Source of the DNA: Blastobasis lacticolella | Lineage: Eukaryota > Arthropoda > Insecta > Lepidoptera > Blastobasidae | Direction of reading: 5' to 3' | DNA: 64,000 nucleotides | Assembly: GCA_905147135.1 (NCBI GenBank) | Contig: LR990051.1 | Location: 17,947,115-18,011,114 of the forward strand | Part shown: one piece after another, positions 1 to 64,000 of the stretch | How the letters are laid out: every line of letters starts with the position of its first letter | How positions within the stretch are numbered: the stretch's first letter is position 1 | Translations under genes and position numbers: made by a program | Notes under the pieces: model-generated | The model's database searches: none | What the model was told of the DNA's origin: nothing | The model's input: the letters and a program-made list of their open reading frames with translations, nothing else

Positions 1-1515
1 TACATATATGATTTATACCCGGCACCTAGCGAAACTTATTAATGAAAATACCTTACAATATTTATTAATAAATTGAATAAAGAAGCGAATCTGTAATAAA
101 TTATTGTAAAAATACGCGTAACGTTATTTACATACATATTGCTTTTTTATTTTATTTACTTTAGAAAAACCAACAGCAGTTTATGTAACTTACAAGCATT
201 ATAAATATAAAAGAGAAGTTAAACTAAAAAATGATTAAATGTTATTGGAAAAGGATGAATAATATCCCATTAAACGTAAAACAAAGGGATCTAGAAGTCT
301 TCGAGAAATTTCATACTAAACTTTACGTAGTACAAAATAAAGCCGTTTTCGGATGCAGGGACGTGAAAAACGACCCTTAAGAGGACGACCCAGAAAACAT
401 TCACTGATCAAATCAGTAATATTCATTCAGTAATACGTCATCAGACAAAATCATAGTGTTCAAGCGCACACCTATAGCTTCTCTGGTTTATGAAATATAG
501 TGAAAATCTCTTCACAGTCATTGATATGGTATCATAAGCTAACGGAAAAGTCACTAAAGAAAAATTTTGACTGATCCTCATTCGAGACCCCAGGACCGAT
601 GGATCGGTTTCGATGCAGTTTACCTTTGCAGATACCTATTGCAGATTTAGTTCAATAAACAAAACATGCAACAATCTGCTAAACAGCGAGTTCATTTTGT
701 ATCAATTTAGAATATGCTTACTATGTAGAATTAAGCATCACACTTACTAAGCAAGATAGGCACTTCAGTATCATTATTATACTAAGCGGGGCTAACCCGC
801 TTGCACCAAATTCTTAAACAAATCCAAGAATGATGTTTAACGTTTTTCGTACGAAGTTTTTTGTTTAAGTATCAGCCTAAATGTGTTTAAAAATTTGGTG
901 CAAGCAGCCGCCCTTAAACTATATTATCACGCCAAGAATTACTCGCAAGAAATCATTACCAGAACTCGCTTTTGCCGCCAGCCTTGTTCAAGAAAGATGC
1001 GTATGTATAAATAAATCACCAATAGTCCCCGCAAATGCAACAGCGTATAACGGTATGGGAAATAATAACAGTCGAGCCGCCAGAGCCTCAGACAGTAACA
1101 AGTCAGCAGTACAGGCTTATATCCAACGCAAAGTGGTCGTGTGAACAGTCGGACAACTAAATGTTTAAATAACTGTAAGTGAATGTTTGGATATCTATGA
1201 GTGCTTTACCATTATAACTGTCCGTGTTTTCGAATAAGGAATCGCGATTCTTCGACCAATCGCTCGCAGTGACAGACAGTTGAAGAACGCGTTCTTCAAT
1301 TGTTTCGTTTGTAGTTTTAAAATGTAATTTGCGGTAATTTACTCGTTTTGTTTCGTAACGTCGTGTGTACGAACGTGGTTTGCGGTGAAATAAAAGTGCT
1401 GGTATGTGTTTTATGATTTCAATAGTGTCTTTCGAGCTATTTACGCACCATTGTCTATTTTTATGACGATGTAAAGTATTTGTTGCAATAAAGTACCTGT
1501 GCATATTTATATCCA
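1..1515. other. AT-rich intergenic stretch, no recognised gene
   Basis: I recognise no gene here. An 87-codon + ORF (881-1144) and a 119-codon - ORF (1157-1516) have no domain I know and look like chance. One block (about 1260-1401) is less AT-rich. It holds a perfect 16-bp palindrome (GAAGAACGCGTTCTTC, 1282-1297) and ends at a good donor-like GCTG|GTATGT at 1401/1402, so it could be an untranslated first exon. No protein evidence ties it to a gene. Confidence 0.4.
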
Positions 1516-1720
1516 CACTAGTGGACCCGGCGCGACTTTGTTCGCGTACACCTTCACCCCTATCTACTCTTTTTTCTTGCTTGAAAACCTTCCTCTTGAA
1601 TCACTCTATCTATTGTTGAAATACCGCATTAAAATTCGTTGCGTACTTTAAAATATTCAAGCGCACATAAGACTTTGTTTTTAACTATGTGTAGATATAT
1701 TGATATAATTATGTGTTAAA
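1516..1720. repeat. Dispersed repeat, 'GGCGCGACTTCGTTCGCG' family
   Basis: It opens with actagtggacccggcgcgac and continues through a block also seen at 54905-55095, in the same order and orientation, and partly at 30366-30510. The shared text includes 'ctatctattgttgaaa' and 'gactttgttttatactatg'. The family is noncoding and common in lepidopteran DNA. I do not assign it to a class. Confidence 0.6.
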
Positions 1721-2111
1721 ACCTATATCCAAACAATAAGGCAGGGCCTATTTAGACGTGCATTTGATACAAATCCTTACAATGTATAAAATGAAGTCGC
1801 TTTTCGGGTGTGGGGGCGTGGTCGGACGTCGGACCAATGTCAGCGTGTCAAGTACGTTTCCATAAATTAGGAAGAAAAATGTGTAAAAGAAATACTTCAA
1901 TCGGATATTATACAAGAAAAGTATACCTATACCAGAAACTATTATACAAAAAAATACAAAACACGATCGGAATTTCAACTATATCTACAAGAAAAAAATA
2001 TTTTGGGAAATGAGGCTAAACAAATATGGATAAAAGCCGACAACGACAACGCCATTCCCTACTCTCCGAGTGTTGTTCTTACGGGTGTTTATGGGTGACG
2101 ATAAATAATAA

Positions 2112-2285
2112 AATAATAATAATCTTGGCGTTAATATCCCGGTTATGCTCTTGCGCACAAGGGCCCGGGGTCCGCCTTGACCATGATCCAGGATTTGGTA
2201 GATCAGATAATTACAGTGGAGCGACTGCCATCTGACCTCCGTGACCCGTGACCAAGGGAACCAGACCAGATTGTATCATGGTTAC
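2112..2285 (-). repeat. tRNA-derived SINE family B, 3' part
   Basis: This is a reverse-oriented tail of the SINE family that is most complete at 8205-8560 and 60968-61312. On the + strand it starts with an AAT/ATC-rich stretch, then 'cttggcgttaatatcccgg', and ends with 'gattgtatcatggtta'. The tRNA-like head is missing, so it is a truncated copy. Confidence 0.65.
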
Positions 2286-2419
2286 ACTATGGGCTGATCT
2301 ATAGGCGGCGATCTAAAGTGATCAACTTTAAATCAGGGGGACTGATGGAAAGTGATCACCCTTGTCCGATTGCCTCGGCCTCGTGTAATGTGTCTAGGTT
2401 ACACGTGTGTACGTTCTTC

Positions 2420-2612
2420 ATTATATCAGCCGGAAGACACCCACTGCTGGGCATAGGCCTCCCCCAGAGATCTCCATAAGGGCCGGTCTTGTACCTTCCA
2501 CATCCATGCAATCTGCAGGTCACCCTTGTGGGCCAACCCACGCTGTTTCTTTCGGTACGTGGTCGCCACTCGAAAACTTTACTGCCCAATCGGCCATCTA
2601 TTCTGCGAGTCT
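2420..2612 (-). mobile_element. RTE-type LINE 3' end, decayed
   Basis: Read on the - strand this encodes a degraded version of the RTE reverse-transcriptase C-terminus: 'GSKVFEWRPRTERNSVGWP', then the GRPMPSSG region that lies over the 'gcccagcagtgggtgtctt' end. The intact form is clearest at 41966-42165, where GRPPARWTDDL is readable. It is a 5'-truncated dead copy. Confidence 0.7.
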
Positions 2613-2691
2613 ACATTATTGTTATTAAACTATTTTATAAGCTATAATTAACTGTATTTATTTCTGTAAACCTAAGTGCATGAATCATAGA

Positions 2692-2765
2692 TGTTATGGG
2701 TGACAGTTATCGCTTACCATCAGGTGGGCTGTCAGCTCGTTTGTCACAGATTGTAATAAAAACAG
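2692..2765 (+). repeat. LINE-tail fragment, 'TTATGGGTGACAGTTATCGC' family
   Basis: This is a short 3' tail ending in 'gtaataaaaa'. Matching copies lie at 29983-30058 and, reversed, at 34135-34330, 41600-41930 and 57415-57600. The run 'cttaccatcaggtgg' is constant. Confidence 0.6.
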
Positions 2766-2913
2766 CAGTTTAGATGCGGTGAGTCCAATCGATTATATTT
2801 ATGAAAAGCACGTGGTACAAGAGGTTGCTCTTGGACTAATATTTATTTATTTATTTAACTCTTTATTGCACACAATAAAATATAAAGGAAAAAACACAAT
2901 TATAAACGATACG

Positions 2914-3055
2914 GGGCCTTACCATGAACTCTTATAGCAGGACCTAAACAGAACTGCCCTGCTTAGAACGAGACAGCGCTATACGTGTCACATAAGCTTG
3001 TCTCGTTCAAACTGAAAGCAATTTTGTTCCTGATATAAGAGTTAATGGTTAGCCC
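2914..3055. mobile_element. MITE family A, copy 1 (foldback element)
   Basis: The left end 'gccttaccatgaactctta' and right end 'ataagagttaatggttagcc' are imperfect inverted repeats around an 'acgagacagcgctatacgtg' core. A better-preserved copy lies at 16198-16346. There is no coding capacity, which fits a non-autonomous DNA element. Confidence 0.75.
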
Positions 3056-3179
3056 TCAGGCACTACTTATTTTTACAAAGAAATTTCTTCCATATATTAT
3101 AAAGAGGAAATATTTGTTGTACGTTTATAATGGTTAAACTCAAAAACTACTTTACCGATTTTTAAAATTCCGTACTTCG

Positions 3180-3375
3180 AGAGGTCCTGGGTTTGATTCC
3201 CGGCTGAGCAGAAATTGAAATGATGAATTTTAATTTCTGTTACGGGTCTGGGTGTTGTTTGTTTAATAAGTATGTATTTAAAAATATATATAAGTAGTTT
3301 TTGAGTTTTCTGGCACCCTTAATACAAGCTGTGCTTACTTTGGGGCTAGATGGCGCTGTGTGAATTTTTTTCTGA
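3180..3375 (+). repeat. tRNA-derived SINE family A, 5'-truncated
   Basis: It begins inside the tRNA-like B box ('gggtttgattcccggctgag'), then runs through 'gaattttaatttctgttacg', 'ggcaccc' and the 3' hallmark 'ggggctagatggcgctgtgt'. Other copies: 14453-14695, 18427-18660, 20670-20905, 24306-24541, 55868-56105, and interrupted copies at 22286-22745, 49250-49975 and 61715-62135. Confidence 0.8.
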
Positions 3376-3830
3376 ACACTGATTTTGGCATATCTGATGA
3401 CGTCATTCGATACCCGCATAAACCTTAACACGTAATAAAGCACATATTTCATTGCGCTTGACATTTCCTTCAAACAATTCCTAAGGCATTTCAAAATTGA
3501 CTTACAATTCTTCCACTGGGTTTCCTTGCTATGAAAATGCGTTCAGATATTATCACCAAACCTCATTATAGGAATGCCACACCTAAGTGCAGATTTATCT
3601 TGCACGAATTGTAATGAGTTAATAATATCACGTTTAGGCAATATCCCAACGTGTTATGTAAAATTCTATTCGAAAGTAGATCACATAGTCGTTATTAAAC
3701 ACTCAACTATACTTGATGGTGTTGTTGTTGTCATAGGCGGCGGCGGCGGTGACCACTTTCTGTCTGGTGACCCTCTTGCCTGGGGTCTAATTTATATATT
3801 TATTATATGTAAATCACATGCTTTGATATT

Positions 3831-4250
3831 CAATGAGGAGTTTTCCAGTAGGTATAGATAGTTGGTTTCAAAAGCATCAATAGATGGCGCCCCTACAATT
3901 TTGGTAATCTTTTTATAATCTGTATGATGGTGGCAGTGATTTCATGCAGCGAACTAATACTAAACTTAGAAATAAAATGTTTATTAATATAAACATAACT
4001 ATTAAAGGTTGAACGAAGTGTAAAAAGAAATATTTATAGAAGTTAGCACTATGTTCCATTATTATTACAACCTCTAAAATGGTTGAAAACTATTGACAAA
4101 TACAATATTATCCAGTACAACGTACCCAGTGTTTATATCCTGTTTTTGTAAGAACCTATTTCAAGCGATTATCAATTACCAAAATTGTCGGGGCGCCATC
4201 TAGTGAGTGGTTAGGAATGCTTAAGATACCTATTGGAAAACTCCTCATTG
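3831..4250. mobile_element. MITE with ~80-bp terminal inverted repeats
   Basis: The ends read 'caatgaggagttttcca' and 'tggaaaactcctcattg'. The inverted arms continue inwards for about 80 bp with a few indels; 'agatggcgcccctacaattt' on the left matches 'aaattgtcggggcgccatct' on the right, inverted. About 250 bp of AT-rich DNA lies between the arms. There is no ORF, which fits a non-autonomous foldback DNA transposon. Confidence 0.8.
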
Positions 4251-4259
4251 AGACGTACG

Positions 4260-5000
4260 AGTCATTAACCATCAGACGAATTAAGTATTCTGCAAAAACT
4301 TTAATCTCACTCTCTTGTCACAATCAGACTCAGTTGTTTCTGGTGTTGCCATATAAAGTTTAAAGATTTATTTAGAACCAAAAACAGTTTTACATATTAT
4401 ATAACAATTTGAATCGAAATCAACTACATTATTTAGAAACTGTGTCGCATTTGTTTACACAAACCCGACTTACACAATTTTGGCCTGAGAGTAAAAGTAA
4501 ATTCGCGTACAAAACAATAATTACTTTGCAAAAGATACTTTGTGAAACAATAAAAGATCGTTCTTAGTAAAAATAAATAAAAATAGAAATGTACAAGATC
4601 GAATTACAACATTGAAAGTTGTGTGGTGTGTTTGGTTGTGTTAATAAGTATACCAAACCAAATAATAAACATACCACAGTCCACAGTCAAGATACAATCA
4701 AACAAGCAGTTCAGTGGAATATCATTGGCTTTAAATTAGTAGCAGAATACCAAAAAACGCGTCAATCTTTCTATTGAGATCCAATTAAGATTACATTAAG
4801 CTATTCGTAAATTAGTAGACTCAGGGCCTGACTGCTGTATCTATAAATAAAAAAAATTGTCCGCATTTAATTTGGTCGATGGGTTAATGGTGGCTCTGGA
4901 AATATGGAAATTCAATGTAAATTGCCCTTCACTATTTGTGACAGTGACAGCTCCGAGTGAGTCACCGCTGGAACGTGGGATATGCGTGTGACTAAATACC
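4260..5000. other. AT-rich intergenic stretch, nothing recognised
   Basis: I see no ORF with family features, no clear repeat ends and no RNA gene between the MITE on the left and the nested element on the right. Confidence 0.4.
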
Positions 5001-5002
5001 AA

Positions 5003-5246
5003 TGGGTGCTTTTATAATTTGAAACTTGACGATATTATCGTCACTTTTCATAATCCAATCTGGTCAGGTTCCCCTGGTAGCAGGGTCATAGAGGTCAGAT
5101 GGCAGTCGCTCCACTGTAATAACCTGACCTGCCAAATCCTGGATAATGGTCAAGGCGAACCCCTGGCCCTGGATGATGAACGTGACTATATTATCGTGAA
5201 CGTCCACGATATACAGGAGAGGCGTTATGAAGGGGATATTATTTAA
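5003..5246. mobile_element. Foldback MITE interrupted by a SINE fragment
   Basis: The left piece (5003-5050, 'acttgacgatattatcgtc') and right piece (5185-5246, 'tcgtgaacgtccacgatata') resemble the ends of the intact element at 5353-5550. Between them sits a SINE family B fragment (about 5060-5165, 'tggtcaggttcccctggtag'). A SINE jumped into an older MITE. Confidence 0.6.
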
Positions 5247-5352
5247 TATAACAGAAGTGTGACGTTTTAGGTGCGAATGGTTGTGCTTCGGGGTTGCCAC
5301 ACACCAAAAATATTTTCGTCTCGATACGTTTCTTATTTTACCGATTATTTGA

Positions 5353-5550
5353 CCAATAGGCGCTTACATAATTTGTAACGTGACGATATAATCGTGGACG
5401 TTCACGATGTAGGGGAGAGGTGGCGTGAAAGGGACAGATATTGAAAGGGATAAGCCAAAAAAGTCTGTACAACAAAATTGTCCCCTTCATGCCTCTCCCC
5501 TACATCCACGATTATGTCGTGACGTTACAAATAATAAAAGCGCCCATTGG
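5353..5550. mobile_element. MITE with long terminal inverted repeats
   Basis: It starts 'ccaataggcgcttacataat' and ends 'aaaagcgcccattgg'. The arms are inverted over roughly 75 bp and include 'gacgatataatcgtgga' against 'tccacgattatgtcgtg' and 'gtaggggagaggtggcgtga' against 'catgcctctcccctac'. The centre is short. It is noncoding. Confidence 0.8.
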
Positions 5551-5679
5551 CTACCATACCAGTTTCTGTTGGTATTTAGATTGGATGCAGGTACTTTATA
5601 AGAAGCAGGTTTACGAAGTAAATTATAATTTAATGAACACATAGGTATACCACAGTTCAAATCGACATAGCAATTTGGG

Positions 5680-5920
5680 TAAAGCATCGAAAGGGTCGAA
5701 AGAACGTTTCTCCCTTGTACAATTCGGATGTGGAATGAGCTCCCAGCCACAGTGTTTCTTTTTGACTATGACATGGGATCGTTCAAGAGGTATATTAGAG
5801 GTCTCTTTTAGAGTCGGGCAACGCATTAGTAGCACCCCTGGAGTTGCTGATGTCTATAGGCGGCGACCACTTTCCATCACTTAGCCCGCTTGTCTTCTTG
5901 TCTGCCGTATGACAGAAAAG
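5680..5920 (+). mobile_element. CR1/Jockey-like LINE 3' end (RT C-terminus)
   Basis: The DNA around 'aatgagctcccagccacag' encodes, across frameshifts, the typical C-terminus of a LINE reverse transcriptase (WNELPA, then a Tyr-Asp-Met segment and a phenylalanine). The tail is 'tctataggcggcgaccactt' and 'gcccgcttgtcttcttgtct'. Sister copies are at 38150-38375 and 57755-57960. It is dead and 5'-truncated. Confidence 0.65.
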
Positions 5921-6094
5921 AAAATGGATGGGGGTCTTCCTGTACCTGCACGCCATCTTAGTATTGCCGTTGCACGAGGCCGCATTGACCACGTTGATCG
6001 ATTTTAACCTCGCTTACGTTGTCGCTAGTAAAAGAAAGTAAACAGGAAAAAGAAAATGGCCATGTCGACCTGTCGCTAACTGCAAGGTGCTCAA

Positions 6095-6240
6095 GAGTGC
6101 TCTCGCGCGCGATAATTGGGATAAGGCGCGACATAGATTAGATACTGCTATTTCTTCCATCTTAGTATTAAAAGAAGGAAACAAAGGTCAAGCAGTGCGA
6201 GCTATGTCTCGGGTTCCAGCTGTGCTGTACACGCTAACTC
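6095..6240. repeat. Dispersed repeat pair with 17845-17985
   Basis: The text 'ctcgcgcgcgataattggga' followed by 'aaggcgcgacatagattag' recurs at 17845-17985 with small changes. The + ORF that crosses it (6087-6413) is probably accidental, because the second copy does not keep the frame open. Confidence 0.5.
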
Positions 6241-6734
6241 GTTACTCTGAACCACGATCTCATTCTGGCCTCATTCGGCCCCTTTCCGCCATCGGGAGAC
6301 GCGATCCGGGCAAGCGCTTCATCCTTACGTCGTGGATATCCGTTCGACCTTTACAATGCGCACGGCTGGGGAATGAACGCGTTATCTGCGAGTGTGTTCC
6401 TAGATCAATATAATCTGAACGCCTTCAAGGCTGTTTCAAGACGGGCATGTTCCATCTTCGGCCGCATCGTTACTTACCACCAGGTGAGATGGCGGTCAAA
6501 AGCCTGTCTCGTGTAATATTATAAAAAGACAAAAGCAAGTTTCTTCAGGGCTAAACAAATAAAACATCCTTTAGCGGATGAATCCCGTTTTTTTGCGGTC
6601 TAGTAGCAGCGTACTTACAAGACTGATAACCAAGGTTAAGCAACGCTTGAAGAGCCCGGGATCTGGATGGGTACGTTGTGGCTAGTCCTCGCAACCGCAA
6701 CCGCAAGTCCTACCGCAACAAGCTCGCCACTCGT

Positions 6735-7020
6735 TGTGTGACTCATCATCACATCATCACAGCCCGTAACAGTCCACTGCAGGACTTAGGGCCTCTCCCA
6801 CGAAAGGGGAGGTTATTGCCAAAATCTCCACGCTTGGCAGGCGGGTTGGAGATCGCAGTGTTTAAATATAACAATGGAAAATGCTGCTGCCCATTTTGCA
6901 GACTACGGAGACTCTTGATCTTTTGCCTTGAAAACATTAGTCGCCTTGTACGACACCCACGAGTGTAAGGGGTTGGTGCTATTCTACTCTGCCGGACACC
7001 ACACGGCCAATTTGTGTGAC
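6735..7020 (-). repeat. Dispersed repeat family N (LINE/SINE 3' end)
   Basis: Read on the - strand it begins near 'ggcagagtagaatagcacca' and ends at 'actgttacgggctgtgatga' before a GAT-rich tail. Other copies: 17450-17620, 22370-22620, 26005-26260, 33132-33400 and 62670-62915. The GAT tail suggests retrotransposition by an RTE-type machinery (inference). Confidence 0.65.
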
Positions 7021-7199
7021 TACTGACTACTAATACCATTGGTGAAGCAAGGTTGACCAAGATCTTCCGCTGGGGACTTGAACTTGACTCCGTGACGGTA
7101 TTGGCATCTATTTTTTATGACACTGACGAGATGATAATTACGTACAAACATACGTCACGCATTTTTTCCCGTAATTCAATCGCGGTGTTTTTGTTAAAT

Positions 7200-7345
7200 C
7201 TTTATTTAGGGTTCTTGATCATATTAAAGCGACCATGCCGCGCCATATTGTTACACTTTTATAAAATTGGGTATGAGCGAAATTACCTACGCTTCAAACC
7301 CACCCTAACCAATTTATATAGTTCTTGGGCTCCCTCGACAGAGGA
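7200..7345. repeat. Dispersed repeat pair with 47030-47185
   Basis: The stretch including 'gccgcgccatattgttacac', 'ggtatgagcgaaattaccta' and 'cgcttcaaacccaccc' recurs at 47030-47185 inside intron 3 of ACE gene 2. Its class is unknown. Confidence 0.55.
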
Positions 7346-7397
7346 AACGTTTATCGCGGCGTTTATTATAATTGGCTCTTAGGAATTTAGCTTTTAC

Positions 7398-8158
7398 ATT
7401 TGCCTAAATTCAGTCGTCTAAATTCAGAAGCGAAAGTGTATTGCTGTATGGAATGTATTGCTAATTGAATAAGGTTCATTTTTGAATTACACCTTTTTAA
7501 AAGCGGAGCGACGAGTAACATAATATAAGGGATACGTTGGCTAGTCCAAAAGTTTTTAGCCAACGGCTTGTTATACACCCTATTGTTTTAATTAATGTAT
7601 CGTTTAATTGCAAATTTTATTACGAACCTCTTGGCCAAAAAACACTAGCCGGAGACATTTAGTAATTTTTTTATCGATGATTAATTACAACATGTCTGTC
7701 CCATACAAATCCCTTCAATTTTGGCAACGCGGGAAGCATTTCGTGGCAAGTGTATTACGATAATAAACATGGGTTAACATATAGAATATCACTTGAAAGT
7801 TTAATCAGCGCATTAAGAGAATTGTCCCCATCATATGTTATTGTTGATTATTGATTTTGTAAGTTTAAACGTGGTTAGGGCGACCTTAAACATGAAATGT
7901 AGCAGATATGTTATATTTAATAATCGATAAAAATATAACTAAAAGTTGCCGGCTAGTGAATTTTGGTCAAGAACTTTGTAATAAAATTTGTTTTTAAAAG
8001 AAATAAAAATAAAAATAATAGGGTGCATAACAAGCCGTTGACTAAAAGCTTTCGGACCAACGTAGTATAAAAATGGACCTTATTCTATGATTCTATTCAT
8101 TCCACTTTGATTTGCTCTCGCTGTTTTAGTTCTGAATTTAGTCGACTCAATTTAGCCA
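7398..8158. mobile_element. Large foldback element, arms ~140-185 bp
   Basis: The left arm (7398-7585) and right arm (8019-8158) are inverted copies. 'aagccgttgactaaaagctt' near 8030 pairs with the inverse of 'tttttagccaacggctt' near 7553, and 'ctgaatttagtcgactcaat' near 8130 pairs with the inverse of 'agtcgtctaaattcag' near 7412. About 430 bp of AT-rich DNA without an ORF lies between. It is probably a non-autonomous DNA transposon. Confidence 0.7.
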
Positions 8159-8204
8159 GGTATAACAAGCGCATTGGTTGAATTATTGCAAAGAATTTAC
8201 AACC

Positions 8205-8560
8205 TATTAGTTTAGAGCGTCGGGAGCTAGCGAGTCGGCCTTGTAGGCGATAGGGTACCGAGTTCAATCGCAGTGACGTTATACCAATAACTTTCTGATT
8301 ATGTGGGTAGGTACATAAGTTGTACCTACATGAAGTGAGGGAAAACATCGTGAGGGTTCCTGCACATTCGGGCGACTAAATATGTCCGTGATTCTGTGTG
8401 TCTGTTCAGGTACCCCAGTTAACAGGGTCATGAAGGTCAGATGGCAGTCGCTCTACTAAAATTACCTGATCTGCCAAATCCTGGATCTTGGTCAAGGCGG
8501 ACCCCGGGCTCTTGGGCGCGAGAGCATAACCGGGACATTAACGCCAAGATGAATATTTTT
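8205..8560 (+). repeat. tRNA-derived SINE family B, near complete
   Basis: The head resembles a tRNA (a degraded A-box region near 8225 and a B-box-like 'gagttcaatcgcagtga' near 8260). Next comes 'gagggaaaacatcgtgaggg', then 'caggtaccccagttaacagg', and the tail 'gacattaacgccaagatga'. This is the template for the many truncated B copies in the window. Confidence 0.7.
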
Positions 8561-8649
8561 TATTACTTGAGTGGTTTCGATATTTCTGGTAAAATAAACT
8601 TAATTTAAAATAAAGAATCTAAGAATATTAAAAGAGCATTCTATTATCA

Positions 8650-10920
8650 AAAATAGTTAATGGTTCCTTGGCTGACAAATCCCGGATAATTTTTAAAGCG
8701 AACCCCAGTCCCAAGCGCGCGAGAGTAGAACCGGGGCATTCGTGCCAGTGTTCAGAGTTTTACCTACTATACGAGTATATACTATATATTTATTTATTTA
8801 TTCGTATGGCAAAAATACAGTATACAAGAAACACATTCAACTACAAATTTAAATCAAGCGAAGTCAGCCATACTATATACTATATTATACCTACTATATT
8901 TATGTTTGAAAGATTTCTTTTCACGAGCCAAGCTCGGTTATTTACTAAGCACCCGCCCCGAGACCCTCAGGGAAAAGGTTGCTCAGACTCCTCCTCATTA
9001 TTAGATATACCCCATCGATTAACAAACACTGTATCTCCAAGTACCTTACTCATAATAGTGACTGTGTGAATGGCTGCTTGTTTTTGAATAATGTGTATGT
9101 TTATGTGTGAGTCTAATTTGTCGCAATACCTGTGTAAGCTTTTGGCAATCACGATCATTGTATACGAATATACAGAGTTTTACCTACTAAATATTATATT
9201 TTGTATATCGTGAGAAATGATTGTGTTATCAGTACCAACAAGTTTCTTGTTATTAATAAGTAATAATAAGAATTTGTTTTGCACCTTTAGCTTAATCTTT
9301 TACGGTCATTAATATAACTATGACGTATTTTGTGTACATTTGACATGCGATAGTGATTGTATTTAATACTTTCCGTGTCATGATGAACTTTAATAAATAC
9401 CTATTGACTTATGTAGTACCTTAGTAAGGCAGTAACCGTGTATAAATTTGTGTGAGTATATTTGTTACCCTTCACGCCTAAACGGATGAACAGATTTGGA
9501 TGGGATTTAGTAGGTAGTTAGGTTTGGGTCTGGAAAAAGATATAGACTACTTTTTATACCCCTCCCCCTCTACCCCCCTTATACGATCTAACGTGGAGTC
9601 GCGGATGGAAAGCTGTTAAATATATTTCTTAGGCTGGAACTGTCAGGGTGAATCTACATTTCTGGTTATTTACCCATTAGTATTAAATCCAAAATGAAAA
9701 TAAAAATTTGTAGGTACTTAAGTAAAATCTTTTTCAAATAAATAACCTAACGGACAGAAATAGTCGGATAAGCTCCGACAAAGATTAATTTTAATGAAAC
9801 AAAGATAAAAATCATATTGATTAAACTGGCTTTTAAATAAAAAGAAACCGCCTCCAATTCTGTCCACCAGACGGATACAAAAAGCCACAGATACACTTAA
9901 ACAACCCTCTTTTTTCGTGCGGTGTTGAACATAAAATTAACTAGAATTAAAAAAGACATAGGTAAATACCGCAAACACAACCTTTTGTTTAATTAATTAG
10001 GCAGTCAGCGGAATGGAATTAGTCCTGTTCCACAAGTGACCTTTTGCTTTGGAGAAAGTATAATTTTACAGTTTAATTTCGCGATCCAACGGCCGACGAC
10101 AGTTATTTTGACGTTATAATCGACTGTGTTTAATAATTTTCTTGTTATTATTACAAGATTCGCCTGTCCCCTTGTGTGTTCGTAATCTACCTCTATTTTT
10201 AAACCACGACGAAAAATGTATGTATGTATGTAATCTCTTTATTGCATCAATTTATAACATTACGGGAAATAAAAATACAGTTTATAATGCAAAGGCGAGC
10301 TTATCCCACAACGGGATTTCTTCCAGCTAACCTTAACTAAAAATGATGGGTGTTTTAAGTTTGACGTCAGTATCTGTGTCTCTGTAGCTATTCGTATCTG
10401 TCTGTGGCATTGTAGCTCCTAAACGGATTTAGATGCGGTTTTCTCGAAATTTTCATGAATATCGGTTCAGTAGTTCAGAAAATATTTGAGCTTAAGCAAA
10501 CTTGGTTATCCGACTTTTTCCATCGATTAGGTTATAAATAAAGAAGCTTAGAATATTAAAAAAGCGTTCTATTGTCAAAATTAATTAATAGTCTCTTGTC
10601 ACGCGCCTACTTATAATTAACTCGATCGCTGTATAAAGTGGTGTCTAGTGACATTGAATTACTCGCACTGTATCGATTCGTTTGCGCCTGAGTGCTTGCG
10701 AGTAGTGTTGTTCTGATGATTGTTTTATCGATAAGTATTTTGGTATTAGAATCCAGGTTATTTATGATATTAGGCGTAAATTCGCAGGATTTTTTAATTC
10801 GTTGGATCGTAAAGAATTAATATGTATATTTTTAATTGTTTTGATATACAAGTTTTAATTTCATTATCTATTTACTATTAATGATTGTCAGAATCGTAGC
10901 TTGTGGCAGTCGATAGTCTC
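8650..10920. other. AT-rich intergenic stretch with decayed repeats
   Basis: A SINE-B-like scrap lies at about 8665-8745, and a scrap with 'aacggatgaacagatttgga' near 9480. A TATA-like 'gtataaagtgg' sits at 10631. The ORFs 8668-9069 and 10142-10330 show no family features. I see no gene. Confidence 0.4.
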
Positions 10921-10924
10921 TGAC

Positions 10925-11500
10925 TATTCAATTTAATTCAATTCATTTATTTTGATAAACATAAATTTACACGTCAAATGTCATCAAATTCTTGAGTAGT
11001 CATTATTCTTAAAATAATGTTACAACAGATAAAGGATATCACAATCTTAATGTCATAAGGTTAGTTACACAGATTAATGAATTTTGTCCAAGGAAGTTAA
11101 TTACAAATTTAGATGTCATAAACATTATTATTATTATTACAATTCAATTCAATCATTAAAAGTGTATATATATATTATTTGATGTCAATGTTTGCTTATA
11201 TTATTTAATACAAGTGTCTTTATAATGCGTCATTTAACAATTAAGTCATACAAAGTCATACATGACAACTTATATACGAGTAAGCTTAACAAATATACAA
11301 GCATACGTTAGTTATTTAACTAAGTCAATTTTCATTAGTGAGTAGAGCGCCTCGGACAGCAGTTTCTTTTTCAGTTTTTTCATAAAGATGTTGTTACTGA
11401 GTGAGTTTTTAATTTCTTTTGATATTTTATTATATATTTTGGGACCGACCGTGTGCATGCATTTCGACGACTTTGCCAATCGTTTTAAAGGGAGTCGCAA
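10925..11500 (-). mobile_element. LINE 3' end (CR1/Jockey-like RT C-terminus)
   Basis: The - strand ORF at 11312-11500 carries 'GPKIYNKISKEIKNS' and 'FMKKLKKKLLSEALYSL', the usual last residues of a CR1/Jockey-type reverse transcriptase. The 3' UTR runs down to about 10930 and ends in an AATTGAATT-type tail. There is no upstream ORF, so the copy is 5'-truncated. Confidence 0.65.
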
Positions 11501-12700
11501 ATCATCGCGGTTCCTCGTATCCCTACATACATAAGTCTATAAAGCGCAAGTTAGGCTCCATAATATGGATTACCTACTGTTCCCGTCTATGGGCGGAAGA
11601 ACCACAGTATCAGCTTCTTCCATTTGACCGCGTTACCGTCTATATCAGAGGGAGTGTTCTGAGCAATTGTTCAGACTTCACAACACGCCGTAAATTGAAA
11701 TTCCATCCATATTTCATGGACGTGTGGCGGTCGATCATCGTTCGATTTTCACGAAACTCCCAGGCTCGTAAGACCACGCTTGAACATGTTTTCTGCAGGA
11801 GCGTTTCCAAACCGTTGCTTCATTGAAACCAAGAAACAAGCTTAATCTATCTCAAAGATCGACAACCCATTTGCGACTTCACGGATTTGGCCGTTAGCCG
11901 ATATATATGGGCTTGCTCGTATTTCTCCTTCTATTAAAAACAATGGGCGTTTGTGTAAGCTTTGAGTCCAAATAAGTAAGCGGCCCTGGTCTATTCTTTC
12001 AATCTATTAATAAAATAATAAGTATCCAAATGAAAAAAGAGCTGCTTGAGGACATCATTACCTGCTTCGGCATGTGATGATCATATCAGTTTGTAGTGGA
12101 CCCAAAGGTGGCTCCAATAACATTCTAATTCATGGAAATGCCCTCACGACACTTTTGGTTTTTTATTTATCATACGCAATATTGGAACCATCCACGAATG
12201 TGGAGGAGAAGTTTCATAAAGAGCGTTTATCGTGCGGTATACTAGTACTCATCAAACCCATTCCAGAGAGCCCAAATACGATGGGGTGATCTTATTTCGT
12301 TTATTAGTTCCTATGACCAGCTTCCGACTCCGTCATATGACTAGCTTCAGGGTACCATATTAATGCATTGTCATCCAAGTTACATAGGTGTACCAAATAT
12401 CAGCTCCGATACTAACAAATGGTCGTAAAATAGTTTGCAAATTTTGATAGAGAACTTTTAAATTATTTATGAACAATAAAACATAAAAGTTTGTTACAAG
12501 TGCAAGTAAAATATATTTTTTCACAGTAGGCTTTTATCGCGCGTTCTCTATGATCAGTCAGAGTATTTGTCAAGACTAATCAAACGAGCACGAACTCGAT
12601 GGGCTTACCATGCGTAGTTTAGGAGTTTCTATGGCCACCTTCCGTCTCCATCATCAGATCAGTATAGATAGTATCATAACATTGCATTGTCACCGAACTT
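11501..12700. other. Intergenic stretch, nothing firm
   Basis: The 135-codon + ORF 11419-11826 overlaps the LINE end and has no recognisable domain. The 71-codon ORF 12074-12289 is also unrecognised. I see no convincing gene, and only a few diffuse repeat words. Confidence 0.35.
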
Positions 12701-12704
12701 ATAA

Positions 12705-12830
12705 TCCGCGTCATGAAAGAAGAGACTTGTCAAATGGCAGTAGAGGGGATTTCGCACAGGTAATCGCCTACTAAGCAAGTCGAGCCACGTGACTCGCCAA
12801 GTCTCAACTTATTTGACACTAGTTGTACAT
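12705..12830. repeat. Dispersed repeat pair with 45033-45148
   Basis: 'cgtcatgaaagaagagactt' to 'tatttgacactag' recurs at 45033-45148. The ends carry a short inverted match (gacttgtcaaat against atttgaca), so it may be a small MITE. Confidence 0.5.
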
Positions 12831-13059
12831 GAGGGTGCAAAATTTCAGCTCTATCGGAAATCGAGAAATAAGTCAAGTTTAACTTGCAGGAATTTATTAC
12901 TAACAGACTTTGTGAAACTAAATAAAAGCTCGTAAAAAAACAAAGTTAGATACGGGCGTAAATTTTTGGTCTAAATAAGTAAGCGGCTTCGGTCTATTAT
13001 TTTCATTCAAAAATAAAATATCTAAGTTTGTCGACCAATTGACATCACTATTATCGTCA

Positions 13060-13219
13060 ATCGGTCGGAGATGCGCATGCGCCGGCTCGCAGTCATCGTC
13101 CGTGCTCCGCCACACACGCCTGTCCGACCAATCGTTGCGTCCAATTTAAACTTGGAACAGTGCCGTGTACTTTTTAATGACCAGTTAAATTTTATTTATC
13201 GTCTGTTATCACCGGCCAG
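13060..13219 (+). promoter_or_regulatory. Candidate promoter and untranslated first exon
   Basis: This is a local GC-richer island with TGCGCATGCGC at 13072-13082, which matches the palindromic NRF-1/alpha-Pal consensus. About 140 bp downstream is a good donor, GGCCAG|GTATGT at 13219/13220. ACE gene 1 needs an upstream noncoding exon because its ATG exon opens at an acceptor, and this is one possible source 17 kb away. The assignment is pure inference. Confidence 0.25.
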
Positions 13220-13854
13220 GTATGTATTTAACTTTTTAATACAGTTTTGTTATTTATAATTCAGAATGTTATTTTTATTGTTTATGTGATTTACTTTTCT
13301 TTATCGTTTAGTTACGCAAAGTATTAATTAAAACTCAGAAATTATTAGTTTAATGTAGATTATTATTTTCACTACTTTATTAGTTGGTTAAATTTGGAAA
13401 ACAAAATATTTTCGTCAAGTACCTTAAACATATTTTTTCTGTATAATATTGGCTGTCTTCCTATCTGAATTCTTTTTTAAAATAAATATTTATGAATATA
13501 ATGAACTCATACTTACCTACTTACACGTTTGACCTACAATCAAAGATCAGCATTGGGAGTTTGTATTTTGTTTAGCTAAAAATTTATAGGTACCTAATCT
13601 ACATCCAATCTCTTTTTTTCTGTAATACGGCAGACAAACAGGCAAGCGGACCACCTGATGGGAAGTGGTCACCGCCGCCTATGGACACTTACTATTTCGT
13701 AACGAAATGGTCTGCTAACATTAATGAAAACTACCCTCTTTATTGTAAATATTTTATTTGCATAACGAAATCTAGTAATTTACACTGTGAGCAAATAGTT
13801 TAGACATGTATTTGAGTTATGTACGTACATTAGTAGAACAATAACGTAAGGGCA

Positions 13855-13955
13855 GTCCTTACCAGGCCGGCCAAATCCTGGATCATGATCAAGGCGGACC
13901 CTGGGGTCTCGAGCGCGAGAGCACAATTGGGACAATGACGCCAAGTTGATTAATT
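13855..13955 (+). repeat. SINE family B fragment
   Basis: It has the conserved middle 'aaatcctggatcatgatcaa' and the tail 'gggacaatgacgccaagttg'. The head is absent. Confidence 0.55.
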
Positions 13956-14452
13956 ATAAGTCCCAAAGTCATAAAGTCATTTTCGGGAGCAGATACTGAC
14001 GTGGCGTTTCAGTCTCCGAAATTTTGTTTAAATGGGGGTCTAAAAATGCCATAGTCACTTGGTTGGTTGGTTGGCGTCAAAGTGGTTCCAATATTAGCCA
14101 CCGGATCAGATAAGTTTTTGGCACTCTAATATGACCATTAATGTGTTTACTGTGTGTTACATAGGCCATTGGCCATTTTAGATCCCTCTGGTCTCGTTTT
14201 GGAGATAATAATGCTTCCTAAGCTGATGTCTGAAATGGCAAGAATAAAAGGAGATGTATGAAAAGAGTTGTTGATATATGCGAGGCTAGGGAGTTGTGTC
14301 AGGACAGAGCAAAGTGGCGGTCCATAGTCTCTGCTTACCCCACCTGTGTATAATTAATAATATATGATCAAACGAACTTGCAAAGTGTAGTTCGATCGAT
14401 ATTATATGAGTAAGCTTCATTCGAAGATATAATGTTGGTCAACATTAAATCA

Positions 14453-14695
14453 ATCAATGGTCAACATGCCGGTCTGCCACGCAAGAGGTCCCGGGTTCGA
14501 TTCCCGGCCGGGCAGAAATTGAAATGATGAATTTTAATTTCTGTTACGGGTCTGGGTGTTCTATGTATAATAAGTATGTATTTAAAAGTATTTAAGAAGT
14601 ATATCAGTTATCTGGCACCCATAGTACAAGCTTTGCTTAGTTTGGGGCTAGATGGCGCTGTGTGAATTTGTCCACGAATATTTATTTATTTATGA
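14453..14695 (+). repeat. tRNA-derived SINE family A, near full length
   Basis: It starts near 'tcaacatgccggtctgccac', has a perfect B box 'gggttcgattcccggccg', then 'gaattttaatttctgttacg' and ends with 'ctagatggcgctgtgtgaat' and a (TATT)n tail. It is the best-preserved family A copy in the window. It is not a tRNA gene, because no cloverleaf closes. Confidence 0.85.
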
Positions 14696-14939
14696 TAGAT
14701 TTGTAAGTAACATAGGTCTTATTTTCAACACAATGTATGACATTGTTTAATTAGGTATTGCATAATCTTGTTTTGTGTTTTATAATGCATTATATGCAGT
14801 TGGATGCAACATTAATAATGCCAAGGTTCAGTTCCCTTCGCAGGTCAATGCCACGTTCACAAAAAAACTTTTAAAGCAACTTGAATATTTTTTGCGACTT
14901 GTGTTGTGAGGCATGAATGATAATTCATACCTATAAAAA

Positions 14940-15095
14940 AACATTATTATAATCGTCCCGGTTGTGCTCTGGTTCGCGAGGGCCGGGGGTCTGCCTTGAC
15001 CATGATCCAGGATTTGGCAGATCAGGTAGTAGCAGTAGAGCGACTGTCGTCTGACCTGAGTGATTAGGGGAACCTGACTAAATTGAATCATGGTT
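14940..15095 (-). repeat. SINE family B fragment
   Basis: It is a reverse-oriented tail with 'cgtcccggttgtgctctgg' and 'tgatccaggatttggcagat'. The tRNA-like head is missing. Confidence 0.6.
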
Positions 15096-16190
15096 AATCG
15101 GCGGAGACACCTACAGATTTCTGCTCTGCTCCGGCTCGGTAGGTCAGTAAATGTATGAAAAGATGTACGTATGTATCTACAGACTTTTCACTATTTTAAG
15201 GGTAAATTTTTTCTGTGTTAATAAAACAGTTTAAATGTGATTTTGGATTGGCACCCATTCAAGTAAAAGCAGTTTATCCTGGCATAAAAGTAACAGGGTG
15301 TTACTTTTATTCTGGATAGCCATACATAAAAATGGCAAATAAGCTTGGTTTTGATAGGACTAAACACGGAATTTGTAACCCGCCTTTCTAAGCAAATGCA
15401 AACACAATTTATTTATTTTACCCACTTCTGTCCCACTACAGGGCAATGGCCTCCCTATCCATTTTCCACGACTTACGGTCGGATGCTCAAACACAAACTA
15501 AGCTCAAGTTTTTTTTATTGAGGCGGGCATTTAGTATTTTTCCGTTTATATCTTAAAAAAAAATAATTTCACGATTTATAACATTTTGATAATATGTAGG
15601 TTTACAAAGTGACAGTAGTATGTAGTATTGACAGTTATGTAGTAATGGCATTACTACATGCGATTATAAATCTCGAAGCCCTATTAAGTAGTCAAGAAGT
15701 TGCAAATGGTACCGATGAATACAATGCATTTAGTAATTATTTATTTCTCATCACAATGGACCGAGTTGACGAGAATGTCTTCGCTTACTATACAAAAAAG
15801 AAATTAGAATTAGAACCACAAATCAAATAAATTTTTTAGACAGAGTACCCATTATCTTTTTTCATTGAAGGTATGATTTGACTTTTTGTCCTATGTGATG
15901 TCCTAGATGTGCCATATTCATAGTGCAAACTTGAAACTATAGCTATGGTTATATTTTCATATTATTTTATATTTCTTCCTTTTAATTGCGATTGTACTTC
16001 AGCCTCACTTATAACCTAGCCTGACAACACACCATAACCACCATAACAGTCTTCAGTGATTTATTATGTTATGTTTAGATTATATTAAAAGTATGTAAAT
16101 ATTTAATGTTATTCTTGTATCTGCACGTCTCATCTGCCTTTCTCTCACGTAGGTATGTAATACGCCAGTAAATGTTAAGTTGTACTACCT
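15096..16190. other. Intergenic stretch, one unrecognised 73-codon ORF
   Basis: The ORF 15609-15830 (+) has ordinary composition and an EVANGTDEYNAFSNYLF segment, but I recognise no family, no splice context and no flanking gene. I do not call it a gene. The rest is AT-rich and unassigned. Confidence 0.3.
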
Positions 16191-16197
16191 ACGTTCT

Positions 16198-16346
16198 GGG
16201 GCCTTACCATGAACTCTTATAGCAGGACCTAAACAGAACTGCCTTGCTTAGAACGAGACAGCGCTATACGTGTCACATAAGCTTGTCTCGTTCAAAGCAA
16301 AAGCGATTCTGTTTAGGTCCTGCTATAAGAGCTCATGGTTAGTCCC
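16198..16346. mobile_element. MITE family A, copy 2
   Basis: The ends are 'ggccttaccatgaactctta' and 'taagagctcatggttagtcc', with the arm continuing as 'tagcaggacctaaacagaa' against 'ttctgtttaggtcctgcta'. The core is shared with 2914-3055. Arms of about 40 bp and a length of 149 bp fit a MITE. Confidence 0.85.
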
Positions 16347-16584
16347 ATGATTAGGATTCTGCACTGGTATTAAGCAAGGTCTTCTAAGGTCGACTAAAAC
16401 TTCCTCTACCTTCCTATATAGTATTTCCAAGCATTATCCTTCCTTCCTTGACAGGTAGATGTACATTAGATGCGCAAGAATAATCTTTAAAGTATTGTTT
16501 TTATTTAGTTTAATACTTCTCATAAAAAAATTTAAATATACTTAATAGCTAAAGTAAGTATAGAGAAAGAACGGCGATGCTTTT

Positions 16585-16935
16585 AGAATAGAATAGAATA
16601 GAATATGTATTTGCTTAAAACATGGTTACAATGATAGGTCTTAAGATAATCATCACACAGTGGCTCTCACATGTTCAGCCAGTATTAACAGGCAAACTTG
16701 TTCAGCATTAATGAACATGCACCTTAGGCTACCTTAAACTCTAAAAAATCCTTGACAGAATAAAAGGAGTGCTCCAATAGCCATTTATACAAGTCCTTTT
16801 TAAATTTGTTTATAGGCTGTTCTTTAATTGCCAGTGGAATTTTGACACGGGACTGCGTAATGTCTTTTATGTATTTACAGACAACCCACCTGATGGGAAG
16901 TGGTGACTGTCGCCCATAACATGTATGATCCAAGC
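16585..16935 (-). mobile_element. LINE 3' end with (TTCTA)n tail
   Basis: The - strand encodes 'NKFKKDLYKWLLEHSFYSV' followed by KDFLEFKVA and a stop. This is the typical end of a CR1/Jockey-like reverse transcriptase. The 3' tail on that strand is a TTCTA repeat (16588-16606 on the + strand as tagaa repeats). Confidence 0.7.
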
Positions 16936-17449
16936 ATTTAGGTTGCAGGCAACAAAAATGCAGAACCGCAGGTGCGTTACCACCGCGCTGGCTACCGTAT
17001 CCTTCAAACCGGAACGTTACAATGCAAGCTTGTTGCTAGGCGGTAGAAATAGATAAGGCGGTGGTACCCAGGCGGATTCCTCAGGCTTGACAGAGTCCTA
17101 CCACATGGTGTCGTCATAGTACATAATCATTATATATTTTTTTATTTGTAAAGGTAGCCATTTTGTTTCGAATGGTGCAGGTATTTCTTTCTGTCGATCA
17201 ATACACGGCATAACGAGTATAATTTACAAATAATGGAGTCTACCTACATTATTAACATACGTAAGAACCATTTAAAAATATGCCAGTAAAAACAATCGAT
17301 ATTAGATAAATTGTTGCCACATGTTTATTTGTACTGTAGGTGATGATAACAGGCGGCGTAAGGCTATCACATAATATCTGGTTACCGTGCAATTTTAGCC
17401 TAATAATGACTATTTCGGGATATTATATCATTATTAAATACTTGTAATG

Positions 17450-17620
17450 TCGTGTCTGGCTGAGTAGAATAGCACCAACCGCTTACACTCGTGGGCAACT
17501 TATGTTTTCGAGGCAGAAGATCTAGTCTCTGTAGACTGGAAAATGGGCAGCAGCTTTTTACATTGTTATATTTATAACACTGCGATGTCCAACCCGCAAT
17601 AATCTCCCCTCGAAAAAAAA
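17450..17620 (+). repeat. Dispersed repeat family N
   Basis: It has 'gtgtctggctgagtagaata' through 'aaatgggcagcagc' and 'ctgcgatgtccaacccgc'. The 3' end is truncated compared with 33132-33400. Confidence 0.6.
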
Positions 17621-17844
17621 ATACCTAAGAACATATTATTTTTCTATACTTACCTACTATCTAATACGCACAAAAAGTAGCCCAAGTTATTTTCGCATAT
17701 TTTAAACAGACGTTCTCAGCGTTAATTACAGAAGTAAGAAATAATTCGATTTATAACCAGTGGTCTACAAAAATAATTTTGAATGTTTATTAAATTGTTT
17801 GATTACTGGTTTATTCCGATTCCAGCACGGCTGACACAAGTGTG

Positions 17845-17985
17845 CACTCGCGCGCGATAATCGAGAAAAGGCGCGATATAGATATTGCTATCTCTTTCAA
17901 CTTAGTATAGAGACAGCGAAACCAAAGCTTTCTCGCAGCGCGAGCTACGTCGCGGGAATGCTTGTGCTAGCCATGCTGACTCGCT
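17845..17985. repeat. Dispersed repeat pair with 6095-6240
   Basis: 'ctcgcgcgcgataatcgaga' and 'gcgcgagctacgtcgcggga' correspond to the copy at 6095-6240. Confidence 0.5.
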
Positions 17986-18040
17986 TAAAATATACCGCTT
18001 ACTGTTCCTCAAGTCGGTAAAAGGTCTTATTAGCTCATCA

Positions 18041-20270
18041 CTTACGAATTTTACGTATGGTGGCTGCAGAAACGATACCTAAACTTAATCCTCCATTAAA
18101 TATTACACTGTCTTTTTCTGTATCAAACCGACTTTCGTACATTCAAAGAGGTTAATGCCATATAATATTTCCACTCTCCGAGACACCAAACGATAATAAC
18201 GATATAAAAAGTTCGCGATCCAATGCAAGATACAAGGAAAAATGCAGTCCTGGGCCTTTGACCGAGACCGGACATCGGGATCGATGTTATTAATAAGTCC
18301 AGTTTAGTAACGAGTTAAGGAGAAGCACCAACCAATCTATAAATTGTATGAAACAAAGGCGCTTCCCGCCGTCTGTCCCTATGCATCTATATATGTGCGC
18401 ATAGACCTCGACGACCTCGACGACTCAAGTGGTTCACCTGGTTAACATGCCGGTCGAATCGGTCCCGGATTCGATTCCCAGCTAAGCAGAAATTGTAGTG
18501 ACGAATTTTAATTTCTGTTGCGGGGCTGGGTGTAGTATTGTTAATAAGTATGTGTTTAAAATAGTTTATAAGTAGTTAACAGTTATCTAACATCCATAAC
18601 ACAACCTTTGCTTACTATGGGGCTAGACGGCGCTGTGTGAATTTGTCCAAGCATATTTATATTTGAGCAGTAGCAGGGTTTTCTCTGAAATTCAGCACTG
18701 AAGTTTAGCACTGACTTCTTGCTGACAGCATAAAAAATAAAAAGCAGAAATAAAAAAAGTTGTACACAACTTTTGGTCGGCGACTTGGCCTTAACCGCTT
18801 CGGTAACAAGTCCACGGGTCACGTAACCGCGTGGGCTGATGCCACCAGCCACAACTGGTTTCCCACCGCTTTAGAACGTTCAATGCAAAGTGGGCACCGT
18901 CTAAAATTTGCATTAGTTACATTCGTTGGATACGTTGTGATCGATTTACCTCAGTGTTTTCTTCTTTTTCCGCGTACTGGGGCTAGTTTTGCAAGTATTT
19001 CGTGTTTGGAATTTGAATTTATGATAAGTACATTTTGTTTTGCATATCTGAATTGTTTCCGATAATCGCAAACGTTCTGCAGGAGACGTTGGTTTTGTTC
19101 TTTTTAATTTGACGTGAAATTCGTTCGATGTGCAAATCTAATATTCAAAGAATTGTAAACCTAAATGGTCCTGAAGCAAATTCACCATTATTATACTTCT
19201 ACTCCTCCTCCATATCGTTATTGTGTGTAATAAATGTTTTCTATTTCTATTTCTATATAATGTCGGTAGTAGGAGCGTCGGTGGCCAAGAAAACTTCGCG
19301 ATTAACCATGATCTAATCTGGTCTTTTTGTCTCTCTGACTCTGATTGAAAGTGGTCACCACTACCTATAGACATTAGCAACACAGAGAGTATCGCCAATG
19401 CGTTGCCCACCTCTATAGCACGTTACTCTGGCAGCAAAAAGGCAAATGTCCCTCCACTGCCAAAGCCACGGTTCCCCAAATTCCCACCCCATGGAGAACT
19501 GGAAACGATTAATTGTTATAAAGATGTTGGAATGATCGAGGGATTTGATTTTCAGCACATTTCTGTGCAATACGGTCGTAAGTGTGTACGTATGTTCAGT
19601 ATCAGGCAATTATGCAATTCCATAGCTCGTTCTTGGATACTACATACAAGGCCCTTACATCAGCTCAAAGCTCCAGGTAGTGAGATTCACACGTCCTTCT
19701 CGGTTCGCTGCGCTCCGATGCTCAGGGACATACCACTTATAAGTTCGAGGAACATCTAAAATTGTTAAGAGCTATGAAACAGTCAACTGCAGTGTTTGTC
19801 TAACAAGCTAATTAGTAACTGGTAGTGATGATCTCGATGTTTTTGATTACGTTGGTATGGAACATATTACCAGACAGACTAAAGTGGGTATTGACTGGTT
19901 TACGTTGAACTACCGATTATAAGATTGCCTGTTATTTGTTTGCCATTTTGTGGAGGGAGCTGTTGACAATCAAATCTGTCAATTACTATATGGCATTATA
20001 CGAGAGCAGAAAAAGTGGCCCAAGTGTGTATAGCAAATTTTGTGAACAAACCAAGTGTTTAAGGAATGTTTTCTTTAATAACATCTCGCTTCTGTAGGTC
20101 TGCTGGAAGAAGTTTCTTGTTAGAAATAAGTAGTGCCTGTTGTATCGTTTATAATTGTTTTTCTTTTATGTTTTATTGTGTACAATAAAGAGTTAAATAA
20201 ATAATAATAACCAGAGTTGTGACCTTTTTTTTTAAGAATGTGCACTAGAACTGTTTCAACACTATCCTTA
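18041..20270 (+). repeat. Tandem array unit I (shortened)
   Basis: This is the first of three head-to-tail units. It opens at 'cttacgaattttacgtatgg' and closes at 'gtttcaacactatcc'. Compared with unit II it lacks about 0.2 kb (the counterpart of 20908-21110) and about 1.24 kb (the counterpart of roughly 21742-22980). It contains one SINE A copy (18427-18660) and a LINE tail near 20094-20210. Small ORFs recur but do not look like genes. Confidence 0.85.
18427..18660 (+). repeat. tRNA-derived SINE family A (in unit I)
   Basis: It has 'gattcgattcccagctaag' as the B-box region and ends with 'gctagacggcgctgtgtgaa'. It shares private changes with 20670-20905 and 24306-24541, as expected if it was present before the triplication. 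Confidence 0.8.
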
Positions 20271-20612
20271 CTTACGAATTTTACTTGTGGTGGCTGCAGA
20301 AACGATACCTAAAGTTAATCCTCCATTAAATATATCACTGTCTTTTCCTGTATCAAACCGATTTTCGTACATTCAAAGAGGTTAATGCCATATAATATTT
20401 CCACTCTCCGAGACACCAAACGAAAATAACGATATAAATAGTTCGCGATCCAATGCAAGATACAAGGAAAAATGCAGTCCTGGGCCTTTGACCGAGACCG
20501 GACATCGGGATCGATGTTATTAATAAGTCCAGTTTAGTAACGAGTTAAGACGAAGCACCAACCAATCTATACATTGTATAAAACATAAGCGCTTCCCGCC
20601 GTCTGTCCCTAG

Positions 20613-20656
20613 GTATCTATATACGCATAGATCGAGATCTATGCGTATATAGATAC
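20613..20656. repeat. Perfect 21-bp inverted repeat (hairpin), unit II
   Basis: The left arm (20613-20633) starts 'gtatctatatacgcatag', and the right arm (20636-20656) is its exact reverse complement, separated by GA. The same structure recurs in unit III at 24249-24292. Unit I has only one degenerate arm near 18390. Confidence 0.9.
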
Positions 20657-20669
20657 GACGACTTCGACG

Positions 20670-20905
20670 ACTTAAGTGGTTCACCTGGTTAACATGCCGG
20701 TCGCCACGGTCCCGGGTTCATTCCCCAGCCGAGCAGAAATTGTAGTGACGAATTTTAATTTTTGTTGCGGGGCTGGGTGTAGTATGTTAAATAAGTATGT
20801 GTTTAAAATAGTTTATAAATAGTTTATCAGTTATCTAACATCCATAACACAACCTTTGCTTACTTTGGGGCTAGACGGCGCTGTGTGAATTTGTCCAAGC
20901 ATATT
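20670..20905 (+). repeat. tRNA-derived SINE family A (in unit II)
   Basis: 'ggttaacatgccggtcgcca' and 'cccgggttcattccccagcc' form the head, and 'ctagacggcgctgtgtgaat' the end. It is identical to the unit III copy at 24306-24541 as far as I read. Confidence 0.85.
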
Positions 20906-22285
20906 TATATTTATCTTTTAAACTACGTAATGGATTTTAACAATAGATAGAGGTATTCGAGAGGAAGGTTTATAAGCAAGAAAAAAAGTTTAGGTAGAGG
21001 TAAAGTACGGGTACGCGAGCAACTGTTTACTCTAGCTTTACACCGCTTTGAAATGCAAATATTAATGACTTCATCTTTAGCAACTTTAACTTTAAAAAGT
21101 CACCTATATTTGAGCAGTAGCAGGGTTTTCTCTGAAATTCAGCACTGAAGTTCAGCACTGACTTATTGCTGACAACATAAAAAATAAAAAGCAGAAATAA
21201 AAAAAGTTGTACAACTTTTGGTCGGCGACTTGGCCTTAACCGCTTCGGTAACAAGTCCACGGGTCACGTAACCGCGTGGGCTGATGCCACCAGCCACAAC
21301 TGGTTTCCCACCGCTTTAGAACGTTCAATGCAAAGTGGGCACCGTCTAAAATTTGCATTAGTTACATTCGTTGGATACGTTGTGATCGATTTACCTCAGT
21401 GTTTTCTTCTTTTTCCGCGTACTGGGGCTATTTTTGCAAGTATTTCGTGTTTGGAATTTGAATTTATGATAAGTAGATTTTGTTTTGCATATCTGAATTG
21501 TTTCCGATAATCGCAAACGTTCTGCAGGGGACATTGGTTTTGTTCTTTTTAGTTTGACGTGAAATTCGTTCGATGTGCAAATCTAATATTCAAAGAATTG
21601 TAAAACTAAATGGTGCTGAAGCAAATTCACCATTATTATACTTCTGCTCCTCCTCCATATCGTTATTGTGTGTAATAAATGTTTTCTATTTCTATTTCTA
21701 TATAATCTGGGTAGTAGGAGCGTCGGTGGCCAAGTCGGTGGTCATTTCGATGAGAGAAAACTTCGCGATGAACCATGATCTAATCTGGTCTTTTTCCCCT
21801 AGTAGCAGGTTCCGGAGATCAGATGGCAGTCGCTCCACTATAATTACATGATAGGCCAAATCCTGGATCATGGTCACGACGGACCATGATTAAGGCCAAG
21901 ATTATTTTTTAAAATCTGAGTAGCCAAAACGTGGAACTTTTTGCCTGTGGCTCTGTTCCCCATTTAACTAAGCACTAAGAAGGGATTTCTGAAAATGAAC
22001 ACAGGGATCAAAGTTTACATATAAGAAAGGTCTCATAGCAATATCCACTCCCACTCAAATATCAACATTTTGTTGTGTGTTGATGTTTTTAAAGGAACTT
22101 AAAACGCTTAGAGCCGTAACGGGTTGAATAGGTATTGCATTTGAAATAAATGGTAAAACATAAAAAATATGTCCATGCGGGAAGAACTAGTATTGTGTAT
22201 TCACAATCAGGGTTAAATAATAACATCACCGTTAGAAGTATATGTAATAAATAGCACTAAAATGCAACTGATAGTAGTAAGGTAG

Positions 22286-22745
22286 GGTTCGATTTCCGGC
22301 CGGGCAGAAATAGAAATGATGAATTTTAATTTCTGTAACGGGTCCTGGATCCTGGGTGGTGTATCATTATCACAGCCCATTGAAGTCCACTGCAGGACTT
22401 AGGGCCTCTCCCACGAAAGGGGATTATTGCCATAATCTCCACGCTTGGTAATCGGGTTGGAGATCGCATTGTTATAAATACAAGAATGGAAAACGCTGCT
22501 GCCCATTTTCCAACCTACGAAGACTCTAGTTTTTTTGCCGCGATAACATTAGTCGCCTTGTACGACACCCGCTAGTGTAAGGGATTGGTGCTATTCTACT
22601 CTGCCGGAAACCAGCCGGCCAACGGTTGTATATATTTAAAGCATGTATTTAAAGAATATATATAATAGTTTATCATATTTCTTGCATTCATAACTCAAGC
22701 TTTACTTACTATGGGCCAGATGGCGCTGTGTGTATTTATTTATGG
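22286..22745 (+). repeat. SINE family A split by a family N insertion
   Basis: The SINE left part (22286-22350, 'ggttcgatttccggccgggc') and right part (about 22628-22745, 'gggccagatggcgctgtgtg') flank a family N element (22370-22620, 'actgcaggacttagggcctc'). The same nested arrangement recurs at 25922-26381. Confidence 0.75.
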
Positions 22746-23906
22746 TACCTATTTGCCAAAAATAACATGTTGGGGTCCCGAAGTTGACTGTTATAATATG
22801 CTTGCTTGAAAGAGAGCTGATTTTTGAGCTTCTGATACTATACCTAAACACATTACAGAGTTGCAAATGCACCTAGATCCGACTTCATTCATTCTTTCGA
22901 AGTTTGCTTATCCTACTACTAGTCTACTACCCGATTAATTTTTTTTATGTCGTACGGTAGGCAAACAGGCAAGTAGGCCACCTGATTGAAAGTGGTCACC
23001 ACTACCTATAGACATTAGCAACACAGAGAATATCGCCAATACGTTGCCCACCTCTATAACACGTTGCTCAGCAAAAGGCAAATGTCCCTCCACTGCCAAA
23101 GCCACGGTTCCCTAAATTCCCAGCCCATGGAGAACTGGAAACGATTAATTGTTATAAAGATGTTGGAATGATCGAGGTATTTGATTTTCAGCACATTTCT
23201 GTGCAATACCGTCGTAAGTGTGTACGTATGTTCAGTATCAGGCAAGTATGCAATTCCATAGCTCGTTCTTGGATACTACATACAAGGCCCTTACATCAGC
23301 TCAAAGCTCCAGGTAGTGAGATTCACACGTCCTTCTCGGTTCGCTGCGCTCCGATGCTCAGGGACATACCACTTATAAGTTCGAGGAACATCTAAAATTG
23401 TTAAGAGCTATGAAACAGTCAACTGCAGTGTTTGTCTAACAAGCTAATTAGTAACTGGTAGTGATGATCTCGATGTTTTTGATTACGTTGGTATGGAACA
23501 TATTACCAGACAGACTAAAGTGGGTATTGACTGGTTTACGTTGAACTACCGATTATAAGATTGCCTGTTATTTGTTTGCCATTTTGTGGAGGGAGCTGTT
23601 GACAATCAAATCTGTCAATTACTATATGGCATTATACGAGAGCAGAAAAAGTGGCCCAAGTGTGTATAGCAAATTTTGTGAACAAACCAAGTGTTTAAGG
23701 AATGTTTTCTTTAATAACATCTCGCTTCTGTAGGTCTGCTGGAAGAAGTTTCTTGTTAGAAATAAGTAGTGCCTGTTGTATCGTTTATAATTGTTTTTAT
23801 TTTATGTTTTATTGTGTACAATAAAGAGTTAAATAAATAATAATAACCAGAGTTGTGACCTTTTTTTTTAAGAATGTGCACTAGAACTGTTTCAACACTA
23901 TCCTTA

Positions 23907-26900
23907 CTTACGAATTTTACTTGTGGTGGCTGCAGAAACGATACCTAAAGTTAATCCTCCATTAAATATATCACTGTCTTTTCCTGTATCAAACCGATTT
24001 TCGTACATTCAAAGAGGTTAATGCCATATAATATTTCCACTCTCCGAGACACCAAACGAAAATAACGATATAAATAGTTCGCGATCCAATGCAAGATACA
24101 AGGAAAAATGCAGTCCTGGGCCTTTGACCGAGACCGGACATCGGGATCGATGTTATTAATAAGTCCAGTTTAGTAACGAGTTAAGACGAAGCACCAACCA
24201 ATCTATACATTGTATAAAACATAAGCGCTTCCCGCCGTCTGTCCCTAGGTATCTATATACGCATAGATCGAGATCTATGCGTATATAGATACGACGACTT
24301 CGACGACTTAAGTGGTTCACCTGGTTAACATGCCGGTCGCCACGGTCCCGGGTTCATTCCCCAGCCGAGCAGAAATTGTAGTGACGAATTTTAATTTTTG
24401 TTGCGGGGCTGGGTGTAGTATGTTAAATAAGTATGTGTTTAAAATAGTTTATAAATAGTTTATCAGTTATCTAACATCCATAACACAACCTTTGCTTACT
24501 TTGGGGCTAGACGGCGCTGTGTGAATTTGTCCAAGCATATTTATATTTATCTTTTAAACTACGTAATGGATTTTAACAATAGATAGAGGTATTCGAGAGG
24601 AAGGTTTATAAGCAAGAAAAAAAGTTTAGGTAGAGGTAAAGTACGGGTACGCGAGCAACTGTTTACTCTAGCTTTACACCGCTTTGAAATGCAAATATTA
24701 ATGACTTCATCTTTAGCAACTTTAACTTTAAAAAGTCACCTATATTTGAGCAGTAGCAGGGTTTTCTCTGAAATTCAGCACTGAAGTTCAGCACTGACTT
24801 ATTGCTGACAACATAAAAAATAAAAAGCAGAAATAAAAAAAGTTGTACAACTTTTGGTCGGCGACTTGGCCTTAACCGCTTCGGTAACAAGTCCACGGGT
24901 CACGTAACCGCGTGGGCTGATGCCACCAGCCACAACTGGTTTCCCACCGCTTTAGAACGTTCAATGCAAAGTGGGCACCGTCTAAAATTTGCATTAGTTA
25001 CATTCGTTGGATACGTTGTGATCGATTTACCTCAGTGTTTTCTTCTTTTTCCGCGTACTGGGGCTATTTTTGCAAGTATTTCGTGTTTGGAATTTGAATT
25101 TATGATAAGTAGATTTTGTTTTGCATATCTGAATTGTTTCCGATAATCGCAAACGTTCTGCAGGGGACATTGGTTTTGTTCTTTTTAGTTTGACGTGAAA
25201 TTCGTTCGATGTGCAAATCTAATATTCAAAGAATTGTAAAACTAAATGGTGCTGAAGCAAATTCACCATTATTATACTTCTGCTCCTCCTCCATATCGTT
25301 ATTGTGTGTAATAAATGTTTTCTATTTCTATTTCTATATAATCTGGGTAGTAGGAGCGTCGGTGGCCAAGTCGGTGGTCATTTCGATGAGAGAAAACTTC
25401 GCGATGAACCATGATCTAATCTGGTCTTTTTCCCCTAGTAGCAGGTTCCGGAGATCAGATGGCAGTCGCTCCACTATAATTACATGATAGGCCAAATCCT
25501 GGATCATGGTCACGACGGACCATGATTAAGGCCAAGATTATTTTTTAAAATCTGAGTAGCCAAAACGTGGAACTTTTTGCCTGTGGCTCTGTTCCCCATT
25601 TAACTAAGCACTAAGAAGGGATTTCTGAAAATGAACACAGGGATCAAAGTTTACATATAAGAAAGGTCTCATAGCAATATCCACTCCCACTCAAATATCA
25701 ACATTTTGTTGTGTGTTGATGTTTTTAAAGGAACTTAAAACGCTTAGAGCCGTAACGGGTTGAATAGGTATTGCATTTGAAATAAATGGTAAAACATAAA
25801 AAATATGTCCATGCGGGAAGAACTAGTATTGTGTATTCACAATCAGGGTTAAATAATAACATCACCGTTAGAAGTATATGTAATAAATAGCACTAAAATG
25901 CAACTGATAGTAGTAAGGTAGGGTTCGATTTCCGGCCGGGCAGAAATAGAAATGATGAATTTTAATTTCTGTAACGGGTCCTGGATCCTGGGTGGTGTAT
26001 CATTATCACAGCCCATTGAAGTCCACTGCAGGACTTAGGGCCTCTCCCACGAAAGGGGATTATTGCCATAATCTCCACGCTTGGTAATCGGGTTGGAGAT
26101 CGCATTGTTATAAATACAAGAATGGAAAACGCTGCTGCCCATTTTCCAACCTACGAAGACTCTAGATTTTTTGCCGCGATAACATTAGTCGCCTTGTACG
26201 ACACCCGCTAGTGTAAGGGATTGGTGCTATTCTACTCTGCCGGAAACCAGCCGGCCAACGGTTGTATATATTTAAAGCATGTATTTAAAGAATATATATA
26301 ATAGTTTATCATATTTCTTGCATTCATAACTCAAGCTTTACTTACTATGGGCCAGATGGCGCTGTGTGTATTTATTTATGGTACCTATTTGCCAAAAATA
26401 ACATGTTGGGGTCCCGAAGTTGACTGTTATAATATGCTTGCTTGAAAGAGAGCTGATTTTTGAGCTTCTGAAACTATACCTAAACACATTACAAAGTTGC
26501 AAATGCACCTAGATCCGACTTCATTCATTCATTCAAGATTTGCTTATCCAACTACTAGTCTACTACCCGATTAATTTTTTTTTTTATATCGTACGGAAGG
26601 CAAACAGGCAACCGGGCCACCTGATTGAAAGTGGTCACCACTGCCTATAGACATTAGCAACACAGAGAGTATCGCCAATGCGTTGCCCACCTCTATAACA
26701 CGTTACTCCGGCAGCAAAAAGGCAAATGTCCCTCCACTGCCAAAGCCACGGTTCCTCAAATCCCCACCCCATGGAGAACTGGAAACGATTAATTGTTATA
26801 AAGATGTTGGAATTATCGAGGGATTTGATTTTCAGCACATTTTCCTGTGCGATACGGTCGTAAGTGTGTACGTATGTTCAGTATCAGGCAAGTATGCAAT

Positions 26901-27500
26901 TCCATAGCTCGTTCTTGGATACTACATACAAGGCCCTTACATCAGCTCAAAGCTCCAGGTAGTGAGATTCACACGTCCTTCTCGGTTCGCTGCGCTCCGA
27001 TGCTCAGGGACACACCACTTATAAGTTCGAGGAACATCTAAAATTGTTATGTGCTATCAAACAGTCAACTGCAGTGTTTGTCTAACAAGCTAATTAGTAA
27101 CTGGTAGTGATGATCTCGATGTTTTTGATTACGTTGGTATGGAACATATTACCAGACAGACTAAAGTGGTTTACGTTGAACTACCTGTAATCAGATTGCC
27201 TGTTATTTGTTTGCCATTTTGTGGAGGGAGCTGTTGACAATCCAATCTATCAATTACTATAATATGGCATTATACGAGAGCAGAAAAAGTGGCCCAAGTG
27301 CGTATGGCAAATTTGTAAACAAACCAAGTGCTTAAGGAATGTTTACTTCTTGTTAGAAGTAAGTAGTATTGTATCGTTTATAATTGTGTTTTTCCTTAAT
27401 GTTTTATTGTGTACAATAAAGAGTTAAATAAATAATAAATAACCAGAGTTCTGACCAATGTTTTCTAAGAATGTTCACTAGAACTGTTTCAACACTATCC
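23907..27500 (+). repeat. Tandem array unit III
   Basis: It is nearly identical to unit II up to about 26460. I noticed only scattered differences there, such as 'ctctagttttttt' against 'ctctagatttttt' near 26163. It then diverges more in the LINE-derived last kilobase. The right edge at 27500 ('aacactatcc') is the same edge that starts the array at 18041, so the units are exact tandem duplicates. Confidence 0.85.
24249..24292. repeat. Perfect 21-bp inverted repeat, unit III
   Basis: This is the copy of the 20613-20656 hairpin, exactly 3636 bp downstream. Confidence 0.9.
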
Positions 27501-29980
27501 CGTGAGTAAAATTTGTAGCATAGTCCAAGTCTAGCCACTTGAAAACTTGCATTCAAACATCACATCAATAACATTTGGTTTATTTTGAAATTTGCGCTTT
27601 TAGGCCGTTTTTTCTGCCGCTGAGTGTAATACACGTATCTACTTCTACTCAAAAGATATGTCGCTGTGTGTTTACTGCTTTCATGCCCCCGCCTTTAGAC
27701 AATTATGAGATATGTAGACATATAATAGGACCACGGTAAGTCCGAATCAACTGAAAGTAGTACAAATTAAAAAGTGTGGATATGGCAATAATCTGTCCTT
27801 GTCATTCCTTCTGTAAACATTCAGTTATTTGGTCACGATTAGCTTGAACTTTTATCTAAATTACTAATCATGGTGAAAAATCTTTCGCACTTCCTTAATA
27901 ATAGTTTTGCCCGTTATTTAATAATATTTTTCTTAACTTACGAAAATAAACAGTCCTACAGAAATCAATTTGTTTGTTATGACTTTTATGAATGACGGTT
28001 AAAAAACTTGGCATAAGTTGCCATACAGAGGTTTTTATCTTAATATGCGGTTCGGACTTAGCTTGGTCTTATATAGACATAATTTTATTAGTAAAACATG
28101 TTTACATGTCATTATTTGTTGTAACCTGGGTACGATAATCCATAGGTTATATACATTATTTAATGAAATTTCGATTTGATGCCTTAGATTGCAAATGTTC
28201 TGAACGATGGTGGCCACTATCCATTAGGGACCATCCATCCGTGTACCTCACTAGGCAATAACAAAAAAAAAATTTTTTTTAATAAATGCCCATCTTTGTT
28301 TCTTTCCAAAACTATTATATATTTAAAATGTAAGGATTTAAGAAACAGTTTGCATTGATAGTATAGGACCGTAGGTAATTCAGATGTGGGACGCGGTGAA
28401 TTCAGTACAAACCCGCTGTACTATTCATTGCCGGTTGTACCCACTGGGTAGTTTATCTGGCCATAGTCTTGCCCTTCTCGCCGGTCCAGCAGGTCTCCAA
28501 TACTAAGCCACCGGTCTTCGTATAAACACAAAAGTATTCCACCTCTTTGTACAACAAAGAGTCAATACATGTATAATTAAGTCGCTGGAAACCTGTCTAT
28601 GGCCTGTAGTATAATTTTTTTTTCTCTATGCCTATATCGAAAATTACTAGTGTAGTCTATGGACGTTGGTGTTAAAAAACAAAAAAAAATCAAAATGACT
28701 TATTTGTCAGTTTTTTACAAATATTTACTTGAGTATATGCATGAGATTTATAGAACCGATAATGGCAAAATCTATTTAATTTAGCTAAACCTACTTTTGA
28801 AAAGAAGAAAAGCTTGTGCATAAGTTTTTTTTACGTCGAATTACTTTTATGGATATTTAACTTATTTAACAGCCTGGATTTGCCCGGTAAATTATAATGT
28901 TTTTGTAATATGAATTTGGGTTTCCCGTTTCTCCCTGAGTCTAACTAAGTACAACTGAACCAGCCTATATGACGACTTTACCGATATTAGGTTTCTGCCA
29001 AGTCTGAAAGGTCCAATTGCAGAGCTTGGTGCCAAGTCCTTAACGATTCTAGACCTTGCAACAAAGATTGTATTGCCGTGTTCCGGTTTGAAGGATAAAG
29101 TATCCAGAATCCCCCGTAGAGTCAAGTCACTACAGCGATTCTGTTTCTTTCTGACAGTGGCACAGTTATCGCTTTCCTGACGGATTTCCTCATGAAAGAT
29201 GAGCTATTGGGCATCATCATCTTTATCAAAAATCCGTGAAAAATACAGTTGAACTTGATCTTGTCTGGACGCATTTTTGGAGAATACTCCACAGTAGGTA
29301 GGCATTAAAAACACAAAGTATAAGAGGCTGCCCGTTACTGGTCAATAGAATCAGAGCTTGGTAAACCTCTAATACATAATATAGTCGATAACCGTAACTC
29401 AAATGCCACGCAAAGACTGTATTCCTCACTTTACTGGACAACACGACTTTTGTCTTAAGGCGAGGCCTGTTCACAAATAAAGACTAAACTTCATCGCATT
29501 GCGGTGTCGCAAACGTCCTTTGCAGTATACATTTTGGTTTGTTATTCAAAATCTATTCCCAAGTCCAAAAAGTTATGTTACCTATATAAATTATGTATAC
29601 TTTTATTTATGTTAAAGATCCTAAGAAAATCAAAGCGATCATATCTAATTTCTAAGCGTTCGGTTAGAAGATGTAACGAATAATATTTTAAACTGTGTTT
29701 ATCTTTGAGAATCTGTAATTGGCTTTCTGATACTTAAGTTTACTTCTAATCCATGTTACAACCGCTGTTGATTTTCCTAAGAATAAATAAATAAATAAAA
29801 TAAAAGTTGTCCGCATTAAATTTTTAACGTTTTTTAAAACTGTATTCGGCGACACTTTTAGTTTAGTTCCTTAGCTCTATAGGTATTTTTTTGGTTGGGA
29901 TTATAGTCTGCAATACCAATCTGGACATTAAACCGGAGACGAAATGGACAACGCGCCTGCGTTTCTACATTTTTGTTGAA
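27501..29980. other. Intergenic DNA upstream of ACE gene 1
   Basis: Most of it is AT-rich and unassigned. Between 28892 and 29474 the composition is more balanced and two - strand ORFs (77 and 82 codons) lie close together, separated by stops. They could be remnants of a decayed gene or an unknown transposon. I recognise no domain. The noncoding first exon of ACE gene 1 could also lie here. Confidence 0.35.
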
Positions 29981-29982
29981 TT

Positions 29983-30058
29983 GTAGATGTTATGGGCGAC
30001 AGTTACCACTTACCATCAGGTGGACTGTCTGCTCGTTTGTCACTGAGTAGAATAAAAT
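29983..30058 (+). repeat. LINE-tail fragment abutting ACE gene 1 exon 1
   Basis: 'ttatgggcgacagttaccac' through 'gtagaataaaataaa' is a tail of the same family as 2692-2765. It ends 18 bp before the first base of the start-codon exon, so the polypyrimidine tract and AG follow directly after a transposon tail. Confidence 0.7.
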
Positions 30059-30076
30059 AAATCTTCTTTCCAGACC

Positions 30077-30295
30077 ATGCTGAAAATCGGTGGCGGCGCC
30101 GTTCTGATCGCGGCGATCATTGCTGTGTTCGTGGTGGCCACCCAGGGCCGGGATCCAGACCTGGAAGCGCTGGAACACGAGGGCAAGGAGTACATCAAGC
30201 AGCTGGACATAGCAGCTGGTATTAGGAAGAATAGGGCCAGCCTCGCCGAGTGGGCGTACACGTCTAATATTACTAAGGAGAATGAGGAGAAAAAG
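30077..30295 (+). CDS. Ance: ACE gene 1 exon 1 (signal peptide)
   Basis: Residues 1-73. The ATG sits 3 bp after an acceptor (ttctttccag|acc), with ACC before it. That favours this start and implies an untranslated exon upstream. A hydrophobic run (residues 8-21) precedes a likely cleavage near ATQG. N-glycosylation sequon NIT at residue 64. The donor is AAAAAG|gtatgt, phase 0. Confidence 0.92.
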
Positions 30296-33200
30296 GTATG
30301 TGTATTTGAATTTTAATTCTAATTTAGTTGCCTTGTCTTGCCTTGAGCAAATAAATATTCTATTCTATTTTTGAATCACGCTATCTTTTGATGTAGACCA
30401 CATTAAAATTCGTTGCCTAGTTTAATGCGTTGTTATAAGCTTAAATAGATACAGAGGGACCGAACAGCGGGAAACGACTTTGTTTTATACTATCCATAGA
30501 TATATATTCATATTCATATTCATTTATTTATAGTAAAATATTTTACATCGTCATACAAATATACATCAAGTAATAACTATTAATGTTAAACGGTTATAAG
30601 ATCAATTATTCATAACAAAATAATCAATGTCGATATAAATAAAATAAAATAATTCATAAATAGCATCTACTACGTAAGTAGATTAAATAAAATCAATCAA
30701 TGTATACCGTCACGGGTTGCTAGCCGGTTTCCAAGACCTTAATCAGTCTCAGGGTCCTCAGCGGAAGACCTCGGTCAACCTCGCTTCGCCAACGATATAA
30801 GGAGCCACACCTAACGAGTGGCGGGCTCGTTGCGGTAGATGGAGTAGTCACTTATCTAGTTATCGGCATCGAAGTGCGTTGCTTAACTTTTGTTATCGAT
30901 CTCCCAAGCACGCTGCCACTAGACCGGGGCCGCTTTTTTGTATTTATCATTCTCAGCAATTCTAAATATCTTTATGGAAACAATTTTGTTTGCAATTACA
31001 ACATGTACCTACAACGTTAGAAGCCATCAATGAGTTTGCTGTTATCCATGATGATATTTGACATCTATCTATTTTTTTATTTTAAGTATACATACATATA
31101 CAAAAATAACAAGGAACTACTAATAGCTCCGTCTAATCGTACGATACACCTCAGAGCGAAACCAGCAAGAGATCTTTCCTCATCTCAAATTTGTGTTTCA
31201 TCCTCAACAACATCTTCAATTCATGCACTCCAGCGGATAATAACGAGCTTAATTACTCTTTCAGATACAAATCCAGTTAGAGCTGTCGAAGCAAGAGAAG
31301 CAGGCGTGGGAGGAAACGAAGATGTTCCACTGGCAGGACTTCCAGGACTTCTCGTTACGGAGGATGTTCAAGAAATATTCGGAGCTGGGAGCTTCAGCGC
31401 TGCCAGACGATAAATACAAGTTGCTCATGAAGTCAGTGTCGGATATGGAGTCGAACTATGCGACGTCGAAGATATGCGCCTACAAGAACCCCAGCAAATG
31501 TGACCTAGCTTTGGAACCTGGTAAGGACGTATTGTTACACTAGTTTTTGTCAAATCAATATCGCAAATAACGGGTCGGGAGAATCCCGTTGGATTTGCGA
31601 CCTGATAGTAATGTCGTTACAGTTGGAGATCTGTATCACTCCGTTCCGTTCACGTCGCTAGCATGATATGCTTCTGCAAGAGTGTTTGTAAGTCAAGTAA
31701 AGGAGGACCAGGTCTGATTCAGGTTTTTCATTGGTTCTGTTATCTGTACTTCAATTAAGAGTAATCAATTCTAATTGATGGCAGGGGTTACAACCAAAGA
31801 ACTGGTGCGCTCAGGATACTCAGTCTCAGACATGAGAGTTGTTGAATATAGATAACACCATATCTCGACCCCTTCAGACATGCTTGGAGATCTGTATTCG
31901 ATAACTAAAAATAGACTGTAGCGAGAAAAACATAAATAACGATAACAAAAGGTGGTAGTGTTAATACTTTTACTTAACAATAATTTCTTTTGATACCATC
32001 TTTTGCCCGCGACTTAGTCCGCGTGAAATTATCTTATTATATTCCAGGTCTGTTCCCACGGGAACCACTTTGAAATTCGCGATAAATTATAGCCAATGTG
32101 CTATGCTGGGCTATAACCTACATTACTGCCGAAATTCATCATAAGTCTTTTCAGTACTTTTTGCGTGAAAAAGTAATGAACATTACAGCAACATCCTTAC
32201 AAACTTTAAATTTTTTAAATTTGGTAGGATGAATGGTTTGAAAGCTCTCTTTGTATAATGATTTCATAGGCTGGCCATTGTCTAGAAACGAGCGATGGAA
32301 AATATTTACATTACAATTATGTTTTCCTCGATTCCAGACCTTACGGAGATCTTCGCTACGAGCCAGGATCCTGAGGAACTGAAGCATTATTGGCTGGAAT
32401 GGCACAGAGCGGCTGGGTCCCGTGCCAAAGAGAACTTCACGACATACGTGCAGATCGACAACGAAGCAGCAAAATTAAACAGTAAGGTTCTATTTTTAAT
32501 ACTCAGACTATAAATACTGATAATTAAGACGTCATGTCTTGTTATTATTTGTCGTATCGATTCTTTTCAAGTATGTGTATTTGGGGTTTACTAAAGATTA
32601 TGGTCACACTAATGGCTTTACCCAAATTTTTTACCTTAATCTTAGCTATCAGTAACGATATCATCATCAGAATTCGATTCATCGTGTTCGTGTCATCATC
32701 ATATCAGCCGAAAGACGCCCACTGCTGGGCATAGGCCTCCCCCAGAGATCTCCACAAAGACTGATCTTGTGCCTTCCGCATCCAGCTGGTACTTGCGATC
32801 CAGGTACACTGCGTCTTCCAGTACGTGGTCGCGTAACCCTGTACAATTTATCCAAAATAAAATTTTGTATTTGTAAATACAAATAACCTAACCGGCACTA
32901 TCGGAAGGGAAAGCCCTCGACATAGTCAAATATTTCCTAACTGAACTTATTTAAATGAAACAAAGCTAAGAAATATCCAATAAAATATATCGAAATCGGT
33001 CCTACTGTTTGGAAACTACGATGCGTAATGCCAGAGACGGACACACAAATACACCGTGATTCACTTCAAACTTATAATATAGTCTTATTGTGTGAGAGGT
33101 TAAAAGTATAATTAACACAGCACATTATGAAGTGGCCGTGTGGTATCTGGCAGAGTAGAATAGCACCAACCCCTTACACTCGTGGGTGTCGTACAAGGCG

Positions 33201-36200
33201 ACTAATGTTTTCTAGGCAAAAGATCTAAGAGACACCGTAGGTATGAAAATGGGCAGCAGCGTTTTCCAAATGTTATATTTGTAACATTGCGATCTCCATC
33301 CCGCCTGCCAACGTGGAGATTATGGCATTAATCTCCCTTTTCGTGGGAGTGGCCCTGACTCCTGCAGTGAATTGTTATGGGCTGTGATGATGATGACATT
33401 ATGAAGCTCACTTATTTGTCCCAGTGGTGTAGGCCTTGATTCTGTTTAGGCCTCGCACAAGTCCCAAAATCTCGATACATTTCGTTGAAGAATCAACTTT
33501 ATTGATCTGATCAGTAAACATTTTTCTGCGTCATCCTCTTTAAGTTGGTTTTCTAGTTACGCGCATTATCGTACATTTAAAATTCAAATACGTTTTAAAA
33601 AGCGATAAGAATTTACTTTCATCTGTGAAGGAAACCACATCACTAAATAAAGCTTATTAAAACTGGTTTAATAACTGACGAAACTAATAATTTCAGACTA
33701 CAAAGACGTGGCGGAGTGGTGGCAATCAGAGTACGAAGTCACAGACTTTGAGGAGCAGCTGGCTAAAATTTGGCGTGATGTGAAACCGCTGTATGAGCAG
33801 CTACATGCCTATGTCAGGAAACGCCTGCGGGACAAGTATGGCGACCAAGTAGTCTCGGCTAAGGGGCCGATACCTGCGCATTTGTTAGGTAAGAATCTAA
33901 GTATCTCTAGAACCTTGCAGAATGTTTATCTTAGAAACATTTCTTTCGTGCCCATGAATCGATCTGTACTTATCTGGTCAAACATTGGTGATGACGTGCT
34001 AAAATTTTATCGGGAGGTATTACCTAGGGAGGCACACGGTCAGGCGGTCCACCTGATGGAAAACGGCCACCGTCGACCAGGACATCTGCAACTTAAAGAA
34101 AGCGAAAAAAACAATTGCTAAAATATAGTCCAAACTGTATACTAATCAGTGACAAACGAGCAGACAGCCTGCCTGGTGGACAGCGGTGTCTGTCTCCCAT
34201 AACATCTATGATTAATGCAGTGTAACAAAATGCAGAACCGAAAGTGCATTGTCGCTGTGAGGACTATGATGAAATGTCTCATGCCTGTAATTGCGCTACC
34301 CTATAATTTATTGTAGAGTGTAACAATAGTTTTGTAGGAACTTGACGTGCAACTAATTAGGCAATAAAACAATACTAATTAGGTTTTTTGCGAGTTTGAA
34401 CTTCAATTTATAGATACGATGGTTGCTACGATACTAAATAACGAAGTAAAAAGAAAAAAAACTACGTAATATGTGACTACAACACCATATTACTTTCAAG
34501 TTTTCAAGTAATTTTCTCCTTTGTCCCCAAATAATTTGATACACGACGTGTTTTAGGTAACATGTGGGCTCAGACTTGGAACAATATTGAATCTTTCACA
34601 CGCCCGTACCCCGATAAGAAGGACATTGATATCACGCAGTCGATGCGGGAACAGAACTACACGGCCATTAAGATGTTCCAGATGTCCGATGAATTCTTCA
34701 GGTCTTTGAATCTTACCGCCATGCCTGATTTGTTTTGGAAGAACTCGATTATTGAAAAGCCTACCGATAGAGATATTGTTTGCCACGCATCCGCATGGGA
34801 CTTCTCTGATGGTGAAGACTTCAGGTAAAATAAATTCACTCTCAGTATTATAGTATCCTCTCTTTATCTCTCAGAATTATTATTCTCAGACATAGGCTCC
34901 AGACAATAGGCAGGCCCTGCTGCTTGCAGAACCGATGGCCGAAGGGATGAAAAGGTTCTCGAGTAGCGACTACTTACCGGCAATTGCAGCATGAAACGGC
35001 TCCCGCGACATGGACGGGCGACCTCGTAAAGGTCAAAGGGAGCCGATGACAATCAATCGAATTCAAGAATCTGTCCAATCCTGGAAACTCACGAGAAGCG
35101 AATCTGCTCCAATTTCAACTCTGTCCAATCCAGAATTTGTTGACCCAGAATCTACACCGAAAAAAGGTGCAGGAGGCACGAAGTCGATTGGTGTGGATGG
35201 CTTGGGGGAGGCCAATGTTCAGCACGGACGTTCTATGGCTGAGAGGCTTGGGGGAGGCCAATGTTCAGCACGGACGGAGATAGAATTTATCTCAGTCGTA
35301 GGACTGATGATGATGATTATTATTAGAGTGAATATTTCTTTATGATTCAGTAAGATAATCAATGGTTGATGAGTTGTTTTTGCTTTCTCAGAGTTTCTGA
35401 TTGTTTTGTTGTCTCGTTTCAAAGTTATATCGACAATATTGAGGAAAAATATGTTTGATTGTTGCTTTTTTTTTCAATTGAACTAGTAAACTTTGCTGTG
35501 AATATGAGTGGGTATGAATTTGGTGTATTGTTTTTGCGACTATCCCATAAAATCTATTCCAAATTTCTGTCTAACATGTCTGGCTTAAATTTTAAAGGAT
35601 CAAACAGTGCACAACAATTGATTATGAGTATTTTCAAACGACACATCACGAAATGGGGCACGTACAGTACTTCCTACAGTACAAACACCAACCTGTCATA
35701 TTCAGAGATGGAGCGAATCCAGGTAAATTATTTTGTACTCTAACATGTTTGTTTAAAGGATCAAAATGTGTACGGTGGTGAACAAGGAACATTTCCGAAC
35801 GGTACACCATGAAATGGGCCATGTCCAATATTACTTGCAGTACAAGCATCTGCCTGTTGTTTTCCGCGAGGGTGCTAATCCAGGTGAAGTTTTTTGTCGC
35901 TCAGACTAGCTATGTTGCTTCGTACATCGATTTTAAACAATATCATCATCATTAGCATTAACATCATGTAATATGATATCGATATGACTAACTGTGAGAT
36001 ATTGCATCATACTATATTATGTGTAATACATTTTTATGCAGATAAACTATTCATTCATTTTCTACAAGACTTTCGATCCAAAAAACTGGAAACGTTTCAG
36101 AATTTTGTTTCATACTTTGAAGTTGCTTTTTTGTTGTTAAATTGTCTTGACACGTGTTCTTAAATGTCGTTTAAATTGTTCATTGTAACCTATTTTATTT

Positions 36201-39200
36201 ACAATTATTTTAAATAATATGTAATGTTTTATAAAAAAAAAAAAAACAATAATTATACTAACACGCACATTCAATTTTATCAATGTTTGCCGCAAAATTT
36301 AAATATTTTCTTGCTGTTATTTTTAGGTTTTCATGAAGCTGTGGGCGATACGATTGCTCTATCTGTGTCATCACCGAAGCATTTACGCCGCGTCGGTCTG
36401 ATGAAGAGTGCAGCTGAGGATGAGCAAACTGAGATCAACCAACTTTATAAAATGGTGGGACATTTTTTATACGTCTCTATGACAATTGAGGAACAAAATC
36501 AATTTTTTTTCAAGAATTTGAAGTCATTTGAGTCAAGTCGAAGCTTTTTTTTATAACAAGCTTACAGCCTGCTAGATGGTAAGCAGTTACCGCAGCCTAT
36601 TGACGTTTGCAATACCAAGGACCCCGTAAAAGCGTTTTCATCCCTTTCTTCAAGAACTGCCATGTTGTACTGTCCAGGGTAAACCTCTCCAGGTAGTTGA
36701 GGTAGTACTTGACATAGGCTTGTCATTTTAAGAAATAATATTTAATCAATCAACAGATTTTGAATATCATTCAGTCACTGGTGACGCCATTAGTTCTCAG
36801 TTTACCTCCCTGTTTTTTTTTTTTTAATTAAAATATACTGTACTAACTTAATCCTTTCCACCACTTCCAGGGCATAGACAAGATAGTGTTCCTGCCCTTT
36901 GCATACACCCTGGACTTGTTCCGGTACGGCGTATTCCGAGGAACTACGACCCCGGAAGACTACAACTGCCACTACTGGCGGTTGAGGGAGAGCCTCCAGG
37001 GCTTGGAGCCTCCAGTCAATAGGACTGAGGAGGACTTTGATGCCGCCGCCAAGTACCACGTCTCGGCTGATGTGGAATACGCAAGGTAATTGTATGATAA
37101 GATTGGCACTCAAGCATGTATCTATGTACCTATAGTAGGGCTTGGATTGGTGATAGCGGTCATTGCCCCTAGCTCACAGAGTACAGATAGTGTGATGATC
37201 CACCCGTGTATTTTTCAGGCTTTACAGTATTATGCCACCAGTATCCGCAGGCAGGTATAGGATTTATATTATCATTACCATCATCATCATTTTGGCGTTA
37301 AGTCCCGGTTTCACTGTCGCGCGGCACCCGGGGTCCCGGGGTCCCGGGGTCCGCCTTTCTGTTTCTATTGGCCCACTTAAAACGTTCTTGGGCAACCTTG
37401 GTGGACGACATGTTTGTTTCGTCGTCATATCGTCAGCCTGTAACAAATAATCCTTAGTTGGACTCGACCCTCCTCCACATCTCCACACTTATCTGTAAAC
37501 ACTCCACTCTTATGAAATCACATATCATATCACTAATTCTATAATCGCAACGTTCGCCATCTACAGGCTGTTCACCCTCATACCTTGGATCCAAATTGGT
37601 CGCGAGCTGTGCGGTTCCATTAGAACTTTCTCTCACATATACTAAAGAGCTCCCTAGAGAGGTATTCCCTAGAGAGTACAAAATGGATTTCTTCAAGAAA
37701 AGGGTGAAAAGGTTTTACGGAGTCAGAAGCACGTGAGTGATTGATATAAAAAATAACTTTGTCCATTTCAGATACTACGTGTCCTTCATAGTGCAGTTCC
37801 AGTTCCATCGGGCTTTATGTCAACTCGCTGACGAGTACATTCCCGAGGATCCCACCAAGAAATTGGTGGACTGTGACATCTACCAGAGCGTCACTGCTGG
37901 CAACGCCTTGGCGTGAGTGACATTCTATTGTCGATACCGTGGTAGACTTAGGCAATGCAGTCAATGTCTGAGCATGGTTTAATACTTATCTCACTAGTAA
38001 TATACGATATGTGATCAAAGATGGAGCGTATCTGCCGTTTTTGTATACTAGAGAGAGGCATTCGAGCAAGCAGGCTACCTCATGGAAAGTGATCACCGCC
38101 GTCCATAAATTCTCAAAACACCAATACAACAATTGCATCCCCAGCAACATAGGTTTGGCCAGAACTTCGAGGAACCTAATTTAGACAAATTGCTCCCAGC
38201 CTGTGTGTTTCCTTTGGACTATGACATGGGAACGTTCAAGAGCTACATTAGAGGTCTCTTCAGAGGTGGGCAACGCATTGGTTACTCCCCTGGTGTTGCT
38301 GATGTCCATAGTCGGCGATGACCACTTTCCATCAGGTGGCCCGCTTGCCTGTTTGTCTGCCATATAACATAAAAAAAATTGGGTTCCTCGAAATCCTGGT
38401 CAGAGGCTATTGAACTCCATACTGTCTAGCAGTGTCCTGACTGCCTGTTGCAGTACCTAATGCAAGTAGACTAAACGCAAGCATTATTACTTGGCAACGA
38501 AAGTAGATAAGGCGGTTATACCTATCCGTGTACTCCTCAGGCTTGAGGCTTATTGAATCTTTGTCTTCTCAGCAACATGCTGAAGATGGGCTCTTCGAAG
38601 CCCTGGCCTGATGCGATGGAGGTCCTCACCGGGCAGCGGGCGATGCGCGCCGATGGACTGCTCGAGTACTTCAAGCCACTCCATGATTGGCTCAAGCAGG
38701 AGAATCAGCGCACCGGCGAGTACATCGGATGGGAGTCCAGTCGTACACGTGAGTATTTTTTCGTTACATTGCATATGGCAAGTGTTCGAGCGTCTACTCA
38801 TTTAGTGATTAGTGACAAAGCGGACGAACATGGTACGGTCGAACAAATAAAAGGCTACACAGGCGCTGTATCAGTACGCGTTATTTCTCTTTTGTCCCAT
38901 GTGTAGCATTTACCTAGTTCGACTGTATATATCTGCAGAAAGAGGATTCAAAAATCCAGGAGATGGCCACCAAATTAGACAATTACAGTGGTTATGGAGA
39001 GGTATTTGACGACTTATGGCCGTCCTATTTGGACACGTTGTATGAAACTAAATGTAGATAATGGCTTAAGGTGTAAGTAGACTCCTATGCCTCTATGTCC
39101 AATTTCTTTGAGCCCGACAGTATTTTGACAACAGAACTTAAGCCTCAGTAGCGCTATCTGATATCGCGAAAGCTCTCCTTGGGGAGTTTCTTCGTCGTAG

Positions 39201-39837
39201 TTTAGCAGGGAGATCTACCTAAGAGAAGCGTTGTCGACTTACTAAATAGTGTAAGGTAGGTCTCTACAAAGTAAATATTGTTTATGGGACTCTTTATTAC
39301 AAGCCATTTCAATATATATCGAAACAAATTCCATACCGAAGCCAACTGTTCCTGCGGTGATGTCCAAACTATGTTACACCTCTTATCGTAGGAGGATCTT
39401 ATGACTGCCACCGACAGTGCTATCAATGTGGTTAAGTTTTGAGCCACTACATTCTAGTGTTTGTCATGGACACGCTAAAAAGAAATAAATTCGAAGTAAT
39501 ATTTGATACAAAAAACTATGAAGCTGTAAAAAAGTAACAATCATAGGTGTACGACCAACACCAACACTCTGATGAAGATTATGAATATTATGATTATCAT
39601 ATCAGTAAAGACTGCTGGGTCTCCCCCAGGAATCTCCATGTAGATCGGTCCTGAGCCATCGACATCCAGCTGGTACGGAGATCATAGGAACTCATATTTT
39701 TATCTAGCAATGTAATGATGTTAATTTACCTGCAATAAAGAACCTTATTTCCACCAGAATACTGCACGGCCGAGCAGCTGGCGGCGCTCGAGGCGAAGGC
39801 GGCGCCGAGTCCGTCGCCGACGCCAGCGCAGTCGTGA
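30077..39837 (+). CDS. Ance: ACE gene 1: secreted angiotensin-converting enzyme homologue (M2 peptidase), spliced
   Basis: This is a zinc dipeptidyl carboxypeptidase of family M2 that trims C-terminal dipeptides from extracellular peptides. Eleven coding positions join to 1944 nt (647 residues): 30077-30295, 31265-31520, 32338-32481, 33697-33888, 34557-34824, 35598-35722 or 35759-35883, 36327-36454, 36871-37085, 37772-37912, 38573-38748, 39758-39837. Residues 1-24 form a signal peptide. Visible landmarks are CHASAWDF (346-353), HEMGH zinc motif (377-381), FHEAVGD with third zinc ligand Glu405, and the substrate-binding Lys505, His507, Tyr514 and Tyr517. Arg483 and Arg516 match chloride-linked arginines of human ACE. 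Cys144/152, 346/364 and 532/550 fit the family disulfides. There is no C-terminal membrane anchor; the tail is Pro/Ala/Ser-rich. The length fits single-domain insect ACEs. The symbol is at family level; orthology to a named fly gene is not shown. Confidence 0.95.
31265..31520 (+). CDS. Ance: ACE gene 1 exon 2
   Basis: Residues 74-158 plus the first base of codon 159. Acceptor tctttcag|ATACAA, donor CCTG|gtaagg, phase 1. It is 256 bp, the same as gene 2 exon 2. It contains a helical N-terminal lid region and the Cys144/Cys152 pair. Confidence 0.92.
32338..32481 (+). CDS. Ance: ACE gene 1 exon 3
   Basis: Residues 159-206. Acceptor gattccag|ACCTTA, donor AACA|gtaagg, phase 1, 144 bp as in gene 2. 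It holds the 'WLEWHRAAG' segment and a glycosylation sequon NFT (Asn191). His181 lies near the position of Arg186 of human testis ACE, one of the chloride-I ligands, so that site is probably not conserved. Confidence 0.92.
32692..32832 (-). mobile_element. RTE-type LINE 3' end in intron 3
   Basis: 'tatcagccgaaagacgccca' to 'ttccagtacgtggtcgcg' is the - strand RTE end, with an internal deletion compared with 58617-58850. Confidence 0.7.
33132..33400 (+). repeat. Dispersed repeat family N, near complete, in intron 3
   Basis: It starts 'gtgtggtatctggcagagta' and ends 'gttatgggctgtgatgatga'. It is the best + strand copy of the family in the window. Confidence 0.7.
33697..33888 (+). CDS. Ance: ACE gene 1 exon 4
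   Basis: Residues 207-270. Acceptor atttcag|ACTACA, donor TTAG|gtaaga, phase 1, 192 bp as in gene 2. It contains the family-typical '[19 protein letters not shown]' and the start of '[16 protein letters not shown]'. Confidence 0.92.
34557..34824 (+). CDS. Ance: ACE gene 1 exon 5
   Basis: Residues 271-359 plus two bases of codon 360. Acceptor ttttag|GTAACA, donor TTCAG|gtaaaa, phase 2, 268 bp. It carries Gln276 in NMWAQTW, which matches the substrate-binding Gln281 of human testis ACE, and CHASAWDF (346-353) with the peptide-backbone-binding His347/Ala348. In gene 2 the same segment is split by an extra intron at the Gln303/Asn304 equivalent. Confidence 0.92.
34885..35330 (+). mobile_element. 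Decayed RTE-like LINE 3' end in intron 5
   Basis: It is a diverged relative of the 39965-40250 element, with 'cgatggccgaagggatgaaa', 'gacatggacgggcgacctcg' and a terminal 'gatgatgatgattattatt'. A 34-bp segment ('gcttgggggaggccaatgtt' on) is directly duplicated at about 35202 and 35250. It ends about 270 bp before exon 6a. Confidence 0.55.
35598..35722 (+). CDS. Ance: ACE gene 1 exon 6a: zinc-site exon, version a
   Basis: Encodes the rest of Arg360, residues 361-401 and the first base of codon 402. Acceptor ttttaaag|GATCAA, donor CCAG|gtaaat. It carries Cys364, HHEMGH (376-381), '[14 protein letters not shown]' and RDGANP. It is intact, with no stop and the phases needed by exons 5 and 7. It is closer to the single exon 6 of gene 2 (30 of 41 whole codons give the same residue, by my count) than exon 6b is (25 of 41). 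It is predicted to be used instead of exon 6b. Confidence 0.92.
35759..35883 (+). CDS. Ance: ACE gene 1 exon 6b: zinc-site exon, version b (mutually exclusive)
   Basis: It has the same length (125 bp), phases and boundary codons as exon 6a: acceptor gtttaaag|GATCAA, donor CCAG|gtgaag. It encodes Cys364, HHEMGH, '[14 protein letters not shown]' and REGANP. Of 41 whole codons, 29 give the same residue as 6a by my count; all zinc ligands and the catalytic Glu are kept. Changes cluster just before the zinc helix (Tyr371His, Gln373Arg, Thr375Val relative to 6a) and at 385 (Phe to Tyr) and 397 (Asp to Glu). Splicing 6a to 6b would shift the frame. Confidence 0.92.
36327..36454 (+). CDS. Ance: ACE gene 1 exon 7 (third zinc ligand)
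   Basis: Residues 402-444. Acceptor atttttag|GTTTTC. It contains '[15 protein letters not shown]' with Glu405, the third zinc ligand, and 'PKHLRRVGL'. It ends AAAATG|gtggga, phase 0, a weak donor; the matching exon in gene 2 ends at the same codon. Confidence 0.9.
36871..37085 (+). CDS. Ance: ACE gene 1 exon 8
   Basis: Residues 445-515 plus two bases of codon 516. Acceptor cttccag|GGCATA, donor GCAAG|gtaatt, phase 2, 215 bp as in gene 2. It contains '[19 protein letters not shown]', 'NCHYWRLRE' (Arg483) and '[15 protein letters not shown]' with Lys505, His507 and Tyr514, which match C-terminal carboxylate binders of human ACE. By my count 53 of 72 residues, including split Arg516, equal those of gene 2. 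Confidence 0.93.
37560..37735 (+). mobile_element. CR1-like LINE 3' fragment in intron 8
   Basis: It reads, after frameshifts, as [19 protein letters not shown], then KRFYGVRST and a stop. This is the usual C-terminus of a CR1/Jockey-like reverse transcriptase. It ends only about 35 bp before exon 9. Confidence 0.65.
37772..37912 (+). CDS. Ance: ACE gene 1 exon 9
   Basis: Residues 516-562 plus two bases of codon 563. Acceptor catttcag|ATACTA, donor TTGGC|gtgagt, phase 2, 141 bp as in gene 2. It contains '[17 protein letters not shown]' (Arg516, Tyr517, Cys532) and CDIYQ (Cys550). Confidence 0.93.
38150..38375 (+). mobile_element. CR1/Jockey-like LINE 3' end in intron 9
   Basis: The + frame reads [20 protein letters not shown], then the tail 'tggcccgcttgcctgtttgt'. 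It is a 5'-truncated copy related to 5680-5920 and 57755-57960. Confidence 0.7.
38573..38748 (+). CDS. Ance: ACE gene 1 exon 10
   Basis: Residues 563-621 plus one base of codon 622. Acceptor cttctcag|CAACAT, donor ACAC|gtgagt, phase 1, 176 bp as in gene 2. It contains '[20 protein letters not shown]', '[11 protein letters not shown]' and 'GEYIGWE', typical of the M2 C-terminal lobe. Confidence 0.93.
39758..39837 (+). CDS. Ance: ACE gene 1 exon 11 (C-terminus)
   Basis: Residues 622-647 and the TGA stop (39835-39837). Acceptor ttccaccag|AATACT. It encodes [15 protein letters not shown] and a Pro-Ser-rich end ([10 protein letters not shown]). It is locally GC-rich. Cys624 is shared with gene 2 and could pair with Cys477 (inference). 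There is no hydrophobic anchor, so the enzyme is soluble. Confidence 0.9.
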
Positions 39838-39900
39838 CCCGCGCGTGTACTTACTATAACTTAGTCTAATTTATAATAGTAGGCGAGCGTCAGTATTCGT

Positions 39901-39906
39901 AATAAA
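39901..39906 (+). promoter_or_regulatory. Polyadenylation signal of ACE gene 1
   Basis: AATAAA lies 64 bp after the stop codon and is followed by T-rich DNA. It is the first such hexamer downstream of the stop. Confidence 0.65.
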
Positions 39907-39964
39907 TGATTTTTAAGATTCGTCTGGTGTTTGATTTTTATACCACTGTATATCGTGAAATCAG

Positions 39965-40250
39965 AAATGAGGAGGTCAGCAAGCGAACCAAGGTCATCAA
40001 TATAGCCCGAAGGATTGTCAGGGCTAAGTTGCTGCGTGCAGGATGGCCGATGGGGTAGTAAAGTTCTCAAGTGGCGACCACGTACCGGACGGCGCAGCGT
40101 GGGTAGGCCTCCCACAAGGTGGACCGACGACCTGATAAAGATCGCAGGTACCATATTAGCATGCGGAAGGCACAGAACCGACCTTTGTGGAGATCTTTGA
40201 GCGATGCTTATGACCAGAAGTGGGTATCTTTCGGCTGATATGATGATGAT
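39965..40250 (+). mobile_element. RTE-type LINE 3' end
   Basis: It reads as [20 protein letters not shown], then LIKIAGT and a stop-containing remainder, ending in 'ggctgatatgatgatgatgg'. This is the C-terminus of an RTE reverse transcriptase with a GAT-rich tail, lying just downstream of ACE gene 1. Confidence 0.8.
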
Positions 40251-40489
40251 GGATAATGATGATAATGGTAATGGTAATGGATGATGGTGATATATCGTGG
40301 CAAGGTATAATAGGCATTTGACCGCAATCCATAGAATGTGTATGTGCTCTATGCCGCCATCTCACCATGGTATGCGACAATGCGGCCAAAGATGAAGCAC
40401 TTTCCTAGGAACTTCCTATTCACTATTGCAGTATTAACGTTCAGGGCTTTGGCCTTGAAAAGTCCAGATTTATATTACGGAACACATTA

Positions 40490-40745
40490 GGAGGCAAACT
40501 AGCATCGCTAACCGATGCTCTTACGGTGAGGGAAAACATCGTGATGAAACCTGCAAATTCAGGCAACTGAATTTGTAACCATGATACAATCTGGTCAGGT
40601 TCCCCTGGCAGCAGGGTCACGGAGGTCAGATGGTAGTCGCTCCACTGTAATTACCTGATTGCCAAATCCGGGATCATGGTCAAGGCGGACCCGGGGCCCT
40701 CGTTCTTCAGAGTACAACCGGGACATTAACGCCAAGATGATTTTT
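40490..40745 (+). repeat. tRNA-derived SINE family B
   Basis: 'ggtgagggaaaacatcgtga', 'tggtcaggttcccctggcag' and 'gacattaacgccaagatgat' appear in the order seen at 8205-8560. The tRNA-like head is decayed. Confidence 0.7.
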
Positions 40746-41084
40746 TTTATATGTTCTCTGGGTTTACCTCTGGTATATTTCACCTAATGCCAGGGAGCAC
40801 CTCTCTGATAATACCTTTCATGTAGACCTAATGATGTGCTCTCTACATAACATACATAGAAACTAACTATCAATAGGTAACAAACCATATCTCAAGCTGT
40901 CCCTTATCTTAACAGACTTTTTCTTACAAAACATTCCAAAGTCGAGGCCAAACTTGAAAATGCATTAAAATATGAAATCTATTTAATTTGGTACTTTTCA
41001 AACCAAACCCAAAATGAGTACGTGGTAAGTGATATTAAATGAAAAATCGAAGTATCCTTTTCAATTCCATCAGGTGGCCCGATG

Positions 41085-41300
41085 GAAAGTTGTCACTGAC
41101 GCCTAAGGATGCCAGGATAAATACCAGAGACGTGAGATCTCTAATATACCTCGGATCTAAAGGAAACACTGACTAGGAGATCATTCCACATTCGAATAGT
41201 ACGAGCAAGAAACGTTCTTGCGAATCGATGCGAATTATATTTTGTTGTTGAATTGTCTGCAGCTGGATTATTTCTTGAACTATGGAAAGATTTATCTACA
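41085..41300 (-). mobile_element. CR1-like LINE 3' fragment
   Basis: The - strand encodes 'FARTFLARTIRMWNDL' and a short tail, typical of the CR1/Jockey RT C-terminus. It is truncated. Confidence 0.65.
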
Positions 41301-41439
41301 GACTGTCTTGTCAATATTAAGATAATGATCAATGAAACCGTCATGATATTTTATGCACTCGAAGTGATAAAATAAATATTGATAGCTGTTTACTATACTC
41401 GAAATCGAGTACTGTCGAGTAGACTCGGGTGTTGAGTGG

Positions 41440-41484
41440 TGGTGCTGATTAGTAGTTTGCTGTGGCAAGTGGATCGTACTAAAA
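41440..41484 (+). promoter_or_regulatory. Candidate untranslated first exon of ACE gene 2
   Basis: A non-repeat stretch with 'ctgattagtagtttgctgtg' ends at ACTAAAA|GTGAGT (41484/41485), a good donor. Gene 2 needs an upstream noncoding exon because its ATG follows directly on an acceptor. This is only a guess from the donor and position. Confidence 0.2.
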
Positions 41485-41780
41485 GTGAGTTTTGGGTTTG
41501 ATTTTTCCTTTTTTAACTACCCCGAGCCGGTTCGACAACTGTGCCTTCAAACCTCAACAAGCCTACAGCCCTACACCTTAGTTTCTTTAATTCTACACAA
41601 TGACAAACGAGCAGTCAGCCCAACTGATAGTAAGTAGTAATTGTCGCCCATAACATCTACGGTTCTTGCATTTAGATTGCATGCAACAAATAAGCAGAAC
41701 CGCAGGGGCGTTGCCACTGTCAGGATTTAGAAGAAAAAGCTAAAGCCTGTTATTGCAGTGGCTACCTTATCAGGAACCGA

Positions 41781-41830
41781 AACACAACAATTTATTTACT
41801 TATTTAAATAAATAAATAAATTGTTGTGTT
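41781..41830. repeat. 50-bp near-perfect palindrome
   Basis: 'aacacaacaatttatttac' is mirrored by 'aataaataaattgttgtgtt' with an AT-only centre. It would extrude as a hairpin. It lies inside a decayed LINE tail (41600-41930) and may mark a break-repair event. Confidence 0.7.
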
Positions 41831-41965
41831 CCGGTATTCCGGATATTCCGGATATATCCAATGCAATGCAAGCGTTGTTGCTGGCGATGGTACTCCTCAG
41901 GCTTGACAGAGTCCTACCGTATGATAAAATAATATGTATTATTATTATTCTAAAGTAATATATAG

Positions 41966-42165
41966 TAAAGTTCTCGAGTGGCGACCACGTACCGGTAGAC
42001 GCAGCGTGGGTAGGCCTCCTGCAAGGTGGACCGACGACCTGGTAAGAATCGCAGGTACCAGCTGGATGCGGAAAGCACAGGACCGGTCTTTGTGGAGATC
42101 TCTGGGGGAGGTCTATGCCCAGCAGTGGGCGTTTTCTGGCTGATATGATTATGATGTGATGATGA
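41966..42165 (+). mobile_element. RTE-type LINE 3' end
   Basis: One open frame reads [20 protein letters not shown], then [20 protein letters not shown] and [15 protein letters not shown], and ends in 'ctgatatgattatgatgtga'. It is the clearest RTE C-terminus in the window. Confidence 0.85.
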
Positions 42166-42199
42166 TGATTATTATTCTTCCGACCGTTTTCTTGACCAT

Positions 42200-44230
42200 C
42201 TATCTAGGTACACCATACCTGATAAGATACCATCTGTCATATTTTATATGTGACATTATTAATTATGTATTTATGGGATCTACGTACCTGAAATAAATGA
42301 CATTTAATTTAATTTAATTTAATTATGGTCTGGCTTATTGCCATTTGCGATACCCGTAAGTCGATGGGATTGGTGCTATTCTACTCTGCCGGACAACACA
42401 CGGTCGATAGAGTTACTGTTAAGATTAGCCACAGAGGGATCTATCCGGGAGCCTTGGAGGTGAGTATGAGAAGGGAAGAAACATAAAGCTAAGAATTCTT
42501 ACTAATTCATCAATTTGTGACCTAGACGCGGTTTAAAATAAGAATCTTAACTGATTTTCCTGCAAATATCTTATCTTGGCGTTAATATTCCGGTTGTCTC
42601 CGGGGTCCGCCTAGTGGAGAATGTTCTGAGGAACCTACATGTCCCCATAAACATAGTACTAATTGCATTTTGTCCCAGATGCCTATGTTATTTTTATAAT
42701 CCTACGTCAATGGCAAAATTGGTTGCTGTTTGACCCATTTAGCCATTTCATCAACTGTCTGTTTAGCCGTTTGTGAATGTATTTAGATGTCACTGTTGTT
42801 CCTATTAGATAATAAATACGTAAATGAAGACAAACTAATTTAAGACAATTTACCTCATTTCTTGTATAACTAACATGTCTTTTAACGCTTGTAAATACAA
42901 TTATGTATATTTTGTTTCTTTCAAATGTGTTGTGCGATGTTCACTGAATGAGATAATGCGAGAGAGACGCACTCTAATGAAAAGTTGTAAGACAACAAAT
43001 TTTTTTTCGCTTTACAGCAAACAAACCGGCGCCACCATTGCATTGCCCACTTCTAATGAGACCTTAATTATACACATGTTATAGTTTCAAGGAAACTCTA
43101 TGGCTGTCTCTCATTCATAATGTGTGTCAAACGTTCTTTTGAACCGACGCGACGTCGCATGGACACTAACATGATGATGAGTACCCACTCGTCGGGTGAT
43201 ACGTGCCGTGGGCATCAGACATATCGCAAAGTTTCTCAGAACATTCCCCAATAGACAGGGATCAAAAGTCCCTTCAAACAGCCAGAAGTTCTAATTGGCT
43301 TGTTAGTATGGGATCGTCTACACTTCGTACGGCGCTGGTATTCCTAATAGCATTTCATAAGATTTTGAGAGTTCATTCGTTTCGAATGGAGTACTTACGG
43401 GCTTCGAAGGTACCTTGAGTATCACAATGGTTACCTGAACCGCTACGTACAATATTCTGGGTTCGATTCTCGGTCTAACAAGATCGAGAAATCCTTTTGA
43501 CCACCTGGTGGTAAGTGACGATGCGGCCGAAGATGGAGCATGCCTGTCTAGGAACAGCCTATTCAGTCTAGCCTCTAGGATGAATGCGTTGCCAGCTTTT
43601 AAAATTGAAGTAAATACATTTATTTCGTTCAATCAGCATAACATCATCCACACAACATGTATATTCCAGCAACCTTTTGTCTAAACAATTCATTTCGGAT
43701 TCTCAACAGTACACTGACGGTCCAACAGACCAAGTCATTTGCATAAGAAATGATTCTCATCTGGAGTGACGACTTTGGTTTTCACACAAAACTCGTGTTC
43801 TTGACCACTTATGATGTTCGCGTATTTGTTTTTGAAAAGTTGACTTGTGATACAGAATGCCTTGTGGATATTTCACGGAGACCACAAAACGGGCTGTATT
43901 TGTAAGTTTTTACCAATGCCTATGTGTTGAGAAAGCTTTGCACGACTTAAATGTAGTGATTCTCGTTGTAATTTCATCATGAACGTAATTAAATTTTCCT
44001 TTTGTATTCGTTTTAATTCGTATCAAGATGTGCTAATTAATTTTTATCTAAAGACTAAAGGTCTGCCCCGGATTCGTATGGGATTTCCCGGCTTTTCTTT
44101 ATTATAATCTATAAAATATATAAAAATCAATTGCAGTGTATTGTTCTCGTGAAAACTTGAAAACGACTGAACCGTTGGGTATAATTTTTTTTTAATGTTT
44201 ATAACTAATATAGGGAAAGGGGAATAAAAC
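42200..44230. other. Intergenic DNA, only repeat scraps
   Basis: A family N scrap lies at 42360-42415 and a SINE B scrap at 42570-42625. A LINE-tail-like block (- strand) lies at 43490-43630. No gene is recognised. Confidence 0.4.
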
Positions 44231-44233
44231 GGG

Positions 44234-44495
44234 TAAGTAGATGTAGGGTGGGTGTAGGGTAGGTGTAGGTTAGGTTAGGTGTAGGGTAGTTGTAGGAGTA
44301 AGGTAGGGTATGGTAGAGATAGGGTAGTAGTAGGGTAGGTCTAGGCTGGTGTAGAGTAGGTGTAGGTTAGTAGTAGGGTACGTGTAGGGCAGTTGTAGGG
44401 TAGGAGTAGGGTAGCAATAGGGTAGTGGTATGGTAGCAGTAGGGTAGTGATAGAGTAGGAGTAGGGTAGTGGTAGGGTAGGAGTAGGGTAGTGGG
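44234..44495. repeat. GTAGG-rich minisatellite
   Basis: About 260 bp are built from variants of 'gtagggtagtagtagggtag', period close to 12. A TTAGGTTAGG run sits near 44268. The - strand reads as a long chance ORF of Leu-Pro-Tyr-Thr repeats. It resembles degenerate relatives of the insect telomere word TTAGG but is not a clean telomeric tract. Confidence 0.8.
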
Positions 44496-45032
44496 ACCAC
44501 GTGCGCGTGAAGTTGCTTTGATATGACGTTGGGACCCCATAACCTTTCAATGTATATAAATATTACTATTATTACTATGATGCCTTGAGGAAAAAACATA
44601 CATACCTAAAGCGAAAAACTGAGCTTTCATTGTTAAGCATATCGTTGCAGCAAAGTATGAAGTAGCATAGCAAATCATTGTTGATTGATTTTATTCAGTG
44701 GCGGCCTTCTAAAAAACTGTTTCTGATTAAATTGCATCTTTGAACTGAAATTATAGATCATCGATCTTTTCGCTTGATCGATGTCCACCTTGACACTATA
44801 TGATTATTATAAATAGGTTTTTGTAGCACCTTTTTGCATAGGTTCTATTATTATTTAGGTAAAGTTTTAAATATTTTTGTTTAGTTCGATGTTTGGTATT
44901 GTGTAAGCCGTTACGAATAGATATTCAATCATAACTATACTTATATTGCGTGAAATATTAGGAGTGTTTGCAGTAAGTTGTATTTCATCATGAATCGTAT
45001 TTATTGTGGGCGACAGTTATCAGCTTATAACC

Positions 45033-45148
45033 CGTGTCACGAAAGAAGAGACTTGTCAAATGGCAGTGGAGAGGATTTCGCGCAGGTAATCGTATACAGC
45101 GCAAGTCGAACCACGTGACCCGCCATGTCTCTTCTTATTTGACACTAG
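45033..45148. repeat. Dispersed repeat pair with 12705-12830
   Basis: 'gtcacgaaagaagagacttg' to 'tatttgacactagc' is the second copy of the family. Confidence 0.5.
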
Positions 45149-45402
45149 CTATACCTACCACCATGAGCTGTTTGCTTGTTTGACACTTATTAGGTTAGGT
45201 GTGCCTCCTAATGCGAAACGAGGTTGATCAGGTCTTCCGCTGGAGACCCTGAGATTGGTTGAACAGTTTTGGGACCTGATTGAAACTCCGTGACGTAGAC
45301 GTATCACGAACCAAAATTGTGCGCTGCACCCGTTGTATGGTCGATCTATAGCCCTTATTTTTTTAAAACCTAAACGTAACAAGTGTTTTAATATTCAACC
45401 AG

Positions 45403-45624
45403 ATGATCCTCAAAATAGCAGGAGAATTGGCTCTGGTTGGGGCCATAGCCTCAGTCTTCATAGTAGCTGCTCAAGGCTGGGCAGCAGAGAGGGCTGCCGA
45501 AGAGGCCTCAGGAAGAGAGTACATGAGGACCCTGGATGACTTGACTTCCAAAATGAAGAATCGACAGAGTCTAGCTTCTTGGGGATATGAGACAAATATT
45601 ACCAAGTACAATGAGGATCAGTTG
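45403..45624 (+). CDS. Ance: ACE gene 2 exon 1 (signal peptide)
   Basis: Residues 1-74. The ATG is the first codon after the acceptor (attcaaccag|ATG). A hydrophobic run ends near VAAQG. It shares '[13 protein letters not shown]' with the gene 1 equivalent in frame, including the NIT sequon (Asn65). The donor is CAGTTG|gtaaga, phase 0. Confidence 0.92.
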
Positions 45625-48600
45625 GTAAGACTACGATAATTTATAAAGACATACATACATATATTCCGTCACGCCTTTTTCTTATAGGGGTAGGCAGAAA
45701 CATCGTTCCACTTGCAGTGGTCCTGACAGATCTCACTTGCTTCTTCAATATTATCATACACTATACTTATTTACTACACATTTATCATTTCGACAAATAC
45801 CTCTCTCTATAATTCAACAACAACAATACAACTGGTGTGTCGCTCGAGGGGGGTGGGAGTACCCTATGGTAGCAGGGCGTGGGGCAATAACATTTTGTTC
45901 CGAAGACCTTGAGGACCCTGCCCTACGCCCCCAGCTTTCAGACCGAAACAACCCCCGAATTCCTTCTCCCACCTACCTCACCGCAGGCGATACACCAGTT
46001 GTGTTGTCGATTGTTATCCACGTTATGTTATCGTTTCCATCAAATAAATATTCTAGGGAATGCATAGAGCACTATGTTGCATATGTCCATTTTGTCAAAA
46101 TGCACCTTAAAAGTATTCTCCGGATAAATCTCTGAAGAAATAATTAATAAATGTTTAACAAATTACAGCTCCAAATATCTCTCGAATTAGCTGAAGAGGA
46201 AAAGGAGTATTGGAAAGAAACAATGACTTACCTCTGGCATGAGTTTGAGGATGAGGAATTAAAACGTATGTTTAAGAAATACGCATTGCTAGGTACCTCG
46301 GCGCTGCCAGAAGACTTGAATCAGAGGCTGATTCAAGCCGTCAGTAACATGAAGTCGACGTATGCAACTGCCACGATATGTGATTACAACGACAGGAGTA
46401 AATGCGACTTGCATGTCGAACCAGGTAATGATTGGCTATAAGAAGATATGGCGAGACTTGACATGAAGGGAATAATTTGTATCAAACTACTACTTAATCC
46501 TTCTGCTGTTAGACAACACTTCTTTCTCCCAAATCTCTTTGAGAATACCGCCACCTTATGTAGGTTAGTGGAGAACACCCACATAGACTTGATTCTTTAA
46601 TTTATTTAACAGCAGAATCTAATGGACTGTCAATATAATGTGATATATGTACCTGAAGAGCACTATATACTCCAAGAGTGTGTCTTCTCTTGATTATTTA
46701 TGTTTAGTCAAATTAGATTTGGAGCAAATGCTGTAAGACTATAGCAACGATCAATTTCTTGACTTGCAGAAGTAACAGACATCTTCGCCAAAAGCGAGGA
46801 CCCTGAAGAGTTGAAGTATGCGTGGGTGGAGTGGCATAAGGCTGCAGGTGCGCCTTCCAAGGGGAACTTCACGGAATACGTGGAAATGTATAACGAAGCT
46901 GCAAGGTTAAATGGTAAGAAATAGTAGTGGTATCTGTCTTGATTTAAATTTTTTATTATTGTCAATTGGTTAACAAACAGGCAAGCGGGCCACCTAATCA
47001 CTACTGTCTACGGTGGTATTTTTCTTTATTTAGGGAGCTTGATTGCATTAAAACGACTATGCCGCTCCATATTGTTATACTTTTATAAAAATGGGTATGA
47101 GCGAAGTTGCCTACGCTTCAAACCCACCCATACCAATTTATATACTTCTTTGGCCTTCCTCAACAGAGGAAACGCCAGAGCACTATTACAACAATTACGT
47201 CTATAGACATCTATTACTTTAAAATAAACTATTTAGCACGTTTCTCGCAGACAAGGTTTAGGTGTATCATTTTCCAGCAGTGAACTATTAAGGGATCTGG
47301 TAAGTAGATCAGGTCCATGAATAAAGCAGGGACTGCGTCAATCATGGTGAAAGTATTCGACAGCCATCACAGCCTCGAAGAAGTTTAGATAAGTTCCTGA
47401 GCACACAAAAGGTTGTCATTAGAAAGGTATACCCATTTACGAGACATATGGGATTTACAGAATAGCATCTTTCCTACTAACGTCTACACGAGCCTAAAGA
47501 TTAACTAACGAATCCTGACGAGCCGAAAGATTTGTTAGGAACTAACCACAGTAGAAACGTTTTAGTTTCAGTATTTACTACACGGTGTTCAAATTAATTC
47601 TAATTTTTCAGGATATGACACTGTAGCGGAATGGTGGTTAGGCGAGTATGAGTCAGCGACTATTGAGGAAGAGTTCTTGACTCTGTGGAATCAGATTAAG
47701 CCTTTGTATCAGCAAATACACGCCTACGTCAGAGGAAAGCTTCGAGAGAAATATGGCGAAGGCGTAGTGTCAGCTAGAGGACCTATTCCTGCTCATTTGT
47801 TGGGTAACTATTATTCTTGATATTATCTTACTAATATAGACATTATCAAATATATAACTGCTTACAGTGCTACAAACTTATCTGACCCAGTGGTCAATTC
47901 TGTAACTGTTGAAAAATGCGGCACTTAATTATGAAATGTATGTGTACTGACATGTCAATACCAAAAATAGCGCCGCCCGACACAGGGTCTGATAAATTTG
48001 TGGCACTGTAAAGTAAAGTATTGTTGATTCTTTGACTTCTTTAAAAGTACCTCTTGTACTTAGTATTTTTTTTTTCTAAACTACTACGCATTCTTTGAAA
48101 ACAATGGACTATCGGCTGACAATAATAAATGGAGAATACAAACAAAAGAATGCAAACATTTGTAAATGCCAAATTACCTATATGTTAATAATGTACTCTC
48201 CCTGTGTTTTAAGTTTGATGATGTTGAAATTTACTATAATGACATTGAAATGAAGATATTTGTAAAGCTTCCTGACGTTGGTGTAATTAGGATCGTGACC
48301 TTTTGCTGTTAAATTTCTCTCCAACAATACAACGTAATTTAGAGGTGCAACAAAATATCATCAAAACCGAATTATCCACCACATTTACATCATTATTTAT
48401 AAACTGTTACAGAAACTAACTAGCGACTTAATAATTTGAAATTCTAGGTAACATCTGGGCCCAAACTTGGAGCAACGTTGAGAAGTTTACAAGACCTTAT
48501 CCGGATAAAGATGATATCGATGTGACTGCAGCTCTTCTTGATCAAGTAAGTAGACACTCAACATATGTTATTTTAGAACTTATCTGGAGTATGTAGCGAC

Positions 48601-51600
48601 TTGAGTAAAGGGCGAGCTAATCTGTAAGCGATAACTGTGATAAGGTGCTTACACACCGGTTTTTGCAAATGTTGCAAAAAATCTCCTTTTATTTCGATTT
48701 GTTTAGAAATGTTTGTAAAAGTTTCTAATTGTATCTGAAACAATTCGAAACTTTGTTTTAACTGCTCCCACACTGAATATTTCAAAATGTTTCAAATGTT
48801 TCTGAACACCGGTGTGGGAGCATATATATGACTTGCATATATAAAAAAAAAAATCAAACCTATAAGATTTATAAATGGATGATTTTTTCTACTTAGGGAT
48901 TTGGGGGAGAGGATTATTATATCTGATTAATTTTCATCATCATCATCTATCCGTTCTTATCCGACCAGGACGCGTCGGCACAATAATTCTCTATTTTCCA
49001 GTCAACCATATGACTCCTTCCGTTCGCATGTTATCACTTACACAGTCATTCATAGGTCCGCATCTATCTAAGTATCCATTCATCCACATTAATATTCATC
49101 GCCTTCCTTGTCACATGACTCCCTCCCCATAACATGCCCATACCACGATAGCCCTGCTTCTCATCTTGCATCACTGGCGCTACGTCTCATTTGCATCACT
49201 GGCGCTACGTCTGATTTATTTTACAAGCTTTTATTTCTGATGACCTCTATGGTTCAGTTGGTCAATAGACTACGCGTCTGCCACGCAGAAGTCTCGTTTT
49301 CGACTCCCGGCCGGGTAGAAATTGCAATCAAAATTTTTAATTTCTGTTACGGATTTGAGTGTTATATGTATAACTAGCAGCCGCCCCGGCTTCGCACGGG
49401 TAGCACTACGGGTACACGGGTATATAGCAAATGTCACCCGGGGATAGTGTAGCTTCACAACGGTGAAAGAATTTTTGAAATCGGTCCAGTAGTTTCGAAG
49501 CCTATTCAATACAAACAAACAAAAGATCAAACCTTTCCTCTTTATAATATTAGTAAAGATAAGTATGTCTATCTATCTCAGTGTGCCTAGACGTATTACA
49601 ATGCCTTAATATATATTATGTATTAATATAGTATATGTTTATTTTATTCATATATACCTATTAGTATGTATAGAATATTATGTATGTATTTATTTATAGT
49701 ATATAATTATTGTGCACGTCGTATCTGCGTATATTTATCATATCTCTCTTTTTGTAGGCCTGCTGGAAGAGATTTCTATTTAGAGATAAGTAGTGCCTGT
49801 TGTCTAATATCTAATTTGTACTATATCTTTAATTTTCTTGTGTACAATAAATTGTTAAATAAATAAATATGTATTTAATCATATTTAAATGGTTTATCAG
49901 TTTTCTGGCACCCATAACACGCTAGATGGCGCTGTGTGAATTGCTTAAACATATTTATTTATTATTTCGTTTCACATGTCCCCATGTCAATTCGTGACAA
50001 AATCTTGGAAGTTAAATTTCACCCCTTTCCCGGTTTCCGATTGAGCTGAAATTTTGCCTACTCCATGTAAGTTTGGTGACTATGCAATATTATGATGCCA
50101 TCGAGTTGATCTGATAATGGAGTATGAAGGTAGACTAACCTACACGTGTGGATAGTCTTGACAAATACTCTGACTGATCATGGAGAACGCGCCATGACAG
50201 CATGCTATGAATACTTTTTTTTTTATCTTGTAAATCGCTACAATAAACTGCCGAATATTAATTCCCTGTAATATTGATTACAGAACTATACGGCTGTGAA
50301 ACTCTTTGAAACTGCAAACGAATTCTTCATCTCACTTGGTCTGATGGAAGTTCCAGACCTTTTCTGGGACACGTCGATTTTTGAGCGACCAAATGACGGA
50401 CGAGATATGATCTGCCATGCTTCAGCTTGGGACTTCTTTGATGGCGAAGATTTCAGGTATGATGTTGCTGAAAATATTTGACGTTCATCATTAGTCACTG
50501 CAGTAACTTGCTGAGCATAGATCTACCTCAAGGTAGGTACGTTAGTTTGTCCATTGAGCGTATCGTCGCCCCATGTAAGCCAAAAGCCGTTCAGTAGGAC
50601 GTTCGGCCATTTCTGGTGTCCATTTTAGTAATTATTATACTTAAAGACAAAAAAAAAACACTGACAGAAAAGGACACTTCGTTTCGTTCAATTTTTTGTT
50701 ACATTTTCCTGCTTTTTTGGCTCAGAATTTAAATCAGTCAGAGAAGCAATAAGTTTGTTTAAAAGTTTTATTATTTACAGGATAAGGCAATGTACGAGCA
50801 TTACCAGTGCCTTCTTCCAGACAACTCATCATGAGATGGGCCACATTCAGTATTACTTGCAGTACAAAGACCAGCCCGTAATTTATAGAGGAGGGGCTAA
50901 TCCAGGTACTAGAAATGTTTTTTTTAAATTCAGCTCAGTGATAAGCTAGCAGACAGCCCATCTGATGCTAAATGGTAACTGTGGTGTGGTATTTTTTAAT
51001 TTTTTGCTCATTTTTTTACCAACGACGTAACGGAGATGATTTATGCGTTTATTGTGATATGTTGTTTGTTTGCTTCATGTGTATGAGACACTCCATTGAA
51101 TGTTATACTTTGTCTCCAAAACGGTTTGACCGATTTAGATACGGGTTTCAATAATAGATTTGTGATTCATCCATGATTGTTAGATAGTTGTTATGGTGTT
51201 AAGTCACCACGGGGCGCTGTAATCACCTTTTTCCATGGAAACGTAACAAAATCTCCAAAATTGGTTTATTAATTATTTCCAGCCTTAAATATTCTAAAAC
51301 ATTAATGCCCATACAATTTCCACCTCCAGGATTCCACGAGGCCGTTGGTGACGTCATCGCTCTCTCGGTCTCGACTCCGAAACATTTGAAAACCATGGGC
51401 TTGCTGGAAGATGGGCCGGAAGACCTCGAGTCCAACATCAACCAGTTGTTCAAAATGGTATAGTGTAATTTAATATAAGCAGATTTTATTAACCTGCGGT
51501 AAAAAAAAAAAGAAAAAAGAATTTATGTTTTAAAAGAAAAGACAAAACAATATTGCGAGCAACAACGTTAATATGACCCTGGGGGGGGGGGCGTCAGTCG

Positions 51601-54600
51601 CCTTTATTCAAGTTAGTTTCCCTATTGGCTGCGCGTTAGTTCCATTTTATGCCACATTCATTATTAATGTAGTTGAGCTCTATTAGACTGTGAGGGTAGG
51701 TACAGTCGAGTTCATTAATATGTAAGCATTACCAAGGCTTCAAATTTAAATGTACATGGAAGGGTACTTATATATTTGAACAGATTCATCAATCAAACAT
51801 ATGTACATCTGCTCAGATATATAGGTACCCTTCCATTTACATTTATATTTGAAGCCTTGGTAATGCTCACATATTAATGAACTCGACTGTACCATAGGTT
51901 ATCTTACGTCATCGAGTATGAGAAATATTTATTTATATTAAAACTTTATTGCGCAATAACACAATTGGCGTATTTAAAGCCATTAAGGCTTTATCTACCA
52001 GTCAACCAATAGACAATATGCCATTTTGTAGCGTCTAGAGTTTTCGCGGACCCACAAAGTAGGACTGCCTATGCACAACCTGACACTTTTAATGCAGTCG
52101 AAACGATGAGTAGTTATTTTGCCACCAAAAGGTGACTTCAATGTTGTTGGCTAGCGAAATGGCCAAGATTATGTAAAACAGACTGGAAATAACCACCAGA
52201 CGTGCGTTAGTTGGGCATTATAGGTTTTGTGGGTCTACTAAACCTGTACTATCGCTAAAAAGTGGCATATTTACTGTACTGAATGACGTAGGATCACAAT
52301 CTAGATTGTTTTATTATTTTTCTAAACTAATCTGTACTAAACATGCTTTTAGACAGGGCTTTTTTGGCCAGGCAAGTAATTTTCTTAAGAAGTCAACTGA
52401 GATGAACGTCATGTTCGTTACAACTCTGTTTCGAACACAAGTTTAATTTTCTGGTTTTGTCGTCTTCTTAGTTTGAAGGTCTATTTCTAGGGACGTCATC
52501 GTTCGTAATACGAGTCGTCAAGTATCGCTCAACCTTATTGGTCATAATATGACCAATATGGGCCCAGCATATTTATTTATTATTTATTTCAGGGTCTCCA
52601 AAAGATAGTATTCCTGCCGTTTGGATATTTGCTGGACGTGTACCGCTACAGCGTTTTCCGCGGCGATACCACACCCAATGAGTATAACTGCCACTTCTGG
52701 CAGTTGCGAGAGACCCTCCAAGGTCTGGAGCCACCAGTACCAAGATCTGAGCAAGACTTCGACCCAGCTGCCAAGTACCATATCTCGGCTGATGTAGAAT
52801 ACATGAGGTAATTTTAAATGGAAGTGTAAAATATTTTCTATAGGTATATAAGGTGACATCAAATTCATGATACCAAGCGGTACTGTAAGTATATGCTCGT
52901 GATAACAAACATCTTTTACTATAGCACCAACTGTGTGATTGATAAAAAATCAGCTGTTTGATACAGTTTGGCAAAATACGTTTTTAATTTTGTATGAAAC
53001 AGCTGATCTTTTTTTCGCGATTTCAGAGTTGGTGCCACAGTAAAAGTGGTTTGTTAACGCAAGCACATGCATAGGGTACCTCTTTCTATCATGAATTTGA
53101 AATCACCTGTATAATTCAAAAGAAGATGAAGGAGTAACAAAAATACTTATATACTTTCGCATTTATAATATAAGTAGGATCTGTCCGAAGTGGGTTAGGT
53201 TCCAACTGTCTTAAAATGTCACTATAAACGGAACGTAATTCTCAACTACACTCTCCCAACTCTCACCCCTCGATTCCAGATACTACATCTCCTACATAGT
53301 GCAGTTCCAGTTCCAGCAGGCACTGTGCCGGTTGGCCGACGACTACGCACCTGGCGACCCGGATCGACTCCTGGCCAATTGCGACATCTATAAGAACAAA
53401 GAAGCTGGAGCGGCTCTGGGGTTGGTTCCTTGTCACATTTTTTTATTTCACCAAGTTGGCAAACAAGCTTACGGCCTGCCTGATGGTAAGCAGCCACCGC
53501 AGCCTATAGACGTTTGTAATACCAGGGGCATCACCTATACTAATATTGTAAGAGGTTAATTAGTTGTGCCTCCTAATAATTTTGGCGAAGCGAGGTTGAC
53601 CAAGGTCTTCCGCTAGGAACCCTGAGATTGGTTGAACAGCCTCAGGAGCCCGGGGGGAAGAAATACCATACCTTTAAAAAAAAGAAAACCGCATTGAAAT
53701 CGGTTAAGCCGTTCGGGAGCTATGATGGCACAGACAGAGCCACAGACACACAGATGCACACGTGTGGACTGTTATGGGCTGTGATGATGATCGTTGTAAT
53801 GTGGTGTCCTTGTTAATCAATAAATATCTTTCATTTCATTTTAAACTCACACCTTTCTTTTATCGTCGCAGGTTATAAATACTAACTCCCCTTTCAATTG
53901 AGCTTAACGAGCTCGCAAATCTCTCGAAATATATTTCTATCCAACATTCACAGAACAACGACTATTCTGTTCCTTTCAGCAAGATGCTGCAGCTCGGGTC
54001 TTCAAAGCCTTGGCCTGATGCGATGGAAGTACTGACTGGCCAGCGTAACATGGACGCCAGTGGTCTGATGGAGTACTTCCAACCTCTCTACGAGTGGTTG
54101 AAGGCTGAGAACGAGAGAACCGGCGAATACGTCGGCTGGGATGAGAGTACCGTTGGTTAGTGTCTTTTTACCTGACTGCCAAGGACGTGTTTTCCGCGCG
54201 AATCTTGTATATATTTTTTTAAGTTATACGGCAGACAAACAGGCCACCTGATGGAATGTATATTTGTAAATTTCTTTTTTAATTATTTTCTTTCAAACGG
54301 CTGAATGGTACCGTTAGATTCGTCTCAAAAACCCAAGGGTAATTAGAGTTGTTTAAAAAAAAATTGTGGATGTTGGGTGTGGCTATGGGCAGCGGCGAAC
54401 CTCAGGTGATCTAGTTGCTCGTTAGCCCCCATATATAAAGATTGTTAAAATCAACGTTAAAAATATATCTAGGATTCGAATAATATGTTGAAGGAGATTG
54501 TTAAAATACAAAGTACCTAATATACATTTTCAGAATACTGCACACCAGTCCAGCGAATGGAGTTCGAAGATACAGAATTTGCACGAAGACTCAAAAAGTT

Positions 54601-54613
54601 GGCTGGTCAATAA
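45403..54613 (+). CDS. Ance: ACE gene 2: secreted angiotensin-converting enzyme homologue (M2 peptidase), spliced
   Basis: This is the tandem paralogue of gene 1. Twelve coding exons join to 1950 nt (649 residues): 45403-45624, 46169-46424, 46770-46913, 47612-47803, 48448-48545, 50284-50456, 50781-50905, 51330-51457, 52593-52807, 53280-53420, 53980-54155, 54534-54613. Residues 1-25 form a signal peptide. Landmarks: CHASAWDF (348-355), HEMGH (379-383), FHEAVGD with Glu407 as third zinc ligand, [15 protein letters not shown] with Lys507, His509, Tyr516 and Arg518, and the family cysteines. The C-terminus is short and charged, with no anchor, so the protein should be soluble and extracellular. 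All intron positions and phases match gene 1, plus one extra intron between Gln304 and Asn305. Only one zinc-site exon is present. The start 5.6 kb after gene 1 and the same strand indicate tandem duplication. The symbol is at family level. Confidence 0.95.
46169..46424 (+). CDS. Ance: ACE gene 2 exon 2
   Basis: Residues 75-159 plus one base. Acceptor aattacag|CTCCAA, donor CCAG|gtaatg, phase 1, 256 bp. It contains '[18 protein letters not shown]' and the paired cysteines of '[12 protein letters not shown]'. Confidence 0.93.
46770..46913 (+). CDS. Ance: ACE gene 2 exon 3
   Basis: Residues 160-207. Acceptor gacttgcag|AAGTAA, donor AATG|gtaaga, phase 1, 144 bp. It contains '[17 protein letters not shown]' and an NFT sequon. 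Confidence 0.93.
47030..47185. repeat. Dispersed repeat in intron 3, pair with 7200-7345
   Basis: 'ccgctccatattgttatact' and 'gcttcaaacccacccatacc' match the other copy. Its class is unknown. Confidence 0.55.
47612..47803 (+). CDS. Ance: ACE gene 2 exon 4
   Basis: Residues 208-271. Acceptor tttttcag|GATATG, donor TTGG|gtaact, phase 1, 192 bp. It contains '[19 protein letters not shown]' and 'GPIPAHLL'. Confidence 0.93.
48448..48545 (+). CDS. Ance: ACE gene 2 exon 5a
   Basis: Residues 272-304. Acceptor attctag|GTAACA, donor GATCAA|gtaagt, phase 0, 98 bp. It contains '[19 protein letters not shown]'. The donor splits what is a single exon in gene 1. Confidence 0.92.
48640..48830. mobile_element. 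Possible MITE in intron 5a
   Basis: 'gcttacacaccggtttttgc' on the left and 'gaacaccggtgtgggagca' on the right are partly inverted around a block of imperfect 'gtttcaaatgtttc'-type repeats. The ends are not sharply defined. Confidence 0.4.
49250..49975 (+). repeat. SINE family A interrupted by two insertions
   Basis: The SINE head (49252-49375, 'gtctgccacgcagaagtctc') and tail (about 49868-49960, 'ctagatggcgctgtgtgaat') are split by a block starting 'actagcagccgccccggctt' (49376-49558) and a LINE tail (49755-49866, 'gcctgctggaagagatttct'). This shows three layers of insertion inside the extra intron of gene 2. Confidence 0.7.
50284..50456 (+). CDS. Ance: ACE gene 2 exon 5b
   Basis: Residues 305-361 plus two bases of codon 362. 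Acceptor ttgattacag|AACTAT, donor TTCAG|gtatga, phase 2, 173 bp. It contains the NYT sequon and [14 protein letters not shown]. It has one residue more than gene 1 (an extra Gly in NDGRDM). Confidence 0.93.
50781..50905 (+). CDS. Ance: ACE gene 2 exon 6 (zinc-site exon, single copy)
   Basis: Residues 362-403 plus one base. Acceptor atttacag|GATAAG, donor CCAG|gtacta, 125 bp as in 6a and 6b of gene 1. It contains [20 protein letters not shown] and RGGANP. I found no second copy in either flanking intron. Confidence 0.94.
51330..51457 (+). CDS. Ance: ACE gene 2 exon 7 (third zinc ligand)
   Basis: Residues 404-446. Acceptor cacctccag|GATTCC, donor AAAATG|gtatag, phase 0, 128 bp. It contains '[20 protein letters not shown]' with Glu407. 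Confidence 0.93.
51701..51891. mobile_element. MITE with ~70-bp inverted repeats in intron 7
   Basis: The ends are 'tacagtcgagttcattaata' and 'tattaatgaactcgactgta'. The arms continue as 'aagcattaccaaggcttcaa' against 'ttgaagccttggtaatgct'. It is 191 bp long, flanked by TA, with no ORF. A mariner-type origin is likely from the TA ends (inference). Confidence 0.85.
51925..52015 (-). repeat. LINE 3' tail fragment in intron 7
   Basis: 'aaaactttattgcgcaataa' and 'aaagccattaaggctttat' are the reverse complement of the tail at 63860-63935 ('tggctttaagtccgcc', 'gtgcaataaagttttt'). Confidence 0.55.
52593..52807 (+). CDS. Ance: ACE gene 2 exon 8
   Basis: Residues 447-517 plus two bases of codon 518. 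Acceptor tttatttcag|GGTCTC, donor ATGAG|gtaatt, phase 2, 215 bp. It contains '[18 protein letters not shown]' and '[13 protein letters not shown]' with Lys507, His509 and Tyr516. Confidence 0.94.
52851..53108. mobile_element. MITE family C in intron 8
   Basis: The ends are 'aggtgacatcaaattcatga' and 'tcatgaatttgaaatcacct'. Inside are further inverted pieces ('atcagctgtttgata' and 'gaaacagctgat'). It is 258 bp, noncoding. A related element lies at 58372-58620. Confidence 0.8.
53280..53420 (+). CDS. Ance: ACE gene 2 exon 9
   Basis: Residues 518-564 plus two bases of codon 565. Acceptor cgattccag|ATACTA, 141 bp. It contains '[17 protein letters not shown]' and CDIYK. The donor is CTGGG|gttggt, phase 2, a weak site. 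The length and phase match gene 1, which supports the boundary. Confidence 0.9.
53980..54155 (+). CDS. Ance: ACE gene 2 exon 10
   Basis: Residues 565-623 plus one base. Acceptor tcctttcag|CAAGAT, donor GTTG|gttagt, phase 1, 176 bp. It contains '[20 protein letters not shown]' and 'GEYVGWDE'. Confidence 0.93.
54534..54613 (+). CDS. Ance: ACE gene 2 exon 11 (C-terminus)
   Basis: Residues 624-649 and the TAA stop (54611-54613). Acceptor cattttcag|AATACT, 80 bp as in gene 1. It encodes [20 protein letters not shown], then KKLAGQ. The tail is basic and charged instead of Pro-rich, and carries no anchor. Confidence 0.93.
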
Positions 54614-54685
54614 AATTTGTCACTTTGTCACTTGTTATGATTGTTAATGAACGTTGTGTTAAAAATGAAATTGAAGTAAGACCTA

Positions 54686-54691
54686 ATTAAA
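54686..54691 (+). promoter_or_regulatory. Likely polyadenylation signal of ACE gene 2
   Basis: ATTAAA lies 73 bp after the stop. An AATAAA also overlaps the stop codon (54609-54614) but is too close to be the main signal. Confidence 0.5.
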
Positions 54692-54904
54692 CCTGAAATT
54701 AATAGTTTTTATTTTGCTATTTTTTAGTTGTAAGTGCAAGTTCTTGGTAATTTTACGTGTTAGTAGCAATACTTACGTTTTTGTTAAATACCTATATAAT
54801 ATTGATTTGTATAACAAGTATAGCAATACAATGTACTACTACAGTACTACGTACTGAAATTTAAAAAATTTCATTGAATATTTCGCAATTTTGCTTATAT
54901 TCGG

Positions 54905-55095
54905 AACTAGTAGATCCGGCGCGACTTCGTTCGCGTACACCTACTTTACCCCTACGCCTTTTCTGCTTTCCTCTTGAATCGCTCTATCTATTGTTGAAAA
55001 TCGCATTTAAATCCGTTGCATAGTTTAAAAGATCTAAGCGTACATAGGGACAGACGGCGAGAAGCGATTTTGTTTTATACTATGTGTAGAAGTAT
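54905..55095. repeat. Dispersed repeat, 'GGCGCGACTTCGTTCGCG' family
   Basis: It starts 'aactagtagatccggcgcga' and ends 'gattttgttttatactatgt'. Same order as 1516-1720. It marks the downstream edge of the ACE gene 2 region. Confidence 0.65.
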
Positions 55096-55099
55096 CTAA

Positions 55100-55860
55100 C
55101 ACCTTCATGACGATTTTAGTACTGGACGTAATAGATCACTGTTGGCTTCGAAAGTATTCTTAAAGTTTAAGTTTATTATAAGTGATCTTAACAATCACTT
55201 TCCTTTCATACACATTTGCACACTGTTCTTCGTAACCAGTTACGAGACAACACTTCTTTCATACTCTCGTAACTGGTTATGAAACAAGATTATTTTATCC
55301 TTATTCGATATCTTCTAGAGATCTAATCCACAGAGAACCAAAATAAGAGAACTAGAGATCAAATCGAAGAACTTTTTATGGATATGTTTGATCAAAGAAT
55401 GCCAAGAGTACGCCGTTTAGCCATGACAGAGGAATAAACTAACAACTCGATTTGGATTATACACTTAATACTTTTACTTTAAGAACAAATTACTTCCCCA
55501 GTTAGCAAACCGCAAAAAAAAAGTTGTATCTAACCAAAATTCTATTTTGACTCTGTATTAATAGGAAGGTAACGCTTCATTGTGTCATCGTCACTTGTAA
55601 TGGCATACAAATACCTGATAATACATTAAAAAAACGGTTCTCAGTTCAAGAATATTTTTTCTTTAACAATGAAATCTAATTATTGTTATAGTATACATAG
55701 GGAAGTTAACACCGATTCAGTTCTAATCACTAATGTAACGATGGTATCATTCTCAGGCAGTTAACTTTTTGCCTATGTGAAACTGATTAAAGGTTTAATT
55801 CGTGCTCTACCTATATTATAATTGAAATCTTATTGTAGTAAAAATTCAAAATGATTAAAT
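55100..55860. other. AT-rich intergenic stretch
   Basis: I see nothing beyond a short inverted repeat near 55228-55285 ('cgtaaccagttacgaga' with 'tctcgtaactggttatg'). Confidence 0.4.
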
Positions 55861-55867
55861 TGGACGA

Positions 55868-56105
55868 CCTTAGTGGTTCAGTTGGTCAACATCGTCTGCC
55901 ACGCAGAGGTCTCAGATTCGATTCCCGGCCGAGCAGAAATTTAAATTATGAATTTTAATTTCCGTTCCGGTTCTGGGTTCTGGTAGGGTTCTGTATACAT
56001 AAAAAAAGTTGATAAGTAGTCATATCAATTATCTAAAACCCATAACACAAGCTTTGCTTACTTTGGGACTAGATGGCGCTGTGTGAATTAGACCAAGATT
56101 ATTTA
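55868..56105 (+). repeat. tRNA-derived SINE family A
   Basis: 'tagtggttcagttggtcaac', B box 'agattcgattcccggccga' and the end 'ctagatggcgctgtgtgaat' are all present, with an A-rich tail. Confidence 0.85.
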
Positions 56106-57400
56106 AAAAAAAACGAACAATATGGGTGTTATAAGTATGACGAGGGTGTCTGTGGAGCTGTGTATCTGTTTGTAGCATCCTAGCCCTCGAACGAATGAAT
56201 CTATTTCGATGCGGTTTTCTTGATTTGAAAGCCAGTATACTTGAGCTGGTTTTATTGAAATCGGTTCAAATTTTTAGGAAATATTGAAGAACATGTATGT
56301 TTTTCCGTCGGTTAGGTAATAATATTTTGTTGAATAAATACTTGAAGATATGAAGTATTTGTAAGGACTGCCCTTGCAAATAAGTGATGGTTCCACTTTC
56401 CCTATAAAATATTAAGTGCATGGCACATGGCTCCTCTCTACTTCATCTTCCCAGCGCTACCTTCCTGGCACGCATGACAGGACAGCCACGACGCTTACGC
56501 CACTGGCTTACGACTGAGAATACCCAAGAACAGGCGAAATTAAGGAAAATGAGTCGGGAAGCGGACCCTGGCAGAAGCCGGGACTGACCGCTCGGATGAT
56601 GATGATGACACAGACAGGCCAGATTGGGATGGTTGTGTCACTCATTGAAGACACATTTTTAGTCGCCGCGTCATCTATCATAGTAAATATGACTACAAGC
56701 AGAATATGTTTAGTAGGGACACAAACAAAGTTTTTACAAAAATCACACTTCTTAGTAATATTATGACATTAGGCGTGGCAGATAGGTATGCACTTATATT
56801 AACTGCTACATTTTATTTTACCAATAAATAAGGCCTTACATCTTAGCCTTTTTGCTGGGATGAAACCAAATAAAAAGGAACAAAAAATGCAAATGCTAGC
56901 TATATAATGAACTAAAAATATACACTTTATTATATTACATAAGAAGTGTAGACGACCACTCCAATTTGCGTACAAAAAGCCAAAACAAATGACCAAGAAG
57001 CCCTATGGCATTTGTCTTGCAACAAAAAATACTATACAATCAACTTGACAGATTAGTCAGCGTGTTTTCATCTGTGGCAAAAAAAAAACAACCTTTTTGT
57101 GTATGATCGTTTTTTTCTAGCGTTCTGTATTTTCCGGTCCAGTTGTCCGTGTGACAAGGCCTTTAGATGTTGGCCATTAATATTACGTGTTTGTGAAGTT
57201 ACCTTAATGGTGCATGGTACAATTATTTTGTTTTTACTAACCCTGAAGGATCCGTGCAGAAATGACGAATTATACAACTATTAGATATTTTGTTTTGTAC
57301 CAACTATTTTGAGTTTCATTTAATATAGACGCCTGCTAAATATTATGGAAATTACATTCAGCTTATATTTATTGTGTTTAGAAGGTCCACCTGATGGAGA
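56106..57400. other. AT-rich intergenic stretch
   Basis: A decayed RTE-like tail may sit at about 56480-56615 ('cggaccctggcagaagccgg', 'gatgatgatgac'). The other ORFs are short and unrecognised. Confidence 0.35.
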
Positions 57401-57754
57401 AATTTTTTTATACTACGCAGTGACAAACGAGCAGACAGCCCCTGATGGTAAGCGGTAACTGTAGCCCTTATGTTTACGATTCATGCATTTAGGTTGCAGG
57501 CAACAAAAATGCCGATCTGCAAATGCGTTGTCACTGTAATGCTGAACGGATTTTGACAAACCTTTTATTAACAGGAAGCTACATTATTGCTCAGTATCAG
57601 TAACAGAATCCTGCGGGAGAAGCTACAGTAGGGTACTTTTCATCCCGGAAAAATAATGGGGAGTGTTCTGAAAAACTGTTTGATCTCGTGTCGCGGGCTG
57701 GGCAATCCATGATTCCATCTTCTAGTGGTGTCTACACAAAGATTCGCAAAAACG

Positions 57755-57960
57755 TTTCGAAGAACGATTCAGATGTGGAATGAGCTCCCAGCCACAGTAC
57801 TTTCTTTGGACTAAGACATGGGATCATTCAAGAGGTATGTTAAAGGTCTCCTCAGAGGCGGGCAACGCATTGGCGTTGCTGATGTCCAAAGGCGGCGGTG
57901 ACCACTTTCCATCAGCTGGCCCTCTTACCTGTTTGGCTACCGTATTACGTAAAAAAATAG
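57755..57960 (+). mobile_element. CR1/Jockey-like LINE 3' end
   Basis: 'tggaatgagctcccagccac' encodes WNELPA, followed by 'aaaggcggcggtgaccactt' and a tail with 'cctgtttggctaccgtatta'. It is a truncated dead copy. Confidence 0.7.
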
Positions 57961-58371
57961 GGTTCCACGGGATAGTTGAGCAGAAATCCGAACTTCGCGC
58001 AAAGGCGAAAACTGCTGATACCAAATAGTGAAAAAACAAGCTACGGTTGTTCTTACGAGTATTTACTTCAACCAGTACGTATTGGCCGACTAACTTGGCG
58101 TATAATTAGACTCCCAATTAGACAGTAGGGCCAATGGGTCAAGGTTCGGGCCAGTGCGAATGAACTGTGCGTTGCTAATTCGTTCACTTACAACGCTGTG
58201 ATGCTGCTAAATACGAGAGGTAGTTTTAAAAATAATACCTATGACACAGAGAAAGAAATAGGCTTTCTTACATGTACACCCGTGTTAGTAGAATATACCT
58301 ACAGTGACAGAGTGGTAGAAATAGGCTTTCACCCGTACACAGGTCAGTACACACGTTAGTAGTCAGTATCA

Positions 58372-58620
58372 TGAATTTGAAGTCACCTTATACAGGTGAC
58401 TTCAAATTCATGATACTGGCTACTAATAAATTCATGATACCTAGGTGAACCGTATGCATGTGCTCGTGGTAATAACTAACCAACTCTGAAATCGCGAAAA
58501 GAATCAGCTGTTTGAAAAACGAATTCAGTCGAAATGTATAAAACAACTTATTTTTGCGATTTCAGAGTTGGCGCCATAGTAAAAGTACTTTGTACGTGCA
58601 TACGGTACCCCTGGGTATCA
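58372..58620. mobile_element. MITE family C, two copies joined head to head
   Basis: A perfect 24-bp inverted repeat with a 5-bp centre (58370-58422; 'gaatttgaagtcacct', tatac, 'aggtgacttcaaattc') joins the end of one MITE C copy to the start of another, whose body runs on through 'tctgaaatcgcgaaaagaat' to 'gagttggcgccatagtaa'. Confidence 0.7.
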
Positions 58621-58850
58621 TCATATTAGCCAAAAGACGCCCACTGCTGGGCATAGGCCTACCCCAGAGATCTCCACAAAGGCCGGTCCTGCGCTTTCCG
58701 CATCCAGCTGGCACCTGCGATCCTTACCAGATCGTCGGTCCACCTTGTAGGAGGCCTAGCCACGCTGCGACTTCCGGTACGTGGTCGCCACTCGAGAACT
58801 TTACTGCCCCATCGGCTATCTGTTCTTCGAGCTATGTGACCTGCCCCTGG
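58617..58850 (-). mobile_element. RTE-type LINE 3' end
   Basis: The - strand reads WGSKVLEWRPRTGSRSVARP, then PTRWTDDLVRIAGASWMRKA and QDRPLWRSLG in one frame. It is well preserved but 5'-truncated. Confidence 0.85.
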
Positions 58851-59469
58851 GTATAATTTGAATTCATCTTGTGTACTACTGGGTCTGGGTATGTGTGGAG
58901 GTGTGTGTCTGTCAGTGCCATATAGCTCCCGAACAGAGGCCTGATCTCGATGCTGAGTATATGTGCTCTTGGTTGTGGGTTTTTCGTCGTTTTTCTGTCG
59001 GTTAGGTGCGGTTGTTACCCGAGCGCAGGTCAGATTTGTGTGAACAGTTCGTAAAACGTTCTGTACAGTTCCTGCTACCACTTTTACGGGATCAACAGTA
59101 CCCTATTACACTCAGGAATTGTGTAGTTCCCTGATATACAACATGTCCTAAATATCAAGAAAAGACTATTGAAGAAAAAAAAAAGAAGAAAAAAATATAC
59201 ATAAACTTTTTATGAAGATACAAAAAAAAATTAAAAATTTCTTATATAAGGAATTTCGAAAATCGGTTCAGTAGTTCCTAAGATTATCTCCACCAATAAA
59301 ACTTACAAAATTACAAATGTTTCCTGTTTTTAGTAGGTACGAGTATAGATCAGGTTTCTTAATGAAATTTTGAAATGAAAATTTTGTCAATTCGTAAAAG
59401 CGACTTGTCTTCTAAAGATTCTTTGGAACTCTCACTACGCAACTCGAACGCAAACCTTTAAATGATGAT

Positions 59470-59625
59470 GATGATCATTAAGGCGTTAATGTCCCGGTTG
59501 TGATATCACGCGCAAGGGCCCGGGATCCATCGTGATCATGATCCAGGATTTGGTAAATCAGGTAATTAAAGCGGAGTGACTGTCATCTGACCTCCTAACA
59601 GGGGAACCTAAACAGTTTTTTGTAT
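59470..59625 (-). repeat. SINE family B fragment
   Basis: After a GATGATGAT run come 'aaggcgttaatgtcccggtt' and 'tgatccaggatttggtaaat'. The head is missing. Confidence 0.6.
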
Positions 59626-59814
59626 AACTAAGGTGGCAAACATGCTCAAGATTGGCTCATGGTTTCATATTAAGTCGCCTGAATGTACATGTTTTTAAGA
59701 GAGGTAGGGCATAGCGGGGTATCTCGTTCGAATTGGAGCCGCCCGACTGGGGAAGTACCTCCACCTTACAGAATATCGCAGCTTAATAATACTCTTTTCA
59801 ATTGTATTGTGTTT

Positions 59815-60035
59815 CTGCCGGTGAGTAAGGTTTCCAGTGCTCCATGGGGTGGGGATTTGAGGAACCGTGTCTTTGGCAGTGGAGTGGCATTTGCTTTTTG
59901 CTGCCAGAGCAACGTGTTATAGAGGTGGGCAACGCATTAGCGATACTCTTGGTGTTGCTAATGTCTATAGGCAGTGGTGACCACTTTCCATCAGGTGGCC
60001 CGCTTGCCTGTTTGCCTACCGTATAACATAAAAAA
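59815..60035 (+). mobile_element. LINE 3' fragment, 'GGCAACGCATT' family
   Basis: 'tgctccatggggtggggatt', 'gaggtgggcaacgcattagc' and 'aggtggcccgcttgcctgtt' with an A-rich end. The same block in reverse occurs at 62165-62355 and in the array (19345, 22983, 26625). Confidence 0.65.
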
Positions 60036-60054
60036 AAAAACGAAGTTTTCTCTC

Positions 60055-60180
60055 ACCGTAATAGCATCAGTTAGTGTTCAACTAATGTACAGAACTTACA
60101 AAAGTGTCATTGGTACATGGTCTCAGTGGGATACGAACCCGGTACCTCTCGCTTACCACTCGGCCACCGATGCTCCTCAA
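60055..60180 (-). repeat. tRNA-like SINE head (family B)
   Basis: On the - strand it reads 'aggagcatcggtggccgagt' and 'gggttcgtatcccactgaga', an A box and B box. No acceptor stem closes, so it is a SINE and not a tRNA gene. Confidence 0.6.
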
Positions 60181-60967
60181 AATTTAAATATTTCATAATT
60201 ATAAGCAATCTATATTCAAAACGCATACGTATGCCCTTATTTTACTCACAAAACAAACACAGAACCTCCTTTAAAGGATCTAAGTCTGCAGTAGCATCTG
60301 CAATTGACCTAGACTCTTGCGCAAAGACCAAGCTATTAAATAACAACAGAAAATCGCCTCTGCACTGACTCGCACGACTGCATGCAAATCGTTGACAGCT
60401 AAGTTACTGTGTTAACTCCAAGGTTAACATGAGATCTAACTTGAGGTACTAGTACAAAACGTTCAGCGGAATGTACTCCTTATTCGTATCAGCAGTAAGG
60501 GCGACAGCTCTAAGGTGTCAAAAGGCGATGTTATCTATATTTTATTGAATAACAATAAGTTTTAGGACCACAATAAAAAATGTTTTGTTACCAGTTCGGT
60601 GAGAAGCCGACGTGATAATGGACGTAAAAAAAATGAGATACTTTTTTTTTATGGATTTATGAGTGGGTCGCGATGTCCCTGAATTTGTGTTCCAAATAAT
60701 TATAAAAAATACTTACACAACAAGCTTGGGCCCGCGACTTCGTACGCTTTAATTAAACCGTCCTCTTCTAGGTCATGGTTTAACGATATGCGAAAATTCG
60801 TACTAATTAATACAGTACTTGACTTCACATCTACACATCGAAGGTACTATTCGTTTGTGAAATGAGCCACAGTGTTTTCTCTGGACTATGAAATGGGATC
60901 GTTCAAAAGGTAAAATAGTAAATTGATATTTGTTCACTTGGCGCTACCGGCGAGCAAAGTCTTCTTA

Positions 60968-61312
60968 CTATCAAAATCATCATCATCATCATCTTGGCTT
61001 TAATGGCCCGGTTGTGCTCTCGTGTACGAGGACCCGGGGTCCGCCTTGACCATGATCAAGGATTTGGTAGATCAGATAATCCTCCGTGACACTGCTACCA
61101 GGGGAACCTGACTAGATCGGATCATGGTAACACATTCAGTTACCCAAATGTGCAGGTTTCATCACGATGTTTGCCCTTCAGCATCGGTTAGCATTCAACT
61201 AATGTACATAACTCAGAATGGAGTCATTAGTACATGGCCGCAATGGGATTCGAACCCGGTACCGCTCGTTTACGAGGCGGATACCTTAACCACTCGGCCA
61301 CCAACGCTCCTT
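60968..61312 (-). repeat. tRNA-derived SINE family B, full length
   Basis: On the - strand the head is 'gagcgttggtggccgagtgg', then 'gggttcgaatcccattgcgg', the middle part with 'tgatccgatctagtcaggtt', and the 3' end tailing into GAT repeats (61000-60968). It has the best tRNA-like head in the window. Confidence 0.75.
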
Positions 61313-61714
61313 ATCACTAACCAAATAACGGCGTATTTTGAGGACAGATACTCACGGGTCTCCCGCATCAGTAGTGTCAGCTAGAATCTTCTTAGATGTA
61401 GTGGAATTTTTATTCGCAATTGACTAACAAAGAGGAGGAGAGCCATGATTAATAATGGACTTTTAAAGCCTGATAATATTTTTTTACATACCACTACAGT
61501 AGCAGACAAGCTTACGATCTGCCTGATAGCAGGTAAGCATTCACCAATTTAGTTAGTAGTAGTTAGTTGGTAATGAATGAATTGAAAATAATAAATTGCA
61601 TTTCTTAAGTTCCTAATACCTGTGCATCTAAGGCACCTCACCTTCTTGAGCCTCCCCTGACGATAAGAGGGACCTGTCCATTTGCATTTGTCCATAAAGC
61701 TAAACCCAGATTTG

Positions 61715-62135
61715 ACAACCTGAGTGGTTCAGTGGCGGTCTGCCAGTCTGCCACCCGGGAAGCGTTCGATTCCCGGCCGAGCAGATATTGAAATGATGAA
61801 TTTTAACATTTTAAGAGTATATCCGGGTTTCCTACCGCGTACCTTCGTACCAATCGTCCCGTGACCATGATGCATGCAACTGTGTCGAAATATCGAGCTA
61901 CTCGTCAACAAAGGTTCGCGGTAGGAAACCCGGAACATACCCTTAAAATGTGTTATAATAACCACGATAGTTTAAAATACTATGATGAATTTTAATTTCT
62001 GTTACGGGGCTGGTGTTATATAAGTATGTATTTAAAAGTATATATGTAGTTCATCGGTTGTCTAGCACCCAAATAACACAAGCTTTGCTTACTTTGGAGC
62101 TAGATGGCACTGTGTGAGTTTTCCAAGCATATTTA
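61715..62135 (+). repeat. SINE family A split by a foldback insertion
   Basis: The head (61715-61806) and the remainder (61982-62135, ending 'ctagatggcactgtgtgagt') flank the 175-bp insertion at 61807-61981. Confidence 0.8.
61807..61981. mobile_element. Foldback insertion with 14-bp target duplication
   Basis: The inverted arms of about 33 bp, 'cattttaagagtatatccgg' on the left (61807-61839) and the reverse complement with few changes on the right (61917-61950), are followed by a 31-bp tail. The insertion is flanked by an exact direct repeat, atgatgaattttaa (61793-61806 and 61982-61995). Confidence 0.75.
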
Positions 62136-62164
62136 TTTATCTCTCTGTAAGCAAGACTTTTTTT

Positions 62165-62355
62165 TATGTCATACGGTTGGCAAACAGGCAAGCGGGCCAC
62201 CTGATGGAAAGTGGTCACCACTGCCTATAGACATTAGCAACATCAAGAGTATCGCCACGCGTTGCCCACCTCTACAACACGTTGCTCTGGCAGCAAAAAG
62301 GCAAATGCCACTCCACTGCCAAAGCCACGGTTCCCCAAATCCCCACTCCATGGAG
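62165..62355 (-). mobile_element. LINE 3' fragment, 'GGCAACGCATT' family
   Basis: This is the reverse of the 59815-60035 block: 'aacaggcaagcgggccacct' to 'ccccactccatggagcactg'. Confidence 0.65.
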
Positions 62356-62669
62356 CACTGAAAAACAATACTATTTAAAACTATTTAATACTATTTATTT
62401 TTAAAGACTGCAAATTCTGTGGCAAAAAGTTAGTCAGTCAGTACTTCCACTCATTTTTATTTATTATACTGTATACTATATCGTCTAAGTAGACAAATTG
62501 AACCTACTAAACCTAATAGATAAGAGAAACACTTACCTATACGTGAAAGTAGTGAAAGTCCTGTGATAACGAAATGGTTTGCGCTATAGGAAGTGGTGAC
62601 CTCAATAGGAATGGTTCTTAAGGTGTGTCGTAGTCGTCACTGTTTTTGTTTTATGGACTTTTCCTTTTT

Positions 62670-62915
62670 ACGTGTGGTGTCTGGCAGAGTAGAATAGCAC
62701 CCCTTACACTCGTGGGTGTTGTACAAGGCGACTAATATTTTCGAAGCAAAAGATCTAAATGGGAAAATGGGAAGCTGCATTTTCCAATTTCATATTTATA
62801 ACACTGCGATCTCCAACCCGCCTGATAAGCGTGGAGATTATGGCAATAACCGCACCTTCCGTGGAAGAGGCCCTAAGTCTTGCAGTGGACTGATATGGGT
62901 GGTATGACGATGATA
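62670..62915 (+). repeat. Dispersed repeat family N
   Basis: 'gtggtgtctggcagagtaga' to 'gtatgacgatgat'. It is complete apart from small deletions. Confidence 0.65.
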
Positions 62916-62919
62916 TCTT

Positions 62920-63860
62920 ATACCTAGACCCGTTTGCATCAACTTCTTAAACACATTTAAGCTTAGGTAAATGTGATTAAGAGTTTGGTAGAAGCCAATA
63001 ATCTACTAATATTATTAATGGCGAGAATAACTGCTTTTATATAATAATGTGTGTACGTTAATACGTAACCTCAGTAAAAACTTATTGATAATGATTTCTC
63101 GGTCAGAAAAATACACAATAAAACTTCTCAAGGTGATGCATGGGACCTAATAGGACATACCTTGCTAACGTCAATGAATAACGTTTAACCTTTTTACTTG
63201 TAATGTGAAATATGTTGGAGTCTACTTATTTGTCATTTGCATGGAGCAGGTAAATAATTCTGATTAAAATCTGCCAACAATAATGTTTTCAGTGCAAGAA
63301 TTAAGGAGGAATGCAAGTTATGTGCGAGAGGTGGAAAAATATAGTTCATATCAAGAGCTGATAATACCACCTCTATCGTTAGTACATTAAATTTTAAAAT
63401 TTTAAAGTAACCGACATTATTAAGTTTCGTAAGTTATATATGAGTATTGGCAACATAATTAGAACATTGTCAACGTGTTAACTAATCAGTGTTTAAAAAT
63501 GTATACCTACCTACAACACAATAATATGCCTTAACTAAAACTACGTTAAAAAAAAACCTAATTACCCAATGAAAAATATATTGTTATTGTTTCTAGTCAC
63601 GTGTAACAGTATGCAACAAATGAACTGAGTGAATAAAAAGTAAATCTATCGTTGTACAAAGAAAATATGTTGTATAAGAGGGAAGTAAACAAGCAAGCAG
63701 GTCCCTTGACACCCGCCACACCTAGGGAATCGCTGTTACGTTGCCGTTTATTGAGACTCTTTCTTAAAAGCCCCGTGGTTGGAAATACCACTACAGCTAT
63801 GTACAGAGCCGGAAGAATGTACTTCAAATTAATGGCTTATAGCCATGTACTTTAAATAAG
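62920..63860. other. AT-rich intergenic stretch
   Basis: No gene is recognised. The ORF 63652-63855 leads into a LINE-type tail and has no known domain. Confidence 0.4.
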
Positions 63861-63935
63861 CCTCAATGGCTTTAAGTCCGCCAATTGTATTATTTTTTGT
63901 GCAATAAAGTTTTTAAATAAATAAAATAAATAAAT
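63860..63935 (+). repeat. LINE 3' tail
   Basis: 'tcaatggctttaagtccgcc' followed by 'tgtgcaataaagtttttaaa' and (TAAA)n. This 3' UTR ending is common in lepidopteran non-LTR elements. Confidence 0.6.
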
Positions 63936-64000
63936 TCTATTGAATGGCGACCCGATCCGAAGACCCGAAGACAACCTTTTCAGCGCAGTGTACCTACGCG

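Follow-up and report, generated by a model that had tools for sequence, protein, structure and literature searches.

Whether a single insect gene for an angiotensin-converting enzyme (ACE) could supply two versions of its zinc site, and what would then set the two enzymes apart, is a question raised by a locus in the window (the whole 64-kb stretch of Blastobasis lacticolella DNA that was analysed), where the exon with the motif HHEMGH occurs twice in tandem within one gene (gene 1, exons 6a and 6b; Table 1). The modelled mRNA has 11 coding exons and encodes 647 aa in each isoform. Gene 1 exons, 6a and 6b included, scored above the cut-off of the M2 family profile PF01401 in profile searches that covered the genome assembly (577 Mb, 45 contigs). 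The zinc ligands of AnCE, given as His367, His371 and Glu395 in the accessible part of PMC12025037, are present as HHEMGH in both 6a and 6b and as the downstream Glu in exon 7 (GFHEAVGD). Other active-site residues (AnCE Lys495, His497, Tyr504, and Tyr507) are conserved as well, aligned to AnCE AAKYH.SADVEY.RY, and the isoforms with 6a and with 6b do not differ in their zinc or catalytic residues. Confident models of two Spodoptera orthologues (P0010 and P0150), used as stand-ins for the window's own protein, both match the ACE fold, with a difference in Z between them that was not read as biology. As judged by family, motif and residue match, gene 1 encodes an ACE-type M2 peptidase with a predicted peptidyl-dipeptidase activity.

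Table 1. Features of the two ACE genes in the window, with the evidence behind each
Feature	Position	Strand	Basis
Gene 1, ACE (M2 peptidase)	30077-39837	+	splice-site and frame model; PF01401; phmmer vs. PDB ACE chains
Gene 1 exon 1	30077-30295	+	splice-site/frame model
Gene 1 exon 2	31265-31520	+	splice-site/frame model
Gene 1 exon 3	32338-32481	+	splice-site/frame model
Gene 1 exon 4	33697-33888	+	splice-site/frame model
Gene 1 exon 5, upstream partner of either copy, exit phase 2	34557-34824	+	splice-site/frame model
Exon 6a, HHEMGH zinc-site variant a, 125 nt	35598-35722	+	frame model; tblastn; PF01401 63.6 bits
Intron 6a/6b, 36 nt, CTAAC branch-like motif	35723-35758	+	sequence
Exon 6b, HHEMGH zinc-site variant b, 125 nt	35759-35883	+	frame model; tblastn; PF01401 66.5 bits
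Gene 1 exon 7, downstream partner of either copy, entry phase 1, GFHEAVGD	36327-36454	+	splice-site/frame model
Gene 1 exon 8	36871-37085	+	splice-site/frame model
Gene 1 exon 9	37772-37912	+	splice-site/frame model
Gene 1 exon 10	38573-38748	+	splice-site/frame model
Gene 1 exon 11	39758-39837	+	stop TGA 39835-39837
Gene 2, neighbouring ACE paralogue with its open frame intact	45403-54614	+	gene model; end inferred from stop
Gene 2 single HHEMGH exon	50781-50905	+	tblastn, gene model

Both versions of exon 6 are bounded by AG and GT, have an open frame, enter in phase 2 and exit in phase 1, and exons 5 and 7 are compatible with either of them in phase and splice sites. The initial annotation had read the pair and its partners in this way, and its coordinates proved exact, from the exon 5 donor (34824) through the bounds of both copies to the exon 7 acceptor (36327). 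It had also reported HHEMGH in each copy, where a degenerate DNA pattern for HHE(M/L/I)GH indeed matched (at 35644 in 6a and 35805 in 6b); the only other match in the 64 kb lies at 50827, in exon 6 of gene 2. Its statement that each copy ends in GANPG holds for GANP, but the final Gly has just its first base in exon 6 and takes the rest from exon 7. The two copies are identical at 84 of 125 nt and at 30 of 42 aa, and their likeness is not due to chance, since 6b was recovered as a match of 6a by tblastn with an E-value of 4e-22. No third copy of exon 6 was found in gene 1 at E < 0.05 within the window (tblastn).

The initial annotation had pointed to other Lepidoptera as the place to look for the same pair, and both types were present there. 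Orthologues were collected from three protein searches (the best 120 of 122, 175, and 7903 matches, respectively), and proteins of 560–760 aa with the motif were retained. Among the matches listed there were at least 32 gene 1 orthologue records with 73–84% identity outside exon 6, from 22 named species and two contigs, 16 of them of the 6a type and 16 of the 6b type; the types were told apart by the residue preceding Cys (Gln or Met), so separation at that position is by construction. Gene 2 orthologues among the matches listed (57–64% identity) carry a different, single exon type. Spodoptera exigua has one record per type; these differ by 15 substitutions, 14 of which fall within exon 6. The 'ecdysteroid-inducible angiotensin-converting enzyme-related' protein of Bombyx mori (P0153) is an orthologue of gene 1 (81% identity when exon 6 is disregarded) and of the 6a type. 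Complete proteins of the two types are encoded on contigs of cDNA size, the 6b type (648 aa) on one of 2154 bp and the 6a type on one of 2111 bp; such contigs probably come from spliced RNA, as gene 1 spans ten kilobases here. The annotated protein P0240 of Dendrolimus kikuchii resembles that of gene 1 but has no HHE motif and was for this reason outside the 32; its annotation seems to have skipped the tandem exons.

Trees and residue counts leave out eight near-duplicates (P0015, P0017, P0018, P0028, P0145, P0146, P0147, and P0148). When exon 6 is excluded from the protein tree, the types are interleaved (10 changes among 24 labelled rows, a raw count), and Tortricidae, Pyralidae, and Noctuidae each hold both. 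In the exon tree, based on 40 columns and with weak support, the types stand apart with two changes per type, and 6a groups weakly with gene 2 exons; a single clade was not recovered for 6b (p 0.26), 6a (p 0.35), or 6a and 6b together (p 0.093) in these 40 columns, and none of the three was rejected. This pattern is what would be expected of one early duplication, retained in each lineage, with databases showing one isoform each. By the records compared, the 6a/6b pair has a long history and a wide distribution in Lepidoptera. A separate observation concerns P0052 (a 2131-bp contig), which, with exon 6 set aside, is the sister of the lepidopteran gene 1 group. It has a 6b-like exon 6 placed inside 6b in the exon tree and, if assigned to a species, may help to date the duplication.

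The reading that we hold to be very probable is that gene 1 gives two ACE isoforms by mutually exclusive use of 6a and 6b, with unchanged catalytic machinery and different pocket residues, and hence presumably with a preference for different peptides. Each isoform would keep the whole zinc and catalytic machinery and would receive its own pocket set (S1' Gln vs. Arg/Lys, S2 Asp vs. mostly Glu, S2 Phe vs. mostly Tyr). At the AnCE positions 360, 363, 364, 375, and 387, the window's 6a has Glu, Gln, Thr, Phe, and Asp, and its 6b has Glu, Arg, Thr, Tyr, and Glu. At 363, in S1', Gln, Glu, or Ala occurs in 13/13 6a rows and Arg or Lys in 13/13 6b rows, and 361 and 365 are likewise disjoint between these 13 and 13 rows. 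The two S2 positions show tendencies: 375 is mostly Phe in 6a (Tyr in 3/13) and mostly Tyr in 6b (Phe in 1/13), and 387 is Asp in 6a vs. mostly Glu in 6b (Ala, Asn, or Asp in 4/13). 6b is not alone in having a positive S1' residue, since Lys363 was counted in 30 of 283 other segments from the matches listed, many of them gene 2 orthologues (Gln and Arg in four each). In human ACE, according to the accessible part of PMC11880972, domain selectivity rests partly on 391/369 and 403/381, both located in exon 6 of gene 1; the preference of RXP407 for the N domain is tied there to 369 and 381 (375 and 387 in AnCE numbering), and Arg381 is argued to be a weak driver of selectivity. Because the substrate-pocket residues differ, the isoforms probably differ in substrate preference, and the two forms would prefer different peptides, one exon doing what mammals do with two linked domains.

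The exons could also be mutually exclusive with isoforms that differ in stability, in the binding of inhibitors or partners, or merely in tissue-specific regulation, and not in substrate choice, which we regard as possible, if rather unlikely. Of the 12 residues that differ between 6a and 6b, about half are not among the named subsite positions, the window's two exons agree at 360 and 364, and some 6b rows carry a 6a-like residue at 375 or 387, all of which would suit such an explanation. It is at odds with the complete split at 363 and with the share of the pocket that exon 6 carries: the five positions are five of the 11 visible rows in Table 3 of PMC12025037, which contains subsite residues differing among AnCE, cACE, and nACE.

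An intron of 36 nt separates 6a from 6b, while the other 21 introns of the gene 1 and gene 2 models measure 324–1738 nt. The short intron contains a branch-like CTAAC motif whose A lies at a distance of 20 nt from the 5' splice site; CTAAC is also present upstream of 6a. This distance is below the steric threshold of about 50 nt proposed for vertebrates, and we know of no value measured for moths. The vertebrate figure stems from human and other vertebrate genes, as stated in the accessible parts of PMC5740500 and PMC7969005. With this putative branch point, the spliceosome would fail to join 6a to 6b across the 36-nt intron. In the gene 1 model, early stops arise at residue 409 if 6a and 6b are joined, at 363 if both are skipped, and at 421 if the short intron is kept. 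Exclusion would thus be doubly secured, by a short intron with a near branch-like motif and by loss of frame, and the view that it is written into the sequence, as a putative steric block plus unproductive joint use or skipping, is supported by these features. A regulatory RNA structure around the pair found no support (z +1.59; 97 of 100 shuffles folded at least as well). The claim of the initial annotation that swapping the catalytic exon would yield two isoforms gains from the 36-nt intron, the frame loss, the zinc and catalytic residues in both versions, and the occurrence of either type in other Lepidoptera.

That all three unproductive outcomes end in an early stop would also suit a dose switch, in which use of both exons or neither leads to a stop and message decay, tuning the amount of one enzyme. 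Such stops are, however, expected of any 125-nt pair, and a dose switch leaves the protein-level constraint and the class-specific residues of both exons unexplained; we give it very little credence. The constraint is seen in Nei-Gojobori counts between 6a and 6b (pS 0.95, pN 0.17, pN/pS about 0.18): since synonymous sites are saturated but replacement sites changed are few, the duplication is old and both copies are constrained, and by this measure 6a and 6b are both kept by selection. Among the oldest splits in the sample, the Eumeta record is 6b and the Plutella record 6a; both genera are presumably placed near the base of Ditrysia, which suggests an age of the pair near the root of that group. 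Slightly less credible still is that one exon is a decaying copy, rarely or never used. The greater variability of 6b among species (mean identity 0.76 vs. 0.88 in 6a) and the diverged 6b of Scirpophaga lean that way, but HHEMGH, splice sites, and open frame are kept in 13/13 6b rows, the pN/pS ratio is low, and a cDNA-sized contig (P0014) uses 6b. An artefact of assembly, annotation, or chance has next to no probability and was rejected, as 41/125 bases, a third, differ between the copies and the same two types appear in the records of other species.

Tandem copies of exon 6 were confined to gene 1 in the searched sequence. No second exon-6 copy was found in gene 2 at E < 0.05 in the window, and none of the loci L009–L019 held a tandem pair, with one exon-6-like match each in L009, L011, L012, and L014; the search of other loci covered L009–L019, and PF01401 matches at 18.24–18.25 Mb and 2.90 Mb of C12 lie outside it. 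L009 (7863–7988) and L011 (4836–4964) are further ACE genes with HHEMAH instead of HHEMGH, still a HEXXH motif, and L014 (9644–9781; C1, 20.2 Mb) has an ACE-like exon without HEXXH and is probably an inactive relative. The window also contains, at 18734–27018, a segment recurring at a spacing of about 3.6 kb, one set of 300-nt pieces lying at 18734, 21179, and 24815 (94%) and another at 19437, 23073 (98%), and 26719 (68%).

Beyond Lepidoptera, the ACE isoforms X1 and X2 of Anabrus simplex differ at 12 residues, all in exon 6, with Glu vs. Arg at the 403/381 position; this is the same kind of exon 6 swap as in moth gene 1, a likeness in kind alone. Unlike the moth, Anabrus also swaps an exon 5 segment: X1 and X3 (P0206, P0207) have 16 differences, all at residues 271–300, which suggests a second alternative exon pair in Orthoptera. 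In Gryllus bimaculatus P0002, one exon-6 segment with Glu is directly followed by another with Arg, and Timema californicum P0140 has a cut segment followed by a whole one; both proteins are probably gene models that fuse a tandem pair.

We tentatively propose, at less than even confidence, that an equivalent of the two-domain mammalian ACE at the level of splicing may have arisen more than once in insects: with its zinc-site exon in tandem, one gene would switch pockets (in Lepidoptera, Gln to Arg in S1' and Asp to Glu in S2; in Orthoptera, Glu to Arg in S2, equal to the human C/N difference). Control would probably be by tissue or ecdysteroid, and a single locus would thereby process two sets of signalling peptides. 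Why mammalian ACE has two catalytic sites is an old question, and a 42-residue swap around an unchanged zinc site would be a natural experiment on it, with single-residue predictions. The duplication of the ACE domain itself is reported to have arisen separately in vertebrates, Anopheles, and Ciona, as far as the accessible text of PMC1325048 goes. Work on moth ACE may have covered one isoform of two, and gene models that skip or fuse the pair result in broken proteins (the Dendrolimus record lacks the motif, and the Gryllus record has it twice in succession).

Mutually exclusive exons and M2 peptidases are both known already, and the swap of an ACE zinc-site exon appears to be new: no description of it was found in the open-access literature, a scope that subscription papers mostly fall outside, and no mention was found there of a second zinc-site exon in Bombyx or other lepidopteran gene 1 orthologues. 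The initial annotation knew of no insect ACE described with such a design, which stands for papers within that literature, but automated annotation already lists such isoforms, namely Anabrus X1 and X2. Drosophila AnCE and Anopheles AnoACE2 are, like the gene 1 protein, single-domain M2 peptidases, the best insect relatives by sequence in the PDB (phmmer) and close fold matches, and we know of no alternative zinc-site exon in either. For the An. gambiae ACE family, alternative first exons are the only alternatives named in the accessible part of PMC1325048. PMC7954323 has nine events touching catalytic sites in its data, with the word angiotensin absent. In OGDH exons 4a/4b and similar pairs, the branch points described in the accessible part of PMC7969005 lie 25–41 nt from the 5' splice site, below the proposed steric threshold. 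Gene 1 shares this short distance, with a still shorter intron of 36 nt and a branch point that is a motif. In serpins, an exon swap exchanges the reactive loop of an inhibitor, whereas the moth swap would hit an enzyme's own catalytic core. Serpin genes are nevertheless a case where tandem alternative exons diversify one insect protein (PMC10513286, accessible part). Human somatic ACE is alike in that one gene provides two zinc sites of different specificity; there, both sites are in one chain by domain duplication, whereas the moth chain would have one, chosen by splicing.
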